Shown: positions 1 to 64,000 of the stretch, in pieces
How positions within the stretch are numbered: position 1 is the stretch's first letter
How the letters are laid out: every line of letters starts with the position of its first letter
NCBI GenBank assembly: GCA_030066015.1
Contig: JASJCL010000002.1
Span: forward strand, 1 to 64,000
Direction of reading: 5' to 3'
Length of the DNA stretch: 64,000 nt
DNA from: Desulfosarcinaceae bacterium
Lineage (GTDB): Bacteria; Desulfobacterota; Desulfobacteria; Desulfobacterales; Desulfosarcinaceae
Program-made: the position numbers and the translations under genes
The notes under the pieces: model-generated
What the model was told of the DNA's origin: nothing
Seen by the model: the letters and a program-made list of their open reading frames with translations, nothing else
Databases searched by the model: none

Positions 1-573
1 GGCGATCAGGGCCCGCTCATCCGGACGCAGACTCTCAATGCCACCGGTGGAGATTTTCGGCGGCAGGTGGAAAGGGAGGTTGAGGCCGATCAGATCCAGT
101 CGGTTTTCCTGGACAAAATCCAAGATGGGACGATACAGATCATAGTCGAAGCGCCAGTTGGCATACCAGTGGGTCAGCTCGAGAAAGCGCTGTGTCTCCA
201 GTTCGCCGGCGGACCATCGGTCCAATATCGGCTGATAGGTGTGATCGAACATCTCCATCCCCACCTTGACCCGAGCGCCCCTGGCCACCAAGGCGGTAAG
301 GATACGCAGCTGAATCTCGTGATGCTCGTTGCTGGTGTGGCGCTCGCCCACGTAGACGACGCTGGCATCGGAAAGGCGATCGATGAGGGTGTCGAAGTCG
401 ATCTCATCCGTGGCGGCGGTGGCAATGATGGCGCCCTGGGAGAAGCGCAGCTCCTCTGCTGGCATTTGCAGGGTTTTCTGGGGCACAGCACAGCCTCCGA
501 TGAATAGGGTTGCGAGAATGGCGATGGCAAACGCTGCCGTTAAAGGCGGGTTATGGCGTCGTATATGGCCCAT
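1..573 (-). CDS. ChaN-family haem-binding lipoprotein (partial, C-terminus outside window)
   Basis: The reading frame is open from an ATG at 573 to the window edge (191 codons). The N-terminus is a lipoprotein signal: basic start, hydrophobic stretch and a lipobox-like IGGC. It is followed by VVYVGERHTSNEHHEIQ, which matches the GE(R/T)H-type signature of the ChaN/DUF399 family, and a later VGMEMFDH segment also fits. ChaN-type proteins are periplasm-facing lipoproteins linked to haem or iron uptake; that role is family knowledge, not seen here. The start is supported by AGAGGA about 10 nt upstream. The gene diverges from the small membrane protein at 671. The family call is good; the exact substrate is unknown. 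Confidence 0.75.
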   Translation of the reverse strand, partial: MGHIRRHNPPLTAAFAIAILATLFIGGCAVPQKTLQMPAEELRFSQGAIIATAATDEIDFDTLIDRLSDASVVYVGERHTSNEHHEIQLRILTALVARGARVKVGMEMFDHTYQPILDRWSAGELETQRFLELTHWYANWRFDYDLYRPILDFVQENRLDLIGLNLPFHLPPKISTGGIESLRPDERALIA

Positions 574-670
574 GGGGTGCGGTCCTCTGCTGCCGTTGGT
601 TCGACATGTCGTCTTTTTAATGGGTCGGACAGATGTTCACCGGCTTGGGAATGGAACGTGCGAGGTGATT

Positions 671-931
671 ATGCGGTTGACCCAAAATCCACTCTTTCGT
701 CGTACCATCACTCCTTGGTACGACTCCACAGCGGCCTGTATTATCGTATTGATATTCACCCTGTTGGTGGCAGGCTTCAGTTTCGTGGGAATCAATGTGG
801 CCGAAGGGGAACCTGCGTTCAGGGCCTATGTTTGGCTGCCCCTGCTGCTGTTGCTGCTGAGTCTGGCCGTTAGCGCTTCGACCCTTTTACGCCTGGTCCA
901 GCGTCTGCAAGGGCACTATGAGGATGGGTAG
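671..931 (+). CDS. small two-helix membrane protein, unknown function
   Basis: An 86-residue protein. The ATG at 671 is preceded by AGGTGA, which favours it over the longer upstream reading. Two strongly hydrophobic segments lie at about residues 20-42 and 53-73, the second leucine-rich. A short charged tail (LVQRLQGHYEDG) follows. I recognise no family. It diverges from the ChaN-like gene and converges on the thioredoxin gene, with only 26 bp between the two stop codons. Confidence 0.55.
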   Translation: MRLTQNPLFRRTITPWYDSTAACIIVLIFTLLVAGFSFVGINVAEGEPAFRAYVWLPLLLLLLSLAVSASTLLRLVQRLQGHYEDG

Positions 932-957
932 GGCGCCCCTGACGCGCCCCGCCGCGA

Positions 958-1422
958 TTATTGACTGGAAAGAAAGGCATCGAAGCTCATCTTTTCGTAC
1001 GATTCCGTATTGATGAACTTGAGGATGTTGAGCATGTCTTTGGGTGGGATATATCCGGGCCGGTTGCTGATTCTATCGCCGTTGGCGCGCAGAAACCAGG
1101 TACTGGGCAAGCCTTGCACATCATAATCCGCCGCCCGCTTGGTCTCCTTGTCTGAATTGACTTTCATGGCGATGAAATTGCGATTGAGGTAGGCGATCAC
1201 GGCAGCATTGGTGAAGGTCTCATCATCCATGACCTTACAATACTTGCACCAATCGGCGTAGAAATTGAGAAAGCCTTTCTTCCCCTCGCTTTGCATGCGG
1301 GCTTTGCCCTCATCATAGTCGTACCACCGGACACCGTCTGTGGCCAAGGCCGATGGGCCTAGCACCGCCGACAATAGAAGCCCCCCCAGTATCACGCCTG
1401 TAAGAAACCGTCCGCTCCCCAT
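958..1422 (-). CDS. periplasmic thioredoxin-fold protein (CcdA partner)
   Basis: From the ATG at 1422 the protein begins with a signal peptide (MGSGRFLTGVILGGLLLSAV...ALA). A GGAAAGG site precedes this ATG; a longer GTG start at 1488 would overlap the upstream gene and hide the signal. The mature part is a thioredoxin fold with active-site WCKYC and the cis-proline region GLPSTWF. It lies directly downstream of the ccdA gene, so it is probably the periplasmic thiol-disulfide protein that receives electrons through CcdA, for cytochrome c maturation or disulfide repair. The fold and active site are clear; the substrate is inferred. Confidence 0.8.
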   Translation of the reverse strand: MGSGRFLTGVILGGLLLSAVLGPSALATDGVRWYDYDEGKARMQSEGKKGFLNFYADWCKYCKVMDDETFTNAAVIAYLNRNFIAMKVNSDKETKRAADYDVQGLPSTWFLRANGDRISNRPGYIPPKDMLNILKFINTESYEKMSFDAFLSSQ

Positions 1423-1480
1423 AGCTTTAAAACCTTTCCGGCCGCAACCGCCGTCGCTCCTTATGCCATTGCACACCCAT

Positions 1481-2179
1481 TCATACACTGAGGATCGATA
1501 ATCGATTCGTCAATAGCAATACACCCATCAGCATCAGCAGGACCCCAGCTGTTAGGTTGACATAGCGGATAAACCGCTTGGCCTTTTTTATGAAGGCGAG
1601 GACCAGATGGATGAATATCGATAGCACCAGGAAGGGGATTGCCAGACCGAAGCTGTATACGCTCAATAGCGCGATGCCTTGCCAAACCGTTTCCGAATTT
1701 GCAGCGATGACGAGGATCGAACCCAGCGTCGGCCCGATGCAGGGACTCCAGCCGGCACCAAAGGCCATCCCCACGACGAAGGTTCCGAACAGGTGCAACG
1801 GTTTCTCCTGGATATGAATCCGTTTTTCGAAATCAAGTCCCTTGATGCGCACAAGGCCGGTGAGGTGAAGGCCCATTATGAGGATCAAAATACCACCGGC
1901 AATACGGATGGCGTCCTTGTATCCCCCGATAAGTCCCCCCATCAGCGAAGCAGATGCCCCCAACAACACGAAAATGGCCGAAAAACCTAGCACAAATGCA
2001 AGGGTTGAGAACATGACCTTGCGGCGGATGGTCGTTGTGGGCGAGTCGGTGAGCTGATCGAGGGAATATCCAGTGATGAACGTAAAATAGACCGGGATCA
2101 GCGGGAGCACGCATCCCGAGAAAAAGGAGAGAAACCCGAAGGCCAGAGCAGCCGGATAGGTCACACTTTGAGCAAACAT
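1481..2179 (-). CDS. ccdA: CcdA-like transmembrane thiol-disulfide transporter
   Basis: A 232-residue protein with about six hydrophobic segments, the length of CcdA (the DsbD membrane core). The paired cysteines expected in TM1 and TM4 are present, in GFLSFFSGCVLPLIPVY and GWSPCIGPTLGS. The first motif has Gly where the family normally has Pro (SPC). The protein moves reducing equivalents from cytoplasmic thioredoxin to periplasmic thiol proteins. The thioredoxin gene follows immediately, which supports a two-gene unit. The ATG at 2179 has no strong ribosome binding site. Confidence 0.85.
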   Translation of the reverse strand: MFAQSVTYPAALAFGFLSFFSGCVLPLIPVYFTFITGYSLDQLTDSPTTTIRRKVMFSTLAFVLGFSAIFVLLGASASLMGGLIGGYKDAIRIAGGILILIMGLHLTGLVRIKGLDFEKRIHIQEKPLHLFGTFVVGMAFGAGWSPCIGPTLGSILVIAANSETVWQGIALLSVYSFGLAIPFLVLSIFIHLVLAFIKKAKRFIRYVNLTAGVLLMLMGVLLLTNRLSILSV

Positions 2180-2336
2180 GGTGCGGCGAATTCTACCTGA
2201 TTATCAGTTGGGGTTGTGCGGCCATTGCGCAGTGTCATTTAATGACCCAAAATTTGGGCCATGGTTACATATCACCTGGCTTGTCCCGGCCAGCAGGCGA
2301 TGCGTGTGCCAACCCAATTGTCGTTCCGAATAGTGG

Positions 2337-3212
2337 TTATCGCCTGGTGGCGCATGCCTTCTCGCTCAGCTGGGCCTGAAATCGCTCAATCATCATGTCG
2401 CCCAGTTCCTTGGACCTTATGGTGGCCGCCTCCACCGCATTGATCATGGTGGTTCGCAGCCCCCCTTTTTCCAAGGTATGCAGGCCGGCGATGGCGGTGC
2501 CGCCGGGAGAGGTCACCGAATCCTTGAGCTGACCGGGATGGGTGCCCGTCTCAAGGAGCAGCTTGGCTGCGCCCAGAACAGTCTGGCTGGCAAGGAATTG
2601 GGCGTCCTGACGGGAGAGTCCCACCTTGACACCGGCATCGGCCAACGCCTCCACAATCATGAAGATGTACGCCGGTCCGCTGCCACTTAAACCGGTAACA
2701 GCGTCGAGGAGTTCGTTTTCCTTTAGGAAAACGCATTTGCCCACTGAATTGAAGATGTCCATGGCCAGTTGAATATCATCGGGATTGGCGTGCTGGCCGG
2801 CGGCGATGGCGGCCGCACCCTCGTTCACCGCGACGGCCACGTTGGGCATCACCCGGATCAAGCGAAGATCCTTGTTGAGGCAATTTTCGATCGCCACCAT
2901 GGGCACGCCTGCGGCAATGGAGATGATGAGCTTATCCATACTCAGATGATCCGCCGTCTCCAGCAGGACTTGAGCCATGATCTGGGGCTTGATGGCATAG
3001 ATGATGATGTCAGCCCGCTGAACCACTGCCACATTGTCGGTGGTGGTTTGGATACCATAAGTGGCCTTCAGCCGTTCCAGTTGGTCTTCGCGGATATCGG
3101 AACAGATAATGTTTTCCGGTGCTGAGGATCCCGACACGATAAGACCATTGATGAGGGCTTCACCCATATTGCCGGAGCCGATAAACCCTATTTTCTTGCT
3201 GTTCAGCAGCAC
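2337..3212 (-). CDS. proC: pyrroline-5-carboxylate reductase
   Basis: This enzyme catalyses the last step of proline synthesis, NAD(P)H-dependent reduction of pyrroline-5-carboxylate. The 291-residue protein has the N-terminal Rossmann motif IGFIGSGNMGEAL, the middle segment RVMPNVAVAV, and the C-terminal family signature around SVTSPGGTAIAGLHTLE. Its length is a little above the usual 265-280. The start is GTG at 3212 with GGGAGG 8 nt upstream. In many bacteria proC neighbours yggS and yggT; here yggT lies at 3930 on the opposite strand and no yggS is recognisable. Confidence 0.93.
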   Translation of the reverse strand: MLLNSKKIGFIGSGNMGEALINGLIVSGSSAPENIICSDIREDQLERLKATYGIQTTTDNVAVVQRADIIIYAIKPQIMAQVLLETADHLSMDKLIISIAAGVPMVAIENCLNKDLRLIRVMPNVAVAVNEGAAAIAAGQHANPDDIQLAMDIFNSVGKCVFLKENELLDAVTGLSGSGPAYIFMIVEALADAGVKVGLSRQDAQFLASQTVLGAAKLLLETGTHPGQLKDSVTSPGGTAIAGLHTLEKGGLRTTMINAVEAATIRSKELGDMMIERFQAQLSEKACATRR

Positions 3213-3929
3213 GTTGTGCCTCCCTGGAAATCGGTGGTTGAAGGGAATCGGGGCTTGTCAGGTAGCGACCGCATCCGATGGCCGCTGCAACAGTATCCCC
3301 TATGGCTCCAACCCAGTGAAGTCAAGTGAAATATGGCGGTTTCGGTAAGATGGCAGCGATGGCACACGCATCGGCAGAGCGGATGGCCATTGGCAACACC
3401 GCGCCCAAACGGTTCCGCCAAATCGTGAAGGTTGGTGCGGTGCCGTCCGTGATCGATGGCCACGGGGATGGGCGTCCCACTGCTGGCAGTGGTGATGACC
3501 GTTTCAGGGGAGATGGCGCTCTCCCTGCCGCCCGCTTCAGATCTGCGTGCCCGCTCAGCGGGATGGGTCCACAATCCCGTTGACCCAGCATCCCATCGCA
3601 ACCAGATTTCCCTGATTGCGGGCGTACGACGGTGGCTGGCCTCCTCAGGACTTCCTGAATCCTCCGCTTCACCGACGAGATCGCTCCCCACCGGTTCCTG
3701 CCGATGGAGAACCCCGATTGCCATTGCCAGTGATTACGGCCCCCATGGGCGGCAGCGTTGCCGATCTGTCTTCGGAAAAGAGCTTGACTATTGCCCCCGA
3801 ATTTATTTACTTTTGCCATTATTGACGATAGGTTATTCGGCTCTAAGGACCTTTTTTTCTTCCAGGAATTGGTCAAAAGCAGCCTGACGCTGGAAGTACA
3901 CACCATAGATAAAGGATACCGCCTCCCTA
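3213..3929. other. 717 bp intergenic stretch without a convincing gene
   Basis: Several long open frames exist on both strands, but all are rich in Arg, Ser, Pro and Cys with no recognisable motif, as expected of non-coding GC-rich DNA. The size and place, between proC and yggT, would suit yggS, but none of the YggS motifs appear in any frame. A minus-strand 35-codon frame (3833-3940) starts with ATGATG behind AAAGGAAA, antisense to the start of yggT; I treat it as unproven. Confidence 0.5.
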
Positions 3930-4229
3930 ATGTTCATCATTGGATATTTCCTTTTGGCAGTGGCCAAGGTCCTGAATTTTGTTTTAATAATATTCATGTG
4001 GCTGGTCATTGCGCGGGCCGTTCTCTCCTGGGTAAGCCCCGATCCTTTCAATCCCATCGTGCGCTTTATCAACAATGTCACTGAGCCGATCCTCTATCCG
4101 ATACGGTCCAAACTGCCTGTGAATCTGGGGGGGCTCGATCTATCGCCCATCGTCGTATTTATGGCGATTATTTTCCTGCAAACTTTTCTAGTGCCCATTC
4201 TGCAGCGAATGGCGGTGGGCCTCATCTAA
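3930..4229 (+). CDS. YggT-family membrane protein
   Basis: A 99-residue protein with two hydrophobic spans (about residues 3-27 and 72-95) flanking the family core. VIARAVLSWVSPDPFNPIVRF followed by TEPILYPIR is typical of YggT, a conserved integral membrane protein of incompletely known role linked to cell division and osmotic tolerance. The start is ATG at 3930, with AAAGGA slightly far upstream. It is followed by divIVA, a grouping common in Gram-positive and delta-type genomes. Confidence 0.88.
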   Translation: MFIIGYFLLAVAKVLNFVLIIFMWLVIARAVLSWVSPDPFNPIVRFINNVTEPILYPIRSKLPVNLGGLDLSPIVVFMAIIFLQTFLVPILQRMAVGLI

Positions 4230-4337
4230 ACCATGTGACCCGTAGCTAGGCTCGACAGCGGCCTCACTTCGGAAACCTTCGGACCCTGTCGCGTCAACAT
4301 CCGCACCCTTTGTTTTTCGAAAGCAAGGTGAAGACCG

Positions 4338-4841
4338 ATGAAGATGACGCCTTTGGAAATTCAACAACAGCAGTTCAAAGTCCGCTTGCGCGGCTTCGAC
4401 GTCCGCGAGGTGGACCATTTCTTGGAGCGCGTGGCGGACAGTGTCGCCGATCTGCGCGATGAGAACAAACAGCTTCACGAGGATCTGCGGCGGCTAAAAA
4501 TGGAATTGCAAGGGTATAAAGAGCGCGAGGAAACCTTCAAACGCGCCATGTTCAACTCTCAGACAGTCCTGGAACAGATGAAGGACAACGCCCGCAAGTC
4601 GGCCGACATCATCATTGCCGATGCCGAAACCAAGGCCGAGAAGATTCTCAATCGGGCCCATAATCGGCTCTCCCAACTCCATGAGGACATCGCCGAACTC
4701 AAGCGTCAGCGCATCCAGATCGAGGTACAATTACGTGCCGTCATCGAGGCACATACCAAGCTCCTCGACATCGGCAAAGAGGGGTCCGATGCCCTGGATG
4801 CCGAAGACGACAAGATTCAATATTTAACCACCTCCAAATAG
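4338..4841 (+). CDS. DivIVA-domain coiled-coil protein
   Basis: A 167-residue protein. It opens with the DivIVA signature (TPLEIQQQQFKVRLRGFDVREVDHFL), then continues as a long coiled coil with heptads to about residue 150. DivIVA-type proteins bind negatively curved membrane and recruit polar or division partners; in this phylum the role is not settled. The GCAAGGTGAAG stretch just upstream supplies a Shine-Dalgarno site. It is probably co-transcribed with the yggT gene 108 bp upstream. A polar scaffold is interesting in view of the MglA and PilT genes in this window, but no direct link is visible. Confidence 0.88.
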   Translation: MKMTPLEIQQQQFKVRLRGFDVREVDHFLERVADSVADLRDENKQLHEDLRRLKMELQGYKEREETFKRAMFNSQTVLEQMKDNARKSADIIIADAETKAEKILNRAHNRLSQLHEDIAELKRQRIQIEVQLRAVIEAHTKLLDIGKEGSDALDAEDDKIQYLTTSK

Positions 4842-5057
4842 CGCCTCCCTTTACAACCACACTGCACCGGCGTCTCCCGCGCCTCCTTCCGTTCACGATT
4901 GGCTTTGGGGCTAAAGCCTTTCCCCAAAAGGTCGATGTGTTAGATGATTCCGCCGGCATGTGGACGCCCGTGTTGGGCACGACATCAGCAGCCGCTCATG
5001 CCAATCCAGGCAACTTAGCACCACCGACTTCTCACGCCAGATTCAAGGGAGAGGCCC

Positions 5058-6140
5058 ATGGCAAAGATTGATGCCTTTTTCAAACTGATGCATGACAGCA
5101 AAGCATCGGATCTCCATCTGTGCGCCGGTCAGCCACCGGCGTTGCGGATTCACGGTGACATTGAGCGCGTCAAGTACAAGACGCTCAGCAGTGACGAACT
5201 GCGCAGCATGCTCTACGAGATCACCCAAGAGGATAAGATCAAGGTGTTCGAAGAAACAGGTGACGTGGATTTCGGATATGAAATTCCCGGCCTGGCCCGC
5301 TACCGTGCAAACTTTTTTATGCAGAAAAACGGCATCGGGGCCGTTTTTCGTGAAATCCCCAGCTCCATCATGACCACCGAGCAGCTTGGCCTGCCGTCGG
5401 TGATCTCCAAACTGGCCAGTCTGCCCCGCGGGCTTGTCCTCGTGACCGGTCCCACCGGTAGTGGTAAATCGACCACGCTGGCAGCCATCATCGATGAGGC
5501 CAACCGCACCCGCAGTGACCACATTATCACCATCGAGGATCCCATCGAGTTCGTTCATCAGAGCCGCGGCTGCATCGTCAACCATCGCGAGCTGGGGCTG
5601 CACACCAAGAGCTTCTCGGCCGCCCTGCGCGGCGCGCTGCGTGAGGATCCCGACATTATTCTGGTCGGCGAGATGCGGGACTTGGAAACCATCTCTCTGG
5701 CCATCGAGGCGGCCTCAACCGGCCACCTGGTTTTCTCCACCCTGCATACCACCAGCGCGGCCCGCACGGTGGACCGTATCATTGAGGTTTTTCCTGCCGA
5801 GGAGCAGGGGCAGGTGCGATCCACGCTGGCCGATGGTATCCGCGCCATCGTCTCCCAGACCCTCTTCAAACGCATCGATCGTCCGGGGCGGGTACCGGCG
5901 CTTGAGATCCTCATCGCCACACCGGCGGTGCGCAATTTGATCCGCGAATCCAAATCCCATCAGTTGCCCTCCATGATGCAGACGGGACGCAAATACGGCA
6001 TGCAGCTCCTCGATGAAGCCATCATGGAGCTGTATAACAAGGGCTGGATCAGTGCCGACGACGCCTATTTGAAAGCAAACGACAAGGCCCGCTTCCGTCC
6101 CATGCTGAAAAGTCCACCTACGGATTTTACGGAGGCCTGA
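5058..6140 (+). CDS. pilT: type IV pilus retraction ATPase PilT
   Basis: A hexameric cytoplasmic ATPase that depolymerises pili for twitching. The 360-residue protein has the N-terminal PAS-like region (SDLHLCAGQPPALR), Walker A GPTGSGKST at 131-139, the Asp box (IITIEDPIEF), Walker B (DPDIILVGEMRD), a His box, and the PilT hallmark AVRNLIRES near residue 295. The ATG at 5058 has GGGAGAGG upstream. The pilU-like gene starts 85 bp after the stop, so the two form a retraction-motor operon. Confidence 0.93.
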   Translation: MAKIDAFFKLMHDSKASDLHLCAGQPPALRIHGDIERVKYKTLSSDELRSMLYEITQEDKIKVFEETGDVDFGYEIPGLARYRANFFMQKNGIGAVFREIPSSIMTTEQLGLPSVISKLASLPRGLVLVTGPTGSGKSTTLAAIIDEANRTRSDHIITIEDPIEFVHQSRGCIVNHRELGLHTKSFSAALRGALREDPDIILVGEMRDLETISLAIEAASTGHLVFSTLHTTSAARTVDRIIEVFPAEEQGQVRSTLADGIRAIVSQTLFKRIDRPGRVPALEILIATPAVRNLIRESKSHQLPSMMQTGRKYGMQLLDEAIMELYNKGWISADDAYLKANDKARFRPMLKSPPTDFTEA

Positions 6141-6225
6141 TCTTGATGGGTCAGCAACAGGAACCCTGGCGGCCGCGGGCAAGGGCCGTATTCACCGCAA
6201 TTATTCGGTTCATTGAGGCGTACCT

Positions 6226-7392
6226 ATGAAAAAGCAGGAGATCGACTATATCCTGACCCGAATGCTGGACTCTCACAGCAATGTCTCCGACTTGAATCTT
6301 ACGGTGGGAAAGCCCCTTCAGGTGGAGAGCTCCGGCACCCTCGTACCCGTGGATTTCAAACCCGTCATCGGCGAACTGACGCCCTATCAAACAGAGCTTT
6401 TTGCGCTCAACCTGATCAATGGCGATCGCCGACTCACCGAAGCGCTGCTCAGCGCCGGCTCCTGCGACCTCTCCTACACCCTGCCGGGAAAGGCGCGCTT
6501 CCGCGTGAATATCTTTTCACAGGGCAGCGGGCGCTACTCCATCGTCCTGCGAAGGCTCGAATCCAAGGTTCCCACCATCCGTGACATGAAGCTGCCGGAG
6601 TCCTTTTTTGACGTGTCCAAGGAGCTCAATGGGATCGTTTTTGTGACCGGTGCCACGGGTTCTGGTAAATCGACCTCTCTGGCGGCCATCCTCGAGGAGA
6701 TCAATGAACATAAATCGGTGCATGCGGTCACTCTCGAAGATCCCATTGAGTATCAACATCCCCACAAGAAGGCGACCTTCAACCAGCGGGAGTTGGGGCA
6801 AGATTTCGACACCTTCAGCAACGGACTCAGGGCCGCCTTACGCCAGGCACCCAAAGTGATTCTTGTGGGTGAGATGCGCGACCGCGAAACCGTAGAGATC
6901 GGGTTGAGCGCCGCCGAAACCGGCCACCTTGTGCTGACCACTCTGCACACCGTCGACGCCGGACAGACCATCAACCGCATCCTTGGTATGTTCAGCATCG
7001 AGGAGGAGAAGCAGATTCGCATCCGTCTCGCCGATACGGTCCGCTGGGTCATCAGCCAGCGCCTTCTCCCTAAAGTGGGCGGTGGGCGCGTGGCTGCCTT
7101 CGAGGTGTTGCGCAGCAACATCCGCGTCAAGGACGCCGTTCTCAACGGCGAGTCGGAGGGCAAGACGTTCTATGACATCATGCAGGCTGGCCGCCCCTTC
7201 GGCATGACCACCTTCGATGACCACATCGTGGGTCTGTACGAGCAGGGCCTCATCACCCAGGAGACGGCGCTGGCGTTCGCTTCGCACAAAGGCGTCGCCG
7301 GCCGCGGGATCGACAGCGTCAAGAGCGCCCGTGGCGAGGCCACCACCGATATCGACAATCTGGAGATCGATCGCGCTTGGGACAAAAGTTGA
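6226..7392 (+). CDS. PilU-like second retraction ATPase
   Basis: A 388-residue PilT/PilU-family ATPase: N-terminal SDLNLTVGKPLQV, Walker A GATGSGKST at 142-150, Asp box VTLEDPIEY, Walker B APKVILVGEMRD, and His-box TTLHTVDAGQTINRI. It lacks the AIRNLIRE motif of true PilT, having NIRVKDAVLNGES at that place, which points to PilU or another accessory retraction motor. The C-terminal tail (about 40 residues) is acidic and poorly conserved. It lies between pilT and a zinc-ribbon pseudo-receiver gene. Confidence 0.85.
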   Translation: MKKQEIDYILTRMLDSHSNVSDLNLTVGKPLQVESSGTLVPVDFKPVIGELTPYQTELFALNLINGDRRLTEALLSAGSCDLSYTLPGKARFRVNIFSQGSGRYSIVLRRLESKVPTIRDMKLPESFFDVSKELNGIVFVTGATGSGKSTSLAAILEEINEHKSVHAVTLEDPIEYQHPHKKATFNQRELGQDFDTFSNGLRAALRQAPKVILVGEMRDRETVEIGLSAAETGHLVLTTLHTVDAGQTINRILGMFSIEEEKQIRIRLADTVRWVISQRLLPKVGGGRVAAFEVLRSNIRVKDAVLNGESEGKTFYDIMQAGRPFGMTTFDDHIVGLYEQGLITQETALAFASHKGVAGRGIDSVKSARGEATTDIDNLEIDRAWDKS

Positions 7393-7438
7393 AACCAGGA
7401 CCGCAGCCTGAATTTAGCCTGCACGAAAGGACAATCGC

Positions 7439-8098
7439 ATGGAAGTCTTCTGTGAGTTCTGCCAATACAAAATCACCATCCCCGAAGGCAAAATTCCGCC
7501 GGGCAAGAGCGCCCGCGTGACCTGCCCTCAGTGCAAGGAGAAGATCGTCGTTAACGCACCGGCCGAAACCCCTCCAGCCGCCATGGAGGAGGATGTCTTC
7601 GAGGACTTTTTCAGTTTCACCGAAGATGAGGAGTTGGGGGAATCCGAGGACCAAAAGCCCTTCGATTTTGTTGAGGAGGAGGGGAAGACGGCCCTGCTCT
7701 GTGAATCGGACCCTGAAATTCTCGCCCAGATCAGCCAGGTACTGGAGGTGTTGGAGTACAACATCACCGTGCCGAAAAGCAGCCGCGACGCCCTAAAAAA
7801 GATGCGCTATCATGGGTACGACATCGTCATTGTGAATGAGATATTTGATACCCAAGATCCCGACATCAACGGTGTCCTCATCTACTTGGAGCGGCTGAAC
7901 ATGGAGGAGCGCCGCAACTTGTTTGTCACCCTGCTGAGCAGCCGCTTCCGCACGATGGACCAGATGGCCGCCTTTCAGAAGAGCGTCAACATTGTCGTCA
8001 ATTTGAACAACATCCAAGATTTTGATAAGATCTTGCGACGTTCGCTGGCGGACCATGACCTTTTCTACCGCATCTTCAGGGAGTGCCTGCCCCATTGA
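7439..8098 (+). CDS. zinc-ribbon protein with degenerate receiver domain
   Basis: A 219-residue protein. Residues 1-40 form an MJ0042-type zinc ribbon with Cys5, Cys8, Cys29 and Cys32. An acidic linker follows (DEELGESEDQK), then a receiver-like fold from about residue 77 (TALLCESDPEILAQISQVL). The phospho-acceptor position reads YDIVIVNEIFD, with Asn where Asp is expected, and the conserved Lys is also replaced (IVVNLNN). It is therefore probably a non-phosphorylated pseudo-receiver. It sits 46 bp behind the pilU-like gene, so a role in tuning pilus motors is inferred. The same type of N-terminal ribbon recurs in the receptors at 23328 and 29801. Confidence 0.7.
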   Translation: MEVFCEFCQYKITIPEGKIPPGKSARVTCPQCKEKIVVNAPAETPPAAMEEDVFEDFFSFTEDEELGESEDQKPFDFVEEEGKTALLCESDPEILAQISQVLEVLEYNITVPKSSRDALKKMRYHGYDIVIVNEIFDTQDPDINGVLIYLERLNMEERRNLFVTLLSSRFRTMDQMAAFQKSVNIVVNLNNIQDFDKILRRSLADHDLFYRIFRECLPH

Positions 8099-8253
8099 CC
8101 CAACGCTCATCCTACACTTGCAGCATGTATCGCGACGAGATGCAGCTGCTCTGCCTGAAGCGTCGCCTGACAGAGGAATCCCTCAGCGCCGACGAACGCC
8201 GCGACCTGGAATCTGAGATCGAGGCCCTGGAGCGCCGCATGGGACTTGATTGA
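8095..8253 (+). CDS. small helical protein, unknown
   Basis: A short reading frame overlaps the end of the preceding gene. With the TTG at 8095 (AGGGAG upstream) it gives 52 residues; from the ATG at 8125 it gives 42. The sequence LKRRLTEESLSADERRDLESEIEALERRMGL is strongly amphipathic and looks like a helical hairpin or coiled coil. The translational overlap and the protein-like composition support a real gene co-expressed with pilT/pilU. No family recognised. Confidence 0.5.
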   Translation: MTQRSSYTCSMYRDEMQLLCLKRRLTEESLSADERRDLESEIEALERRMGLD

Positions 8254-8289
8254 ACATCCACTTGTCAACGGCGTGTCGGAGGGGGGCAG

Positions 8290-9213
8290 ATGTTGAAGGC
8301 GCTCATCCATCCCGTGGACAGCGACCTGTTTCTGATCGAATTGAGACCGCCCCTGCCGGGTTTCGAGGCCTTTATCAGTGCCTGGCTCGTAAAGGGGGGC
8401 ACCACCTACCTAGTGGATGTTGGCCCTGCGGTGACGGCACCCCATCTTTTGATGGCCCTGGATGAGTTGGGCGTACAACATCTGGACGCCATCTATCTGA
8501 CCCATATCCACATCGACCATGCCGGCGCCATCGGACAGATCGCTGAGGCTTTCCCCGAAGCGCCCATAGTCGTGCACCCCAAAGGCATCGATCACTTGGT
8601 GGATCCCGCCCGACTATGGGAGGGCACCTTAAAGACCCTTGCCGATACGGCCCGGGCTTACGGCCCTTACCTTCCAGTGTCCAGAGCGCGTTGCGTGCCT
8701 GCGGAGGGGGATCTTCCCGGCAATCTGGCGGCGATTGCCACCCCGGGCCACGCGCCTCACCACATCAGTTACCTGGGGGCGGTCGGGCTCTTTGTGGGCG
8801 AGGCGGGTGGGGTTCGCCTCGATCTCCCCAATGGTGACACATATCTGCGGCCCGCCACGCCACCGCGCTTTATCGCCGACATCTATCTGAGCAGCATTGC
8901 CGCCGTGGAGGCCTTGCACCCGAGAAGGCTCCTCTACGGGCACTATGGTGCGACGGAAGATGTCCGCTTCCTGACCCGTCACGCTGACCAAATTCGGCGT
9001 TGGATGGAAGTTGTGGCAACGGTGTGGGAGCGGAATGAAAGAACTGCCGACGGCGGAGTGGTTGATCGCTGTTTGGCACAGCTGCTGGCGTCGGATGAGG
9101 ATCTTCGTGGGCTGGGGTGTCTCAACGCACAGGCCCAGACGCGCGAACACGGTTTCTTACGGAACAGTATCCGCGGCATGCTGGGCGAGTTGACATCACG
9201 ACTGGGGTCGTAA
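8290..9213 (+). CDS. MBL-fold metallohydrolase
   Basis: A 307-residue metallo-beta-lactamase-fold enzyme with the metal-binding motif THIHIDHAGA near residue 78, further metal ligands in TPGHAPHH, and a C-terminal histidine in LLYGHYG. This arrangement matches the broad glyoxalase II/MBL hydrolase group; the substrate cannot be told. The ATG has GGAGGGGGG just upstream. Its last 18 bases overlap the end of the convergent coaX gene. It may close the pilT transcription unit but has no obvious functional link to it. Confidence 0.82.
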   Translation: MLKALIHPVDSDLFLIELRPPLPGFEAFISAWLVKGGTTYLVDVGPAVTAPHLLMALDELGVQHLDAIYLTHIHIDHAGAIGQIAEAFPEAPIVVHPKGIDHLVDPARLWEGTLKTLADTARAYGPYLPVSRARCVPAEGDLPGNLAAIATPGHAPHHISYLGAVGLFVGEAGGVRLDLPNGDTYLRPATPPRFIADIYLSSIAAVEALHPRRLLYGHYGATEDVRFLTRHADQIRRWMEVVATVWERNERTADGGVVDRCLAQLLASDEDLRGLGCLNAQAQTREHGFLRNSIRGMLGELTSRLGS

Positions 9214-10047
9214 TCCCTCAACAGCGGACCCGTCCTGCCCCCTGACTTCGCCGGATCGCGCTGCCGTTCTATCCGTCTGGCGTTGGAGTTCGGCGGCGAT
9301 AATACGCAACCCTTCGAGGGTCAGATCTGGTTCGACAGCATCGATGCCGGCGGATGCCGTCCCCATCAACTTGGCGAGGCCACCGGTGGCGATAACCATG
9401 GGATCGCCGCCCATCTCCGCCCGCATCCGTTTAACCACCCCCTCCACGAGCCCGGCGTAACCGTAGATGATGCCCGATTTGAGGGCCTCGTTGGTCCCCT
9501 TGCCGATCACGTGTTCCGGCGGTTCAATAATTTCCACGCGCGGAAGCTTGCTGGCCTTCATGAAAAGGGCCTCGGCGGCCACCATGATACCGGGGCTGAT
9601 AGCGCCGCCCAGATACTCTCCCTTGGGGGAGATGGCATCGAAGGTGGTCGCCGTGCCGAAGTCGATAATGATCATGCTGCGCTGATGTTTGTGATAGGCG
9701 CCCACCGCGTTGACGATGCGGTCAGCCCCTACTTCGTCAGGATTTGGCAGGCGGATGGGCATGCCTGTGTAGGATTTGGCGTTGACCCAATGGGGGGCAT
9801 GTCCCAAATATTTACAGCAGAATGCATCCAGGATGGTTGCCATGGGAGGGACCACTGAGCTGATCACTGTCTGCCGAACGGCATCAACGCGAACGCCCGC
9901 GTTTGTGAAGAGACTCCCCACGAGCACGTTGTATTCGTCCTCGGTGGTATTCCGCTCGGTTCGAATGCGCCAATCATGAACCAGCTGGTCGTCAACGAAG
10001 ATACCCATGACCGTGTTGGTGTTGCCCACATCGATTACCAGCAGCAT
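9196..10047 (-). CDS. coaX: type III pantothenate kinase
   Basis: This enzyme phosphorylates pantothenate, the first step of coenzyme A synthesis. The 283-residue protein has the ASKHA-type motifs of CoaX: MLLVIDVGNTNTVMGIF at the N-terminus, the pantothenate site NPDEVGADRIVNAVGAY, DFGTATTFDA, and GGAISPGI. The last 25 or so residues are extra. It is the final gene of the tilS-ftsH-folP-coaX string, 60 bp after folP. Its end overlaps the convergent MBL gene by 18 bp. Confidence 0.93.
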   Translation of the reverse strand: MLLVIDVGNTNTVMGIFVDDQLVHDWRIRTERNTTEDEYNVLVGSLFTNAGVRVDAVRQTVISSVVPPMATILDAFCCKYLGHAPHWVNAKSYTGMPIRLPNPDEVGADRIVNAVGAYHKHQRSMIIIDFGTATTFDAISPKGEYLGGAISPGIMVAAEALFMKASKLPRVEIIEPPEHVIGKGTNEALKSGIIYGYAGLVEGVVKRMRAEMGGDPMVIATGGLAKLMGTASAGIDAVEPDLTLEGLRIIAAELQRQTDRTAARSGEVRGQDGSAVEGLRPQS

Positions 10048-10107
10048 GCCGACGGATTCCTTTCGTAACTGCGCTGGACAGATGACGCCCCATTGGGGGA
10101 ACGAGGA

Positions 10108-11004
10108 TCAGCGCGGTGTTTCAGCGTTGACGATGGCGTCCGTTACGCGGACCGTGCTGCGCGTATTGGCCACGTCGTGAACCCGCACGATGTGGGCGCC
10201 GCCTAGAATTGCGGCCGTAACGGTGGCCTGGGTCCCGGTCTCCACCTCGGGCGAATCGGCGGCGATATCTGCCACTTCGTCCGGTTTGACCAGATCGCGG
10301 ATAAAGGCCTTGCGTGAGGCCCCCACGAGAATGGGGGTCTCCAGCGTCGTCAAACGGGCCAATTGCCTGAGCAATTCCAGATTGTGGGGAAATGTCTTCC
10401 CGAATCCAATACCGGGATCGAGGATGATCCGTTCCCGCTGGACGCCGGCCGTCACCGCCTGCTCAAGTGCGTCGCGGAGAAACTGGCTCACCTCTCCCAT
10501 GAGGTTTTCATAGTGGGGCGACGCCTGCATGGTCTTTGGGCTACCCTGCATGTGCATGAGCACCAACGGCACCTCGGCCTCGGCTGCCACGGAGGCCATG
10601 TGCGGGTCTCCGTTCAGAGCGCTGATGTCGTTGATCATGGCGGCGCCGGCGGCGAGGGCGGCCTCGGCCACGGCCGCTTTTTTCGTGTCGATGGAGATGG
10701 GGACAGCCACGCTGGTCGCAAGCGCCTTGATGACCGGAACGACCCGTTCAATCTCGTCGGCGGTCGCCACCGGATCCGAGAAGGGGCGGGTAGATTCCCC
10801 ACCGATATCGAGGATGTCGGCACCTTCAGCGACAAGGCGCTCCCCGTGGGTGATGGCCTGGTCTGGATCGTAAAAGCGGCCACCATCGGAGAACGAATCC
10901 GGGGTCACATTGACAACCCCCATGATGCGGGTGCGCTGCCCCAAGTGGAGCTTGTGGTGCTGCCATTGGAGAAGGTAGGACGCGCGGCGAGCGACAATCG
11001 ACAT
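10108..11004 (-). CDS. folP: dihydropteroate synthase
   Basis: Condenses p-aminobenzoate with the pterin pyrophosphate in folate synthesis. Both DHPS signatures are present: MGVVNVTPDSFSDGG and GADILDIGGESTRP. The middle and C-terminal loops (LDPGIGFGKT, VGASRKAFI, RVHDV) are also intact. I chose the ATG at 11004 because AGGAG lies 6 nt upstream; the frame also extends to 11055. The gene follows ftsH, a widespread arrangement. Confidence 0.94.
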   Translation of the reverse strand: MSIVARRASYLLQWQHHKLHLGQRTRIMGVVNVTPDSFSDGGRFYDPDQAITHGERLVAEGADILDIGGESTRPFSDPVATADEIERVVPVIKALATSVAVPISIDTKKAAVAEAALAAGAAMINDISALNGDPHMASVAAEAEVPLVLMHMQGSPKTMQASPHYENLMGEVSQFLRDALEQAVTAGVQRERIILDPGIGFGKTFPHNLELLRQLARLTTLETPILVGASRKAFIRDLVKPDEVADIAADSPEVETGTQATVTAAILGGAHIVRVHDVANTRSTVRVTDAIVNAETPR

Positions 11005-11115
11005 ATAGTACTCCTGAGGCGCTAGATGGCGAACAGGGCGCACCGCAATCGGCAAAGCGCCGTGCGCCCGCTTATCTCAATTGGCGTAGCAGGTGTGAAT
11101 GGATCGGTCGGTGCC

Positions 11116-13110
11116 CTATCGCTCTGGGTCTTTGTCGGATGGCGGCAATGGGATTTCCCCGTCCTCGGTTTCCTCCTCCACGATATCCTCAGCCGTTGGG
11201 GAGGCCTCGCTCGCCGCGGATTCGGAATCCTCAGTCGCCGCGACTCGCTCCAAGGAAGCCGTTTCAGCGACCTCCTCCTCCTCAGACTCCTCGCTGATCT
11301 CTTTGGAGGGAAGGTCGATGTCGGGGTGCAGGGAGAGGATCAACTCATCCAACTCTTTTCCCATGACGGTCTCCTGTTCAAGGAGAAGGTCCGATAGCTT
11401 GTGCAGAATATCGATATGGTCTTCGAGGATAGTTTTGGCAGTTTTGTGGGCCGACGCGATCAGCCGAGAAATCTCATCGTCAATGCGCTGGGCCGTAGAC
11501 TCTGAGTAGTCGCGGTGCTGGGCGATCTCACGTCCCAAAAACACCTGCTCCTCACCTTTGGCAAAGGAGAGGGGGCCCAGTTCCTCACTCATCCCCCAGT
11601 TGCGAATCATCTGCTGGGCCAGATCGGTGGCCTGCTTGATATCGTTGGAAGCACCCGTGCTGATGCGGTCGAAGACGATCTCCTCGGCAACTCGGCCGCC
11701 GTAGGCGACAGCCAGATCTGCTTCCAACTGGTCTTTGTACTTGAAGTCGCTTTCATCGGGAAGGAACCACGTCACGCCGGCCGCCCGACCGCGGGGAATG
11801 ATGGTGATTTTGTTCACCACGTCCGCTTGGGGGAGAAAGCGCGCCACCAGGGCATGGCCAGCTTCATGGTAGGCCGTCGTTTTTCGGTCTTCGTCCTTGA
11901 TCACCTTTGATTTGCGCTCAAGGCCCATATAGACTTTGTCCTTGGCATCCTCGAAGTCCGTCATCGTGACTTTTTCGCGGTTGCGCTTGGCGGCCAGCAG
12001 GGCGGCTTCGTTGACCAGGTTCTCCAGGTCTGCACCGGAGAAGCCCGGCGTGCCCTTGGCCAAAATCAGCGGGCTGACATCCCCCTCGATGGGAGTGCGC
12101 TTCATGTGGACCTTGAGGATTTTCTCCCGGCCCCGAATGTCAGGCAGGCTGACCACCACCTGACGATCGAAGCGTCCCGGACGCAGGAGGGCTGGGTCTA
12201 GCACGTCGGGACGGTTGGTGGCCGAAATGAGGATGACCCCTTCATTGGATTCGAATCCATCCATCTCTACCAATAGCTGGTTGAGGGTTTGCTCGCGTTC
12301 GTCGTGGCCGCCGCCAAGGCCGGCCCCGCGGTGTCGGCCAACTGCATCGATTTCGTCGATGAAAATGATGCAGGGGGCATTCTTTTTGCCTTGCACGAAC
12401 AGGTCGCGCACGCGCGAGGCGCCTACGCCCACGAACATCTCCACAAAATCGGAGCCGCTGATGCTGAAGAAAGGGACGCCGGCCTCGCCGGCTATGGCCC
12501 GGGCCAAGAGCGTTTTGCCCGTTCCTGGAGGCCCCATGAGCAGGACGCCTTTCGGGATGCGGCCACCCAGGCGGGTAAATTTCTTGGGTTCCCTGAGAAA
12601 CTCAACGATTTCGCCCAACTCCTCTTTGGCTTCGTCAATGCCGGCCACGTCAGCGAAGGTGACCTTCTCCTGGTTGTCTGACATGAGGCGTGCCCGGCTC
12701 TTTCCGAAGCTTAGGGCTTTTCCGCCACCGGACTGCATTTGACGCATGAAAAAGATCCAGACCCCGATGAGGACGATCATGGGAAACCATGAGACCAGAA
12801 TGTTCATGTACCAAGGGGATTCCGCCGGCGGTTTGGCGGAGATCGATATACCGCGTTCGCGTAGCGTGCGAATCAGGTCTGCGTCTTGAGGGGCGTAGAT
12901 TTTAAACCGTTCGCGGTTGGTGTCGGTGATGTAGAGTTCCTGGCCCTGGATGACCACCTCTGCCACTCGCTCGCCTTCAACCATGGAGAGGAATTCTGAA
13001 TAGCTGATGCTCTGTTCAGCCAAGTGCTGCTGATTGAACAGATTGTAAAGCATGATCATCATCAGCGTGATGACGAGCCACAAGGCGAGGTTCTTATAAA
13101 ACGGATTCAA
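11116..13110 (-). CDS. ftsH: ATP-dependent zinc metalloprotease FtsH
   Basis: Membrane-anchored AAA+ protease that degrades membrane and regulatory proteins. In the 664 residues, two transmembrane segments (about 8-24 and 102-122) flank a periplasmic domain. The AAA module has Walker A GPPGTGKT (193-200), Walker [12 protein letters not shown] and the second region of homology [19 protein letters not shown]. The zinc site HEAGH is at 415-419. The last 55 residues form a long acidic tail ([11 protein letters not shown]...) of low complexity. It lies between tilS and folP. Confidence 0.96.
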
Positions 13111-13231
13111 ACGAGGTCCTCCCTGCTGTGGGGTTTTTGCAGGTGCATTGATACGATTTTTTCAACGCCGAACGGTCTCAAAATTAAGGGCCTTTCGGCA
13201 CTAACTACCAGCAATATATTAAACATCTGAC

Positions 13232-14722
13232 TCACTTAAGCAAGCAAAATTCACCGATCAACAGACGCCTTGTATCGGCACGAATCCGGGCGTCAGCGGC
13301 CATCCGAACTCCCACCAACCAGACGATTCGACCACCGCTGATAAGCACCGGGTGGCGATGCCGCATAGAGATGGGGATCTTGCAGTCGATAAGGAGGTCG
13401 CTGACCTTTTTACGACCGGTCATACCCAGCGGCTGCAACCGATCTCCCGGAAGGGTGGATCGCAACACCAGCGGGAATTTAAGGCGGTCCACGTCAAAAC
13501 GGGCCCGCTGGGGAGGGTCCGGCCCGGCGTCATTGCCGTGGATATCGCACTGCAGTGTCAACTGTGCATCGATGTCGGGTAACGACACCACGATGGGGTC
13601 GTCCTGCGGACATGCGACTTCGTATCGAAAGGGCCTGAACTGATCCGGTTCGCCACCATCGCGGCGAATCCGACGCTCCTCGGCCGTTTCCAGCTTGAGC
13701 ACTATCCACTCGAGATCGGTCATCACCCGAATGCCTCTTGGCAGGTCCAGCCATTTGAGGCCAGCCTCCGACATCTGGGCCAAACGACGGATTTGCTCGA
13801 TGTGGCTGAAGCGCAAGCGCTTCAAATCACCGGCGATCATCGCCAGCCCCCAGCGCAGGACGCGGCGCTGTACCGCTGCAGGCGCGCTCCTCAGTCGTGC
13901 GCGGCGGAAGCGGACCCCCTCCGCACATCGTTCAGGACCCAGTCCTGGATATGCGCTGTGAATTTGGTTTTCAATCCAAACCCCCTCGTCTCTGAAGATG
14001 TGGCCCGTTCGGTGCAACAATTGGCGCAGGCGTGGATTGTAGCGCTTTTCCAGGTAGGGGATCAGTTCATGCCGGACGCGATTTCGGGTGAAAGCCATGT
14101 CTGCGTTACTGACATCTTGGCGATAGGTGAGACGGTGTGCGTCCACATACGCTTCAATCCAGTCGCGGTGAATATCGATCAACGGGCGGATAATACGGCC
14201 ATTTCGTGGGGGGATACCGGATAGCCCTTGTGGTCCGCTGCCCCGCAACAGGTTCATCAGAACCAGTTCCGCCGAGTCGTCGGCCTGGTGGCCGACGGCG
14301 ATCTTGGTGCAGTTTCGTTTGTCGGCCACTGCCCTTAGAAAGGTATAGCGGACTTGACGAGCCGCCTCCTCCAGGGAGAGACCCTTGGCGTGTCGGTAGG
14401 CGTCAACATCCCTGCGATCCGCGTGAAAGGGCAGCCCCAGATTATTTGCGACGGACTCAACGAAGGCCTGATCTTCCGCGGCGCCAGCTCGAAGTCCATG
14501 GTTGAGGTGGGCAATTTGGAGGGTGATCCGGTATAGATTTCTCAGGCGCAGGAGCACCTGGAGGAGGGCGACCGAATCAGGGCCTCCCGAAACGGCCACC
14601 AGCACGATGTCTTTGTCCGATAGCAACCCGTAGGTGTCGATGGTTGCGACAACCCTGTTTTCGAAACGCGTTTTATGTCGCTCTCTCTTCGGATCTTCTG
14701 TGGTGTTGGCCGATGGTGGCAT
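13232..14722 (-). CDS. tilS: tRNA(Ile)-lysidine synthetase
   Basis: Modifies the wobble cytidine of the AUA-reading tRNA-Ile to lysidine, using ATP. The N-terminal PP-loop reads VLVAVSGGPDSVALL, followed by AHLNHGLR and the conserved VGHQADDSAE. Substrate-binding and C-terminal TilS domains follow (RSTLPGDRLQPLGMTGRKKVSDLL). The ATG at 14722 is preferred; a TTG at 14779 would add 19 residues without clear homology. It is the first gene of the ftsH/folP/coaX string, with 121 bp before ftsH. Confidence 0.93.
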   Translation of the reverse strand: MPPSANTTEDPKRERHKTRFENRVVATIDTYGLLSDKDIVLVAVSGGPDSVALLQVLLRLRNLYRITLQIAHLNHGLRAGAAEDQAFVESVANNLGLPFHADRRDVDAYRHAKGLSLEEAARQVRYTFLRAVADKRNCTKIAVGHQADDSAELVLMNLLRGSGPQGLSGIPPRNGRIIRPLIDIHRDWIEAYVDAHRLTYRQDVSNADMAFTRNRVRHELIPYLEKRYNPRLRQLLHRTGHIFRDEGVWIENQIHSAYPGLGPERCAEGVRFRRARLRSAPAAVQRRVLRWGLAMIAGDLKRLRFSHIEQIRRLAQMSEAGLKWLDLPRGIRVMTDLEWIVLKLETAEERRIRRDGGEPDQFRPFRYEVACPQDDPIVVSLPDIDAQLTLQCDIHGNDAGPDPPQRARFDVDRLKFPLVLRSTLPGDRLQPLGMTGRKKVSDLLIDCKIPISMRHRHPVLISGGRIVWLVGVRMAADARIRADTRRLLIGEFCLLK

Positions 14723-15227
14723 GGACGCTTTCCGAGGTCTGGCGATTCTAAAAGCGGACGATCCCGTTGTCCGGCTCAAGGCGGTGCTGGACGGACGAGG
14801 ACCTCAATTCGCAACTTGTAGCGGGGTGCCACCGGTATTCGGGTGCACGCGAAGCTGTCCGCAAAACCCACTGTGGCATTGCCACGCACTGGAATGGCAC
14901 GCTCGCTAGCCGCTTGTCGGATGAGCGAAAAGCTGGGTACCAATATCCAGTGCCGCTGTTGTGATCGCGCAGCCAGAAGAATGGCGGAACGTCGCGCCGG
15001 TGATTCCCATTAAAAAGGTCCAAATGCTGGAGCAGGATGAACATGGGTTCACCGCGAGCCCCACCGGGCGAAGCGACGTCTGTTGGCAAGATGGATTCCT
15101 GGTGGTTGTGACCTGTGGATACCGCAGTGTTTCGTTTAGTAGGGGCTCTCTCTGGCGTTGTCAACGAAAACCAGGGCTCAGCGGCACCGGTACCCATTTT
15201 GGGCCGGCGCCTGGCACAATTTTCTGC
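14723..15227. other. about 500 bp without a recognisable gene upstream of tilS and the SRP RNA
   Basis: Open frames run through this stretch on both strands, the longest on the minus strand (14748-15257). They show no known motif and look like chance frames. The interval must hold the minus-strand promoter of tilS and, at its right end, the promoter of the SRP RNA. No tRNA fold was seen. Confidence 0.4.
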
Positions 15228-15255
15228 TTGAAATTGGATTCCTCCGTAGTGTAAC
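15228..15255 (+). promoter_or_regulatory. putative promoter of the SRP RNA
   Basis: TTGAAA (15228-15233) and TGTAAC (15250-15255) are 16 bp apart. The -10 box ends about 10 bp before the first paired base of the SRP RNA. The -35 is good and the -10 weak, so the position is the main support. Confidence 0.35.
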
Positions 15256-15264
15256 AACCAGCCC

Positions 15265-15511
15265 GGTTGTGCTAGGTGGGGAGCTAGCGGTGCCCTATAC
15301 CCGAAATCCGCTTCATGCGGGGCTGAATTCCCTCTAAAGGGTTGCCCGCTGATAAGGCGTCAACATGGTCGGCCGCCGCGCAACAGACGGTCGCGAACCT
15401 CGTCAGGTCCGGAAGGAAGCAGCGATAAGTGATGCGGTCTGTGTCGCGGATCGATCCCGGGCATGCAAATGGCGTCTATTTGGTGGGGGATTCGATAGAG
15501 GGTGCACAACC
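15265..15511 (+). ncRNA. ffs: signal recognition particle RNA, large (Alu-domain) type
   Basis: The S-domain core GTCAGGTCCGGAAGGAAGC, at 15402-15420, is the near-invariant Ffh-binding loop. About 130 nt of additional sequence lies 5' to it and resembles the Alu domain of Bacillus-type scRNA: GTGCTAGGTGGGGAG, TAGCGGTGCCC and CCCGAAATCCGC in order. The 3' part contains GATTCGATAGAGGGTGCAC, also like the Bacillus RNA. The ends GGTTGTGC (15265-15272) and GCACAACC (15504-15511) are perfectly complementary and define the terminal helix. The result is an RNA of about 247 nt rather than the 114 nt 4.5S form. The ends are set by pairing only. Confidence 0.9.
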
Positions 15512-15543
15512 ATTTCCGGCCCTATCTCCCCATGCATTTTACT

Positions 15544-15569
15544 AACCTTCTGTTTATAAACGGTTTTTT
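15544..15569 (+). terminator. possible weak terminator after the SRP RNA
   Basis: AACC (15544-15547) pairs with GGTT (15562-15565) around the palindrome GTTTATAAAC (15552-15561), followed by a run of T. The stem is short and AT-rich, so this is a weak call based mainly on location. Confidence 0.3.
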
Positions 15570-15610
15570 CGCTTTTCTTGCCCCCCTGCTCGAATCCCAT
15601 TTCGCTTTGC

Positions 15611-15638
15611 TTGACAAGGTAACATCCCGTCTTATTAT
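15611..15638 (+). promoter_or_regulatory. putative sigma70-type promoter of grpE-dnaK
   Basis: TTGACA (15611-15616) and TATTAT (15633-15638) are separated by 16 bp, about 120 bp before the grpE start. No CIRCE element is present. A small dyad, TAGGAA-TTG-TTCCTA (15690-15704), lies between the promoter and the gene and could be an operator or a 5' hairpin. Confidence 0.5.
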
Positions 15639-15759
15639 TTCATACGATCTCGACCGACATCGAGATTTCCTTGCGTTTTCAGGCACTAATAGGAATTGTT
15701 CCTAAAATTCCAACGAAACAATCTGGCTACCCAACGATGTCAGGAGTGACAAAACAGGG

Positions 15760-16419
15760 ATGAGTACGCGCAAAGACCGATCTGAAAATGAAACCGGTAA
15801 CGAGGCCGGCGAGGAGATTCCCATAACGGTGGAGACGCCGGCAGATGCAGTGGAAGCCGCGGCTGAGCCAGCGCCCGACGAAATATCCGAAATGGAGATC
15901 GAAACAGAGGCAAGCGAGGACGCAGCGGAGGCGGTGGAGGGGGAACCCGCGGATCCACTTGCGGCGGCGAAACAGGAGGCCGCCGATTACTATGACCGGC
16001 TCCTGCGGTTGTCGGCGGAATTCGACAACTATAAAAAACGGTCCAACCGCGAACTGGCCGAGTTCCGTAAGTTTTCAAACGAGCAGATCATCAAGGATCT
16101 ACTGGGTGTCATTGACAATTTGGAGCGGGCGCTATCCTCCGCTGTCGATCAGGAGGGGTGTTCCAAGCCAATCGCCGAGGGTGTTGAGCTGACCCTCAAA
16201 GAGATCCTTAAAATCCTGGAAAATTATGGCGTTACCGTTATCGCCGCTCAGGGGGAGACCTTCGATCCTACCTACCACCAGGCCGTCATGCAGCAGGAGA
16301 CCGCCGACCAGCCACCCAATACCGTCATCCAGGAACTGCAGAAAGGCTATTTGCTTCACAATCGCCTCCTGCGTCCCTCCATGGTGACGGTCTCCAAGGC
16401 CAGTGGTGAATCTGAATAA
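15760..16419 (+). CDS. grpE: GrpE nucleotide exchange factor
   Basis: Releases ADP from DnaK. The 219 residues consist of a long acidic N-terminal arm (to about residue 70), the coiled-coil dimer helix (DYYDRLLRLSAEFDNYKKRS) and the C-terminal beta domain, including GVTVIAAQGETFDPTYHQAV. Length is typical for a GrpE with an extended arm. It is 52 bp upstream of dnaK. No hrcA or dnaJ is seen next to it. Confidence 0.95.
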   Translation: MSTRKDRSENETGNEAGEEIPITVETPADAVEAAAEPAPDEISEMEIETEASEDAAEAVEGEPADPLAAAKQEAADYYDRLLRLSAEFDNYKKRSNRELAEFRKFSNEQIIKDLLGVIDNLERALSSAVDQEGCSKPIAEGVELTLKEILKILENYGVTVIAAQGETFDPTYHQAVMQQETADQPPNTVIQELQKGYLLHNRLLRPSMVTVSKASGESE

Positions 16420-16471
16420 GACTTGAGACTATCCAATTCTAAATTATTCCGTTGTAAGGAGGCACTCGAAA

Positions 16472-18406
16472 ATGGGAAAAATCATCGGCATTGATCTTGG
16501 TACCACCAACTCCTGTGTGGCCATCATGGAAGGTGGTGAAGCGAAGGTCATCACCAATCCCGAGGGCGGCCGCACCACCCCCTCCATTGTTGCCGTCAGC
16601 GAGAGCAGCGAGCGTTTGGTAGGGCAGGTGGCCAAGCGCCAGGCGATCACCAATCCTGAGAACACGGTATTTGGCGTCAAACGCCTCATCGGGCGCAAGT
16701 TCGATTCCCCCGAAGTGCAGGGTGACGTGGACATTCTGCCTTACGAGATCCAGCGCGCCGACAACGGCGATGTCCGCATCAACCTGCGCGGCAAGCTCTA
16801 CAGTCCAGCCGAAGTTTCCTCCTTCATCCTGGCCAATATTAAAAAGACGGCCGAGGAGTATCTCGGGGAGAGTGTGACAGATGCCGTCGTGACGGTGCCT
16901 GCTTACTTCAATGACAGTCAGCGCCAAGCCACCAAGGACGCTGGCAAAATCGCCGGCCTCAACGTGATGCGGATCATCAACGAACCCACGGCGGCATCTC
17001 TGGCCTATGGGCTGGACAAGAAAAGTGAAGAGAAGATCGCTGTCTTTGATCTGGGCGGCGGTACCTTCGACGTTTCCATTTTGGAAATCGGCGAAGGCGT
17101 TTTCGAGGTCAAGTCCACCAACGGTGATACCCATCTGGGTGGCGAGGATTTCGACCTCCGTATCATCGACTACCTGGCCGATGAATTCAAAAAGGATCAG
17201 GGCATCGACATTCGCAACGACAAGATGGCGCTTCAGCGGCTGAAGGAAGCGGCTGAAAAGGCCAAAATGGAATTGTCCTCCTCCATGGAGACCGATGTCA
17301 ACCTGCCCTTCATAACGGCCGACGCCAGCGGCCCCAAGCATCTCAATATTAAGATCTCACGGGCAAAGCTGGAGGCGCTGGTGGCAGACCTGCTCGACAA
17401 GCTCGAGCGACCCTGCGTCACCGCTCTGCGCGATGCTGGCCTCAGCGCGGGCGACATCAACGAGGTGATCCTCGTGGGCGGCATGACACGCATGCCGGCT
17501 GTCCAGGCCCGAGTAAAGAAGATTTTCGCGAAAGATCCCAACAAAGGGGTTAATCCGGATGAGGTGGTGGCAGTTGGTGCCGCCATCCAAGGTGGCGTCC
17601 TCAAGGGAGACGTCAAGGATGTCTTGCTTCTGGACGTGACGCCGCTCTCCCTGGGGATCGAAACCTTGGGCGGCGTGATGACGCGTCTAATCGAAAAGAA
17701 TACCACCATCCCCACCCGAAAGAGCCAGGTGTTCTCCACCGCCGCCGATAACCAACCAGCGGTCTCCATCCATGTCCTGCAAGGAGAGCGGGAGATGTCG
17801 GCCGACAACAAAACGCTGGGACGCTTCGAACTGGTGGGGATTCCACCGGCGCCACGCGGCATTCCCCAGATCGAGGTGACCTTTGACATCGATGCCAACG
17901 GTATCGTCAATGTGAGCGCCAAAGACCAGGCCACCGCCAAAGAACAGTCGATTCAGATCACCGCCTCCAGTGGATTGACCCAGGAAGAGATCGAAAAGGC
18001 GGTCAAGGAGGCTGAACTGCATGCGGAGGAAGACAAGGCCAAGAAGGACCTCATAGAAGCCCGCAACCATGCCGACGCCCTGATTTACAACACCGAGAAG
18101 TCACTAAAGGATTTAGGGGACAAGGTCGATGCCGACACGCGCGCCAAGGTTGAGGCGGCGATCGAACCCCTGCGCAAGGCCATGGAAGGCGACGACGCCG
18201 CCGAGATCAAACGACTCAGCGACGAACTGACCCAGGCCTCCCACAAGGTGGCCGAGGCCATGTATCAGCAGGCCTCCGCCGAAGGTCAAGCTGGCCCCGA
18301 AGGTGCCGGCGGAGCGGGCGCCGCCGACGCCAACGCCAATCCCGGTGCAGAGGACGATGTGGTCGATGCGGATTTTGAAGAGGTCAAGGACGACGAGAAG
18401 AAATAG
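16472..18406 (+). CDS. dnaK: chaperone DnaK (Hsp70)
   Basis: The 644-residue ATP-dependent chaperone. The nucleotide-binding domain starts with [19 protein letters not shown] and contains the phosphate-2 loop [16 protein letters not shown] and the adenosine motif [14 protein letters not shown]. The linker [19 protein letters not shown] leads to the substrate domain. The C-terminus is Gly/Ala-rich and ends with [15 protein letters not shown], close to the usual DnaK tail. TAAGGAGG precedes the ATG. A strong intrinsic terminator follows 28 bp after the stop. Confidence 0.98.
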
Positions 18407-18433
18407 CATCACCACCGACGCCATGAAATCCGG

Positions 18434-18464
18434 CCCGCAGCGGATCCCCGCTGCGGGTTTTTTT
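18434..18464 (+). terminator. intrinsic terminator of grpE-dnaK
   Basis: A perfect 10-bp stem, CCCGCAGCGG (18434-18443) with CCGCTGCGGG (18448-18457), has a 4-nt loop and is followed by seven T. Confidence 0.92.
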
Positions 18465-18552
18465 CTGATGATCCGTGACGAGGTGGTCAGAGGGGTGCTG
18501 GTGTCTTGGTACCAATTTGACATGCGGTTCTGGGTTTAATACTCGTTTCTTC

Positions 18553-19917
18553 ATGACGCCCCATCCTGCCATCCTGATCATCGATGACGACGAACTCTTC
18601 GTCGCCTCCTTGGCAGACCACCTGACCGAGAGCGGCTATCCTGTCCTTCAAGCATCCACTGGGACACAGGGTCTGGAGCTCTTCGAGGGGCAGCGTCCAG
18701 CCATTGTTCTGCTCGACCAGGAGCTACCGGATGGGAAAGGCCTCGACATCTGTCGCCGACTGCTCGAGATGGATCCCACGGTAAAGACCATTTTCATCAC
18801 GGCCTACGCAACGGTTCGAACAGCGGTGGATGCGATGCAGGCCGGGGCGTTCAACTATCTCACCAAACCATTCTCCATCGAAGAGCTGATGATCTCAATT
18901 CAAATGGCGCTGCGCAGCTCCCGTCTGGAGGGGCAACTGAAGGTGCACGCCTACGAGAAGGCGCAGATTCAACGTCATCAACGCCTGGTGGGATCCTCGC
19001 GGGTCATGCGGGACCTGCATGAACAGATCGCCTTGTTCGCGGCTTCTGATGCCGCAGTGCTGATCACTGGAGAGACCGGTGTGGGCAAGACCCTGCTTGC
19101 CAGGATCATTCACGACCTGCACGGCAAGCGGGGCGCATTTCTATCCGTCAACTGCGCCGCAATACCTGAAAACCTTATGGAGACGGAGTACTTTGGCCAC
19201 GAGAAAGGGGTGTTTACCGGAGCGGACGCCCGACGGGAAGGGCTCTTTGAGTTGGCCGATGGCGGCACCCTACTGCTGGACGAGATCGGTGACGTCCCGT
19301 TTCACCTCCAAGCCAAACTGCTGGCCACCATCGAAGAGGGCACCGTCCGGCGGGTGGGCGGGCGACGGTCAATTCCAGTGGATGTACGCATCATCGCCAC
19401 CACCAATCGTCCCCTCGAAACCGCCATACAGGAGCAGCGTTTTCGTGAAGACCTCTATTATCGCCTTGCTGTCGTAACCCTGCACATTCCCCCGCTTCGC
19501 CGACGACCCGAGGATATTCCAGAGTTGGCCGCCGCATTCATCCAACATTTTAGCAATACCCCCTTGCACATCCCGCCCGCACACATGGCGCGTCTGCGCA
19601 CCTATCCCTGGCGTGGCAATATCCGTGAACTGCGTAACGTCATTGAACGAGCCGTCTTGCTGCGCCGCGGCGATCGCATCTACCCCGCCGATCTGCTCTT
19701 TGAGGTCCCCCGGACCTCTCCTGAGAAGGCCGCCCCGCCCGGCGCAGTGGATGCTGCAGCAGCGAATCACCGTCTGGAAACAGTGATCGACGCCCATATT
19801 CAAAAAGTCCTGAAGCATACGGACGGCAACAAGACGCAAGCCGCCATGCGTCTGGGCATCTCCTTGTCGACCCTCAAGCGTCGGCTCAAGCGCGCCCCGA
19901 AAGTCGGCTCAAAATGA
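18553..19917 (+). CDS. sigma54-dependent response regulator (NtrC type)
   Basis: From the ATG at 18553, 454 residues. The receiver domain (1-120) has the acidic pair in IIDDDE and the phospho-acceptor Asp55 in IVLLDQELPDG. The AAA+ sigma54-activation domain has Walker A GETGVGKT, Walker B GGTLLLDEIGD, and the sigma54-contact loop as GVFTGA, where most members have GAFTGA. A Fis-type helix-turn-helix ends the protein (GNKTQAAMRLGISLSTLKRRL). A longer GTG start at 18475 is possible but adds sequence unlike a receiver. It heads the signalling island; the small kinase at 20134 is the natural partner. Its target promoters are not visible here. Confidence 0.9.
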   Translation: MTPHPAILIIDDDELFVASLADHLTESGYPVLQASTGTQGLELFEGQRPAIVLLDQELPDGKGLDICRRLLEMDPTVKTIFITAYATVRTAVDAMQAGAFNYLTKPFSIEELMISIQMALRSSRLEGQLKVHAYEKAQIQRHQRLVGSSRVMRDLHEQIALFAASDAAVLITGETGVGKTLLARIIHDLHGKRGAFLSVNCAAIPENLMETEYFGHEKGVFTGADARREGLFELADGGTLLLDEIGDVPFHLQAKLLATIEEGTVRRVGGRRSIPVDVRIIATTNRPLETAIQEQRFREDLYYRLAVVTLHIPPLRRRPEDIPELAAAFIQHFSNTPLHIPPAHMARLRTYPWRGNIRELRNVIERAVLLRRGDRIYPADLLFEVPRTSPEKAAPPGAVDAAAANHRLETVIDAHIQKVLKHTDGNKTQAAMRLGISLSTLKRRLKRAPKVGSK

Positions 19918-19938
19918 GCCGATATGGTTCATTGTGGA

Positions 19939-19953
19939 GGGTCAATATGACCC
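19939..19953. promoter_or_regulatory. palindrome upstream of the kinase gene
   Basis: GGGTCA and TGACCC are separated by ATA (15 bp in all), 22 bp after the response-regulator stop and about 180 bp before the kinase start. It could be an operator; no regulator is known. Confidence 0.3.
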
Positions 19954-20133
19954 ACTATCTTCGATAGCTTACTTTTATCACACCTAAAAATTAAACCTAC
20001 GGGCTTGGTGACCGATAGAAAGATGTAGGTTAAAGTCTATTTTTCTCAGCGGCATGCGAATTGCTCATTCCAGCGGTATTTCCCGTCGGCTGAGTGCCTC
20101 GATTTCAGTTTGGAACCATTGCCGTTCCGATTG

Positions 20134-20865
20134 ATGGATGCCCTGGAGATGAAATCCGAGCAGCGAATAGGAGAACCCGTAGCGCCCATTGGGCAGATGC
20201 TCAGCGTGTATCGGCATCATCTGGGCAACTCGGTCAATGCCATCCAGATCACCCTGCAGGTATTGATGGAGAACCTCTCCCATTGGGAGGAGGCCAAGAT
20301 TCGGACCTATTTGGAACGACTCGACCTCATCGCCAATGAGCAGGGGAAGCTCCTGCAGGCACTTAAAGCCTATGCCCTTGACTGCGGCCCTCGGGAACCC
20401 CTACTGACCGACCAGGTATGGCGTCAGTTAACCGACATGGCAGCAGAAATGAGACAGGAGCATTCGGTCACCCTGCAACTGGGCGCCTCACCGCCGGCAG
20501 CCCGTGTGCGGGGAAATCTGCTTGCCTTGGAAATGATCTGGCGGCATCTCATCGAAAATGCCGTTGAGGCCATGCGATGGGTGGAAGCCCCGCAATTGAC
20601 GCTCCGGGCGGCAAGCGATGGGGGCTTCATTGTTTTCGAGATTTCGGACAATGGCATCGGTATCGATGCGGCGCATCTGGCCACTGCTCAGCTGCCTTTG
20701 TTCACAACTAAAAAAGGTAAAAACGGTATGGGGTTAGCCGTTGTTAGCAAGCTTGTCCGGGAGTTGACAGGGCAATTTGAAATGGATAGTGTTGCCGACC
20801 AAGGAACCCAGGTGCGGGTTCGGCTGTACGTTGAATCAGGCCACTCATCCGGGGAATCATTTTAA
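20134..20865 (+). CDS. small cytoplasmic histidine kinase
   Basis: About 243 residues, no membrane segment and no sensor domain. An N-terminal dimerisation helix carries candidate phospho-histidines in YRHHLGNSVNAIQ (His28/His29 from this start). The HATPase domain has the N box (LIENAVEAMR), G1 (DNGIGID), the F-box region LPLFTTKKG and G2 (KNGMGLAVV). The start is uncertain: ATGs at 20134 and 20149 and a TTG at 20110 are all possible and none has a strong ribosome binding site. It lies between the sigma54 regulator and the Roadblock/MglA pair. It probably takes its input from a separate protein, possibly the PAS protein at 25858 or the HAMP receptors. Confidence 0.82.
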   Translation: MDALEMKSEQRIGEPVAPIGQMLSVYRHHLGNSVNAIQITLQVLMENLSHWEEAKIRTYLERLDLIANEQGKLLQALKAYALDCGPREPLLTDQVWRQLTDMAAEMRQEHSVTLQLGASPPAARVRGNLLALEMIWRHLIENAVEAMRWVEAPQLTLRAASDGGFIVFEISDNGIGIDAAHLATAQLPLFTTKKGKNGMGLAVVSKLVRELTGQFEMDSVADQGTQVRVRLYVESGHSSGESF

Positions 20866-20879
20866 ACGGGAGGCAGACA

Positions 20880-21284
20880 GTGTCATACACATTGGAGAGC
20901 AAGCAGTTAGAGGCAATCGAGGATTTGCTTCAGCATGACCTGATCGACATGGGGGTCACTTGCGTTATACTCATCGATATGGCCGGCAATATTATAGCCA
21001 ACCTCGACAGCGGCGAACGCAAGCACGATATCTATTCTTTGGCCGCTCTGGCTGCCGGCAATTTTGGTGCCGTCAGTGCCATGGCCAAAATCATTGGTGA
21101 AGAAGAGTTTTCCCTCCTCTTTCATAAAGGTAAGAAGGAGAATATTCACTTCAGCCGCGTTGCCGAAGACTTTCTGATGGTTTCGATCTTTGGAAATGAT
21201 GTTTCACTTGGTTTCTTACGGTTAAAGGTGGCTGAAACGATCAAGGCGATCCGGAGCATCCTCGAGGAGATTACCGGTCAATAA
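20880..21284 (+). CDS. Roadblock/LC7-domain protein, candidate MglA regulator
   Basis: 134 residues with the Roadblock/LC7 pattern: an N-terminal helix, then a strand-turn (TCVILIDMAGNIIANLDSG), a central helix (AALAAGNFGAVSAMAKIIG), the strands FSLLFHKGKKENIHF and FLMVSIFG, and a terminal helix. The start is GTG at 20880 with GGGAGG upstream. The MglA gene begins 86 bp downstream. In Myxococcus and Thermus the Roadblock protein MglB is the GAP and spatial regulator of MglA; this gene is the likely counterpart, though shorter than MglB. Confidence 0.82.
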   Translation: MSYTLESKQLEAIEDLLQHDLIDMGVTCVILIDMAGNIIANLDSGERKHDIYSLAALAAGNFGAVSAMAKIIGEEEFSLLFHKGKKENIHFSRVAEDFLMVSIFGNDVSLGFLRLKVAETIKAIRSILEEITGQ

Positions 21285-21370
21285 GCATTCGGAATCGTAG
21301 ACCAGTTGATAAGGACTGTGGGCACTTTCCATGCGACGGGATTCAGATCAGGATTCAGAAGAGGACGAAG

Positions 21371-21991
21371 ATGGCCTTTATCAATCCGAAAACCAAAGAA
21401 GTTCAAATCAAAATCGTCTACTATGGCCCAGGTCGCGGTGGCAAGACAACCAACCTCGAGTATATCTATAGTAAATTTAACCACCGCATCAAGTCCGAGA
21501 TGGTCTCGCTAAAAACGCATGGAGATCGAACGCTCTTCTTTGATTTTCTCCCTTTCGATATTGGTAAAGTCATGGGGCATACCCTTAAAGTTCAGCTCTA
21601 TACCGTGCCCGGGCAGGTTAAATACAATGCCACCCGTCGGGTGGTCCTACGAGGAGTGGATGGGATCGTTTTCGTAGCCGATTCGATGAAGGTGGTCCGA
21701 GAGAAAAACCTGTTGTCTCTTAAGAATCTTCACGAAAATCTAAAAGACTACAATCGTAGCATATTCCGGGTTCCATTGGTGCTCCAGTACAACAAGATGG
21801 ATCTGGCTGAGCAAGGAATTCCCCTGCTGTCATACGAGCGACTCGAAAAGGATCTCAACACCCAGCTTAAGGTTCCCTCTTTCCCTGCCAGTGCACTTAG
21901 AGGGACCAACGTCGCCAAGACGTTGAAGAAGATTATATCCATGACTCTGCCTTCCCTGCAGAGGAATCTCAAAAAAGAGGTGGTCAACTGA
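21371..21991 (+). CDS. MglA-type Ras-like GTPase
   Basis: 206 residues. P-loop GPGRGGKT at 19-26; switch region with Arg53 in HGDRTLFFDFLP; the G3 site is TVPGQ (78-82) instead of DxxGQ, as in MglA; the base-specificity motif NKMD is at 141-144. Arg53 and Gln82 match the catalytic residues known from MglA, so GTP hydrolysis is expected. MglA GTPases set polarity for motility systems, including type IV pili in Myxococcus. The stop overlaps the next start (TGATGG), showing translational coupling. A role on PilT/PilU in this organism is inference. Confidence 0.9.
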   Translation: MAFINPKTKEVQIKIVYYGPGRGGKTTNLEYIYSKFNHRIKSEMVSLKTHGDRTLFFDFLPFDIGKVMGHTLKVQLYTVPGQVKYNATRRVVLRGVDGIVFVADSMKVVREKNLLSLKNLHENLKDYNRSIFRVPLVLQYNKMDLAEQGIPLLSYERLEKDLNTQLKVPSFPASALRGTNVAKTLKKIISMTLPSLQRNLKKEVVN

Positions 21992-22644
21992 TGGAAAAGA
22001 ATGAAAACACCTTTACCGAAAAGGTAGAAAGCATTCTTGATGAGCTTTTTGCTGAGGACGATGAAACAGCGGAAACCGTAGAGGAGAGCGCGCATGTTGG
22101 GTATTATCCGCTGCGTTTTCTGAAAGCGACAGTGTTGTCCATCGACTGGGAGATCACTGACGAGGTGATGGGCCGTTTTATCGATCAAGTGGAACGGCTC
22201 AAGGAAGCCCATCAGGAGGATAAGACCATCCTACCCCTGCTGCAGATGCTGGGATCTACGGGGCAGCATATCCGCATTTTCAAAGAGAATGCGCACCCGA
22301 CGGCACTCAAGGTGCTCAAATCACTTTATCTCAGTCTCGAAAAGGTGATGTCTGAAACTGCGCCCAGTGAGGTTGAAAAAAGCCGCTTGTTGTTCCGTGA
22401 AATTCGTAAGTTTAAGGCACTCAAAGCCCAAATTGTGGAAGGCAACCTCGCATTGGCCAATCGCGTCAAACCTGCAGTGGTTCAGGCAGCATCGCCTGTC
22501 GAGGAAACCGCACCAGTAGTGACGACGAGCGACGACGGCGACGGGAATGCCATACTGGCCGCAATTGCGGAGTTAAAGCAATTTGTTGAAACCGAAATCC
22601 GACAACTGCGCGAAGAGATTCAGTCCTTGCGCACATCTGCTTGA
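21991..22644 (+). CDS. helical protein translationally coupled to MglA, unknown
   Basis: 217 residues, acidic and mostly helical. The N-terminus is acidic (ELFAEDDETAETVEES), the middle is a helical bundle (EVMGRFIDQVERLKEAHQEDKT), then a Pro/Val-rich linker, and the protein ends in a predicted coiled coil (ELKQFVETEIRQLREEIQSL). Its ATG overlaps the mglA stop, so the two proteins are made together and may interact. I do not recognise the family. Confidence 0.72.
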   Translation: MEKNENTFTEKVESILDELFAEDDETAETVEESAHVGYYPLRFLKATVLSIDWEITDEVMGRFIDQVERLKEAHQEDKTILPLLQMLGSTGQHIRIFKENAHPTALKVLKSLYLSLEKVMSETAPSEVEKSRLLFREIRKFKALKAQIVEGNLALANRVKPAVVQAASPVEETAPVVTTSDDGDGNAILAAIAELKQFVETEIRQLREEIQSLRTSA

Positions 22645-22759
22645 GCGCGTCCTCACTGCTGAACGATTCTGGTGATCGAAATTCTCACAGACGGTAAAAA
22701 ATAATCCATACGGGCTGGGTGAGGCTTCCAGCGCACTTGTTGAAAAATGAGGTGAAGCG

Positions 22760-23230
22760 ATGAAGGTGCCCGGTGGTGATTTGTCAGCCATGGTGTATCG
22801 ACGACTGCAGCGTGACGACCTGGGCGAATTTGCCATGGACAGTCGCATGTTGACAGTATTGATGGATCTGGATGGCAAGCGTAGTCTGGCAGAGATCGCC
22901 CAGTTGCGCGGGTTCAGCACTCAGGTATTGCACGCCACCGTTGGGCGCCTGCTCGAACTAAGCCTGATCGCGCCGGTTGAGGTCGCCACCACGAAATTGG
23001 ACGCCGACTTCATCGGCTTCCTCAGGATGCAGATGTCCCAGGCCGTAGGCCCCATCGCCGAGATCCTTCTGGAAGACGCCGTCTATGACCTCGGTCATGA
23101 ACTGGATCAGTTCCCGGCAAATCAGGTTGCCGAGCTGGTGGATTATCTGGCGCGGGAGATTCAACGCCAGGACAAGGCCATTGCGTTCAAGCAGAACATT
23201 CTGCTCAAAATTCGTGAAAAGGGTTATTAG
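22760..23230 (+). CDS. winged-helix-like protein with C-terminal helical domain, unknown
   Basis: 156 residues. Residues 25-75 (RMLTVLMDLDGKRSLAEIAQLRGFSTQVL) look like a winged helix of the type used for protein-protein contact in signalling proteins. The second half (IGFLRMQMSQAVGPIAEILLEDAVYDLG) is a separate helical domain. A similar organisation appears at the C-terminus of the protein at 24797. GAGGTGAAG precedes the ATG. It sits between the MglA group and receptor 1. Function unknown. Confidence 0.68.
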   Translation: MKVPGGDLSAMVYRRLQRDDLGEFAMDSRMLTVLMDLDGKRSLAEIAQLRGFSTQVLHATVGRLLELSLIAPVEVATTKLDADFIGFLRMQMSQAVGPIAEILLEDAVYDLGHELDQFPANQVAELVDYLAREIQRQDKAIAFKQNILLKIREKGY

Positions 23231-23327
23231 CTGCGCGGGACGCGGCATCCAAGACGACCCCCAGACACGGCTGTGATCCTAAGCCCTGCGAGACGAGTCC
23301 GGGGCACCTCCACCGGGAGCATACTGC

Positions 23328-24683
23328 ATGATAGTCATTTGTGAAGAATGCGGAAAGAAGTATAAGGTAGATCTGAACAAGATCCGAGGGACGCGGGCCA
23401 ATTTCAAGTGCTCCACCTGCGATCACATCATCGTTGTCAAAAAGCCCAGTGCCCCGGCAGCCCCCAAACCCCAGCCGCCGGCCCCTCAGACCGAGGCCCA
23501 ATTTACGCCACCAGCACCCGCTGACGCACGTCCTTCGCAGGGACAGATGATTCGACCGGATGCGGAGACCGCCGCGAAACCGGCGCCTACGGGTGTTGCC
23601 CTGCGTGAACCTGGCGGGAAATCGGGGCTCGGACTGGTGGCCAAAGCTGTCTGGATCATGTTGGTCGTCGGTATCATTCCGGTCGGTATCTTCGGGTGGA
23701 TCACCCTTTCGCAAGGTGAGAAACGCATGCGCGACGATACCAAGGCCCTCATTGCCGAAGTGACCCGTGGGTTGTCTGTGCATGTGGATGAATGGATCGA
23801 TAAAAATGTTCGGGTCCTCCTCGCCGCTGCCAACATCGGCGACATCCAGTCGATGGAGCCCCAGGCCCAGACTGAGATTCTGAAGTCCATCCAGCAAGCT
23901 TATCCCTGGATGTATCTGGTGTTTACGACGGACGCCAGCGGCGCCAATATCGCCCGCAATGACGGCAAGGCCCTGAGAGATTATTCCGATCGCCAATATA
24001 TCAAGGACATCATGGGCGGCAAGGAACTGGCCTGGCAGGTGCTAATCGGGAAAACCTCCAAAAAACCGGCCCTGGTGTTGGCGGTGCCCATCAAGCGCAA
24101 CGACCAAACCGTGGGCGTTCTGGCCAATGCCATGCAACTGGATGACATCTCCAAACGCATCGCCGCCTGGAAACGGGGGGACACCGGTTACGCCTTCCTG
24201 GTGGATGAACGCGGCAAGGTGGTGGCGCATCAATTGACCGATTATGTCCAGGAGCAGAAAAAACTCGGGATGCACCCATTGATTCAAAGTTACACCAGCG
24301 GTCGTAGTGGGTTTCACCACTTTAAGGACGTAGGTGGCGAGGAGCAGATTGGTCATGTCCGCGGCACGCGTTATGGCTGGGCACTGGCCATTCAACAGAG
24401 TGAAGCGGAGGCCTTTGCCGATCTCTATGCTGCTCAGCGTTTTGCCTATACGCTCTTGGCCTGTACGATTATTGCTGTCGTGCTGGTCGCCTGGCTTGCC
24501 GGCCGGGCGCTGGTGCAACCCATCAAGCGACTCACGGAGGCGGCCGATCGAATCAGTGTGGGGGATCTGGATGTGGAGATCGAGATTCACTCACGCGATG
24601 AGATTGCCGCCTTGGGCGAAGCCATCGCGCGAATGCAGGACAGTATTCGGCTTTCCCTTGAAAGACTGCGTCGTAGACGCTAA
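23328..24683 (+). CDS. zinc-ribbon / Cache / HAMP membrane receptor without output domain (receptor 1)
   Basis: 451 residues. An N-terminal cytoplasmic zinc ribbon (Cys5, Cys8, Cys28, Cys31) is followed by a Pro/Ala-rich linker. TM1 is at about 103-127; a periplasmic double-Cache ligand domain follows (YPWMYLVFTTDASGANIARN, RQYIKDIMGG, VLAVPIKRN). TM2 is at about 373-393 and a HAMP domain runs from 394 to the end. The protein stops right after HAMP with the tail RMQDSIRLSLERLRRRR. No kinase, cyclase or methyl-accepting module follows. Receptor 2 at 29801 has the same plan and tail. Output may go through the zinc ribbon, the terminal helix, or a partner such as the next gene. Confidence 0.82.
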   Translation: MIVICEECGKKYKVDLNKIRGTRANFKCSTCDHIIVVKKPSAPAAPKPQPPAPQTEAQFTPPAPADARPSQGQMIRPDAETAAKPAPTGVALREPGGKSGLGLVAKAVWIMLVVGIIPVGIFGWITLSQGEKRMRDDTKALIAEVTRGLSVHVDEWIDKNVRVLLAAANIGDIQSMEPQAQTEILKSIQQAYPWMYLVFTTDASGANIARNDGKALRDYSDRQYIKDIMGGKELAWQVLIGKTSKKPALVLAVPIKRNDQTVGVLANAMQLDDISKRIAAWKRGDTGYAFLVDERGKVVAHQLTDYVQEQKKLGMHPLIQSYTSGRSGFHHFKDVGGEEQIGHVRGTRYGWALAIQQSEAEAFADLYAAQRFAYTLLACTIIAVVLVAWLAGRALVQPIKRLTEAADRISVGDLDVEIEIHSRDEIAALGEAIARMQDSIRLSLERLRRRR

Positions 24684-24728
24684 TGAACTAACCAGGTCGC
24701 CGTTTTTGCGGCATACTTCTGACTACCT

Positions 24729-24754
24729 GCGGCCTTCGGGCCGCACTTGTTTTG
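24729..24754 (+). terminator. possible weak terminator or attenuator
   Basis: GCGGCC-TTCG-GGCCGC (24729-24744), a stable UUCG tetraloop hairpin, is followed by ACTTGTTTTG rather than a clean T run. It lies between receptor 1 and the DUF4388-like gene and may reduce read-through or stabilise the upstream mRNA end. Confidence 0.4.
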
Positions 24755-24796
24755 GGTCAAATGGATCGGGTACTTGCGTGAGGATGATGAGGACCT

Positions 24797-25801
24797 ATGG
24801 AAATCATTCCCAGGGGTGAGCCTGTCGTTACTGGACTGAACAGCTATTACCTCAAGATCAAACAACTGCTGGAACATTACCAGGGCGAGATCGGATCGGG
24901 CGGTATCTTTTTCACTGCCGCTTCCGGCAAGGGGGTTGTCTTCTTCGATCAAGATGAGATCCTCAGCGGTTATTTTCAGAACCGCAAGGAGGAACTCTCC
25001 GGTCGCAGAGCCATTGACTACCTCCTCGACCTTCCCGGTCATGTCAACTTCAGCGTCAGCGTTTATGCCATCGACCCAGAAGATGTCTATTTTTGGACCA
25101 GTATCTCTTCCGCAACCATCATGTATGATAACCTAAGTTCTGAATTTACAGATATTAAGGCGCTGCTGCGAAAATTGGCCCAAGAACGGCTTACCGGCTA
25201 CATCGATGTTGCGATTAAAAATGGGGACGACCGGGGGATGCTGTTCTTTCAGAATGGCCGCATCATGGGAGACTCCTACTCCTGGACGAGCGAGCCGGAT
25301 GACGAGGCCCGCAACCTGCTGATGGAGAAAACCAAATCGGACGGTGGCATCTTCAGAGTGTTCCGCATCGATCCCGGCCAGGTTGCCTCCGCGGCAGCCG
25401 CCGCTGCGCAAGAACCGCCAACGGCAGATCTGGCGCCAGAACAGACACCCGCCAAGGAAGATATTTTGCCGCTCCTGGCGACCCTTCTGTATGTGCTCGA
25501 GCGCATTGTCGACGCCAACAAGAAAATACGGGTGCCTTTCAGCACCCTTTTAAAGAAAAAGTTCATCGACAAAGCGGATCGCTACTCCTTTTTGGATCCC
25601 TTTGCCGCGGAGTTTGAATACAAGGACAGGCGCATCCATTACAGTGGCACCGAAGCGCCCGGCGTAGTGATCGAAGCGGTAACCGCCTCTGTGAGCGAGC
25701 TGGCGCACGAACTTGGGCTGCATGCCTTGCTCGTGCAAATGTTGGAGCCCTGGTTTAAGAAGTTTGCCGAGCAGATCGAGCGCTACCAGATCCGCGTCTG
25801 A
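24797..25801 (+). CDS. DUF4388/PATAN-like signalling protein
   Basis: 334 residues, cytoplasmic. Two successive beta-rich repeats resemble the DUF4388/PATAN fold: GGIFFTAASGKGVVFFDQDEI in the first and TGYIDVAIKNGDDRGMLFF, followed by QNGRIMGDSY, in the second. A Pro/Ala linker leads to a helical C-terminal domain (LLYVLERIVDANKKIRVP and ELGLHALLVQMLEPWFKKFAEQ). Such proteins occur with response regulators and GTPase systems in delta-type bacteria. It follows receptor 1 and may relay its HAMP output; that is inference. Confidence 0.65.
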   Translation: MEIIPRGEPVVTGLNSYYLKIKQLLEHYQGEIGSGGIFFTAASGKGVVFFDQDEILSGYFQNRKEELSGRRAIDYLLDLPGHVNFSVSVYAIDPEDVYFWTSISSATIMYDNLSSEFTDIKALLRKLAQERLTGYIDVAIKNGDDRGMLFFQNGRIMGDSYSWTSEPDDEARNLLMEKTKSDGGIFRVFRIDPGQVASAAAAAAQEPPTADLAPEQTPAKEDILPLLATLLYVLERIVDANKKIRVPFSTLLKKKFIDKADRYSFLDPFAAEFEYKDRRIHYSGTEAPGVVIEAVTASVSELAHELGLHALLVQMLEPWFKKFAEQIERYQIRV

Positions 25802-25857
25802 GCGTCTGAGGACCGAGCACCATATGGCCCAACCGACGGCACCCAATTGCGGTATCG

Positions 25858-26943
25858 ATGAAACCGCAGGCCAACCAGCCCGATTCCGGACCAACCTCGC
25901 ACAACCGATCTTCTGGATGGACCGCCTTGCAAGATTGCGTTGACAATATCCCCGCCGGGATTTACCGGGCCACGCTGGAAGGTCGCCTGGTGTATTGCAA
26001 TCAAAGCTTTGCGGCGCTCTTCGGATTCAAGAACAGACAGGCGCTCAAGGATTATCCGATCATCAACCTCTACCGGCACAAGCGGGATCGGGGTGCCATG
26101 CTGCAGGCGCTTCTGAAGCAGGGTCACATCACCGACCTCCCAATTCTGTTCAAGAAACGTGACGGATCCACCATTTGGTGCTGTCTCTCCGCAAAAGTTG
26201 TGTTCGACGAAGACGGCATGGCCATGCTCTTGGATGGACTGGTACGACCGACACCGGGACACTGGCCGGCTTCAACCGGTATCCTGGTGCCTGAAAAGGC
26301 CGGCTCCGAAGGGACCGCCCAATCGGCCTTGATCATAGCCAGCCTGGATCTCAGAGGGCGCGTCATCGATATCAACCGACCGGGTCTGGCACTCTTCGAT
26401 CTGCCCGGCGAAAGGGTATACGGCCGCCCTCTGCACGCCCTCATCGACCCAGCGTACAAAGACCTCTGCCTGCTGTTCCTCTCCGATCTCTTTCGGCTGG
26501 GCCAGCAGGAGACCTTACTACGGATCAAGGATGCCAAAGGACGGCTTCGCCAACTGGCACTGCAGGCCAGCCTCGTGACCCATGCGGGCAGGCCCCACCA
26601 TATTAAAGCGGTTGCCCGGGATGTGACCGAGCAGACGTCCCGACACCGACGCTCTCTTCGTCGTCAAAAACTGCAGGGGGTCCTGGAGATGGCCGGCGGG
26701 GTCGCTCACCGCATGAGTCAGCCGCTGACCATCATCACCAATATCGTTGAAGAACTGCGCCAGGGTCAGCCCCAAGCGCTCCGATCGCCTGACGACACCC
26801 GACTGCAGCGACTTTCCAACCAGATTCAGGAGTTGAATGGCCTCATCGGCAAAGTGAAGCGTATCAACAGCTATGCCACGACCGAATATGTGGACGGACA
26901 GGTGATCATTGACCTGGAACGCTCTTCCGGCTCAGACAGCTGA
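25858..26943 (+). CDS. tandem PAS protein with histidine phosphotransfer helix but no ATPase domain
   Basis: 361 residues. PAS 1 spans about 22-130 (NIPAGIYRATLEGRLVYCNQ), PAS 2 about 155-258 (GRVIDINRPGLALFDLPGE), ending with the PAC-like AVARDVTEQ. A HisKA-like helix follows with His284 in GVAHRMSQPL. The usual HATPase domain is absent and the protein ends about 65 residues later with an ordinary stop. Either the kinase at 20134 supplies the ATPase in trans, or this is a pure dimerising sensor. The start (ATG 25858) has no clear ribosome binding site. Confidence 0.78.
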   Translation: MKPQANQPDSGPTSHNRSSGWTALQDCVDNIPAGIYRATLEGRLVYCNQSFAALFGFKNRQALKDYPIINLYRHKRDRGAMLQALLKQGHITDLPILFKKRDGSTIWCCLSAKVVFDEDGMAMLLDGLVRPTPGHWPASTGILVPEKAGSEGTAQSALIIASLDLRGRVIDINRPGLALFDLPGERVYGRPLHALIDPAYKDLCLLFLSDLFRLGQQETLLRIKDAKGRLRQLALQASLVTHAGRPHHIKAVARDVTEQTSRHRRSLRRQKLQGVLEMAGGVAHRMSQPLTIITNIVEELRQGQPQALRSPDDTRLQRLSNQIQELNGLIGKVKRINSYATTEYVDGQVIIDLERSSGSDS

Positions 26944-26977
26944 AGCGAGTGTTGCGTAACTAGATAGGGAGGAAAAG

Positions 26978-27994
26978 ATGAAACGTCTCGTATTGATTGT
27001 TGACGACAATCAGGAGATGCTTTTTACCCTCAAAGACGGCCTCGAGAAGTATGCGGAAGCCTTCACCGTCATGATCTCGGGCGATGGTGTCGATGCCGTT
27101 CAAAAGATGCGACAACATGCGGTCTCCATGGTCGTCACCGACTTGAAAATGCCGCGCATGGACGGCATCTCGCTTCTCAGTACGATCACCAAGGATTTCC
27201 CCGGGACACCCGTCATCGTTATGACCGGATACATTACCAACGACGTACAACAAAGAGCACGCCAGTCGGGCGCGGCCGATTATATCGAAAAGCCCTTTTT
27301 AGTGGACGATCTGGCGACCAAAATATTCGCCGTGATACGGAATGAGGCGGATGGGGGAAAACTCCAAAACGTCACCCCCAGTATTTTCCTGCAATTGGTA
27401 TCCGCGGAGGAGAAGACGTGTACCATTCGACTTGCCTGCTGTGCCACCGGACTCAGTGGGGTGCTCTTTTTCCGAGCGGGCGAGTTGGTCCAAGCCCGCT
27501 ACGCGGGTCGCTCCGGAGAGGCTGCCGCTTTTGAAATCTTTGCCTGGGACGCCGTGGATCTGGCCATACAGAATCAATGTGATGTTCACACCAACGTCAT
27601 CAACAAGGACGTTCAGGCCGTCTTTCTGGAGGCCCTGCGCCGCAAAGACGAAACCGAGGCGGCCGCCCCCATAGCACCGACGCCCGAAAGCGCCCCAGCG
27701 ACCCCCACCGTTCCCGTAGGGGATGCCGGTGTCCTGAAGATCCGCCAGCAGATCGAAGCCGGCGTCGGTCCGCGCTCGGGGCTAGAAGACATCTATCAGG
27801 ACAATGCCTGGGCGGATCAACTGCGCCAGATGGCACGGCTGGGGGATGCACTCGGCGCCGGCCCGCTAAGGCTTGCTTACATCAACCGGGCCGAATCGGT
27901 CGATTTTATCCTGCTTCCCGGCGATCCCATTCATGTGGTCTCGATCCATCCGAAATCCCCCCGCGATCGTTTGGTGGAGGCCCTGTTGCGGTAA
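26978..27994 (+). CDS. response regulator with DUF4388/PATAN-like output
   Basis: 338 residues. An intact receiver domain (1-120) has acidic residues in IVDDNQE, the phospho-acceptor Asp55 in VVTDLKMPRMDG, Thr in IVMTGY and Lys in YIEKPF. The second domain (about 130-210) contains TGLSGVLFFRAGELVQARYAG, a DUF4388/PATAN pattern. After a Pro/Ala linker, the C-terminal part (LRLAYINRAESVDFILLPG) has a Roadblock-like strand pattern. GGGAGG precedes the ATG. It is probably phosphorylated by the small kinase of this island and acts by protein contact, since it has no DNA-binding domain. Confidence 0.8.
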   Translation: MKRLVLIVDDNQEMLFTLKDGLEKYAEAFTVMISGDGVDAVQKMRQHAVSMVVTDLKMPRMDGISLLSTITKDFPGTPVIVMTGYITNDVQQRARQSGAADYIEKPFLVDDLATKIFAVIRNEADGGKLQNVTPSIFLQLVSAEEKTCTIRLACCATGLSGVLFFRAGELVQARYAGRSGEAAAFEIFAWDAVDLAIQNQCDVHTNVINKDVQAVFLEALRRKDETEAAAPIAPTPESAPATPTVPVGDAGVLKIRQQIEAGVGPRSGLEDIYQDNAWADQLRQMARLGDALGAGPLRLAYINRAESVDFILLPGDPIHVVSIHPKSPRDRLVEALLR

Positions 27995-28079
27995 ACCCCC
28001 ATTTGGCAGGCTGACCGTCGTCATGGGGCGGGCCTACCGGATGACAAGGCCTCAGAAAACGGTTTCAAAGGTGGTGGAG

Positions 28080-28439
28080 ATGAAACAACATTTCGAAGAT
28101 TTACTCGGTACCGACGGTGTCTTGGGGCTGATGCTGCTGTCGTTCGAGGGCGAAGTCGTATTTACAGCTGATCCCACCAACCTGCTCCAAGCCGCGTCGG
28201 TGGTTGATGTCGCCTTGGAATTGTCCCGTTCCTTGACGGATGCCACCCAGGAGGCGGACATGGTTTTCCGCAACCTGCGGGTATATCTCCGCAAGACTCC
28301 CGCCGGCCCGCTGCTGGTAATCTTGGCCCCGACGGCCCCCATCGCGATGGTCCGGCTGCATTGTGACACCCTGATTCCCAACCTCAACCCCCAAGAACCC
28401 ACCAGCGGTTTGAAGCGCCTTCTCGGCCTATGGCGGTGA
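28080..28439 (+). CDS. second Roadblock-like protein
   Basis: From the ATG at 28080 (AGGTGGTGGAG upstream), 119 residues: GVLGLMLLSFEGEVVFTADP, a helix, MVFRNLRVYLRKTPAGPLLVIL and a terminal segment. The strand-helix order fits Roadblock/LC7, although it is more divergent than the protein at 20880. With two such proteins, homo- or heterodimers could regulate the single MglA. It lies between the PATAN-like response regulator and the binding lipoprotein. The start could be further upstream. Confidence 0.6.
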   Translation: MKQHFEDLLGTDGVLGLMLLSFEGEVVFTADPTNLLQAASVVDVALELSRSLTDATQEADMVFRNLRVYLRKTPAGPLLVILAPTAPIAMVRLHCDTLIPNLNPQEPTSGLKRLLGLWR

Positions 28440-28548
28440 CCAAATCGCGCCAGCTGTCAAACAGCGCACGGCGCCAGACCCTCGTCGAGGACCGGTCCAG
28501 CGCTTGCCTAGCTAATTGTCCAGTGAAACCTGAGTGGAAAGGATGACA

Positions 28549-29673
28549 ATGCGAAATCGTATGGCCTACCTATTGACGCTGGGGATCTTAATTGTCAGTT
28601 GTCTCTTGGCCTGCAACAATTCACGCAAGGATGACGCCCAAACCCGAAAGACGGATGCCAAAACGCTGGAAGCGCAGCTCAACCAGGCCCTGCCGGAAAG
28701 CAAACGCAAACGCGCGTTGGTACTACACAGCTATCATCCGGAATATGTGTGGGTGCAGGAGGTCAACAAGGGGATCGTGCAGGGGCTGTTAGAGGAGCGA
28801 TTCGAGGTGGAGAAGAATCTCAAGCTCGACTATTTTTATATGGACACGAAACGCAAGACCGACGAGAAGTGGAAACTTGAAGTGGCCGCCAAAGCCAAGG
28901 CCCATGTTGCTGCCACCAAACCCGATGTGGTGATCGCGGTAGACGACAATGCGCAGAAATATGTGGTCAAAGAGCTTGCCAATGGCGGCCCTCCCTTCAT
29001 TTTTTTGGGCGTGAACGCCGATCCCATGACCTACGGGTATTTGCGAAGTCTCGAAGTCCCGGGAGGTCAGGTGACCGGATCGATTGAACGGGAGCGCTTC
29101 GAGCAGAGCATCGCGTTGCTCCAGCGGCTGGTTCCGGGGGTTCGCAACTTGGCCATTTTATGTGACGACGGTCCCACCGGCATACCGATTATTGCACGGA
29201 TCGAGGAGAAGGCCGCCGCCATGGGGTTGAATATCGTCGCCGTCAAGCAGACCGGCAGCTTCAGCGAGTGGCAGCGGTACGTTCAGGAGATCCAAACACA
29301 GGCGGATGCCCTCCTCGTGATTGTCTATCACACCCTCAAAGATGATGCCGGTGCGCCGGTACACGAGAACACCGTTCTCAACTGGACCATCACCAACAGC
29401 AACCTGCCCGATCTGGGTTTTTGGTCATGGGCCGTGGAGGGGGGGCTGCTGTGCTCCGAGGCAATCTCCGGTTTCCAGCAAGGTCATTATGCTGCCACCG
29501 TTGCGGCCTACGTTCTATTGGGGCAATCTCCTGGGGAGTTTCCCGTTGACAAGCCCCAGCGAGGCGAGATGTGCGTCAATTTAGCGCGGGCAAAAATGTT
29601 GGGCATCGAGATCCCCTATGAACTGGCGCGAACCGCGACACTTTACCAGACTGTTGGCTCGGGTGACCAATGA
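28549..29673 (+). CDS. periplasmic ABC-type substrate-binding lipoprotein
   Basis: 374 residues. Lipoprotein signal ending in SCLLAC; the ATG at 28549 has AAAGG 7 nt upstream. The mature protein starts its binding fold with ALVLHSYHPEYVWVQEVNKG and has FIFLGVNADPMTYGY and VRNLAILCDDGPTG, as in the ABC_sub_bind (PF04392-like) family. No ABC permease or ATPase genes are nearby. It is flanked by signalling genes, so it may present its ligand to receptor 1 or 2 rather than feed a transporter. Confidence 0.78.
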   Translation: MRNRMAYLLTLGILIVSCLLACNNSRKDDAQTRKTDAKTLEAQLNQALPESKRKRALVLHSYHPEYVWVQEVNKGIVQGLLEERFEVEKNLKLDYFYMDTKRKTDEKWKLEVAAKAKAHVAATKPDVVIAVDDNAQKYVVKELANGGPPFIFLGVNADPMTYGYLRSLEVPGGQVTGSIERERFEQSIALLQRLVPGVRNLAILCDDGPTGIPIIARIEEKAAAMGLNIVAVKQTGSFSEWQRYVQEIQTQADALLVIVYHTLKDDAGAPVHENTVLNWTITNSNLPDLGFWSWAVEGGLLCSEAISGFQQGHYAATVAAYVLLGQSPGEFPVDKPQRGEMCVNLARAKMLGIEIPYELARTATLYQTVGSGDQ

Positions 29674-29800
29674 TGCCGGTCAGATCTACCTGTGAAAATA
29701 AGAGAACGCTTGATTCCGCAGTTCCCACAGGCAGCCTCAGCGGCGAATATACCTCGCGGCGTCTCAGCGCTGACCGTCAGTAGAGAAAAGGAGATTTTTG

Positions 29801-31153
29801 ATGTCGACAACTGAATCCTATTTGACCGCCGTCTGCCAAGCATGCGACAAACGCTACGGCATCTTGGCGCAGAATATCACCGGGAAAGGGGGCCGTTTTG
29901 TCTGCAGGAGCTGCGGTGCCATGGTCGTCGTTCACAAGGACGCGTCCGCGCCACCGGTGGAACATGGTGTGGAGAGCCTGCCGGATTGGGTCCATTCCGT
30001 TGAAAGCGATCGGACTGCAGAGATCGACGGCCAGGTGGGCACACCCGTGTCGGCGGTCTCGGATTCATCCCCTCATGCGACGCATCTGCTCGGTGCGGTA
30101 AGTGGTGAGCGAGCAGCCGCCGGGGGAGCGGCAACGGATCCCGCTTTTTACGGGACCGCCACGAGTGATCGGACTTCGGTCAGTGATGAACCGACCGTTA
30201 TTCGGGATCAGCAGGCCAAACCCGTATCGACCTCGGCTGATGCCGTCTCCGCACGCAGCGCCTACCGTTTCGGCCTCACCGCTAAATTTCTTCTGTTCAC
30301 CCTGACCCCGCTAGTCATCATCTCAGTTCTGAGCCTGCTCTATTCCATTGACAAGATGCTGACCTTCCAAAAAGCCACCATTGCGGAGAGCACTCATATC
30401 GTCAAAGGAATCAGCGAAGGGATGCTGCGCCAGATCGCCAACACCGTGGCCCGGCAGACACGTCAATACCTCTTCAGCCACCCAGATCTCAAACGGGAAG
30501 ATTTCAATCGCGATATCTACTTCAAGAAGGTGGCCATTCAGCGAGTGGGCATAACGGGCAATACCTCCCTGTATGAAGTCGCCGGTGCGGATGGCATCTG
30601 GCGGGCGTGGGCCGATATCGACGCGAAGCTCGTCGGCCGCAATCTGGCAGATTTGAAGGGCCAGCTCGGGAAGCACTTCGATACCTACTGGGAACTGCTC
30701 ACCGGTGTCAAGGCCGGCAAGATCGTCAGCGGCTACTACTATTGGCCCGACGATGAAGGCAATTTCCGAGAGAAGTACATGGTCTGCGCACCGGTCGAGG
30801 GGACCCCGTATGCGGTATCCGCTTCCATCTATGTCGACGAGATCACCGTGCCGTTGATGAAGATCGAAGAGCGCGGCACCGCTCTGGCCAGAGAGATGCG
30901 TAACAGCAATGCCGCCATCATGGGCGGGGGGCTGCTGCTGCTGGCGCTGATACTCTTCCTCTATGGCCGCGGACTGACCCAGAAGATCCATTCACTCTCG
31001 GCATGGGCCGACCGCATCAGCCTGGGGGAACTGGATCTGGAAACGTCTCCGGTGACTTCCAACGACGAGTTGGGCGAGCTCAGCGAGGCCATCGCCCGTA
31101 TGCAGGACAGCATCCGCCTATCCGTAGAGCGGCTGCGCACCCGACGGCGGTAG
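29801..31153 (+). CDS. zinc-ribbon / Cache / HAMP membrane receptor without output domain (receptor 2)
   Basis: 450 residues. A zinc ribbon at the N-terminus (Cys12, Cys15, Cys35, Cys38) is followed by a low-complexity linker of over 100 residues. TM1 is around residues 165-187, with a periplasmic Cache-type domain after it (GNTSLYEVAGADGIWRAWAD, GKIVSGYYYWPDDEGNF). TM2 (GGGLLLLALILFLYG) and HAMP follow. The protein ends with RMQDSIRLSVERLRTRRR, nearly the same tail as receptor 1, with no output module. AAAAGGAGA precedes the ATG. It is the last gene of the island and converges on an acyl-CoA synthetase gene. Confidence 0.8.
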   Translation: MSTTESYLTAVCQACDKRYGILAQNITGKGGRFVCRSCGAMVVVHKDASAPPVEHGVESLPDWVHSVESDRTAEIDGQVGTPVSAVSDSSPHATHLLGAVSGERAAAGGAATDPAFYGTATSDRTSVSDEPTVIRDQQAKPVSTSADAVSARSAYRFGLTAKFLLFTLTPLVIISVLSLLYSIDKMLTFQKATIAESTHIVKGISEGMLRQIANTVARQTRQYLFSHPDLKREDFNRDIYFKKVAIQRVGITGNTSLYEVAGADGIWRAWADIDAKLVGRNLADLKGQLGKHFDTYWELLTGVKAGKIVSGYYYWPDDEGNFREKYMVCAPVEGTPYAVSASIYVDEITVPLMKIEERGTALAREMRNSNAAIMGGGLLLLALILFLYGRGLTQKIHSLSAWADRISLGELDLETSPVTSNDELGELSEAIARMQDSIRLSVERLRTRRR

Positions 31154-31236
31154 CTGATGGGGGCGTTCCACACCACGATCCCGACTGGAGCTGGCCTTGC
31201 AGTGCGCAAATGCCGGTCGTCAGGTGCGGCTTCGGT

Positions 31237-32811
31237 TCAGATCTGAAAACTCTCCGCTTTGCCGCCGTATAATTTGCGCAGTTTGGGTTTCTCGATTTTA
31301 CCGGTGGGGTTCCGCGGTACGTCGCCGAAGATGAACTTGCGTGGGCGTTTATACCGCGGCAGGGCCTCGCAATGGGAGACGAGTTCCTCCTTGGAGAGGG
31401 TTTGATTGGTCTTGGGCTTGACGATGGCCGTGGCGATTTCGCCCAAGCGCAAGCTGGGCAGGCCGATGACAGCCACATCCTGCACCTTTGGGTGTGACTG
31501 GAGGAACTCTTCAATCTCCACAGGGTAGATATTCTCTCCCCCGGTAATGATCACGTCCTTTTTGCGATCCACCAGCCAGATGAACCCATCTTCATCCTCA
31601 CGGGCGATATCGCCCGTCAGCAGCCAGCCGTCTACCAGGGTTCTGGCGGTCTCCTTCGGGTTGCGATAGTAAGCCCGCATCACGCCGGGCCCCTTGACGG
31701 CCAGTTCCCCCGGTCGCCCCTTGGCCACCGGATCGTGCTGATCGTCGAGAATTTTATATTCCCAGTCGAAGCCAGGCCTGCCAATGGCGCCCACCTTGTG
31801 ATTGTTATCGATACCCAAATGCACACAACCGGGTCCGGTGGTTTCAGTGAGCCCGTAATTGGTGTCGTATTGATGGTGGGGGAAGGTCTTGCGCCACTCG
31901 CGCACCAGGCTTGGGGGGACCGGTTGAGCACCGATGTGCATTAGTCGCCATTGGTCCAACCGAAAGTTGTCCAGGCGCAGATCGCCGCTTTCGATGGCGA
32001 AAAGGATATCCAGTGCCCAGGGGACCAGTAGCCATACGACCGTTACACCCTCCTCTGAAATAGCTTCCATTATCCAGCGGGGCTCGATGCCCTTGAGGAT
32101 GACGGCTTTAGCGCCGACGATGAGGTTGCCGAACCAGTGCATTTTGGCCCCCGTGTGATAGAGGGGCGGGATCAGAAGGAAGTTGTCTGTCCGGGACTGA
32201 TGATGGTGTCGATTTTCGATGTAACAGGCCGACTCGAGGTTGCGGTGGCTGATCAATACGGCTTTGGGCATACCGGTGGTGCCAGAGGTGAAGTATAGGG
32301 CGGCGTCATCCTCCAGATTGAGCGGCACTTTCGGGTCGGCGGTGGGGGCCTCACCCATCAACTGCGCATATGCGGTAGCATAGATGGGGCGCAGCTTCTC
32401 GGGGCCGACAAAGATATAGTTCTCAACGCTGTTCCCCAACTCGGGACGGATGGTATCGATACGCTCAATGAACTCCTCTCCGAAGATGACGCATTTGGCC
32501 CCCGCCGTCTTGACGCAATTGCCGATCGTCTTGGCGACGAAGCGAAAGTTAAGGGGCACCGCCCAGGCGCCGGTGCGCAAGATGCCAAAATAGATGGGCA
32601 GCCACTCTATGCAATTCATGAGTAGATGGACCACCCGATCGCCTTTGCGAATGCCGTTTTGAATGAGGGCTTGGGCCACCTGGTTGGCTTGGTCGTCGAA
32701 GGCCTTCCAGGTAAGAGTGGTGCGGCGGTTCTTCTCCGGCTCGCGTTCGATCAGGGCGATATCGTCGCGGTACATGCGGGCATTGCGGGCCAGGATTTCA
32801 GTGATCAGCAT
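31237..32811 (-). CDS. acyl-CoA synthetase / AMP-dependent ligase
   Basis: 524 residues of the ANL superfamily, which activates a carboxylic acid to acyl-AMP and then acyl-CoA. AMP-binding motif YFTSGTTGMPKA; NYGLTETTG in the A5 region; the hinge motif GWLLTGDIAREDEDGFIWLVD; and the C-terminal lysine in PTGKIEKPKL. The substrate cannot be read from sequence; fatty or aromatic acids are possible. The ATG at 32811 is preferred because GGAGAGG precedes it. It is divergent from serA. Confidence 0.88.
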   Translation of the reverse strand: MLITEILARNARMYRDDIALIEREPEKNRRTTLTWKAFDDQANQVAQALIQNGIRKGDRVVHLLMNCIEWLPIYFGILRTGAWAVPLNFRFVAKTIGNCVKTAGAKCVIFGEEFIERIDTIRPELGNSVENYIFVGPEKLRPIYATAYAQLMGEAPTADPKVPLNLEDDAALYFTSGTTGMPKAVLISHRNLESACYIENRHHHQSRTDNFLLIPPLYHTGAKMHWFGNLIVGAKAVILKGIEPRWIMEAISEEGVTVVWLLVPWALDILFAIESGDLRLDNFRLDQWRLMHIGAQPVPPSLVREWRKTFPHHQYDTNYGLTETTGPGCVHLGIDNNHKVGAIGRPGFDWEYKILDDQHDPVAKGRPGELAVKGPGVMRAYYRNPKETARTLVDGWLLTGDIAREDEDGFIWLVDRKKDVIITGGENIYPVEIEEFLQSHPKVQDVAVIGLPSLRLGEIATAIVKPKTNQTLSKEELVSHCEALPRYKRPRKFIFGDVPRNPTGKIEKPKLRKLYGGKAESFQI

Positions 32812-33088
32812 GAAGCCTCTCCAAGTCGCCAACAGATTTCCGGGTCGCGGGGCGGCCGGAGGATCCGGCCGGTCCTATCCAGCGGTTGGCATAACAGAGA
32901 TCTCGCTCGACGGTCAACCGGCGCCGTGGCCAGCCTCCGCTATTGGGGCTTGAATCCGCACTTTTTTTTATCTAAGATGCGGTGCGATTCTCAGGGCCGC
33001 AAAGCCGTGTAAAAATTAAAGGATAGCGTCGGCCGCCTACCGCAATAAGGCCGGTGCGCTTGGGTGCCATAGGGAAAGGGAGTGATTG

Positions 33089-34675
33089 ATGAAAATCCTG
33101 GTGAGTGACGCTCTCGGCGATGCCGGGATCGAGATGTTCGAGGCCGCCGAGGGCCTGACAGTGGACGTCAAGACGGGTCTTGATCCCGATGCACTACGCG
33201 CCATCATCGGCGCCTACGATGCCCTCGTTATCCGCAGCGCTACGAAGGTCACCGCAGAACTGCTCAGTGCCGCCGACAGGCTCAAGGTCGTTGGGCGAGC
33301 CGGTATCGGGTTGGACAATGTGGATATCCCGGCGGCCACCCGCAAAGGCGTGGTGGTGATGAACACACCCACGGGCAACGTGGTCACCACCGCCGAACAC
33401 GCCATCGCCATGCTGTTGGCCCTATCCCGCAACATTCCTCAGGGCACCGGGTCCCTCAAGAACGGCCGATGGATCAAGAAACAGCTCCAGGGCCGAGAAG
33501 TTTATCAAAAGGTTCTGGGGGTGATCGGATTTGGTAAAATCGGCGCCATCGTCGCCGATCGCGCACGGGGTTTGAAAATGGAGGTGCTGGTTCACGATCC
33601 ATTCATCAATCCCGAGAAGGTCGAGAAGGCCGGCTTGCGGCCCGTCGATCTCGACGAACTTTACGCCACGTCCGACTACATCACGGTGCATGTACCCAAG
33701 TTAAAGGATACCGCGGGGCTGATCGACGCGGCCGCATTCGAGCGGATGAAAAACGGTGTCATGCTGATCAATTGCGCCCGCGGCGGCATCGTGGACGAAG
33801 CCGCTCTTTTGACCGCCCTCGAAACCGGGAAAGTGGCCGGCGCCGCGCTGGACGTGTTTGAAACCGAACCGCCGGGTGCTTCCCCCCTACTCGATCTGCC
33901 CCAGGTCATCTGCACCCCCCATCTGGGTGCGTCCACCAAGGAAGCGCAGACCAATGTGGCGGTCGCTGTGGCGGAGCAGATCATCGCCTATCTGCAGAAA
34001 GGCACCATCGTCAATGCCGTCAACGCGCCCTCTGTATCGGGGGCGCGGCTCAAGAAGGTGGCACCCTATCTATCCCTGGCGGACGCGCTGGGCGTGCTGC
34101 AGGCTCAGCTCTGCCAAGGCAGTATCATCGCGGTGGAGATTGCCTACATGGGCGATTTCAATGGGATGGACTTAAAGCCCATCAGCACCGCCGTGATTAA
34201 AGGCCTGCTCTCTGCCGTCGCGGCGGAGGGTGGGGTCAACATGGTCAATGCCCGCAGCCTGGCCGAGGAACGCGGCATCACCATCGCCGAGACCACCGGA
34301 GCGGCGGCGGCGGATTACTTGAACCTGCTCACCGTCAAGGTGACCACCACCGCCGGCACCCGTCTGGCGTCGGGCACCTTGTTCGGCAAGAAGGCTCCCC
34401 GTATTGTCCGGATAGACAAATTCCGGCTGGAAATGGTTCCCAAAGGCCATATGGCCCTGATCCACAACATCGACAAGCCGGGATCTATCGGTCAGATCGG
34501 CACCACTTTGGGACGCCACCAGATCAACATCGGGCGTATGCAGGTCGGCCAGGAGGAGGACGGGGACCGCAACATTATCTTTATGACCACCGACACGCCC
34601 ATCCCGCCGGCGGTGGCCGACGAGCTGCGGGCATTGTCCCTGGTCAAGACGGTGACGACCCTTGAGTTTGTCTGA
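33089..34675 (+). CDS. serA: D-3-phosphoglycerate dehydrogenase
   Basis: First step of serine synthesis. 528 residues, the long form: substrate and Rossmann domains (VLGVIGFGKIGAIVADRARG; catalytic region NCARGGIVDEAALL; CTPHLGASTKEAQ), an intervening regulatory domain, and a C-terminal ACT domain (MALIHNIDKPGSIGQIG). The ACT domain suggests feedback by serine. The start is ATG at 33089 with GGGAG upstream. Confidence 0.95.
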   Translation: MKILVSDALGDAGIEMFEAAEGLTVDVKTGLDPDALRAIIGAYDALVIRSATKVTAELLSAADRLKVVGRAGIGLDNVDIPAATRKGVVVMNTPTGNVVTTAEHAIAMLLALSRNIPQGTGSLKNGRWIKKQLQGREVYQKVLGVIGFGKIGAIVADRARGLKMEVLVHDPFINPEKVEKAGLRPVDLDELYATSDYITVHVPKLKDTAGLIDAAAFERMKNGVMLINCARGGIVDEAALLTALETGKVAGAALDVFETEPPGASPLLDLPQVICTPHLGASTKEAQTNVAVAVAEQIIAYLQKGTIVNAVNAPSVSGARLKKVAPYLSLADALGVLQAQLCQGSIIAVEIAYMGDFNGMDLKPISTAVIKGLLSAVAAEGGVNMVNARSLAEERGITIAETTGAAAADYLNLLTVKVTTTAGTRLASGTLFGKKAPRIVRIDKFRLEMVPKGHMALIHNIDKPGSIGQIGTTLGRHQINIGRMQVGQEEDGDRNIIFMTTDTPIPPAVADELRALSLVKTVTTLEFV

Positions 34676-34783
34676 CCTGAGCCAGCGCTCCGCTCAGGAC
34701 CAATTCTTACCGAGTGACCTCTATTCGCGTCGGTCTGCTTCGAGAGAAGGCCAAACGGGTCGGCCGGCGCAAGGGAGACAGAG

Positions 34784-35113
34784 ATGAGTGAGGAGAAAGG
34801 CTTTGTAATGAAGGAGGAGGCCGAGACCAAGTCCGATGCGACGACCAGCGCCGAGGAAAAGATGTTCCTGCCGGAGATCAATTTCGCCACCTTCGTCGTG
34901 TCGCTGAATTCATCGGCCCTGATGGCACTGGGACTGGTGGCGGACCCCATCACCAAGAAGACCACCAAAAACTTGGAATTGGCCAAGCAGACCATCGACA
35001 TCCTCGGCATGCTCAAGGAGAAAACCCAGGGCAACCTCACCTCCGACGAGGAGAACATGCTTCGGAGCGTCCTCTACGACCTGCGGATGCTGTATGTGAA
35101 AGAGAAAGGATGA
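34784..35113 (+). CDS. DUF1844-family protein
   Basis: 109 residues with a charged N-terminus. The family core is LPEINFATFVVSLNSSALMALG, then NLELAKQTIDILGMLKEKTQGNL and ENMLRSVLYDLRMLYV. This conserved small protein occurs widely in the phylum with no assigned function. GGGAGACAGAG precedes the ATG. The stop overlaps the htrA start (ATGA), so the two are translationally coupled. Confidence 0.85.
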   Translation: MSEEKGFVMKEEAETKSDATTSAEEKMFLPEINFATFVVSLNSSALMALGLVADPITKKTTKNLELAKQTIDILGMLKEKTQGNLTSDEENMLRSVLYDLRMLYVKEKG

Positions 35114-36603
35114 CGCTCGCACCCGCCCCAACATTGGCAACGGCGGTAACGACGCATGCGGACCGCTCGCGGCGCTGGCGCTGGGGCCTGGCGATGCCGG
35201 TCGCACTCCTCTGTCTCCTCTGGTACCTGACGGTTGCCGACGCCGCTGCGAAATCGACCCCACCGGTGACCGCCTCGCTCGAGACCGACAGCTTTACCAG
35301 TGTGGCGGCGGTGATTTCGCCGGCGGTGGTGCATATTCGTACGGTCGCAACTGCCGCTGACACTTCCCGCCAGCAGCCGCCCCCCGATGAATTCGGCGAT
35401 CTGCGTGAGTTTTTCGAGCGCTTCTTTGGCGACACGCCCCGCAGAGAGACGCCCCGGCGCGGATCCGGATCCGGCTTTATCATTGAGCCGGACGGCTATG
35501 TGGTCACCAATGACCACGTGATCGCCGATGCCCGACAGATAGAGGTGGTTCTTGAGGATGGTCGAGTGTACCCCGCCAAAGTCGTCGGTAGGGACGCCTT
35601 TACAGACCTGGCGCTCCTCAAGGTGGATCCGGAAGAAGATCTGCCGGCCCTGCCGTTGGGCGATTCCGATCAGGTGGCGGTCGGTCAATGGGTGATGGCC
35701 ATCGGCAGCCCCTTTGGACTGTCCCACAGCGTTACGGTGGGGATCGTGAGCGCCAAAGGTCGCGTCATCGGGTCAGGCCCCTACGACGATTTCATTCAGA
35801 CCGACGCCGCCATCAATCCCGGCAACAGCGGCGGGCCCCTTGTCGATCTGCGCGGCACCCTGGTGGGGATCAACACCGCCATCGTGGCCACCGGCCACGG
35901 GATCGGGTTCGCCATTCCCGTCAACCTGGCCAAGGCGGTGGTGGAACAACTGCGCCTCACCGGCCAGGTAACGCGCGGCTGGTTTGGCATCGGGATTCAA
36001 GATTTGACCTCCGAATTGCGCGACTACCATGGCGTCACTGACGATGGCGGTGTATTGGTGACCGAGGTGATAGAGGGTCAACCGGCCCATCGCGCCGGGC
36101 TGAAACCCCAAGATGTAATTCTGAGCATCGACGGACATCCCATGGACTCGGTGCACACGCTGACGCGCATGGTGGCTGGGCTGACAGTCGGCCAGACAGT
36201 CCCAGTATCCGTCTGGCGAAGTGGGGCCTCGCTCCAGGTGGCGGTGACGGTCGCTCTACGCGAGGTGGTGGGGGCGGCATCCTCCGCCCCTTCCGAAGCA
36301 GTCCCACCGACTCCCCAGGACGACGATTTGGGCTTGCAAGTTACCGACGTGAGTGCGGCGATCGCCCGCCGCTTTCTGCTGGATGGGGATACGGGGGTCG
36401 TGGTTACCCGAGTGGTGACCGGTGGCCGTGCCGACCGGGCAGGGCTGGAGGTGGGCGACCTGATTCAGGAGTTGAATCGTGAGCCAGTCGCCGATACCCA
36501 ACATTTTGATCGACTGCTTGCGGCGCAGGCGCCTGATGAAGCCATTGATCTGCTGATTAAACGACTGCGCAGCGGTCTCCTGGTGATCCGCATCCGCCCA
36601 TGA
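35110..36603 (+). CDS. HtrA/DegP-type periplasmic serine protease
   Basis: 497 residues. A single N-terminal hydrophobic segment (about 27-46) acts as signal or anchor. The trypsin-like domain has His in VTNDHVI, Asp in FTDLALLKVD and Ser in NPGNSGGPL. Two PDZ domains follow (GWFGIGIQDLTSEL..., and LGLQVTDVSAAIARRF...). It degrades or refolds damaged envelope proteins. It overlaps the DUF1844 gene upstream and ispE downstream by 4 bp each. Confidence 0.93.
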   Translation: MTLAPAPTLATAVTTHADRSRRWRWGLAMPVALLCLLWYLTVADAAAKSTPPVTASLETDSFTSVAAVISPAVVHIRTVATAADTSRQQPPPDEFGDLREFFERFFGDTPRRETPRRGSGSGFIIEPDGYVVTNDHVIADARQIEVVLEDGRVYPAKVVGRDAFTDLALLKVDPEEDLPALPLGDSDQVAVGQWVMAIGSPFGLSHSVTVGIVSAKGRVIGSGPYDDFIQTDAAINPGNSGGPLVDLRGTLVGINTAIVATGHGIGFAIPVNLAKAVVEQLRLTGQVTRGWFGIGIQDLTSELRDYHGVTDDGGVLVTEVIEGQPAHRAGLKPQDVILSIDGHPMDSVHTLTRMVAGLTVGQTVPVSVWRSGASLQVAVTVALREVVGAASSAPSEAVPPTPQDDDLGLQVTDVSAAIARRFLLDGDTGVVVTRVVTGGRADRAGLEVGDLIQELNREPVADTQHFDRLLAAQAPDEAIDLLIKRLRSGLLVIRIRP

Positions 36604-37535
36604 GCGCTCCAGGAACCGATCTGCCGCGCCGCAGCACCGCTGTCAGCGCAGATGCGTCAGAGATGACGCCCAGGACGATCGCAGCACCGGCAAAGATCAA
36701 TCTATTTTTACGCGTGCTGGGCAGGCGCCCCGACGGATATCATGAGATCGAGAGCCTTTTCTGCCCCGTCGGTCTATACGATCATATCACCCTCTCCCCC
36801 GCAGACGGTGTCCAGATCAACTGCGATGCCGCGCATGTCCCCTGTGATGAGCGCAACCTCGCTCACCGAGCGGCGATTCGATTTCTCCACGCCTTGGCGG
36901 AATCCGGACAGCCGCCACCGCTCTTTTTGGCAAAGGGCGTCCATATCGATTTGCAAAAAGAGATACCCGTCGGAGCAGGGCTGGGCGGCGGTAGCAGTGA
37001 CGCCGCAGCGGTGTTAAAAGGGCTGAATGCGATCTGCGGCTGCCCCTTCGATCTCGACCACCTGCGTCGCTTGGCGCTCTCTCTGGGCGCCGACTGCCCT
37101 TTCTTTATCGACGCCCGTCCGGCCCTCGCCACCGGCATTGGCGAACAGCTTACGATTTTTCATAGTTTACCGAAATTATACGCAATAATTATCTATCCTG
37201 GTATCCATACAGCCACTGCTGATGTCTATAAAAAACTCAAATTGGGATTGACAAAGCAGCAAAAAAAAATTAGTTACTTCACTTTTACAGGTCCCGAATT
37301 CGATGCCCGTCGGCATCTGATAAATGACCTGGAAACCGTCACCGAAAACGACCACCCGGAGATACAAACGGCCAAAACCGACCTGCGTCAGAGCGGCGCC
37401 CTGGGGGTGCTCATGTCCGGTAGTGGGTCGAGTGTTTTCGGATTGTTTCACGCCGAGTCGGCGGCTCGGCGGGCTCTGGCAGCGCTTGTGCTTCGCCGGG
37501 GCTGGCAGGTCTACCTGGCACCGCTGCTGGTGTAG
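36600..37535 (+). CDS. ispE: 4-diphosphocytidyl-2-C-methyl-D-erythritol kinase
   Basis: A GHMP kinase of the MEP isoprenoid pathway. 311 residues; APAKINLFLRVLGRRPDGYHEI at the N-terminus and ATP loop PVGAGLGGGSSDAAAV. The C-terminal motif SGSGSSVFGLF is also intact. The start overlaps the htrA stop by ATGA; an ATG at 36663 would be closer to the usual length. A stretch around 37155-37300 is markedly AT-rich and includes nine consecutive A (37261-37269), unlike the flanking code. Confidence 0.94.
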   Translation: MSAPGTDLPRRSTAVSADASEMTPRTIAAPAKINLFLRVLGRRPDGYHEIESLFCPVGLYDHITLSPADGVQINCDAAHVPCDERNLAHRAAIRFLHALAESGQPPPLFLAKGVHIDLQKEIPVGAGLGGGSSDAAAVLKGLNAICGCPFDLDHLRRLALSLGADCPFFIDARPALATGIGEQLTIFHSLPKLYAIIIYPGIHTATADVYKKLKLGLTKQQKKISYFTFTGPEFDARRHLINDLETVTENDHPEIQTAKTDLRQSGALGVLMSGSGSSVFGLFHAESAARRALAALVLRRGWQVYLAPLLV

Positions 37536-37712
37536 GCGGCGTGCTTTCTGAAGGTAATAGATGTGATGGCGACTTCGTGAATGGATCCTGGCCATCAGGC
37601 GCCGTGATTGGCCTGTTCCCGCAGTCGCCATGGCTTTACCGGCCCACTCCAGCGGTGTCGGTGGTTGCGTCCGGAGCGACGTTCCGCCGTGGAGGGATTT
37701 CGGCAGCGTTTC

Positions 37713-37788
37713 TGGGGCGTCGTCAAGTGGCTAAGACACAGGATTTTGGTTCCTGCATTCGGAGGTTCGAATCCTCCCGCCCCAGCCA
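37713..37788 (+). tRNA. tRNA-Gln (UUG anticodon)
   Basis: A complete cloverleaf: acceptor TGGGGCG (37713-37719) pairs with CGCCCCA (37778-37784). The anticodon stem CAGGA/TCCTG encloses loop TTTTGGT with anticodon TTG at 37746-37748. The T arm contains GGAGGTTCGAATCCTCC, and the 3' CCA is encoded (37786-37788). It lies between ispE and prs. Confidence 0.97.
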
Positions 37789-37830
37789 GCTTTTCAACGT
37801 GGGCATTCGGACGGGTGTGGACATCAATTC

Positions 37831-38769
37831 ATGAGCGACTTTCTGATTTTCTCGGGCAACTCCAATCCAAAACTCGCCAAGAGCATCTCCACCTATCTGA
37901 ATGTGCCCATGGGGGGGGCCAAGACCAGCACCTTTTCCGATGGGGAGGTGCAGATCGAGATCAAGGACAACGTCCGCAGCAAGGATGTGTTTATCATCCA
38001 ATCGACCTGTCAGCCGGTCAACGACAACCTGGTCGAACTGCTCCTGATGATCGATGCGGTCAAGCGCGCCTCTGCACGGCGGATCACGGCCGTCATCCCC
38101 TATTACGGATACGCCCGACAGGATAAAAAGGTGGCGCCGCGAGTGCCCATCAGCGCCAAACTCGTCGCCGACCTGCTGACCACCAGTGGCGCTACCCGTG
38201 TCATCACCATGGACCTGCATGCCGGCCAGATCCAAGGGTTTTTCAATATCCCGGTGGACAACCTGTTTGCCGCTCCGGTGCTGCTGGATTATATCAAGAG
38301 CCACTTTGACCACGATTTGGTCATCGTCTCGCCGGACGCTGGCGGTGTAGAGCGGGCGCGGGCATTCGCCAAGCGGCTGGACGCCGGCCTGGCCATCGTG
38401 GACAAACGCCGCAGCGCTCCCAACCAAGCGCAGGCCATGGCCATAATCGGAGATGTCACCGACAAAACCGCCATTATTCTAGATGATATGGTGGATACTG
38501 CCGGCACCCTCACTGAAGCGGTCGGCGTGCTGCTGCGCAGCGGGGCCAAAACCGTTCACGCCTGCTGTGCGCACCCGGTGCTTTCCGGGCCCGCAGTGGA
38601 TCGTATTGTTGAGTCCGGCCTGACCAGCCTGGTCACTACGGACACCATTCCTCTCAATGAGCGCGCGGCGGCCTCTGGGAAGATTACCGTGTTATCCATA
38701 GCGGAGTTGGTGGGTGAAGCCATCATCCGTAGTTTCAGAGGTGACTCCGTCACCTCTCTTTTTGTGTAG
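37831..38769 (+). CDS. prs: ribose-phosphate pyrophosphokinase
   Basis: Makes PRPP from ribose 5-phosphate and ATP. 312 residues: [20 protein letters not shown] near the start, the flexible loop YGYARQDKK, and the PRPP-binding signature [14 protein letters not shown]. The gene lies 42 bp after tRNA-Gln. Its last codons ([10 protein letters not shown]) coincide with an intrinsic-terminator structure. In many bacteria the order ispE-tRNA-prs-rplY-pth is conserved, as here. Confidence 0.96.
38737..38763 (+). terminator. intrinsic terminator overlapping the prs stop
   Basis: AGAGGTGA (38737-38744) pairs perfectly with TCACCTCT (38750-38757) across a 5-nt loop, followed by C and five T. The whole structure lies inside the final codons of prs, whose stop is at 38767-38769. 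Confidence 0.75.
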
Positions 38770-38995
38770 GCCTATCCCGCGGATCGCCGGGTTGTGGTTG
38801 ACCGTGCGGCCTGCGTCATAAACAGCATCACCAGCGACGTTTTCAGTGGGAGCGCCGGTTACAGGTCGTTTCCATCCTCGCTAAGACACCGGGCCCCGCT
38901 TCCCCACCGTTGTATCGGGGGGCGCGCCAGGCCAAGGACGGCACCCGCGAAACATTGCATGTGAACTGCTGAATACTTGTAAGGAGGTTTTTCTC

Positions 38996-39640
38996 TTGGA
39001 TCTTATAGACTTTAATGTAGAACCGCGCACCACCAAAGGCGACGGACCGGCCAGGGCCTTGCGCCGCGAAGGCTTGGCACCGGCCGTACTCTACGGGCCC
39101 AAAACCGACCCCGAGCTGCTGACCGTCAACAGCCATGCCATGGACCAGCTGCTCAAGACGGCCAGTATCGGACAGACCCTGCTGAATCTGCAGGTGGCGG
39201 GCGCCAGCGCTCCCAAAACCGCCATTATCAAAGAGATGCAGCGCAATGTGATGACGGGCGAGATCCTGCACGTCGATTTCTACGAGGTCGATATGGACCG
39301 CAAGATCCGGGTCCAGATCCCCGTCGTTGCCACCGGCAAGAGCAAGGGGGTTGAGATGGGCGGGATGCTGCAGATCATTCGACGTGAGGTCGAGGTGCTC
39401 TGCTACCCGAATCAGATCCCCGATGAGATCGAAGTGGATATCACCGACCTGGATGTGGGTGAGTCTTTCCATGTGGAGGATCTGACCCTCGCGGAAGGTA
39501 TCGAGATCCCCCATGAAGCCAACTTCACTCTGCTGACCATCCTGGCCGCCAAAGCGGCTGAGGAAGAGGCACCAGAGGAAGAAGAGGAAGAGGCGGTGGA
39601 AGGCGAAGAGGCGCCTGAAACTGAGACAGAAGACGAATAA
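38996..39640 (+). CDS. rplY: ribosomal protein bL25 (CTC form)
   Basis: 5S rRNA-binding protein, 214 residues, the long CTC type with an extra C-terminal domain and a very acidic tail (EEEAPEEEEEEAVEGEEA). The N-terminal part reads RTTKGDGPARALRREGLAPAVLYG. The start is TTG, supported by AAGGAGG at the right distance (near 38981). It follows a 226 bp gap after prs in which I see no other gene. Confidence 0.92.
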   Translation: MDLIDFNVEPRTTKGDGPARALRREGLAPAVLYGPKTDPELLTVNSHAMDQLLKTASIGQTLLNLQVAGASAPKTAIIKEMQRNVMTGEILHVDFYEVDMDRKIRVQIPVVATGKSKGVEMGGMLQIIRREVEVLCYPNQIPDEIEVDITDLDVGESFHVEDLTLAEGIEIPHEANFTLLTILAAKAAEEEAPEEEEEEAVEGEEAPETETEDE

Positions 39641-39673
39641 GGCTGGATATCCGGCGATAGTCCTGAGGCCGAC

Positions 39674-40348
39674 ATGGTGGTCCGCTGCGACGAATGGCCC
39701 CCTGCCAGCGGGGGCACGGCATCCGAAGTGGGGCAGCACCACCGTGGGTCATCGCCGCCGCATTCGAGGCTGCGGCTCATTGCGGGCCTTGGAAATCCCG
39801 GCGAAACATATGCCGAGACCCGGCACAACATTGGGTTTCGCGTCATCGACCACATCGCGGAGAGCTGCCGCTGCTTCTGGGAATACAGCTCGGCAGACCT
39901 TGTCTGCGGGCGCGGACGCTTGGGCGACGTCACCGTGCTTCTGGCGAAACCGCTGGCCTTCATGAACAACAGCGGTCCACCGCTGTTGAGACTTACACAC
40001 GCATATGGGATTCATTGCAGGGAGATGGTGGTCATCTATGACGACATCGACCTTGCCTATGGAAGAGTTAAAATCCAAGAGAAAGGGGGGAGCGGAGGAC
40101 ACAGAGGATTAGGCTCAATCATCGCTGCCTTTGAGACGCAGAAATTCATCCGTCTGCGTCTGGGTATCGGCAGACCGGCGAGCAAAGCGGACGTTGTCGA
40201 CTACGTGCTTAGCAACTTCCGCCCAGAGGAGGCGAACAGACTCGACGCCTTCCTCGGCATCGCCAAAGACGCCGTAGAGACCATATTGAACCAGGGCACG
40301 ATGACGGGGATGAACGTGTTTAACAAACGAGGGGTGAACGCGGTTTAA
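39674..40348 (+). CDS. pth: peptidyl-tRNA hydrolase
   Basis: Frees tRNA from stalled peptidyl-tRNA. The conserved part begins RLIAGLGNPGETYAETRHNIGF, with the catalytic His in TRHN; LAKPLAFMNNSGPPL and YDDIDLAYGRVKIQ follow, then GGSGGHRGLGSI. About 32 residues precede the usual family start at MRLIVGLGNP; the true start may be internal, possibly a non-ATG codon, since the ATG at 39674 gives an unusual N-terminus. Confidence 0.92.
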   Translation: MVVRCDEWPPASGGTASEVGQHHRGSSPPHSRLRLIAGLGNPGETYAETRHNIGFRVIDHIAESCRCFWEYSSADLVCGRGRLGDVTVLLAKPLAFMNNSGPPLLRLTHAYGIHCREMVVIYDDIDLAYGRVKIQEKGGSGGHRGLGSIIAAFETQKFIRLRLGIGRPASKADVVDYVLSNFRPEEANRLDAFLGIAKDAVETILNQGTMTGMNVFNKRGVNAV

Positions 40349-40384
40349 ACACTTTTTGGCTTAAACACTTCAATGGAGGAAAGA

Positions 40385-42394
40385 ATGGAAGCAGTAATTA
40401 GTAACTTGCCGCTGGTATGCACACTGGTCGGTGTCGCTGGTATCCTGTTCTCGATTATTCTGGCCGTACTGATTAAAGGTGCGCCCGCTGGCGACGAGAA
40501 GATGCAGTCCATCGCCGGTGCCATCGAAGAAGGCGCCGTTGCCTATCTGAACCGTCAGATGAAGAGCATGGGCATCGCCGGCATCATCATTTTCATCGTT
40601 ATCTTCGCCACCATGGACGCCAAAACCGCCATCGGTTTCTTGGTGGGCGCGGTGGCCTCCTTTCTCGCCGGTTACATCGGCATGCGCGTCAGCGTTCTGG
40701 CCAACGTCCGGACCGCCGAAGCCGCTAAAAAAGGGATGGCTGCTGGTCTGAACATGGCCTTCAAAGGCGGCAGCGTCACCGGTATGATCGTCGCCGGTCT
40801 GGCCCTGACCTCCGTGGCCGGCTATTACACCGTAACACATGACGTCATCGCCCTGGTCGCTTTGGGCTTCGGCGGCAGCCTGATCTCCATCTTCGCCCGC
40901 CTGGGCGGCGGTATCTTCACCAAGGGTGCTGACGTGGGCGCCGACTTGGTGGGTAAGGTCGAAGCCGGTATCCCCGAGGACGACCCCCGCAACCCGGCCA
41001 CCATCGCCGACAACGTGGGCGACAACGTGGGTGACTGCGCCGGAATGGCCGCCGACCTGTTCGAGACCTACGCTGTCACCGCCGTGGCCGCCATGCTCAT
41101 CGGCCACCTGCTCTTCCCCAAAGTTCCCATAGCCACCGAGTTTCCCCTGGTCCTGGGCGCCATCTCCATCATCGCCTCCATGATCGCCTGCTTCTTCGTC
41201 CGCCTGGGCAAGAGCGAGTACATCATGGGCGCGCTGTACAAAGGGATGTTTGGCTCCGCCATCCTGGCCGGTATCGCCTTCTACTACGCCAGCTTCAAGC
41301 TGATGGGTGGTTTGGGTGACATCTCCCCGATGAACATCTATTACTGTACCCTCATCGGTCTGGTCCTCACCGTGGTGATCGTGATCATCACCGAGTACTA
41401 TACCGGTATCTACGGTCCGGTGAAAAGCATCGCCGAAGCCTCCACCACCGGTCATGGCACCAACATTATCGCCGGTCTGGGCGTCTCCATGCAGGCCACT
41501 GCGCTGCCCGTTCTGGCCATTTGCCTCTCCATCCTGTTGGCCTACAAGTTCGCCGGTCTCTACGGCATCGCCATGGCCGCCATCTCCATGCTCTCCATGA
41601 CGGGTATGGTCATCGCCATTGACGCCTACGGCCCCATCACCGACAACGCCGGTGGTATCGCCGAGATGGCCGAGATGGACGAGAGCGTGCGCGCAGTCAC
41701 CGATCCCCTGGACGCCGTCGGCAACACCACCAAAGCCGTCACCAAGGGTTACGCCATCGGCTCCGCCGGTTTGGCCGCCCTGGTGCTCTTTGCCGCCTAC
41801 GTGATGGAGTTCCAGATCAAGGGTGGTGAAGAATCCATGGCCTTCGATCTTTCCGATGTGAACGTCATCATCGGTCTTTTTATCGGCGGCCTGCTGCCCT
41901 ATCTCTTCGCCTCCATCGCCATGAAGGCCGTCGGTAACGCTGGTGGCGCCGTGGTCGAGGAGGTTCGCCGTCAGTTCCGCGAAATCCCGGGCATCATGGA
42001 AGGCACCGCCAAGCCCGACTACGGTGCTTGCGTGGACATCGTCACCAAGTTCGCCCTCAAAGAGATGCTGGTGCCCGCCCTCCTGCCGGTGGTCGCTCCG
42101 CTGATCGTGGGCTTCCTGCTGGGCAAGATCGCCCTGGGCGGTCTACTCATCGGTTCCATCGTGACCGGCGTCTTCGTGGCCCTCTCCATGACCACTGGTG
42201 GCGCGGCCTGGGACAATGCCAAGAAGTACATCGAAGATGGCTACCTGGGCGGTAAGGGTTCCGAGGCCCATAAAGCGGCCGTTACCGGTGACACCGTCGG
42301 CGACCCGTACAAAGATACCGCCGGCCCGGCTGTTAACCCGATGATCAAAATCCTCAACGTCGTCGCACTGCTCATGGTGCCCTTCCTGATGTAA
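40385..42394 (+). CDS. hppA: membrane-bound proton-pumping pyrophosphatase
   Basis: An integral enzyme of about 16 membrane helices that couples pyrophosphate hydrolysis to ion pumping. 669 residues; the pyrophosphate site [20 protein letters not shown] and the acidic motif [19 protein letters not shown] are intact. At the residue that decides potassium dependence, the sequence is [17 protein letters not shown], with Lys, as in potassium-independent proton pumps. The ATG at 40385 follows GGAGGAAAG. A strong terminator ends the unit. Codon use is very biased (GGC, ATC, GCC), suggesting high expression. Confidence 0.96.
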
Positions 42395-42437
42395 GCACCT
42401 TGGCCCGCAGGGCTCGATGAGTCCCACTGCAATACAG

Positions 42438-42471
42438 GGGGTTGGCGCAAACCTGCGCCAACCCCTTTTTT
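42438..42471 (+). terminator. intrinsic terminator of hppA
   Basis: A perfect 12-bp stem, GGGGTTGGCGCA with TGCGCCAACCCC, has an AACC loop and is followed by six T. Confidence 0.95.
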
Positions 42472-42472
42472 A

Positions 42473-42501
42473 TTGATTCTTGCAGGTTACAATGGTAATA
42501 T
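42473..42501 (+). promoter_or_regulatory. putative promoter of carD
   Basis: TTGATT (42473-42478) and TAATAT (42496-42501) are 17 bp apart, starting directly after the hppA terminator and 48 bp before the carD start. Confidence 0.4.
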
Positions 42502-42548
42502 TTGCAAGTGCGATCATAATGCGGAAACGATGACATCCTGGGGTATAA

Positions 42549-43097
42549 ATGCCTGACAACGGTACTGAAAAGCAGTCCGCATCAAAAGCCGGCAAGCTAA
42601 AGCGGTTCGAGGTGGGGGACCTGGCCGTTTATCCGGCCCACGGGGTGGGGCGCATCGAGGCCATCGAATCGCGGGTCATCAACGGCGAATCCCATGATTT
42701 TTACATCCTCAAGGTGATCGAGAACGGGATGGTCATCATGATTCCCACCTGGAACGTCGAATCGGTGGGACTCAGAGACGTGATCAGCGCGAAGGAGATA
42801 CCCGACATCTACCGGGTGATGACCGAGAAGCCCGATATCAACATCGACAACCAGACCTGGAACCGGCGCTATCGCGAGTATATGGACAAGATCAAGACTG
42901 GCTCGCTCTACGAGGTCGCAGAGGTGTTTCGGGACCTGTCACTGCTCAAGCACACCAAAGATCTCTCTTTCGGCGAACGCAAACTCTACGATACCGCCCA
43001 GGGACTTTTGGTCAAAGAGCTTTCCACCGCCAAGCAATCGGATGAAAAGGCGATCGCCAAAGAGATCGAAGACCTTTTCGTTCCTGACGCGAAGTAG
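42549..43097 (+). CDS. CarD/CdnL-family RNA polymerase-binding regulator
   Basis: 182 residues. The N-terminal RNA-polymerase interaction domain reads FEVGDLAVYPAHGVGRIEAIE and continues to the segment MVIMIPTWNVESVGLRDVIS. The helical C-terminal domain contains WNRRYREYMDKIKTGSLYEV and FGERKLYDTAQGLLVKEL. CarD proteins stabilise the open promoter complex, notably at rRNA and growth genes. The rluD-type gene follows 14 bp after the stop. Confidence 0.92.
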   Translation: MPDNGTEKQSASKAGKLKRFEVGDLAVYPAHGVGRIEAIESRVINGESHDFYILKVIENGMVIMIPTWNVESVGLRDVISAKEIPDIYRVMTEKPDINIDNQTWNRRYREYMDKIKTGSLYEVAEVFRDLSLLKHTKDLSFGERKLYDTAQGLLVKELSTAKQSDEKAIAKEIEDLFVPDAK

Positions 43098-43111
43098 CCC
43101 CGCCTACCCAC

Positions 43112-44077
43112 ATGTCCGAGGATCGCAAGATCCACCTCACCGTCCAACCTGCCGAAACCGCTCAACGCCTGGACCTCTATTTGAGTGAACAATTGCCGGC
43201 GTGCAGCCGATCGGAGGCGGCCCGCCTCGTCAAGGGCGGTGCCATCCGGGTCGACGGAAAGCGGGTCAAACCCGCCTATCGGTTAATGGGTGGCGAAACC
43301 ATCACCGGCTGCCTGCCGGCACCGACCCGTCTCGTCGCCCGCCCCGAAGCGATTCCCCTGGACATCCTCTACGAAGACCGAGACATCATTGTGATCAACA
43401 AGGCCGCCGGCATCGTCGTGCACCCCGCGCCCGGGCATCCCGGTGGGACCTTGGTCAATGCCCTCCTCTACCATTGCGGGGATCTCAGTGGGCTAGACGG
43501 GGATATTCGACCCGGGATCGTCCATCGTCTCGACAGGGACACCTCCGGCATCCTCATCGTGGCCAAGCACGCCTCCAGCCAAAGAGCGCTGGCCGAGCAG
43601 TTCAAGTCACGGCTCACGCGCAAGTGGTATCGCGCCATCGTCGTCGGCCAGCCCAAAACGGACAGCGGACGTTGCGAAGCCCCCATCGGCCGCCACCCCG
43701 TCGATCGCAAACGCATGTCGATCCGCAGCCGCCAGGGGCGCTCGGCGCTGACCGTGTGGACCGTCGTCAACCGCTGGGGTCACTTCGCGGAGCTGGAGCT
43801 GGAAATACGGACCGGGCGTACCCACCAGATCCGCGTCCACTGCGCCGCCATGGGGCATCCCGTTCTCGGGGATGAGGTCTATGGCCCCTCCCTCTCTGGG
43901 ATTCAAAAAAGCGGTCGCTGGCCTGGCCGCGAGCCGTTGAAGGATCTTGTCAATCGACAGATGCTGCACGCCATGCGGCTCTGCTGCACCCATCCCACGC
44001 GGATGAACACCATCACCTTCACGGCTCCCTTAGCTTCCGATATTGAAGCCGTCCGCAGCTATCTCGCGGCAGAATGA
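43112..44077 (+). CDS. RluA/RluD-family pseudouridine synthase
   Basis: 321 residues. An N-terminal S4 RNA-binding domain (CSRSEAARLVKGGAIRVDGKR) precedes the catalytic domain with HRLDRDTSGILIVAK, which holds the active-site Asp, and GRTHQIRVHCAAMGHPVLGD. This layout fits RluD, which modifies 23S rRNA helix 69; other RluA-type targets cannot be excluded. It forms an operon with carD and ends at a shared terminator. Confidence 0.92.
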   Translation: MSEDRKIHLTVQPAETAQRLDLYLSEQLPACSRSEAARLVKGGAIRVDGKRVKPAYRLMGGETITGCLPAPTRLVARPEAIPLDILYEDRDIIVINKAAGIVVHPAPGHPGGTLVNALLYHCGDLSGLDGDIRPGIVHRLDRDTSGILIVAKHASSQRALAEQFKSRLTRKWYRAIVVGQPKTDSGRCEAPIGRHPVDRKRMSIRSRQGRSALTVWTVVNRWGHFAELELEIRTGRTHQIRVHCAAMGHPVLGDEVYGPSLSGIQKSGRWPGREPLKDLVNRQMLHAMRLCCTHPTRMNTITFTAPLASDIEAVRSYLAAE

Positions 44078-44132
44078 AGGGCAGGCCGATTGGCGGCGTC
44101 TTCAGGAGCGATATCTGCGAGCGCGTTCAAGC

Positions 44133-44171
44133 AAAAACCCCTTGATGGCCGCTCGCCACCAAGGGGTTTCT
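44133..44171. terminator. bidirectional terminator between rluD-type gene and rnfB
   Basis: AAACCCCTTG (44135-44144) pairs with CAAGGGGTTT (44160-44169), and an inner TGGC/GCCA pair extends the hairpin. Five A precede it (44133-44137), giving a U run for the minus strand; TTTC follows for the plus strand. It fits both convergent units. Confidence 0.82.
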
Positions 44172-44196
44172 TAGGATGCAGATGGTTGTTGGGCCA

Positions 44197-46266
44197 CTAT
44201 CCCGCGTCCGGATTATAGCACAATCGGCAGCACTGCAGGCAGCGGCCCGACTCGTAGCGGGCGTCGGTTTCGGCGATCACCTGGTCCACCTCCACCATGG
44301 ATGTGATGCGTTCCGCCACCTCCAACTCGGGCATGGGCGTACGCCTCTTGGGAACGATCCCGGGGACGGTCTTGAAGATGGTACCGTCAATGTGCTTTTT
44401 GCGAAGCGATTTTGGGGATCCCTGGATCTCCTCGCCGGTAAGAAACTGATGGATGGAGCGCGCCGCCCGCCGCCCGCCGCCGATGGCGTCGACCACGAGC
44501 GAGGGACCGGTGGCGGCATCGCCGGCGGTGAAGAGCCAAGGCAGGCTACAGTGCACGGTCTCTTCATCGTTGTCAAATGTGGACCAGCGCGTGATGGCGA
44601 TCTTGTCCTTTTCGGGTTCTCTCTCCAAACAGCTCAGATCGGGCTGCTGGCTGATCGCCGAGATGAGCATATCGAGCTCGATGATGGTTTCCGAGCCTTC
44701 TATGGGCACCGGCCGCCGCCTGCCGCTGGCATCGGGCTCACCCAGCTCCATCTGGAGATATTCGATCCCGGCGACCTTGCCGTTGCCGTCGTCTACAACG
44801 CGCACCGGTGCCGCCAGGAATTGGAACTTGATCCCCTCGTGCTCGGCAGCCACAATCTCCACCTCGTTGGCCGGCATCTCGTTGCGCGTGCGCCGGTAGA
44901 GGATGTATACCTCTTCGCAACCCAGCCGCTTCAAGGTGCGCACACAGTCGATGGCACTGTTTCCGCCACCCACCACGGCTACCTTATTGCCGACCGGAAT
45001 GCGCTTTTCCGGTGAGCCGGCCACCTGTGAGAGGAAATTGATCCCCTGCCAGACCCCGTCGAACTCTTCTCCGGGAATGTTGAGGGTGTAGTCCTTCCAG
45101 GCGCCGATACCGGCGAAGATCGCTTCGTAGCCTTCCTTCATGAGGCTGTCGAAGGTGAAATCCTCGCCCAGCTGGGTGTTGAGGTGGCACTCGATGCCCA
45201 GATCGAGGATCCCCTGGCACTCCCAATCCAGTACATCGTCAGGGAGGCGGTACTCGGGGATGCCGTAGCGCGTGATGCCGCCCAATCGGGGCATGGCTTC
45301 GAAGATGGTCGGGCTGTGGCCCAGGCGGCGCAGGAAGTAGGCACAGCTCAAGCCGGCCGGACCACCGCCGATGATGGCCACCTTGCGGCCCGTATCCGCG
45401 GCGCAGGGCACGGGGTAGCGCCGGCCCGAATTCATCTCGTGGTCCGCCACAAATCGTTTGAGCTGATTGATGGAGACCGGCTCGTCTTCGATCCCCCGTC
45501 GGCAGTAGTCCTCACAGGGATGGGGGCAGACGCGTCCGCAGGTCAGCAGCAAGGGGTTGCGCTCCTTGATGGTATGGACAGCCGCCTCATATTCGCCTTT
45601 GCGAATATGGTCAATGTAGCGCGGAATATCGATCTCGGCAGGGCAGGTTTGCTGGCAGGGTGCCAGGGCGTCGTCCTCCTCGTTGAAGTGCAGCAGCCGC
45701 TGGCTCATGGTTCTGACGGTGATGATGTTTTTGGGGCAGGCCTGTTCGCAGGCACCGCAGCCCACGCATGTAATCTCGTTGACCACCGGGAAGCCGTCCG
45801 GTCCCATGTCGATGGCATCGAACTTACAGGAACGAATGCAATCCCCGTAGCCGATGCAGCCCACGCGGCATTCGCGCTTACCGCCGAATAGCAGATCGGC
45901 CGCCTTGCAGCTATTGACGCCGGCATAATCGAACTTGTCGTCGGCGCGGTCGCCACCCAGACAGTGGTTCAAGGAGAGCAGGGGTTCGGCCGTGCCGGGA
46001 TCGAGTCCCATGACGCCGGCGATATTGATGGCACTTTCACTGCCGCCAACGATGCAGATGCTGGGAGCCGCCTTGCCCTCCACCACGGCGACGGCGGCAG
46101 CAGAGCAGCCGGCGTAGCCGCAGCCGCCGCAGTTGGCCCCTGACATGAAATACTCGACTTCAGCAATACGGGGATCTTCGTAGACGTAAAAAACTTTGGA
46201 AGCAACGCTGAGGATGATGCCGCACAGGCCACCAATGCTCAGCATAACGACGACAGCTGTAATCAC
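44197..46266 (-). CDS. rnfB: RnfB fused to a GltD-like FAD/NAD oxidoreductase
   Basis: 689 residues, against roughly 190-300 for ordinary RnfB. A membrane helix (about 4-24) leads to the RnfB cluster domain with Cys46, Cys49, Cys54 and Cys71, then a two-cluster ferredoxin domain (about 133-180). From residue 200 a glutamate-synthase-small-subunit-like module follows: an N-terminal Cys-rich helical part (CQQTCPAEIDIP ... CGRVCPHPCEDYC), FAD motif IIGGGPAGLSCAY, NAD(P) motif VVGGGNSAIDCVRTL and the FAD end TAGDAATGPSLVV. The C-terminus has another Cys cluster (CLQCCRLC). The start is GTG with AGGAGG upstream. It closes the rnfCDGEA-B operon. The fusion could let Rnf exchange electrons with NAD(P)H at the cytoplasmic ferredoxin side. 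Confidence 0.92.
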   Translation of the reverse strand: MITAVVVMLSIGGLCGIILSVASKVFYVYEDPRIAEVEYFMSGANCGGCGYAGCSAAAVAVVEGKAAPSICIVGGSESAINIAGVMGLDPGTAEPLLSLNHCLGGDRADDKFDYAGVNSCKAADLLFGGKRECRVGCIGYGDCIRSCKFDAIDMGPDGFPVVNEITCVGCGACEQACPKNIITVRTMSQRLLHFNEEDDALAPCQQTCPAEIDIPRYIDHIRKGEYEAAVHTIKERNPLLLTCGRVCPHPCEDYCRRGIEDEPVSINQLKRFVADHEMNSGRRYPVPCAADTGRKVAIIGGGPAGLSCAYFLRRLGHSPTIFEAMPRLGGITRYGIPEYRLPDDVLDWECQGILDLGIECHLNTQLGEDFTFDSLMKEGYEAIFAGIGAWKDYTLNIPGEEFDGVWQGINFLSQVAGSPEKRIPVGNKVAVVGGGNSAIDCVRTLKRLGCEEVYILYRRTRNEMPANEVEIVAAEHEGIKFQFLAAPVRVVDDGNGKVAGIEYLQMELGEPDASGRRRPVPIEGSETIIELDMLISAISQQPDLSCLEREPEKDKIAITRWSTFDNDEETVHCSLPWLFTAGDAATGPSLVVDAIGGGRRAARSIHQFLTGEEIQGSPKSLRKKHIDGTIFKTVPGIVPKRRTPMPELEVAERITSMVEVDQVIAETDARYESGRCLQCCRLCYNPDAG

Positions 46267-46349
46267 AGGGCGGTCCTCCTAATGAAGAGATCGCTGGAGT
46301 TGTTGCGTTGGTTCATCTGGTTCCCGCGCGTCGGATCCGAGATCTGGGC

Positions 46350-46922
46350 TTACACCATCCCACGAAAGGCGAAAAAGGTCAGCGACAGCACACCGGCGGT
46401 GACCAGGGCGATGGAGGTGTCCTGGAGCGGTTTGGGCACCCGCGCCAGCAGAATACGCTCACGCACACCGGCGAAGAGAATCAATGCCAATCCGAAACCG
46501 ACCGCATAACCAAAGGACGACACCAGAGCCTGGAGAAAATTGTACTCTTTGTCCACGTTGAAAATACAAGCGCCCATGACGGCACAATTGGTGGTGATCA
46601 GGGGCAGGAAGATGCCCAAGCCGGCATACAGCCCGGGGATGCTTTTTTTCAGAAACATCTCCACGAACTGCACCAGTGAGGCGATGACCAGGATGAAGGC
46701 GATGGTGCGCAGATAGACGAGACTAAAGGGTACCAGCACAAAGTGATAGGTCAGCCAGGTGATGACCCCGGCCATGACCAGTACGAAGATCACGGCCATG
46801 GACATGCCCACGGCGGTTTCCATCTTCTTAGAGGTACCCATAAAGGGGCATTGGCCCAGAAACTGCGCCAAGACAATGTTGTTGACGAAGATGCAACCGA
46901 TGATGAGTTCGATGTAGCCCAT
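46350..46922 (-). CDS. rnfA: Rnf complex subunit RnfA
   Basis: 190 residues with six hydrophobic helices. Typical RnfA sequence: IELIIGCIFVNNIVLAQFLG at the N-terminus, then CPFMGTSKKMETAVGM and LPLITTNCAVMGACI. It is part of the membrane core that moves electrons and ions between ferredoxin and NAD. It lies 8 bp after rnfE and 83 bp before the rnfB fusion. Confidence 0.95.
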   Translation of the reverse strand: MGYIELIIGCIFVNNIVLAQFLGQCPFMGTSKKMETAVGMSMAVIFVLVMAGVITWLTYHFVLVPFSLVYLRTIAFILVIASLVQFVEMFLKKSIPGLYAGLGIFLPLITTNCAVMGACIFNVDKEYNFLQALVSSFGYAVGFGLALILFAGVRERILLARVPKPLQDTSIALVTAGVLSLTFFAFRGMV

Positions 46923-46930
46923 GGGGTCTC

Positions 46931-47524
46931 CTATTTGCTTCCCACCAGGTTCATGCCACAGAGCATCAGGCCAAGGGCCATGAAAGCGCCCGGTGCCTGG
47001 ACCATGAAGGTGAAGGGCTGAAAGCTGGCGCCGAAGAGTTCGATACCGAAGAAGGTGCCCGTGCCGAGAATTTCTCGGACGGCGCCCAGGGCACTCAGCG
47101 AGAGGGTGAAGCCCAGGCCGATGCCGAGACCGTCGGCGATGGAGGCTACCACCCCGTTTTTAGACGCGAAGGCTTCCGCCCGCCCCAGGACGATGCAATT
47201 CACCACGATGAGGGGAATGAACACCCCCAGCTTGAGGAAGAGGACGTAGGCGAAGGCCTGCATGAGCAGCTCGACCGCGATGACGAAGGTGGCGATGATG
47301 ATGATGAAGCAGGCGATGCGCACCTTGGCCGGGATGACCTTGCGCAGCAAGGACACGATTAAGTTGGAACCCAGCAGCACGAAGGTGGTTGCCAAGCCCA
47401 TTCCGATGCCGTTTTCCATGGTAGTGGTGACACCCAGCACCGGACAGAGGCCTAGCACCAACCGAAACGGCGGGATCTCGGCCCACAGTCCTTTGGTAAA
47501 CTCTTGTGTGAGCGATTTGGCCAT
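46931..47524 (-). CDS. rnfE: Rnf complex subunit RnfE
   Basis: 197 residues, polytopic and homologous to RnfA: FTKGLWAEIPPFRLVLGLCP at the N-terminus, then TTMENGIGMGLATTFVLL and FIPLIVVNCIVLGRAEAFAS. The conserved cysteines of the intramembrane iron-sulfur centre shared with RnfA are present. It lies between rnfG (14 bp) and rnfA (8 bp). Confidence 0.95.
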   Translation of the reverse strand: MAKSLTQEFTKGLWAEIPPFRLVLGLCPVLGVTTTMENGIGMGLATTFVLLGSNLIVSLLRKVIPAKVRIACFIIIIATFVIAVELLMQAFAYVLFLKLGVFIPLIVVNCIVLGRAEAFASKNGVVASIADGLGIGLGFTLSLSALGAVREILGTGTFFGIELFGASFQPFTFMVQAPGAFMALGLMLCGMNLVGSK

Positions 47525-47538
47525 GTGATCGATCCTCC

Positions 47539-48132
47539 CTATTTGCCGACGGCTTTGATTTGTTCGAGCAGCTGCGGTTTGATGTCAGAGTAGAGTTTCA
47601 GAGCATCGGTGGCGGCGTCGCACACCGCCCGAGACGTGATGGTGGCGCCGCTGATGGCGTTGACCGAACCCCCGTCGTTGGTGATCGCTACCGGCTCGCT
47701 GATGGGCAATCCCTTGAACTGAGCGGCCCAGGTGGGGTCGTCTTTGGCGACTGCGCCAAGGCCTGGGGTCTCTTTGTGGGTCGTGACCCCGATGCCCACG
47801 AGGGTGTCATCGTCGGTGTTGACCGCCACCACAAGACCGAACTTGTCAGCATACCCCTTGCCGGTGGTCTCGAAGGCCACCGTATTGGCGTTGCCGTCGA
47901 AGACACCGATAAAGAGCGTTTTCTCCTCCTCGCCGACGGTCATCTTGACCCGGTCGGCAACGGGATCGTTGCTGGCACCCTCCAGAATTTGGCGGACGGC
48001 TGGGCCCTTCACCAGGTTGAGCTCCTGATTTTCGATGCGCTCGCTCGTGTTGTCCCTCAGGGTTGCCAGGACCCCGCCCGAAAAACTGCTCAGGATGGTG
48101 AGAACGACCACCATTTTGATCATATCAACCAT
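47539..48132 (-). CDS. rnfG: Rnf complex subunit RnfG (covalent FMN)
   Basis: 197 residues. One N-terminal membrane helix, then the FMN-binding domain. The flavinylation motif is in NAISGATITSRAV, where the Thr of SGATIT carries FMN by phosphoester linkage. Also typical is VGIGVTTHKETPGLGA. It overlaps no neighbour and follows rnfD by 1 bp. Confidence 0.94.
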   Translation of the reverse strand: MVDMIKMVVVLTILSSFSGGVLATLRDNTSERIENQELNLVKGPAVRQILEGASNDPVADRVKMTVGEEEKTLFIGVFDGNANTVAFETTGKGYADKFGLVVAVNTDDDTLVGIGVTTHKETPGLGAVAKDDPTWAAQFKGLPISEPVAITNDGGSVNAISGATITSRAVCDAATDALKLYSDIKPQLLEQIKAVGK

Positions 48133-48133
48133 T

Positions 48134-49093
48134 TTAGGTCACCTTTCCCAGCGCTTTCGGCCGAATTTTATCCACAAGGGGGTTGATCGTGTTGCCGACC
48201 AGGATGGCCAATATGACCCCATCGGCAAAGGCCCCGATATTGCGGATGAGGATCACCATAAACCCCATCAGCGCGCCATAGATCAGCATGGCGGCAAAAT
48301 TGACCGGTGAACTGCTGTCCTCCGGTGCCAGAAAGAAAGCACCGATGAGGGTGTAGCCGGTGAGCAAGTGGAACCACGGGCTGGCGTAGCGGGTGGGATC
48401 GCCGATGTGGAAGAGCAGGGCGGTGAAAAAGATGCCGCCGATGAAGGAGAGCGCAATCTCCCAACGGATAAAGCCGCGCAAAATCAGGTAGACGCCACCG
48501 GCGATGATGGCCAGCCCGCAGGTGGCACCGATGCCACCGGTCTGACGGCCGAGGAGCAGATCCAAGAGGGGCAATTCGGCCACCGCCTCGGGCCCGAAGG
48601 CTTTCAAAGCGGCGATGGGATAGGCGGCTGGGAAATCGAAGTTGTAGTTGACCAGCATCCCGTCAAAGTCGAAGAAGGGGCGATAGGAGACAAAGAGGAT
48701 GGCCCACGCCAGGGCGACGGGGTGGAAGGGATTCGCACCGATACCGCCAAAAATCTGTTTGCCGACAACGATGGCCAGCAAGGTGCCCAGCAGCACCAGC
48801 CACCAGGGTGTGGTGGCGGGCATGACCATGGCGAAGAGCAGGCCGATGACGGCGGCATTGCCGTCGGCCACGGTTACCGGACGTTTGCTGACGTAGTTGA
48901 AGGCCACCTCCCATCCGATGGCCGAAGCGACCGACAGACTGAGCACCGCCAGCGCCGGTGCGCCGAAGGTGGCCAGACCCATGAGGGCGGCCGGTAAAGC
49001 GGCCAGGAGAAAGTGATAGCTGCGTTCCGGCACACCGCTGCCGTTGTGCCAGAAAGGCGCATGCGAAACGATAAGTTGCTTGCGACTACTCAT
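48134..49093 (-). CDS. rnfD: Rnf complex subunit RnfD
   Basis: 319 residues and about eight to nine membrane helices, related to NqrB. FHPVALAWAILFVSYRPFFD and the FMN region GDPTRYASPWFHLLTGYTL are seen. The C-terminal helices read GALMGFMVILIRNIGAFADG and end with TINPLVD. It starts inside the end of rnfC (8 bp overlap). Confidence 0.94.
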   Translation of the reverse strand: MSSRKQLIVSHAPFWHNGSGVPERSYHFLLAALPAALMGLATFGAPALAVLSLSVASAIGWEVAFNYVSKRPVTVADGNAAVIGLLFAMVMPATTPWWLVLLGTLLAIVVGKQIFGGIGANPFHPVALAWAILFVSYRPFFDFDGMLVNYNFDFPAAYPIAALKAFGPEAVAELPLLDLLLGRQTGGIGATCGLAIIAGGVYLILRGFIRWEIALSFIGGIFFTALLFHIGDPTRYASPWFHLLTGYTLIGAFFLAPEDSSSPVNFAAMLIYGALMGFMVILIRNIGAFADGVILAILVGNTINPLVDKIRPKALGKVT

Positions 49094-50366
49094 TCGCCTC
49101 CTCCACTGTTAGGATCTGGGCAAGCTCGTATTTTCCCAGTTTGATGTATTGCAGAATGGGGATCCGAGACGGGCAGACGAAGCTGCACAGTCCGCACTCC
49201 ACGCATGAGAACAGATCATAGAGATCGGCGGCCTCTTCATATTGTCCCGCTTCGAGGAAACGCACCAGCATGGGGACCGGAATCGTGGCCGGACAGATGC
49301 GGACGCAGTCACCGCAATTGATACAGGGGTAATCCGTACAGACGCTCACATCGGCGGCATCTTGGACCATGATGGCGTCGGTGTCGGGCATGATGGACTG
49401 ATCCTCCGTAAAGATGGCCGAGCCCGTCATGGGGCCGCCGAAGATGAGCCGGTCGCCGTCGGCCAACTCGATCTTGAACTGGGCCAAAATTTGACGAACC
49501 GGTGTTCCCAGGCGGGCGGTGGTCAGGCACCGATTGCCCTGTTTGTCGATGATGGTGAGCAGTTTGTCGGTGACGAGCTTGCCGGTGAGGTAGGCAGATC
49601 CTATGGCGGCCACCGCTTCGGCCCGAATGAAGACCACCCCGAGGCTGGTGGTGTCGCCGTCCGAAGGGACAGTGTAACCGAGGGTCTTGAAAAGCACCAT
49701 CAGGGGCTGGGCGGAGGGGTAGCTGGCCGGTACATTGATGACGGTCGTGCCGGGATACTCATGTCCCTGAATGGTTTCACCGGGAAGGGCCATGATGATC
49801 TCATCCAGCTCAGTGGCCGTCTGGAGGACCTCGATACCCTTCTTGAGGGCCTCGCTGCGCGTTTTCGCCACGTACTGGTTGGTGTGGGTCAACAGATCTG
49901 CGTCACCACCGTAGATGACCAGTTTGGAGATTCCCCTCTCCGAATCGGCCAGCGACGCCAGGGGCGGCGCTCCCGGTGCGGTGGTGAAGTAGCGCTTTAG
50001 ATAGGAGAGGGTGGGGGGGGCCGCGGGATCAAAGCCCTCCGGTGCTGGTTCGTCTTTGCCGACCTCAATGGTCACGGCCGTTAGACGTTTGCCATAGTCA
50101 CCGGTGAAGGCCGACAATCCCTGGATGGTGCCGCTCACGGTGGCGATCACGGCCGGACCCTCATCGTCACCGAGACTGAGTCGTTCACCAGTTTTCACCG
50201 GTGTGCCGCTTTTGAGGGTCAAGGCGTCCTTTTGGGCGTAGGGCTTGTCGATGTAAAGGGTCACCGCCGATGGCAGCGGCACCGACTGAGGTGTCACCAG
50301 CGTGTCGGTCAATTCCTCATAGATGAACCGGGGCTTGGCGAAACCGAAAAACGATCGTTGTGTCAT
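49086..50366 (-). CDS. rnfC: Rnf complex subunit RnfC
   Basis: 426 residues. A flavin/NADH-binding domain resembling the NuoF family is followed by two 4Fe-4S motifs, CINCGDCVRICP and CVECGLCSFVCPS, near the C-terminus. RnfC is the NADH-reactive peripheral subunit. The glycine-rich NADH loop normally seen as GGAGFPTHVK is not obvious in the N-terminal half, so the NAD site may be divergent. It is preceded by the cytochrome gene. Confidence 0.9.
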   Translation of the reverse strand: MTQRSFFGFAKPRFIYEELTDTLVTPQSVPLPSAVTLYIDKPYAQKDALTLKSGTPVKTGERLSLGDDEGPAVIATVSGTIQGLSAFTGDYGKRLTAVTIEVGKDEPAPEGFDPAAPPTLSYLKRYFTTAPGAPPLASLADSERGISKLVIYGGDADLLTHTNQYVAKTRSEALKKGIEVLQTATELDEIIMALPGETIQGHEYPGTTVINVPASYPSAQPLMVLFKTLGYTVPSDGDTTSLGVVFIRAEAVAAIGSAYLTGKLVTDKLLTIIDKQGNRCLTTARLGTPVRQILAQFKIELADGDRLIFGGPMTGSAIFTEDQSIMPDTDAIMVQDAADVSVCTDYPCINCGDCVRICPATIPVPMLVRFLEAGQYEEAADLYDLFSCVECGLCSFVCPSRIPILQYIKLGKYELAQILTVEEANE

Positions 50367-50472
50367 AAGCTCAACCTTTGCAAACCGTCGATCGGGTCAT
50401 GAAACATTATGGGTGCCGTCCATATTGGATTTGGAACGATTCAGACGATGATGAGTCAAATCCATGAGCCCT

Positions 50473-50907
50473 TTACAGCACATGGCAGCCGGAGCAGTCC
50501 TCCGGACCGGCTTCGAACTCATGGTGGCATTGGATGCACTGGCCGTGGAAGGCATCTCCGCGCCCCACCACTTCGCTGCCCTCGATTTCATCGGCGTCAT
50601 GGCAGTCGAGACAGCTTTCCGGGAAGTCCTCGCCCTCAGGCGGCGTCTGATGACAGTCGCCGCAGGCGATCAGAGCTTCCTCCTCGTCGCTGGGATGGTG
50701 GTGGCAGTCGGCGCAGGCGTTGCCATACCCGGTGGCTGAAGTGTGCGTGTCGTGATCGAAGAGGACTTTACCGGCGGCGGTGTGGTACATCAGCCGGATG
50801 GGGGTTTCGGGGGACGCTTGGGGGAAGGCGGCGTAGCAGATAATGGCAATGAGCAAAAGGTGGATCGCGAGACCATAGGCAATTAACAGCTGTCTCTTGG
50901 AAGTCAT
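50473..50907 (-). CDS. membrane-anchored multihaem cytochrome c of the Rnf operon
   Basis: 144 residues. An N-terminal hydrophobic segment (about 6-27) serves as signal or anchor. Five CXXCH haem sites follow (CADCH, CGDCH, CLDCH, CIQCH, CSGCH), several with extra His as axial ligands. The spacing resembles class III cytochromes, with one more site than the usual four. The ATG at 50907 is preferred over the GTG at 50913 because AAGGA lies 9 nt upstream. It is the first gene of the rnf operon, 106 bp before rnfC. It probably connects the periplasmic cytochrome pool to Rnf, as proposed for other sulfate reducers. Confidence 0.9.
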   Translation of the reverse strand: MTSKRQLLIAYGLAIHLLLIAIICYAAFPQASPETPIRLMYHTAAGKVLFDHDTHTSATGYGNACADCHHHPSDEEEALIACGDCHQTPPEGEDFPESCLDCHDADEIEGSEVVGRGDAFHGQCIQCHHEFEAGPEDCSGCHVL

Positions 50908-51173
50908 TGGCACAATCCTTCAGCTTGTTAGTCTATGTGGACATGGATGGGAGATACGAAAATCGTGCAGGACCAACAGGTCAAAGCACCGACTATCATA
51001 ATGTCCGGGTGCTTTCAAGCGATTTCTTATAGACTTTGATATTATTGGAAATACTGACTTTTTTGGTGGTGTTGAATGGGGCTTTTTGGGGGCGGATGAG
51101 ACCGATACGGCGCTTATGATGGTCAGGGTTTACCCATGCTTGGTCTGTCGTGGGGGAGCGTCCTCAGATGGCG

Positions 51174-51764
51174 CTAAAACTCTTCCAGGCACTTGCCGCG
51201 TTCGATGAAGTCGCGCAAGCTGTTTTGGGCCACGGCACCGTGCGTCATGGCGGTATTGAGCTCTTGGACGACCGGGTCCTCGTCGCCAAGCTGCCTACGG
51301 GCCTCCCTGAGCAGTCGCAGTCCCTCTTTCAGATAGGCACTATAGCGCTCCTCGATCGCCTTGCGCTTTTCGTGTTTCTCGCGCTCCTGGGCAATGAGGG
51401 GCAGGAGACGCTGGATAGAGTACTCCACCAAGGCATCACGCGGTGCTTGGAAACTGCGCGACACCTCCTCCAAAGAGTACAGGGTTCTGCGGCTGAGGAC
51501 GTAGGTTTTTTGAACACGGCTGAGGCCGGTGAAGTGGTCCGAGTCATATTGACGGGCGATTTGACGCAGGGAATCGAAGTCCTCCATGAGGTGGTCGAAG
51601 AGGGATTTCTGCTTGATTCCCAGTTGCATAGCCGCAACGCTGAGGGCCTCGATAGCGCGTCCGGACAATTTGAAGGTGGCGCGGACCGACTGGCGGCCCC
51701 GCAGCGCGGCGCTGGTTGTCACGGGCAGTTCTATATTGAGGGCTTCCAACAATTCGTCGTCCAT
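51174..51764 (-). CDS. ribbon-helix-helix-like protein, unknown
   Basis: 196 residues. The part around 25-60 (SVRATFKLSGRAIEALSVAA) has the strand-helix-helix look of ribbon-helix-helix DNA-binding proteins. The rest is helical and highly charged (LIAQEREKHEKRKAIEERY), with a probable coiled coil. GGGAGG precedes the ATG. A 10-bp perfect inverted repeat lies 74-105 bp upstream and could be its own operator. No family recognised with certainty. Confidence 0.6.
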   Translation of the reverse strand: MDDELLEALNIELPVTTSAALRGRQSVRATFKLSGRAIEALSVAAMQLGIKQKSLFDHLMEDFDSLRQIARQYDSDHFTGLSRVQKTYVLSRRTLYSLEEVSRSFQAPRDALVEYSIQRLLPLIAQEREKHEKRKAIEERYSAYLKEGLRLLREARRQLGDEDPVVQELNTAMTHGAVAQNSLRDFIERGKCLEEF

Positions 51765-52178
51765 GGGCGCCTCCCGTGGCCAATGGCCGTTTTAATTGAC
51801 ACCGCTGCGGCGGTGGATCAACCGGACGATGCGTCTTATTACTTATATATATCGGATACTATAAGTAATGGATGCGAATGTTCAAGCGCTTTCTGCACGG
51901 TACGCCCAATGGTTGCCCTCCGGCGGCGGCTTTAGGAGCGAGATCGCTGGGCACCCCCGCGCTAGCTGCAATGCACCTTGCACCAACGGCGCGATCTGAC
52001 GAGAGAAGGGCCCCACCGGGTAGTGATCCATCGCGCAGGCATGGCGGACGGCGTGTCATCCGGCGGGTACCTGACTTGGCAAGGGGGTGGGGCTGATTAT
52101 GTTAATGAATGAGCCGTCATCGGCTGTACCAAAACCGAAACAGGTCTCAGGCGATTTGAGATCGGGAGGGTATAGAAC
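51765..52178. other. 414 bp intergenic stretch
   Basis: No convincing gene. The left part is AT-rich and holds the inverted repeat at 51838-51869; the rest is GC-rich with only short chance frames. It separates the ribbon-helix-helix-like gene (minus) from the micro-protein gene at 52179 (plus). Confidence 0.45.
51838..51869. promoter_or_regulatory. 10-bp inverted repeat upstream of the ribbon-helix-helix-like gene
   Basis: ATTACTTATA (51838-51847) and TATAAGTAAT (51860-51869) are a perfect match across a 12-bp spacer in a short AT-rich pocket. It is a candidate autoregulatory operator. Confidence 0.4.
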
Positions 52179-52328
52179 ATGGATGGACGTCGCATTAACT
52201 CAGACGAGCAGCAGTGTATCAGCCGCTGTATAACGCGTCACTGGGGTCAGGACGCCTCCTCCAGCAGTCCCGAGGAGCGTGATCGGTCTTACGAACAATG
52301 CCTTACCGAGTGCCGCATATGCGGCTGA
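52179..52328 (+). CDS. 49-residue cysteine-rich micro-protein (twin CX3C)
   Basis: ATG at 52179 with GGGAGG 8 nt upstream; stop at 52326-52328; an intrinsic terminator follows 57 bp later. The peptide has two cysteine pairs, C-I-S-R-C (13-17) and C-L-T-E-C (41-45), and a final Cys48 in CRICG. The central part is polar and charged. A complete small transcription unit (ribosome site, frame, terminator) supports a real gene. The twin CX3C spacing is known from metal- or disulfide-stabilised helical hairpins; no function is assigned. Confidence 0.6.
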   Translation: MDGRRINSDEQQCISRCITRHWGQDASSSSPEERDRSYEQCLTECRICG

Positions 52329-52384
52329 ATTGAGCCATTTTTCCAATTGGCAGGCGATCTTGCGCCGCCAATGCAGCTTCGGAG

Positions 52385-52423
52385 CGGTCCAGGGGAATTT
52401 ATCGATAACCCTGGACCGTTTTT
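52385..52423 (+). terminator. intrinsic terminator after the micro-protein gene
   Basis: CGGTCCAGGG (52385-52394) pairs perfectly with CCCTGGACCG (52409-52418) across a 14-nt loop and is followed by five T. Confidence 0.82.
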
Positions 52424-52441
52424 GCGTGGTGCGGCGCCAGG

Positions 52442-52900
52442 TCAGTCATCGGGAATGAGGCGCCTGCTCAGGGTGTTCACCTCGTCGCGGGTGTAGCCGA
52501 TTCGCTGGTAGAATCCGTGGGCGGCGGCGTTGTCGGTGCGGACCATCAGGTTGATTTTGGGGCAGCCCATCGCTTCGAGGGATCGTTCCAGCTGCTGCAT
52601 CATCCGGCGGGCAATTCCCTGGCTGCGGTACGCGGGATGAACGGCCAGGTAGTAAGCCCAGCCGCGGTGGCCGTCGTACCCACCCATTACGCTGCCGACC
52701 AGCTCCTCCTCGGCGACGGCGACCAGGAACAATTCCGGTTGCACTGCCTGCTTGCGGACGATGTCGCGCCGGGGATCGTTCCATGGACGGGTGAGACCGC
52801 AGGTCTGCCACAGCTGGATCACGGCCTGTTCATCCTCAGTATGGTATGCGCGCACGACGATCCGCTGTCCGCCGTCGGTCGATGGGGGGTTAGCGTTCAT
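52442..52900 (-). CDS. GNAT-family N-acetyltransferase
   Basis: From the ATG at 52900, 152 residues (163 from an upstream ATG at 52933). Acetyl-CoA site AVHPAYRSQGIARRMMQQLE shows the R/QxxGxG/A pattern, and the C-terminal NLMVRTDNAAAHGFYQRIGY is typical of the family (YpeA-like). The substrate is unknown. It overlaps the end of the cyclase gene by 11 bp, so both are probably expressed together. Confidence 0.85.
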   Translation of the reverse strand: MNANPPSTDGGQRIVVRAYHTEDEQAVIQLWQTCGLTRPWNDPRRDIVRKQAVQPELFLVAVAEEELVGSVMGGYDGHRGWAYYLAVHPAYRSQGIARRMMQQLERSLEAMGCPKINLMVRTDNAAAHGFYQRIGYTRDEVNTLSRRLIPDD

Positions 52901-54641
52901 TGAGTCTGGAGAGCCGCAGGACTTCGTATGCATTGACCCGCCCCATATCGGGGATGTCCACCTCCTGACGGCGGGCCATGATACGGTCCTTGATCAATTC
53001 GAAGGTTTGGCCGTCGATGAGCATGAGTTGCTGTGCCGCCAAGCTCTCCAACTTCGAGGCCAGGTTGACCGAGTTGCCCAGATAGGTGTATTCGCGTTTG
53101 ATGAAGTTGCCCAGGACCATGGCGTAGATCTCGCCACTGCTCAACCCCATGCGGATCTTGATGCGCTTGTTGACACCGAACGCCTGCCTGAGTTTACGAT
53201 TTTTGTGGCCCAGCGCGCGGTGAATATCGATGCCGGCTCGCACACTGCGCAGGGCCGTGTCGGCGTCCATATGATCGCCATGCTCGAAGATGGCCATGAA
53301 GCCGTCGCCGAGAAACTTATCGATATAGCCCCCGTTCTGATAGATGATGAGACAGAGGCGGTCGACCAATTCGTCGATCATGGCCACCGTCGTATCCTCG
53401 CGGGACGCCCGCATGAGGCTGCTGAAGCCGACGATATCGAGAAAGAGGGTCGAGGCGAAGAGTTTGACCTGGGCTTTGGTATGGCTGAAGGGGGTGATGT
53501 TCTGCTTGATTCGATCCTTAACGAAGAGGGCGTCCTGGTAGACAAGGTCGGCTGAGACAAACTCTTTGGCCGGATAGGGATTGATTTTGCGGGCCCGGTT
53601 GAAGGCCCGGATAATGTGCTGCTTGATGCCCAGCGCCATACCGATTTTCGCGCTCTCCCGGTAATATTCGAATGCCTCGCGATCCATATTGTAGTTGGCG
53701 TAGATCTCACCTTTGAGAAAGTAAATATCGGCGACGACCGATTCCTTCGTCATCTTCAGCTCTTCCGCCAGGGCCAGCATCTCGTCCAGTTTGTGTTCGG
53801 CGGCTTCGTAGTCGTACATGGACTGGTAGATCTCGGCGATGAGCAACCCCGCTTCCAGCGCCTCCGTGTCCAGGCGCTGCTCGCGTAGCCGTATCTCCAA
53901 CATGGCGGCACCTTCCAGCGCCCGGTCATAGGAGCGCTGCAAAAAGGCCCAGCAGGCGATCTCCAGGCGGGCTTTGAGCAGGCCGGACGTATATCCCATC
54001 TTCTCGAACAATTCCACCGACGTTGTCAGATCCGCTTCAATCTTGGGGTCGGTGGCCCCGATAAGGCGCGTCATGCGGCAGTAGTCATAGAGGGAATAAG
54101 CGTAGATGATGGCATAGGCCGGATTGGACTGGTAGAGATCGTGGGCCTTGCGGCGTTCCTGGGCGACGTACTTGATGGCCTTGTTGAAGCGATTGAGCTT
54201 ATAGTTGACCGAACCGAGGAGGGAATAGATCTCACCTTGGAATTTGCCCAGATCCGGCTCGGTCAAGGAGAGTTTAAGCGCCTCCTTCAGGTAGAACTCG
54301 GCATCCAGGTAGTTGCACTGGGCGCGGTGATTGTACCCCAAGGAGAGATAGATCTTCAGGCGCCAGCGCTGAAAGCGATCGTCATCAAGTTCTTCCAACT
54401 TGTTGAGGGCTTCGTCCAGGAGTTCCTCGGAGCGTGAGAAGTGGCGAACCTTCTGCAGGTAGAGGCTCTTGTGCCATTTGATCACCGCGGAGAGCCCCTG
54501 ATGATGGATATAGCGCTGGGATTCCTTTTCGAAGCGGTTCAGTGCATCGAGAATCTGGTCCCGGCTGCCGTCCAGGGTCCCAGGTTCGAACAGATTGCGG
54601 ATCTCCTGTATACGTGTTTCTACCGTTGTCTCTTTGGACAT
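52890..54641 (-). CDS. TPR-containing adenylate/guanylate cyclase (class III)
   Basis: 583 residues. Residues from about 40 to 380 are helical repeats of TPR type (YLDAEFYLKEALKLSLTEPD, YDYEAAEHKLDEMLALAEEL). The C-terminal class III cyclase domain has FLDIVGFSSL with the metal Asp, IDKFLGDGFMAIFE, and TYLGNSVNLASKLESLA. No membrane segment is seen, so the enzyme is cytoplasmic, with TPR repeats likely sensing a partner protein. AAGGGGG precedes the ATG. A good promoter and a long inverted repeat lie upstream. Confidence 0.88.
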   Translation of the reverse strand: MSKETTVETRIQEIRNLFEPGTLDGSRDQILDALNRFEKESQRYIHHQGLSAVIKWHKSLYLQKVRHFSRSEELLDEALNKLEELDDDRFQRWRLKIYLSLGYNHRAQCNYLDAEFYLKEALKLSLTEPDLGKFQGEIYSLLGSVNYKLNRFNKAIKYVAQERRKAHDLYQSNPAYAIIYAYSLYDYCRMTRLIGATDPKIEADLTTSVELFEKMGYTSGLLKARLEIACWAFLQRSYDRALEGAAMLEIRLREQRLDTEALEAGLLIAEIYQSMYDYEAAEHKLDEMLALAEELKMTKESVVADIYFLKGEIYANYNMDREAFEYYRESAKIGMALGIKQHIIRAFNRARKINPYPAKEFVSADLVYQDALFVKDRIKQNITPFSHTKAQVKLFASTLFLDIVGFSSLMRASREDTTVAMIDELVDRLCLIIYQNGGYIDKFLGDGFMAIFEHGDHMDADTALRSVRAGIDIHRALGHKNRKLRQAFGVNKRIKIRMGLSSGEIYAMVLGNFIKREYTYLGNSVNLASKLESLAAQQLMLIDGQTFELIKDRIMARRQEVDIPDMGRVNAYEVLRLSRLNER

Positions 54642-54725
54642 ACACTTCCCCCTTGAGGGTCTGTGGTGAGCAAAGGGGCGGACCGCTTCGCCGGAGCGTT
54701 TTCCGGGGTTGCCGCCTAAGCTATC

Positions 54726-54756
54726 AAAATCGCATCGAAATCATCGATGCAATTTT
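54726..54756. promoter_or_regulatory. inverted repeat at the predicted cyclase transcription start
   Basis: A 13-bp inverted repeat with one mismatch: 54726-54738 (AAAATCGCATCGA) against 54744-54756 (TCGATGCAATTTT), 5-nt loop. It begins within a few bases of the expected start site of the minus-strand promoter and could be an operator or a 5' hairpin. Confidence 0.45.
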
Positions 54757-54762
54757 GTGGCC

Positions 54763-54790
54763 ATACTATGGAATCTGTACCAAATGTCAA
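54763..54790 (-). promoter_or_regulatory. putative promoter of the cyclase gene
   Basis: On the minus strand, TTGACA (54790-54785) and TAGTAT (54768-54763) with 16 bp between them, about 120 bp upstream of the ATG at 54641. Confidence 0.5.
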
Positions 54791-54820
54791 CCAAAAAGCA
54801 AATGATATAGGCAGGTTCCG

Positions 54821-56464
54821 CTAAAAAAGGCGGGTGATTTCATCCACGTCGAATTGCGGCCAGGGTGTCGGCCTGCCGTCGCAGGTGGCCCGAACCGGAA
54901 CATCGTCGGGGGAGAGGGGTGCGATGACTTCCGCAATGCGGCTGAACTGGATCCCGGCCCCATGAAGACGGTCGGCGAGATCTTGGACCGCTTTTGGGCG
55001 GCAGCAAATCAGGAGACTGCCAGACCCGATCAGCCCCAAGGGATCGATGGAGAGGGTGTCGCAGATGGCGCGGGTTTCGGGAAAGATGGCGATCTGATCG
55101 GTTTGCACGGAGATCTGGCCCTTGCCCGCAGTGGCCAGCTCTGCCAGAGCGGTGGCAAGGCCGCCTTCGGTGACGTCGTGCATGGCCGAAACATCGGGGC
55201 ATTCCGCCGCGATGCGGGCTTCGGGTAGAATGGTGATCTGTTCCAGGAGGGCTCTGCTGCGCTCGATCGCCTCGGCCGGTATCCCCTTGGCCATCAGATC
55301 GGCCCCGAATTCACGGGCGATGAGGGCCGTCCCCTCCACTGCCACCGCTTTGGTCAGGAGGATACGGTCACCCACTCGCATGCGGCGTTTGTCAATGAGT
55401 CGCGCGCGCGTCACCGTACCCGCCATCATGCCGATGACCACCGGACGGTTGACGGCGTCGGTAATCTCGGTGTGACCGCCGCAGAGCGTGATCTGCCAGC
55501 GCCGGCAGAGGGTGTAGAGGTCCTGCATTATGCCGCGGATTTCACTGGCGGTGGTGCCGGTCGGCAGCAGCAGGGTTGTCAGGAACCAGCGCGGCCGGGC
55601 CCCTGCGGTGGCAATGTCGTTGGCGTTGACCAATACGGCATAGTGCCCAATGGCGTCGGTGGCGAAGGTGATCGGGTCCGACTTGAGCACGATGACATCA
55701 TTCATATCGGGCTGTACGGCGGCGGTATCATCGCCCACACCGGCGCTGATGAGGACCGACGGATCTTCGAAACGGAACATCTCCAGAAACTTGGACAGGA
55801 TGTCATTGGGCAGCTTGCCGCCGGAGAGCGGCTGTCCCATGCGGACGACCGCTGCAAGGTCCATCAGGTGGTCGACGGCCAGATCATACGTTGCCGGGGA
55901 AGCCCCAGGGGTGCGCAGCCAGGCGGTCAGGGCGCCGGCGCGACGACCGGCATCCATATCGAAGTCGAAGTCGCCGACGACGAGCACATGGTCGGTGGCC
56001 ACACCCAGTCGCTTGGCGGCGAGTCGGACCGCATCGCCGCTGGGTTTCGGGCGGACCGGATCTTCACGGGTGATCACCGTGGCGAAGTCCTCCCAGCCGA
56101 CCTGGGAAAAATTGGCCAGGGCCCGGTTGACCGACGCCCGGCTGTTGCGGGTGACGATGCCGAAGGGCACCCTGCTGCGGGTCAAAAACGCGAGCAGCGC
56201 TTCGGCACCCTCGTTGGGCCGAGACGCCGCCGCACCCCGCTCTTCAAAGGCCGTCAGGCGCCGGTGCGCCTCTGAACGTGCCGCCTCCGTGGCCAGTCCC
56301 TCGATCCATTCGAGCACTGGTTGATCGATGGGACAGCCCAACTCACCTTTGATCTCCCTGAAGTCCAATGCGCCGGGGGCCGTCAAGGTCCCGTCGAAAT
56401 CGAAGAGGACTGCGTCGATGCGGTAGGGTTTCGTCTGCATGGGCACGGATCCCTCATCCGTCAT
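54821..56464 (-). CDS. fusion of HAD phosphatase and AIR-synthase-like (HypE/PurM-type) protein
   Basis: 547 residues. Residues about 15-210 are a HAD hydrolase: DAVLFDFDGTLTAPG (nucleophile Asp), GIVTRNSRASV, and VLVVGDFDFDMDAGRRAGA. From about residue 215 a PurM/HypE-like ATP-binding module follows: ISAGVGDDTAAVQ, VLVNANDIATAGARPRWFL, CGGHTEITDAVNRPVV and MHDVTEGGLATALAELA. HypE lacks the HAD part and usually ends in a Cys; this protein ends DEITRLF. It overlaps the acyl-CoA synthetase stop by 11 bp. The joint reaction is unknown; a phosphate ester made or released by one half may be used by the other. Confidence 0.85.
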   Translation of the reverse strand: MTDEGSVPMQTKPYRIDAVLFDFDGTLTAPGALDFREIKGELGCPIDQPVLEWIEGLATEAARSEAHRRLTAFEERGAAASRPNEGAEALLAFLTRSRVPFGIVTRNSRASVNRALANFSQVGWEDFATVITREDPVRPKPSGDAVRLAAKRLGVATDHVLVVGDFDFDMDAGRRAGALTAWLRTPGASPATYDLAVDHLMDLAAVVRMGQPLSGGKLPNDILSKFLEMFRFEDPSVLISAGVGDDTAAVQPDMNDVIVLKSDPITFATDAIGHYAVLVNANDIATAGARPRWFLTTLLLPTGTTASEIRGIMQDLYTLCRRWQITLCGGHTEITDAVNRPVVIGMMAGTVTRARLIDKRRMRVGDRILLTKAVAVEGTALIAREFGADLMAKGIPAEAIERSRALLEQITILPEARIAAECPDVSAMHDVTEGGLATALAELATAGKGQISVQTDQIAIFPETRAICDTLSIDPLGLIGSGSLLICCRPKAVQDLADRLHGAGIQFSRIAEVIAPLSPDDVPVRATCDGRPTPWPQFDVDEITRLF

Positions 56465-58112
56465 GGCGGGCCTCCGGGAAGCGCTCCACCGACAACGCCT
56501 GTAGCTTATACTTCTGCACCTTGCCGCTGGCTGTCAAGGGATACGCTTCCACGAACGCGACATGTCTGGGAATTTTGTACCGGCTGATCTCCCCACGGCA
56601 GAAATCTCTGACGTCCTCGGGCGTCAGATCGCTTCCCGGCTTCTTGATGATAAAGGCACCGACTTCCTCGCCATACTTTTTGCTCGGAACGCCCACCACC
56701 TGCACATCCACGATGGCGTCCAGGCGGTGCAGAAACTCTTCGATCTCCCGCGGGTAGATGTTCTCTCCACCCCGAATAATCATATCTTTGTGACGGCCGG
56801 TGATGGAGAGATAACCGTTGCGGTCCATAACGCCCAGGTCGCCCGAATGCAGCCACCCATCGTCGTCGATGGCGGCGGCGGTGGCGTCGGCTAGCTTGTA
56901 GTAACCTTTCATGACATTGTACCCCCGGCAGCACACCTCTCCCTGCGCTCCCGGGCCCAGGATCGCGCCGCTTTCCGGATCGACGATGCGGACCTCCACC
57001 GCCGGCAGGGGACGACCGACGGTCTCCACCCGCCGACGCAGGTCGTCGTTCGGGAGGGTTTGGGTCATTACGGGTGATGCTTCCGTGAGGCCATAGCAGA
57101 TGGTCACCGCGCGCATGTGCATTTTCTCGATCACCAGTTGCATCACCTGTACCGGACAGGGGGATCCCGCCATGATGCCGGTGCGCAAGGAGGAGAAGTC
57201 AAATTTGTCGAAAAGTTTGTGCTCCAAGACGGCAATGAACATGGTGGGCACGCCATAGAGGGCCGTACAGCCCTCCTGTTCTATCGACGCCATCACCTGC
57301 ACGGGATCGAAGGACTCCAAGATCACCAGCGTGCTGCCATGACTAACGGCTGCCAGGACGCCGAGGACGCAGCCGAAGCAGTGGAAGAGGGGTACCGGCA
57401 GGCAGAGGCGGTCGGCGGGGGTGAAGTCCTGGTTTTCCCCGACCCAGTAACCGTTGTTGATGATGTTGAAATGGCTCAGCATAACGCCTTTGGGAAAACC
57501 GGTCGTGCCCGAAGTATACTGCATGTTGACCACGTCGTGCGGATCCAGGCTCTCCTGGCGGGCCTGATAGTCGGCGTCGCTGGTCATCGCTGCCAGCGCC
57601 ATCACCTCGGGCAGGGCATACATGCCACGGTGTTTCTCCTGTCCCAGAAAGAAGACCCGTTTCAAATGCGGGAAGCGTTCGGCCTTTAGCTGACCGCGTA
57701 TCTGACGGCGAAGCTCGGGGACGAGCCCATAGATGGTTTGGACATAGTCGGTGTCTCGGAATCCATCGATGAGGAAAAGATTCTCCGTTTCAGACTGCTC
57801 CAATAGATAGGCCAATTCTGCGCTTTTATAATTGGTATTGACCGTGAGCAAGATCGCTCCGATCTTCGCCGTGGCAAATTGCAGCGCCACCCAGTAGGGG
57901 ATGTTGGTGGCCCAGACGGCAACCTTCTCGGCCGGTGCGACGCCCAGCGACATGAGGCCTTTGGCGAGTGCGTCGACCACCTCACCGAACGCGCGATAGG
58001 CCAGGCGGATATCGCGATCGACGTAGACCACCGCCTCATTGTCGGGATGGTTCGCGATCGTCTCATCCAATAGCTGCCCCAAGGTGATGGCGCGGAGCTC
58101 CGGACGGTTCAT
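56454..58112 (-). CDS. acyl-CoA synthetase (medium/long-chain type)
   Basis: 552 residues of the ANL superfamily. AMP-binding motif YTSGTTGFPKGVMLSH, GLTEASPV, the hinge region GWLHSGDLGVMDRNGYLSI and catalytic Lys in LTASGKVQKYKL. The sequence resembles FadD3/AcsA-like medium-chain acyl-CoA ligases. With the regulator at 58121 it may form a unit for activation of an organic acid; substrate unknown. Stop overlaps the HAD fusion gene. Confidence 0.9.
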   Translation of the reverse strand: MNRPELRAITLGQLLDETIANHPDNEAVVYVDRDIRLAYRAFGEVVDALAKGLMSLGVAPAEKVAVWATNIPYWVALQFATAKIGAILLTVNTNYKSAELAYLLEQSETENLFLIDGFRDTDYVQTIYGLVPELRRQIRGQLKAERFPHLKRVFFLGQEKHRGMYALPEVMALAAMTSDADYQARQESLDPHDVVNMQYTSGTTGFPKGVMLSHFNIINNGYWVGENQDFTPADRLCLPVPLFHCFGCVLGVLAAVSHGSTLVILESFDPVQVMASIEQEGCTALYGVPTMFIAVLEHKLFDKFDFSSLRTGIMAGSPCPVQVMQLVIEKMHMRAVTICYGLTEASPVMTQTLPNDDLRRRVETVGRPLPAVEVRIVDPESGAILGPGAQGEVCCRGYNVMKGYYKLADATAAAIDDDGWLHSGDLGVMDRNGYLSITGRHKDMIIRGGENIYPREIEEFLHRLDAIVDVQVVGVPSKKYGEEVGAFIIKKPGSDLTPEDVRDFCRGEISRYKIPRHVAFVEAYPLTASGKVQKYKLQALSVERFPEARHDG

Positions 58113-58120
58113 GCAGCCTC

Positions 58121-58690
58121 CTATCGTGGGGTGTAGATCACCGCGTAGATCGCAGCCGGTTGGGCACCTAGGCAGCTAACATAATGGGGCACCACCGAGT
58201 TGTAGTAGATGCTGTCGCCGGCTTCGAGACGATAGGTTTCGGTGCCGTAAGTGACCTCGATGCGGCCCGCGTAGACCACGATAAACTCCTCTCCCTCGTG
58301 GTAGGAGAGGTCTTTTTGCTTCTCCGATTCGGGCAGCAGTTCCACGAAGAAGGGCTCCATATGGCGATCACGCTTGCCCTTGCCCAGGGAGTAGAATTGC
58401 AGGGCGACCGGCTTGTCCTTGCCGCGCAGCATGCTCAACTCGCTCTTGCGCGCGTCGCGGCGCATGACCAGAGGATCCTGGCTAAGCTGATCGTCGAGAA
58501 AGGTTCCCAAGCGGACCTTCAGGGCCCGGGCGATTTTCAGCAAGGGGCCCAGAGATGGGTAAAGATCCTCTTCGATGATGGCGGTTAAGAAACTCTCCTC
58601 CAGCCCGGTTTGGGCGGCCAACGCGTTCAATGTGACCCCCTGTTGGGTCATATAGCGGTTGATGCGCTGACCGACTTTGTCGGTTTTCAT
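58121..58690 (-). CDS. XRE-family regulator with C-terminal cupin
   Basis: 189 residues. N-terminal helix-turn-helix (1-65: GVTLNALAAQTGLEESFLTAI), then a cupin ligand domain (about 110-189: YHEGEEFIVVYAGRIEVTYG). Such proteins regulate metabolic genes in response to a small molecule bound by the cupin. The gene is 8 bp upstream of the acyl-CoA synthetase gene, so it probably controls this unit. An inverted repeat in the divergent intergenic region (58791-58809) is a candidate operator. Confidence 0.9.
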   Translation of the reverse strand: MKTDKVGQRINRYMTQQGVTLNALAAQTGLEESFLTAIIEEDLYPSLGPLLKIARALKVRLGTFLDDQLSQDPLVMRRDARKSELSMLRGKDKPVALQFYSLGKGKRDRHMEPFFVELLPESEKQKDLSYHEGEEFIVVYAGRIEVTYGTETYRLEAGDSIYYNSVVPHYVSCLGAQPAAIYAVIYTPR

Positions 58691-58790
58691 AGCAGCTCCT
58701 CGTCGATGGCAGGATTGGTTCAGCCGCGTCCAACGCCATGTATGCGGTCATTTCAATAGGTGGTCCACGCCGGGATCACAAGCCCTCCTT

Positions 58791-58809
58791 CAAGCCAGAT
58801 TATGGCTTG
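58791..58809. promoter_or_regulatory. candidate operator in the XRE-cupin / USP intergenic region
   Basis: CAAGCCA (58791-58797) and TGGCTTG (58803-58809) are a perfect inverted repeat with a 5-bp spacer. The right half overlaps the -35 box of the rightward promoter at 58807. Binding there would block that promoter. Confidence 0.5.
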
Positions 58810-58836
58810 TAAAGCAAGAAAAAAGCGTCCTATAAT
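58807..58836 (+). promoter_or_regulatory. putative promoter of the universal stress protein gene
   Basis: TTGTAA (58807-58812) and a perfect TATAAT (58831-58836) with 18 bp between. The gene starts 167 bp further, leaving a long leader in which I see no RNA element. Confidence 0.5.
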
Positions 58837-59003
58837 TTCCATATCGATCCCGCGCTAGCGGCCGCATCGTCGTCCCATTCACCCTGCGCCGGGTTCAGAT
58901 TCGAAGCCCGCCGGCCACCATGCCCGTCAGGGCCTTTTGCGGACGGTTCTGACCGGCGCCGCACGCCTTTGATCTGTTCTCTGGCGCCAAAGGAGGAGAG
59001 CGA

Positions 59004-59474
59004 ATGCAAACGCAGATCCTGCTGGCCATGGATGACTCCGAAAACGCCCTGCGCGCGGCAACTCTCGTGGCAACCTGCTTCAAACCCGACAGCCGAGTGA
59101 CCCTCTTCAATGTGGCGGTGGACACCGCCACCCTGCGCCACCTAAAACGCCCGGCCCTGGCCCCCCATCTTAGATCCCAGCAGCACCACTTCAATCTCCT
59201 CGAGGAGAAGAAGCGCAAGCGGGTGGCGGAGACGATCCGACAGGCCCGGCAGATTCTGCTGGCAAACGGATTCGATGCTGCACAGGTGACCACCAAATCC
59301 CAACCCATAAGGACGGGGATCGCCCGTGACATCCTCAGCGAGGCGCGATCGGGCTACGATCTGATCGTTTTGGGCCGCCGCGGGCTGAGCGGGATCAAGG
59401 ATTTTTTTTCGGGCAGCACGGCCCACAAGGTGTTCAACTACGCCAAGGACATCGCGGTATTGATCGTCCCCTGA
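59004..59474 (+). CDS. universal stress protein (UspA family)
   Basis: 156 residues. Starts TQILLAMDDSENALRAATLV and ends with the ATP-binding USP motif GRRGLSGIKDFFSGSTAHKV, followed by AVLIVP. These cytoplasmic proteins bind ATP and aid survival under stress; the exact role is unknown. GGAGGAG precedes the ATG. Confidence 0.9.
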   Translation: MQTQILLAMDDSENALRAATLVATCFKPDSRVTLFNVAVDTATLRHLKRPALAPHLRSQQHHFNLLEEKKRKRVAETIRQARQILLANGFDAAQVTTKSQPIRTGIARDILSEARSGYDLIVLGRRGLSGIKDFFSGSTAHKVFNYAKDIAVLIVP

Positions 59475-59551
59475 TCAGGCCTGGATCGGAAGCCGAACAC
59501 TTCCCTGCGGTCACGGCCTTGCTGCCAGTGTGAACTGAGACCTTTCGCCCC

Positions 59552-60352
59552 ATGACCATACTGCTCCATCTGGAAAACCAGCTTCTGCGCCACCTGGATG
59601 CGATCTGCGCGCGCCTGCCCCAGCCGCCGCCGCCGACGCGTCGTTTGGCCGCCGCCAAAATCATCGCCCACCGTGGGATCCACGACAATCGCCGCATCCC
59701 CGAGAATACCCTGGCAGCCTTCCAGCGGGCCGCAGATCAGGGCATCTGGGGGGTGGAGCTCGATGTGCGCTGGACCCGCGACGGAGAGGCGGTAATTTGC
59801 CATGACCCCGATCTAAGGCGTGTTTTTGGGATTCCGGATCGGGTCCACACCCTCCGATTGGCCGACCTGCAGAAACGCTGTCCCCAGGTCCCCACCCTTG
59901 CCGAAGTGATCGCCGCCGTCGGAACCCGACTGCATCTCATGATCGAACTTAAAGCGGTGCCCGGCGACCCAGATGGATACCCCCATCGGCGCCTGGCCTC
60001 CCAACTCGATTCCCTGCGGCCGGTGCAGGACTACCATCTGATGGCCCTCGACCCAGTGCTTCTGGCCCACGACGCCTGGCCACCGGAGGTCTGCCTGCCC
60101 ATCGCTCGCCTGAAAGTGGATGCCTATTCAAGACTTGCCGAGCGGCGGAGATATGCGGGGCTTTGCGGCCATTACGCCCTGGTGCGCCGACGTCACATTG
60201 TCCGACATCGCCGCTGCGGCCAGCAGATCGGGACCGGATTCATCACGTCGCGAGCATCGCTCTACCGGGAGATGAATCGCGGGGTCGTGTGGCTGTTCAC
60301 GAACTGCGCCCCAGCGATGCAGCGCATCTGCCAGGCCGGCGAATCAGCTTGA
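59552..60352 (+). CDS. glycerophosphodiester phosphodiesterase
   Basis: 266 residues. The N-terminal 35 residues are basic and Pro-rich. The GDPD domain starts IIAHRGIHDNRRIPENTLAAF (catalytic His and acidic residues), followed by GVELDVRWTRDGEAVICHD and LMIELKAVP. It hydrolyses glycerophosphodiesters from lipids. No signal peptide is evident. Its last 9 bases overlap the end of the convergent transpeptidase gene. Confidence 0.9.
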   Translation: MTILLHLENQLLRHLDAICARLPQPPPPTRRLAAAKIIAHRGIHDNRRIPENTLAAFQRAADQGIWGVELDVRWTRDGEAVICHDPDLRRVFGIPDRVHTLRLADLQKRCPQVPTLAEVIAAVGTRLHLMIELKAVPGDPDGYPHRRLASQLDSLRPVQDYHLMALDPVLLAHDAWPPEVCLPIARLKVDAYSRLAERRRYAGLCGHYALVRRRHIVRHRRCGQQIGTGFITSRASLYREMNRGVVWLFTNCAPAMQRICQAGESA

Positions 60353-62116
60353 ATGGAGGGCGGCGGCGTCCGGTGCCCGTGTCGCGGCCGTGGCGGATGA
60401 GATGGCCTCCGGATTCGGGTCCGATGGGCAGGTCGCCAATTGCAGGTGCCGCTGGCTCAGGGATCTCAGGAGGGCATGGTCCCGACCGTAAATATCCTCG
60501 CGAAAGTGCACCCGGTCGGTCGCATCCACCCATGCGGTCCAATACTGCAGATGCACCGGCATGGGGGTCCGCAGCCGCACCACCTTGGGCTTCCGGCCGG
60601 CGAAGGCCTCTCCGATGCGGTCACGGCTCCAGGCTGGTCTATCCGACAGCAGCAGGGCGGTCAGCACCTCGGGCTCGGCCACCCGAACACAGCCCGAACT
60701 GAAGCTGCGGCGCTGTTTTGCGAATAGGCCCTTGGCCGGGGTGTCGTGGAGGTAGATGCTGTGTTTGTTGGGGAACATGAACTTTACGCGACCCAAGGCA
60801 TTGGAGGCCACCGGGTCCTGGCGCAATTTGAAGGGGAAGCGGTGCACGGTCAGCCGGGCCCAGTCGATCTCCTGGGGATCCAGCTCACGGGCCTGTGCCG
60901 TCCAGTCGGAGAAGACGCGGATCCCCTGTTGGAGGAGATAGGCGGGATCGGCTTGGATCTTCGGCAGTAGGTCCTTACGGGCGATACGGGGCGGGATATG
61001 CCAGTAGGGATTGAGTTCCAGATAGGTGATCTTTCCCGAGAGCACGGGCGTGGGGCGTTTGGGACGCCCTACGACCACCCGCATGGACTGGACCACCTGG
61101 CCGTCGGAGAGCGCCTCCAGTTGAAATGCAGGAATATTGACCCGCAATAGACGGGCGCCCAAGTTGATGGGGATCCAGCGCTGGCGTTCCAGGTTGGCCC
61201 GCAGGGTGTCGATGCGATTCTGGACGGGGACGTTGAGGGCCGCCAAGGTCACCTTGCCCACTTTGCCGTCGGGCTTGAGGCCGTGGCGGGTCTGGAAGGC
61301 CACGACGGCTCTGGTCAGCGCCGCATCAAATCGGTTGGACGTCATGCTGTTGGCCGCGATCCGGTTGATCTCGGGCATGAGATCGCCGCTCATCTCCAGG
61401 CGAACCCGCAGGCGCCGAACGGCCTCGGCCGTCATGCCCTCCTCCAGGGTCCGTTCACTGGCGATGGGCGTCCAGCCGCCCTCGGCGGCCAGTTGACGAT
61501 AGCGAACCAGGGCCCTGCGCAGATGTCCATAGTCGCGGTGAGGGGGGGCCGCCGCTGCCATGAGGTTCCCAGCGCTCTCCGCCCGCAACATGCGGTCCAA
61601 ACGCGGCTGCCACGCATCGCGATTGACAGGCCCGAACCAGCTCTGGCCCGTGGCCTGCGGCGTAACGCGGCCCACGGCCAGGTGGCGGCCGAAACGCAGC
61701 GCCGTCCGGCTGAGCGCCACATCGAACGCCGCGGCTTTGGCAGGGCTGATCTCCTCAGCAGTGCCGGCCTGGTAGAGTAACTCGGCCATTGCCCGCTCCA
61801 ATGCGGAGAGAGGGTAGTCGATGGGGTCGAGACCCTCCTGTGCGGCGTCCCGCAGGGCCGCCACCAGGGCCAGGGCGCTTGGTTTCAGACCGTCCGCATC
61901 CAACCAGGCCGACGCGTGGTCACGTCCGGCGTAGAAGCTTTCCAAACGGGTTACGGCAGCGTGACCTTGGGGTCGGCAGTCAGCTTCGGCATGCAGTTGC
62001 CGCTCAATCTCCAATTGGATCGTACTTGGGTTAAAGGTCTGTGCCCCGGTCGGCGCACCGATTGCGCAGATCTGCAACAGGAGAGGAATCAAGAGGTATC
62101 GGGCATTACGGGACAT
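60344..62116 (-). CDS. L,D-transpeptidase (YcbB/LdtD type)
   Basis: From the ATG at 62116 (AGGTG close upstream), 590 residues with a signal peptide (YLLIPLLLQICAIGAPTGAQ). A long N-terminal part, a peptidoglycan-binding domain (LTRAVVAFQTRHGLKPDGKVG) and the YkuD catalytic domain follow, with the His region IYLHDTPAKGLF and the catalytic Cys in RSFSSGCVRVAEPE. It makes 3-3 cross-links in peptidoglycan or attaches proteins to it. A longer frame to 62257 lacks the signal. Confidence 0.92.
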   Translation of the reverse strand: MSRNARYLLIPLLLQICAIGAPTGAQTFNPSTIQLEIERQLHAEADCRPQGHAAVTRLESFYAGRDHASAWLDADGLKPSALALVAALRDAAQEGLDPIDYPLSALERAMAELLYQAGTAEEISPAKAAAFDVALSRTALRFGRHLAVGRVTPQATGQSWFGPVNRDAWQPRLDRMLRAESAGNLMAAAAPPHRDYGHLRRALVRYRQLAAEGGWTPIASERTLEEGMTAEAVRRLRVRLEMSGDLMPEINRIAANSMTSNRFDAALTRAVVAFQTRHGLKPDGKVGKVTLAALNVPVQNRIDTLRANLERQRWIPINLGARLLRVNIPAFQLEALSDGQVVQSMRVVVGRPKRPTPVLSGKITYLELNPYWHIPPRIARKDLLPKIQADPAYLLQQGIRVFSDWTAQARELDPQEIDWARLTVHRFPFKLRQDPVASNALGRVKFMFPNKHSIYLHDTPAKGLFAKQRRSFSSGCVRVAEPEVLTALLLSDRPAWSRDRIGEAFAGRKPKVVRLRTPMPVHLQYWTAWVDATDRVHFREDIYGRDHALLRSLSQRHLQLATCPSDPNPEAISSATAATRAPDAAALHSS

Positions 62117-62483
62117 CTGGCACCTGCCGCGGATTGCATCGCCGGGCCGTCGACCCGACGCCACCTTCAACCGCGTTTTATGCGTTTCGGTTATTGCGCC
62201 GTCACCCCCAAACGGTATTGGGGTGGACAAATCCAAAATAAGCATCGCGGCGCACATTCACCAGGCTTTTCAAAAAGGAGGCCAGCGTCGGATGGAAAAT
62301 GCGAGAATATATAAGGGTTTGATAATATATTTAAATATGTGATATGATAGGCAGCGTTGTTTGACGTGGGATTGGGTAAATGAGGGGTATATCACCCAGA
62401 AGGTGGGGTAACTGGTTGCCCACTTCAGGTAGAATTTCGGTCGCCTTGATCACCCTCCCTGGACGTCACTGAGAGGATGCCCC
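62117..62483. other. 367 bp divergent intergenic region
   Basis: It holds the promoters of the L,D-transpeptidase (leftward) and the receiver/PPDK-like gene (rightward). A distinctly AT-rich pocket lies at about 62290-62350. No further gene or RNA fold is recognised. Confidence 0.5.
62319..62348 (+). promoter_or_regulatory. putative promoter of the receiver/PPDK-like gene
   Basis: TTGATA (62319-62324) and TATGAT (62343-62348) with 18 bp between, inside the AT-rich pocket, about 135 bp before the ATG at 62484. Confidence 0.5.
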
Positions 62484-64000
62484 ATGGTCGCAGCGGATCT
62501 TTTCACGCCATCGGATTTCGATACCCACTTCAAGGTATACCACGAGCTCATGGCCCACAAGGTGCTTGAGATCCTCCTGGTGGCCAGCCCCTACGACGCC
62601 TACATCCTCGAAGAGGATGGCAGCTTGGCTGCCAAGATCATTAACGAATACAGCGGCCTGAACCTGAGCCGCCCGCCGCGCCTCACCCGGGAGGCCTCCG
62701 CAGAAGGTGCCCTTGAGGCCGTCGGTCGCCGGCGCTTCGATCTGGTGCTGGCCATGCCCAACCCCGATGATCTGAATACCTACCTGCTCGGCATGGCCCT
62801 CAAGGAGCGACAGGCGGATCTGCCGGTGATTCTCCTGGCCCACAGCATCAAAGGGTTGCCGGAGCCACCGGGAGCCACCGCCGCCGCCGGCATCGATCAG
62901 ATATTTATCTGGTCGGGGGATGCCGATCTGTTACTGGCCATCGTCAAGAGTGTCGAAGATCGCCTCAACGCTCCCGACGACACCGGCCGGGCCATGACCC
63001 GCATCCTGCTGCTGGTGGAGGACTCGCCGCTCTACCGCTCCTATCTTCTGCCGCGCATCTATCGCGAAGTGGTCCGCCAAACCCAGAACATTCTCGAGGA
63101 GAGCCTCAACGAGGAGCACCGTCTGCTCAAGATGCGTGCGCGGCTCAAGATCCTTGTGGCAGGGGACTACGAAAATGCCTGGTCCCTGTTTCAAACCTAC
63201 CGCGACTATCTCTTCGGCGTCATCTCCGACACCCGTTTTCCCCGCGCCGGTCGGGTGGCGGAGACGGCTGGCTACGAACTGTTGCGGGCGGTAAAGGGGG
63301 AGATCCCCGACCTGCCCCTCCTGCTGCTCAGCACGGAGTCGCAGAACCGCGAACGGGCGGCCCGCATTCCGGCCCAGTTCCTCGACAAAAACGATCCCCA
63401 GTTGTTCAACAAGCTGCACGACTATTTCATGGACTATCTGGGATTCGGAGATTTCGTCTTTCGCACTGCCGCCGGAAAAGAGGTGGGGCGTGCCGGCAAT
63501 CTGAAGATGCTGGAGAAGATTTTGCCCCAGATACCCGAGGAACCGCTCTGCTACCACGCCAGCCGCAATCGCTTCTCCAATTGGATCATGGCCCGCGGGG
63601 AGATCACCTTGGCCTCCATGCTGCGCCGGGTCCAGGTCTCCGACTTCGATACGGTGGCCGAGATGCGGGCGTTTATCATCGCCAGCATCCGCTCTCTGCG
63701 CCTGTGGCGGCAAAAGGGGGTCGTGGCCGACTTCAGATCGGAACATTATGACCCCGAAATCTCCGACTTCGTCAAGATCGGCAGGGGGTCATTGGGGGGC
63801 AAGGCGCGCGGGCTGGCCTTCGTCGCCAACCTGCTGCGGCAATCCCACGATCTGGTAACCCGCTATCCCGATGTGACGATCCAAGTGCCGCGGACCCTTG
63901 TGATCACCACTACCGAATTCGACGCCTTTGTCGAAGAGAACGAATTGGAAAGCTTGCTGCGCGGCAGCCTCAGTGATACGCAAATCGCGCGCCGATTCGA
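62484..64000 (+). CDS. receiver-domain / PEP-synthase-like (PPDK_N) fusion protein, partial
   Basis: The frame is open to the window end (505 codons seen). GAGAGG precedes the ATG. Residues 1-160 look like a receiver fold without clear active site. Residues 172-310 are a second receiver with the acidic pair in LLLVEDS (179-180), phospho-acceptor Asp249 in GVISDTRFPR, Ser/Thr in LLLSTES and Lys302 in FLDKND. A linker follows, and from about residue 430 the ATP-grasp part of PEP synthase/PPDK begins (KIGRGSLGGKARGLAF). It could be a phosphorylation-controlled phosphotransferase. The catalytic C-terminal part is outside the window. Confidence 0.8.
   Translation, partial: MVAADLFTPSDFDTHFKVYHELMAHKVLEILLVASPYDAYILEEDGSLAAKIINEYSGLNLSRPPRLTREASAEGALEAVGRRRFDLVLAMPNPDDLNTYLLGMALKERQADLPVILLAHSIKGLPEPPGATAAAGIDQIFIWSGDADLLLAIVKSVEDRLNAPDDTGRAMTRILLLVEDSPLYRSYLLPRIYREVVRQTQNILEESLNEEHRLLKMRARLKILVAGDYENAWSLFQTYRDYLFGVISDTRFPRAGRVAETAGYELLRAVKGEIPDLPLLLLSTESQNRERAARIPAQFLDKNDPQLFNKLHDYFMDYLGFGDFVFRTAAGKEVGRAGNLKMLEKILPQIPEEPLCYHASRNRFSNWIMARGEITLASMLRRVQVSDFDTVAEMRAFIIASIRSLRLWRQKGVVADFRSEHYDPEISDFVKIGRGSLGGKARGLAFVANLLRQSHDLVTRYPDVTIQVPRTLVITTTEFDAFVEENELESLLRGSLSDTQIARRF

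Follow-up and report, generated by a model that had tools for sequence, protein, structure and literature searches.

Two membrane receptors encoded in a 64,000-nucleotide stretch of Desulfosarcinaceae DNA (hereafter the window) stop almost immediately after a HAMP domain, and this early stop is conserved among their relatives rather than a product of chance truncation or decay. Directly upstream of receptor 1 (R1) lies a gene, missing from an earlier note on this DNA, for a winged helix joined to a STAC-like helical half (wHTH-STAC), and across the phylum such genes mostly adjoin HAMP-ended receptors. We consider it probable that these receptors work with a partner in trans, the tail past HAMP acting on the STAC half and thereby feeding a module of MglA, roadblock and PATAN proteins.

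Results

Anatomy of the two receptors

The coordinates and frames of R1 and receptor 2 (R2) were borne out on re-reading (Table 1), with R2 starting at the ATG at 29801 or, alternatively, at a TTG one codon earlier. The earlier note had given both the order ribbon, transmembrane (TM) segment, Cache, TM segment, HAMP and stop; with TM segments assigned by eye, this anatomy and the early stop hold for both, but a Pfam Cache match was obtained for R1 only (dCache_1, residues 135–355), the R2 sensor having none and R2-type homologues showing Cache matches solely below the cut-off. The R1 ribbon is of the MJ0042 type (TIGR02098, 24.2 bits, cut-off 20.9), and the R2 ribbon contains the four cysteines, with a Pfam score of 17.8 bits. 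The common end, quoted previously as a shared tail RMQDSIRLS-L/V-ERLR, is real, but its RMQDSIR portion is the second HAMP helix and lies within the Pfam match, so that the true extension is 10–11 residues. R1 and R2 are 55% identical (41/75) from TM2 through HAMP to the tail, 30% (12/40) in the ribbon and 31% (49/159) in the sensor. Pfam matched neither an MCP signalling domain nor HisKA or HATPase after HAMP in R1 or R2, where a stop codon follows.

Table 1. Features of the receptor cluster, in window coordinates.
Feature	Position	Strand	Description
Sigma-54-dependent response regulator	18475–19917	+	Front of cluster
HisKA-HATPase_c protein	20110–20865	+	Front of cluster; HisKA below cut-off
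RBL1, Roadblock/MglB-type	20880–21284	+	PF03259, 36 bits
MglA-type small GTPase	21371–21991	+	PF00071, 35.1 bits (cut-off 21.6); roadblock neighbour PF03259
COIL, conserved operon protein	21991–22644	+	No Pfam match
wHTH-STAC protein	22760–23230	+	Winged helix and helical domain; proposed direct partner of HAMP tail
STAC-like helical half	23000–23221	+	Residues 81–154 of wHTH-STAC protein; motif VGPIA
R1	23328–24683	+	Zinc ribbon, linker, TM, dCache_1, TM, HAMP, 10-residue tail; 451 aa
R1 zinc ribbon	23328–23432	+	Zn_ribbon_4, residues 1–35, 39.2 bits (cut-off 30.3)
R1 HAMP	24498–24650	+	Residues 391–441 of 451 (Pfam, PF00672)
R1 tail past HAMP	24651–24680	+	LSLERLRRRR; columns average 3.4 bits over 56 relatives
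PATAN1, PATAN/DUF4388	24797–25801	+	Pfam 19.1 bits, below cut-off; two beta-rich repeats and helical end; fused to receptor in L067
PAS-PAS-HisKA protein	25858–26943	+	No ATPase domain; HisKA below cut-off
REC-PATAN response regulator	26978–27994	+	Pfam
RBL2, weak roadblock	28020–28439	+	14 bits, below cut-off
ABC_sub_bind periplasmic binding protein	28534–29673	+	Directly 5' of R2
R2	29801–31153	+	Zinc ribbon (below cut-off), linker, TM, sensor of unproven type, TM, HAMP, 11-residue tail; 450 aa
R2 HAMP	30962–31117	+	Residues 388–439 of 450 (Pfam)
R2 tail past HAMP	31118–31150	+	LSVERLRTRRR

The stop after HAMP is conserved

A census of the genome gave 57 PF00672 matches, and we read the C-terminal side of 56, leaving out one below the cut-off (C12:8939). 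HAMP lay within 12 residues of the stop in three: R1 (10 residues), R2 (11) and a further protein (C41:87502, 5). An N-terminal CxxC..CxxC ribbon is present in each of these three, the proteins inspected for it. After them, the shortest stretches past HAMP measure 68 and 84 residues, and the frame of one HAMP protein, on contig C15, stays open for 68 residues past HAMP, as far as the contig end. Most other HAMP proteins of the genome have an output domain after HAMP. The earlier note's statement that HAMP normally signals to an attached module has a known exception, not named there, in the Af1503 receptors with their STAC partner Af1502 (PMC4834066).

The relatives found were bacterial and, judged by title, from Desulfobacterales and other deltaproteobacterial metagenome-assembled genomes (MAGs). 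Among 57 distinct ribbon-bearing open reading frames (ORFs) with a matched HAMP end, 56 stop at the same place, within 6 residues, and because of this we conclude that the early stop is not decay, in agreement with the earlier argument against chance truncation. The sole exception, L067, runs on into a double-PATAN protein, and a kinase or MCP domain after HAMP, which would have marked R1 and R2 as degraded copies, occurs in none of the 57. Six more ribbon-bearing ORFs, in which the HAMP end was not matched, were set aside; one of them (L086) is a 70-residue protein of ribbon and tail. L018 and L019 still end with HAMP, although their ribbon is lost.

In an unweighted alignment of related sequences, its 56 rows filtered for ribbon and early stop, the mean is 3.4 bits in the columns past HAMP and 2.05 in the sensor, while the ribbon reaches 2.89 bits, a value partly biased by the search peptides. 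Columns 5–12 and 431–438 are inflated because CEECGKKY and EAIARMQD served as search peptides; the columns past HAMP are covered by none of these.

A wHTH-STAC gene pairs with HAMP-ended receptors

The wHTH-STAC gene ends 97 bp upstream of R1, and the Gly-Pro of its helical half is kept in 35/35 rows checked. When a profile of this half was compared with PDB sequences, Af1502 was the top match at a marginal E of 0.014 (next match 0.055), with GPIA aligned on GPIA, and the full wHTH-STAC profile placed Af1502 at rank 10 (E 0.028). The predicted model can be superposed on Af1502 over its full 69 residues (Z 7.6, 2.9 Å), a Z that unrelated helical bundles also reach. Together with the genomic context, these marginal statistics suggest that the helical half may be homologous to STAC. 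The PDB sequence closest to the tail of one relative (L085) is Af1503. The winged helix, as modelled, resembles NPRL2 of GATOR1 (Z 10.0 over 72 residues; sequence E 0.29), GATOR1 being a GAP complex for Rag GTPases.

A wHTH-STAC profile search of 297 genomes of the phylum returned 48 matches in 41 genomes, from which we retrieved 29 new loci, flanked by some 1.5 kb. In 23 of these, a HAMP-bearing ORF lies beside wHTH-STAC on the same strand, and all 23 receptors end 10–19 residues past HAMP, which was called here by our own profile (of five rechecked in Pfam, four scored above the cut-off and L230 below). Eighteen of the 23 lack the ribbon and four have it (22 assigned), and the hydrophobic spacing of the tail is common to the ribbonless relatives. 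Spacing between wHTH-STAC and receptor has a median of 82 bp in 35 pairs and 28 bp in 21 pairs, some genes overlapping. In the present genome, two of three wHTH-STAC genes adjoin a HAMP-ended receptor, and terminal HAMP domains number 3 of the 56 read. A signal to a separate protein through the tail helix, one of two routes suggested in the earlier note, is thus the best reading, given the STAC-like gene beside R1 and the pairing in the new loci.

The pairing is not invariable. We rejected the rule that wHTH-STAC always adjoins a receptor, as 6 of the 29 loci have no HAMP-ended receptor in the visible flank, and at the locus L213/L236 the whole module occurs without one. Conversely, the receptor is present and the wHTH-STAC gene short or missing in L043, L055, L078 and L086, and R2 has no adjoining wHTH-STAC gene of its own.

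Gene order around the receptors

We compared gene order over 51 loci, each count taking only loci with enough flank. The neighbours, whose inspection the earlier note had proposed, include wHTH-STAC (39/48 loci), MglA (28/37), PATAN1 after the receptor (31/44), REC-PATAN (30/36), RBL2 (28/34) and a PilB-like ATPase (18/31). The last is absent from the window's cluster, and the genome's best match, on another contig, looks like a different ATPase. Among ten ribbonless clusters, chosen from loci already known to hold a wHTH-STAC–receptor pair, only three contain MglA, and the GTPase link is therefore not general; since these three hold MglA too, we also rejected the rule that the ribbon goes with MglA. 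In the ribbonless clusters, the REC-PATAN matches of L244 and L245 score some 30 bits and may represent just a REC domain. The binding protein encoded directly 5' of R2 is possibly its ligand carrier.

Discussion

Proposed mechanism and alternatives

Ever since Af1503, from which many HAMP structures have been solved, it has been puzzling where HAMP-ended receptors send their signal. In the mechanism that we favour, a periplasmic signal would shift both TM helices and HAMP bundle, and the paired second HAMP helices, lengthened by the conserved Arg-rich tail, would act on the STAC half of wHTH-STAC. This protein is part of a module that also comprises a Ras-like GTPase (MglA) and roadblock and PATAN proteins, joined in many relatives by a PilB-like ATPase; because of this composition, type IV pili, in their activity or polarity, are the likely target. 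R2 would share the wHTH-STAC partner of R1. The zinc ribbon is an addition seen in Desulfobacterales-type systems and may provide another contact with the GTPase module.

Degraded kinases or MCPs, stripped of their output domain, would fit a genome in which such a domain mostly follows HAMP, but the common end of 56 of 57 relatives and the high conservation past HAMP, outside the search peptides, leave this reading almost no weight. The very basic tail (RLRRRR) might instead bind the membrane or merely anchor the dimer, making the receptors sinks or scaffolds with no defined protein partner; this is improbable, as it leaves unexplained both the wHTH-STAC pairing and the hydrophobic tail spacing common to ribbonless relatives. 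Somewhat better placed, though still unlikely, is a return of the signal to the N-terminal ribbon, the other route raised in the earlier note, with the ribbon binding MglA or MglB and HAMP only spacing the two ribbons of the dimer. The ribbon is well conserved, subject to the search-peptide bias, and in the PDB the ribbon of AgmX/GltJ (7zok) is its best match (E 0.012) after two PRDM9 entries, which outrank it only as summed repeats with no single passing stretch. In Myxococcus, the GltJ ribbon is reported to function together with MglA and MglB. However, the HAMP end, tail and wHTH-STAC neighbour are all kept without the ribbon (18 of the 23 paired receptors), L018 and L019 are ribbonless yet HAMP-ended, and MglA occurs in ribbonless clusters as well; feedback to the ribbon is not needed, because ribbonless relatives retain both HAMP end and partner.

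The strongest competitor, to which we give a minor but appreciable chance, is that PATAN1, the product of the following gene, is itself the effector on which the tail acts, while wHTH-STAC regulates something else. PATAN1 lies 3' of the receptor in most loci, and in L067 receptor and PATAN1 form one open frame, joined within the second HAMP helix. Many apparent fusions (open frames of about 760–830 residues) were rejected, since the DNA shows a stop after the tail in 12/12 other loci, and L067 therefore stands as the sole fusion. It may itself be a deletion or assembly error, as it comes from a single MAG and lacks, at the join, the tail and the first residues of PATAN1. No match spans the receptor and PATAN1 halves among the matches listed, the L067 junction is modelled with too little certainty to be of use (HAMP part pLDDT <60), and a fold search with the HAMP-PATAN1 model of L067 found nothing in the PDB at E ≤0.001. 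Furthermore, seven receptor regions (L145–L150 and L153) have wHTH-STAC but lack PATAN1. The DUF4388 partner proposed in the earlier note is a possible second contact of the receptor.

Taking the tail–STAC reading further, we tentatively propose a pathway from receptor to Ras-like GTPase, in which enzyme-less receptors would signal through a detachable HAMP–STAC contact and an NPRL2-type winged helix would help to set the nucleotide state of MglA, steering pili to a chemical signal. Several receptors would share one module, much as chemoreceptors share CheA. Such a system suggests a route from chemical sensing to an MglA-type switch without kinases or MCPs, and provides a concrete, testable pair in HAMP tail and STAC. 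Our literature searches found no paper joining "STAC domain" with PATAN, DUF4388 or MglA and, judged by titles, nothing relevant on zinc ribbon, HAMP, Cache and MglA.

Comparison with known systems

The closest parallel is Af1503 of Archaeoglobus fulgidus, described in the available text of PMC4834066 as a receptor whose only cytosolic part is HAMP, genomically coupled to the STAC protein Af1502. Like Af1503, R1 and R2 are TM receptors with HAMP last and no effector, similar also in the sequence of HAMP and tail, and the R1 gene, like that of Af1503, adjoins one that encodes a small helical protein containing a GPx(x)A motif. Unlike archaeal Af1503, R1 and R2 are bacterial and carry an N-terminal zinc ribbon, and the STAC part, unlike Af1502, is joined to a winged helix; in other orders, PATAN is included in the fusion too. 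The pairing extends the Af1503–Af1502 pair to bacteria, where it is common enough for coevolution analysis and genetics. Neighbours of Af1503 are enriched for membrane transport in the portion of PMC4834066 available, whereas the main neighbours here are MglA, PATAN and pilus-type ATPase genes, with one transport-type gene in the window, adjoining R2. In CbrA-type SLC5-STAC histidine kinases, as outlined in the accessible part of PMC13022988, STAC is likewise proposed to be a relay and lies on the membrane side, but it is fused in cis to transporter and kinase, whereas here it is a separate protein.

On the output side, the N-terminal ribbon of GltJ/AgmX is weakly similar to that of our receptors, but GltJ is not a HAMP receptor, and the NCBIfam gliding_GltJ model reached 17.4 bits against a cut-off of 450 in one relative (L046, residues 3–64) and was not among the 25 families listed for R1 or the five families of R2. 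The adjoining MglA, roadblock and PATAN genes recall the MglA/MglB polarity module, PATAN genes lying near some Group 1 and 5 mglA genes; the available excerpt of that account (PMC4316618) describes no HAMP-ended receptor or STAC protein. Finally, PATAN-REC proteins bind PilB1 in Synechocystis (PixE; PMC9090330, from the text available), and our clusters similarly combine REC and PATAN in one protein, in the order REC-PATAN rather than PATAN-REC, with a PilB-like ATPase encoded nearby in relatives.

Two receptors that end at HAMP

Receptor 1 and receptor 2 both have 10–11 residues between the end of HAMP and the stop codon. The early stop described in the earlier note is therefore real, but the shared tail quoted there is mostly the second HAMP helix itself. 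The Cache sensor claimed for both proteins was recovered in receptor 1, where Pfam places a zinc ribbon, dCache_1 and HAMP (residues 391–441), but not in receptor 2, which has the four ribbon cysteines and HAMP (residues 388–439), while its sensor matched no family in the Pfam scan. The receptor 2 sensor is 40% identical (75/187) to that of a relative, L047, and is of a different type from that of receptor 1.

Features of the window and of related loci
Feature	Position	Length	Remarks
PilT-family ATPase genes (two)	5058-7392		TIGR01420 above cut-off; upstream of cluster
PilT pair and following protein	5058-8098		following protein: zinc-ribbon-like start (26.2 bits, sub-cut-off), weak response-regulator match
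HisKA-HATPase gene	20110-20865		separate gene
wHTH-STAC	22760-23230 (+)		97 bp upstream of receptor 1
winged-helix half	22760-22984	residues 1-75	resembles NPRL2
Receptor 1	23328-24683	451 aa	intact frame
PAS-HisKA protein	25858-26943		conserved in operon; two PAS, HisKA-like phosphoacceptor (sub-cut-off), no ATPase domain; adjoins REC-PATAN gene
Receptor 2	29801-31153	450 aa	intact frame
Ribbon protein	L086:1246-1458	70 aa	zinc ribbon, linker, IERLRRRR; in receptor slot, rest of cluster similar; metagenome-assembled
Third wHTH-STAC-type protein of this genome	L235:2043-3215	390 aa	profile 60 bits; divergent to MCP-like gene, no HAMP-ended receptor alongside
wHTH-STAC gene beside symporter-like gene	L239:1653-3557		convergent pair; no HAMP-ended receptor

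The 5.7 Mb genome contains 57 HAMP matches. The C-terminal side was read for 56, and three proteins end within 12 residues of HAMP: receptors 1 and 2 and one encoded on contig 41. Each of these has a CxxC..CxxC ribbon at its N-terminus, and after them the shortest extensions measure 68 and 84 residues. Close relatives were found in many Desulfobacterales genomes, and 56 of 57 distinct ribbon-bearing ORFs with a matched HAMP end have their stop no more than 6 residues from where the query ends, which bears out the earlier argument against chance truncation; the sole exception is L067, whose frame stays open. Of the 21 ORFs in these loci that lack a ribbon, L018 and L019 terminate early and the other 19 have long extensions. 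Over 56 rows, mean information was highest in the last 20 residues (3.38 bits), followed by HAMP (2.95), ribbon (2.89), sensor (2.05) and linker (1.27), values partly inflated by the search peptides CEECGKKY and EAIARMQD; the ten residues past HAMP, outside every search peptide, average 3.4 bits. Sequence conservation thus indicates that HAMP-ended bacterial receptors are a real, conserved feature and not a product of decay.

A conserved cluster and a candidate partner

Searching for relatives and inspecting their neighbours, as had been proposed, revealed a conserved cluster (51 loci, each neighbour scored only where the flank sufficed; unrelated match L088 left out). Neighbours were the winged-helix protein wHTH-STAC (39/48), the DUF4388-type PATAN1 (31/44), COIL (30/41), REC-PATAN (30/36), MglA (28/37; any MglA in 21/25 loci with 5 kb on each side), the roadblock proteins RBL1 (25/35) and RBL2 (28/34), and a PilB-like ATPase (18/31), identified by T2SSE and MshEN domains in two relatives scanned and absent from the window's own cluster. 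The wHTH-STAC/PATAN1 slot holds a dCache_1 receptor in the window and L038, and receptors with other sensors in L046, L047, L080 and L085, showing that the sensor is swapped while ribbon and HAMP end are retained. Receptors in L054 and L069 stand alone within the visible stretch. The PAS-HisKA protein of the operon is possibly phosphorylated in trans.

wHTH-STAC, whose gene the earlier note overlooked, comprises a winged helix and a helical half, with Gly-Pro in 35/35 rows checked (AlphaFold2 mean pLDDT 84.5). The helical half overlays on Af1502 (5a1q) over 69/69 residues (Z 7.6, 2.9 Å, 19% identity), and its profile has Af1502 as top PDB match (E 0.014, next 0.055), GPIA aligning on GPIA; each result is marginal alone. 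In the archaeal receptor Af1503, HAMP is the sole cytosolic part; such receptors are often coupled to short Af1502-type proteins, named STAC, which share an LGPx(x)A motif (PMC4834066). Our searches were not chosen to favour this coupling or motif, and the matching genomic context makes STAC identity more likely, although numerically the predicted homology is marginal. Long wHTH-STAC forms carry DUF4388/PATAN in front in 4/4 scanned.

The winged-helix half resembles NPRL2 (Z 10.0, 72 residues, 2.5 Å, 14% identity; sequence match E 0.29), a member of GATOR1, a GAP complex for Rag GTPases, and adjoins the MglA/roadblock pair in the window. Because winged helices are a widespread fold, we take this likeness as a mere lead.

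Pairing of wHTH-STAC with HAMP-ended receptors

Used alone on 297 genomes of the phylum, the wHTH-STAC profile gave 48 matches in 41 genomes, including 29 new loci. A same-strand HAMP-bearing ORF lay inside the 1.5 kb flank in 23, every one with 10–19 residues after HAMP (18 without ribbon, 4 with, 1 not classed); no HAMP-ended receptor lay in that flank in L209, L211, L213, L214, L215 (near a contig end) and L229. Since receptor-linked genes went into the profile, its close matches are biased; distant ribbonless ones are less so. Two of three wHTH-STAC genes in this genome have a HAMP-ended receptor alongside. Median gaps were 82 bp (35 pairs, Desulfobacterales-type loci) and 28 bp (21 phylum pairs). 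By eye, the L239 neighbour looks like a sodium-solute (SLC5-type) symporter, reminiscent of the SLC5-STAC link.

A loose pattern drawn up after viewing the data, S-[LIVM]-x-x-[AS]-[ILMV]-x-x-[LIVM], fits 23/23 tails and also the Af1503 construct (SLKVAMESL, whose final residues may be vector). Receptors of the stand-alone pairs L146 and L147 have the tail TSLRLAMNRLRRKR, unlike operon-type tails (D/E-SIRLSIERLRRRR); this sequence difference would fit cognate pairing.

A proposed signalling route

Given the observed anatomy, conserved stop, pairing and operon, we propose that the signal would travel via HAMP into a parallel two-helix tail, which would act on STAC in trans; the STAC carrier would relay it to the PATAN/MglA module, with output at a pilus-type ATPase. 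The last step is supported by the interaction of PilB1 with PATAN-REC proteins in Synechocystis (PMC9090330) and by PATAN genes near some mglA genes (PMC4316618). The alternative that PATAN1 is itself the receptor's effector is favoured by L067, where receptor and PATAN1 are joined, but this is a single metagenome-assembled genome. Receptors also occur without a full wHTH-STAC gene (L043, L055, L078, L086), and L236 has the module without a receptor. With MglA found in only 3/10 ribbonless clusters, the GTPase is no constant component of the system. In L055 and L078, both metagenome-assembled, the sensor is mostly gone.

The N-terminal ribbon, present in part of the family only, is weakly similar to GltJ; by this analogy, a contact with MglA or MglB would be attractive. 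For the receptors and wHTH-STAC together, the best reading is a putative variant of the Af1503-Af1502 pair, new in being bacterial and wired into an MglA/PATAN module.
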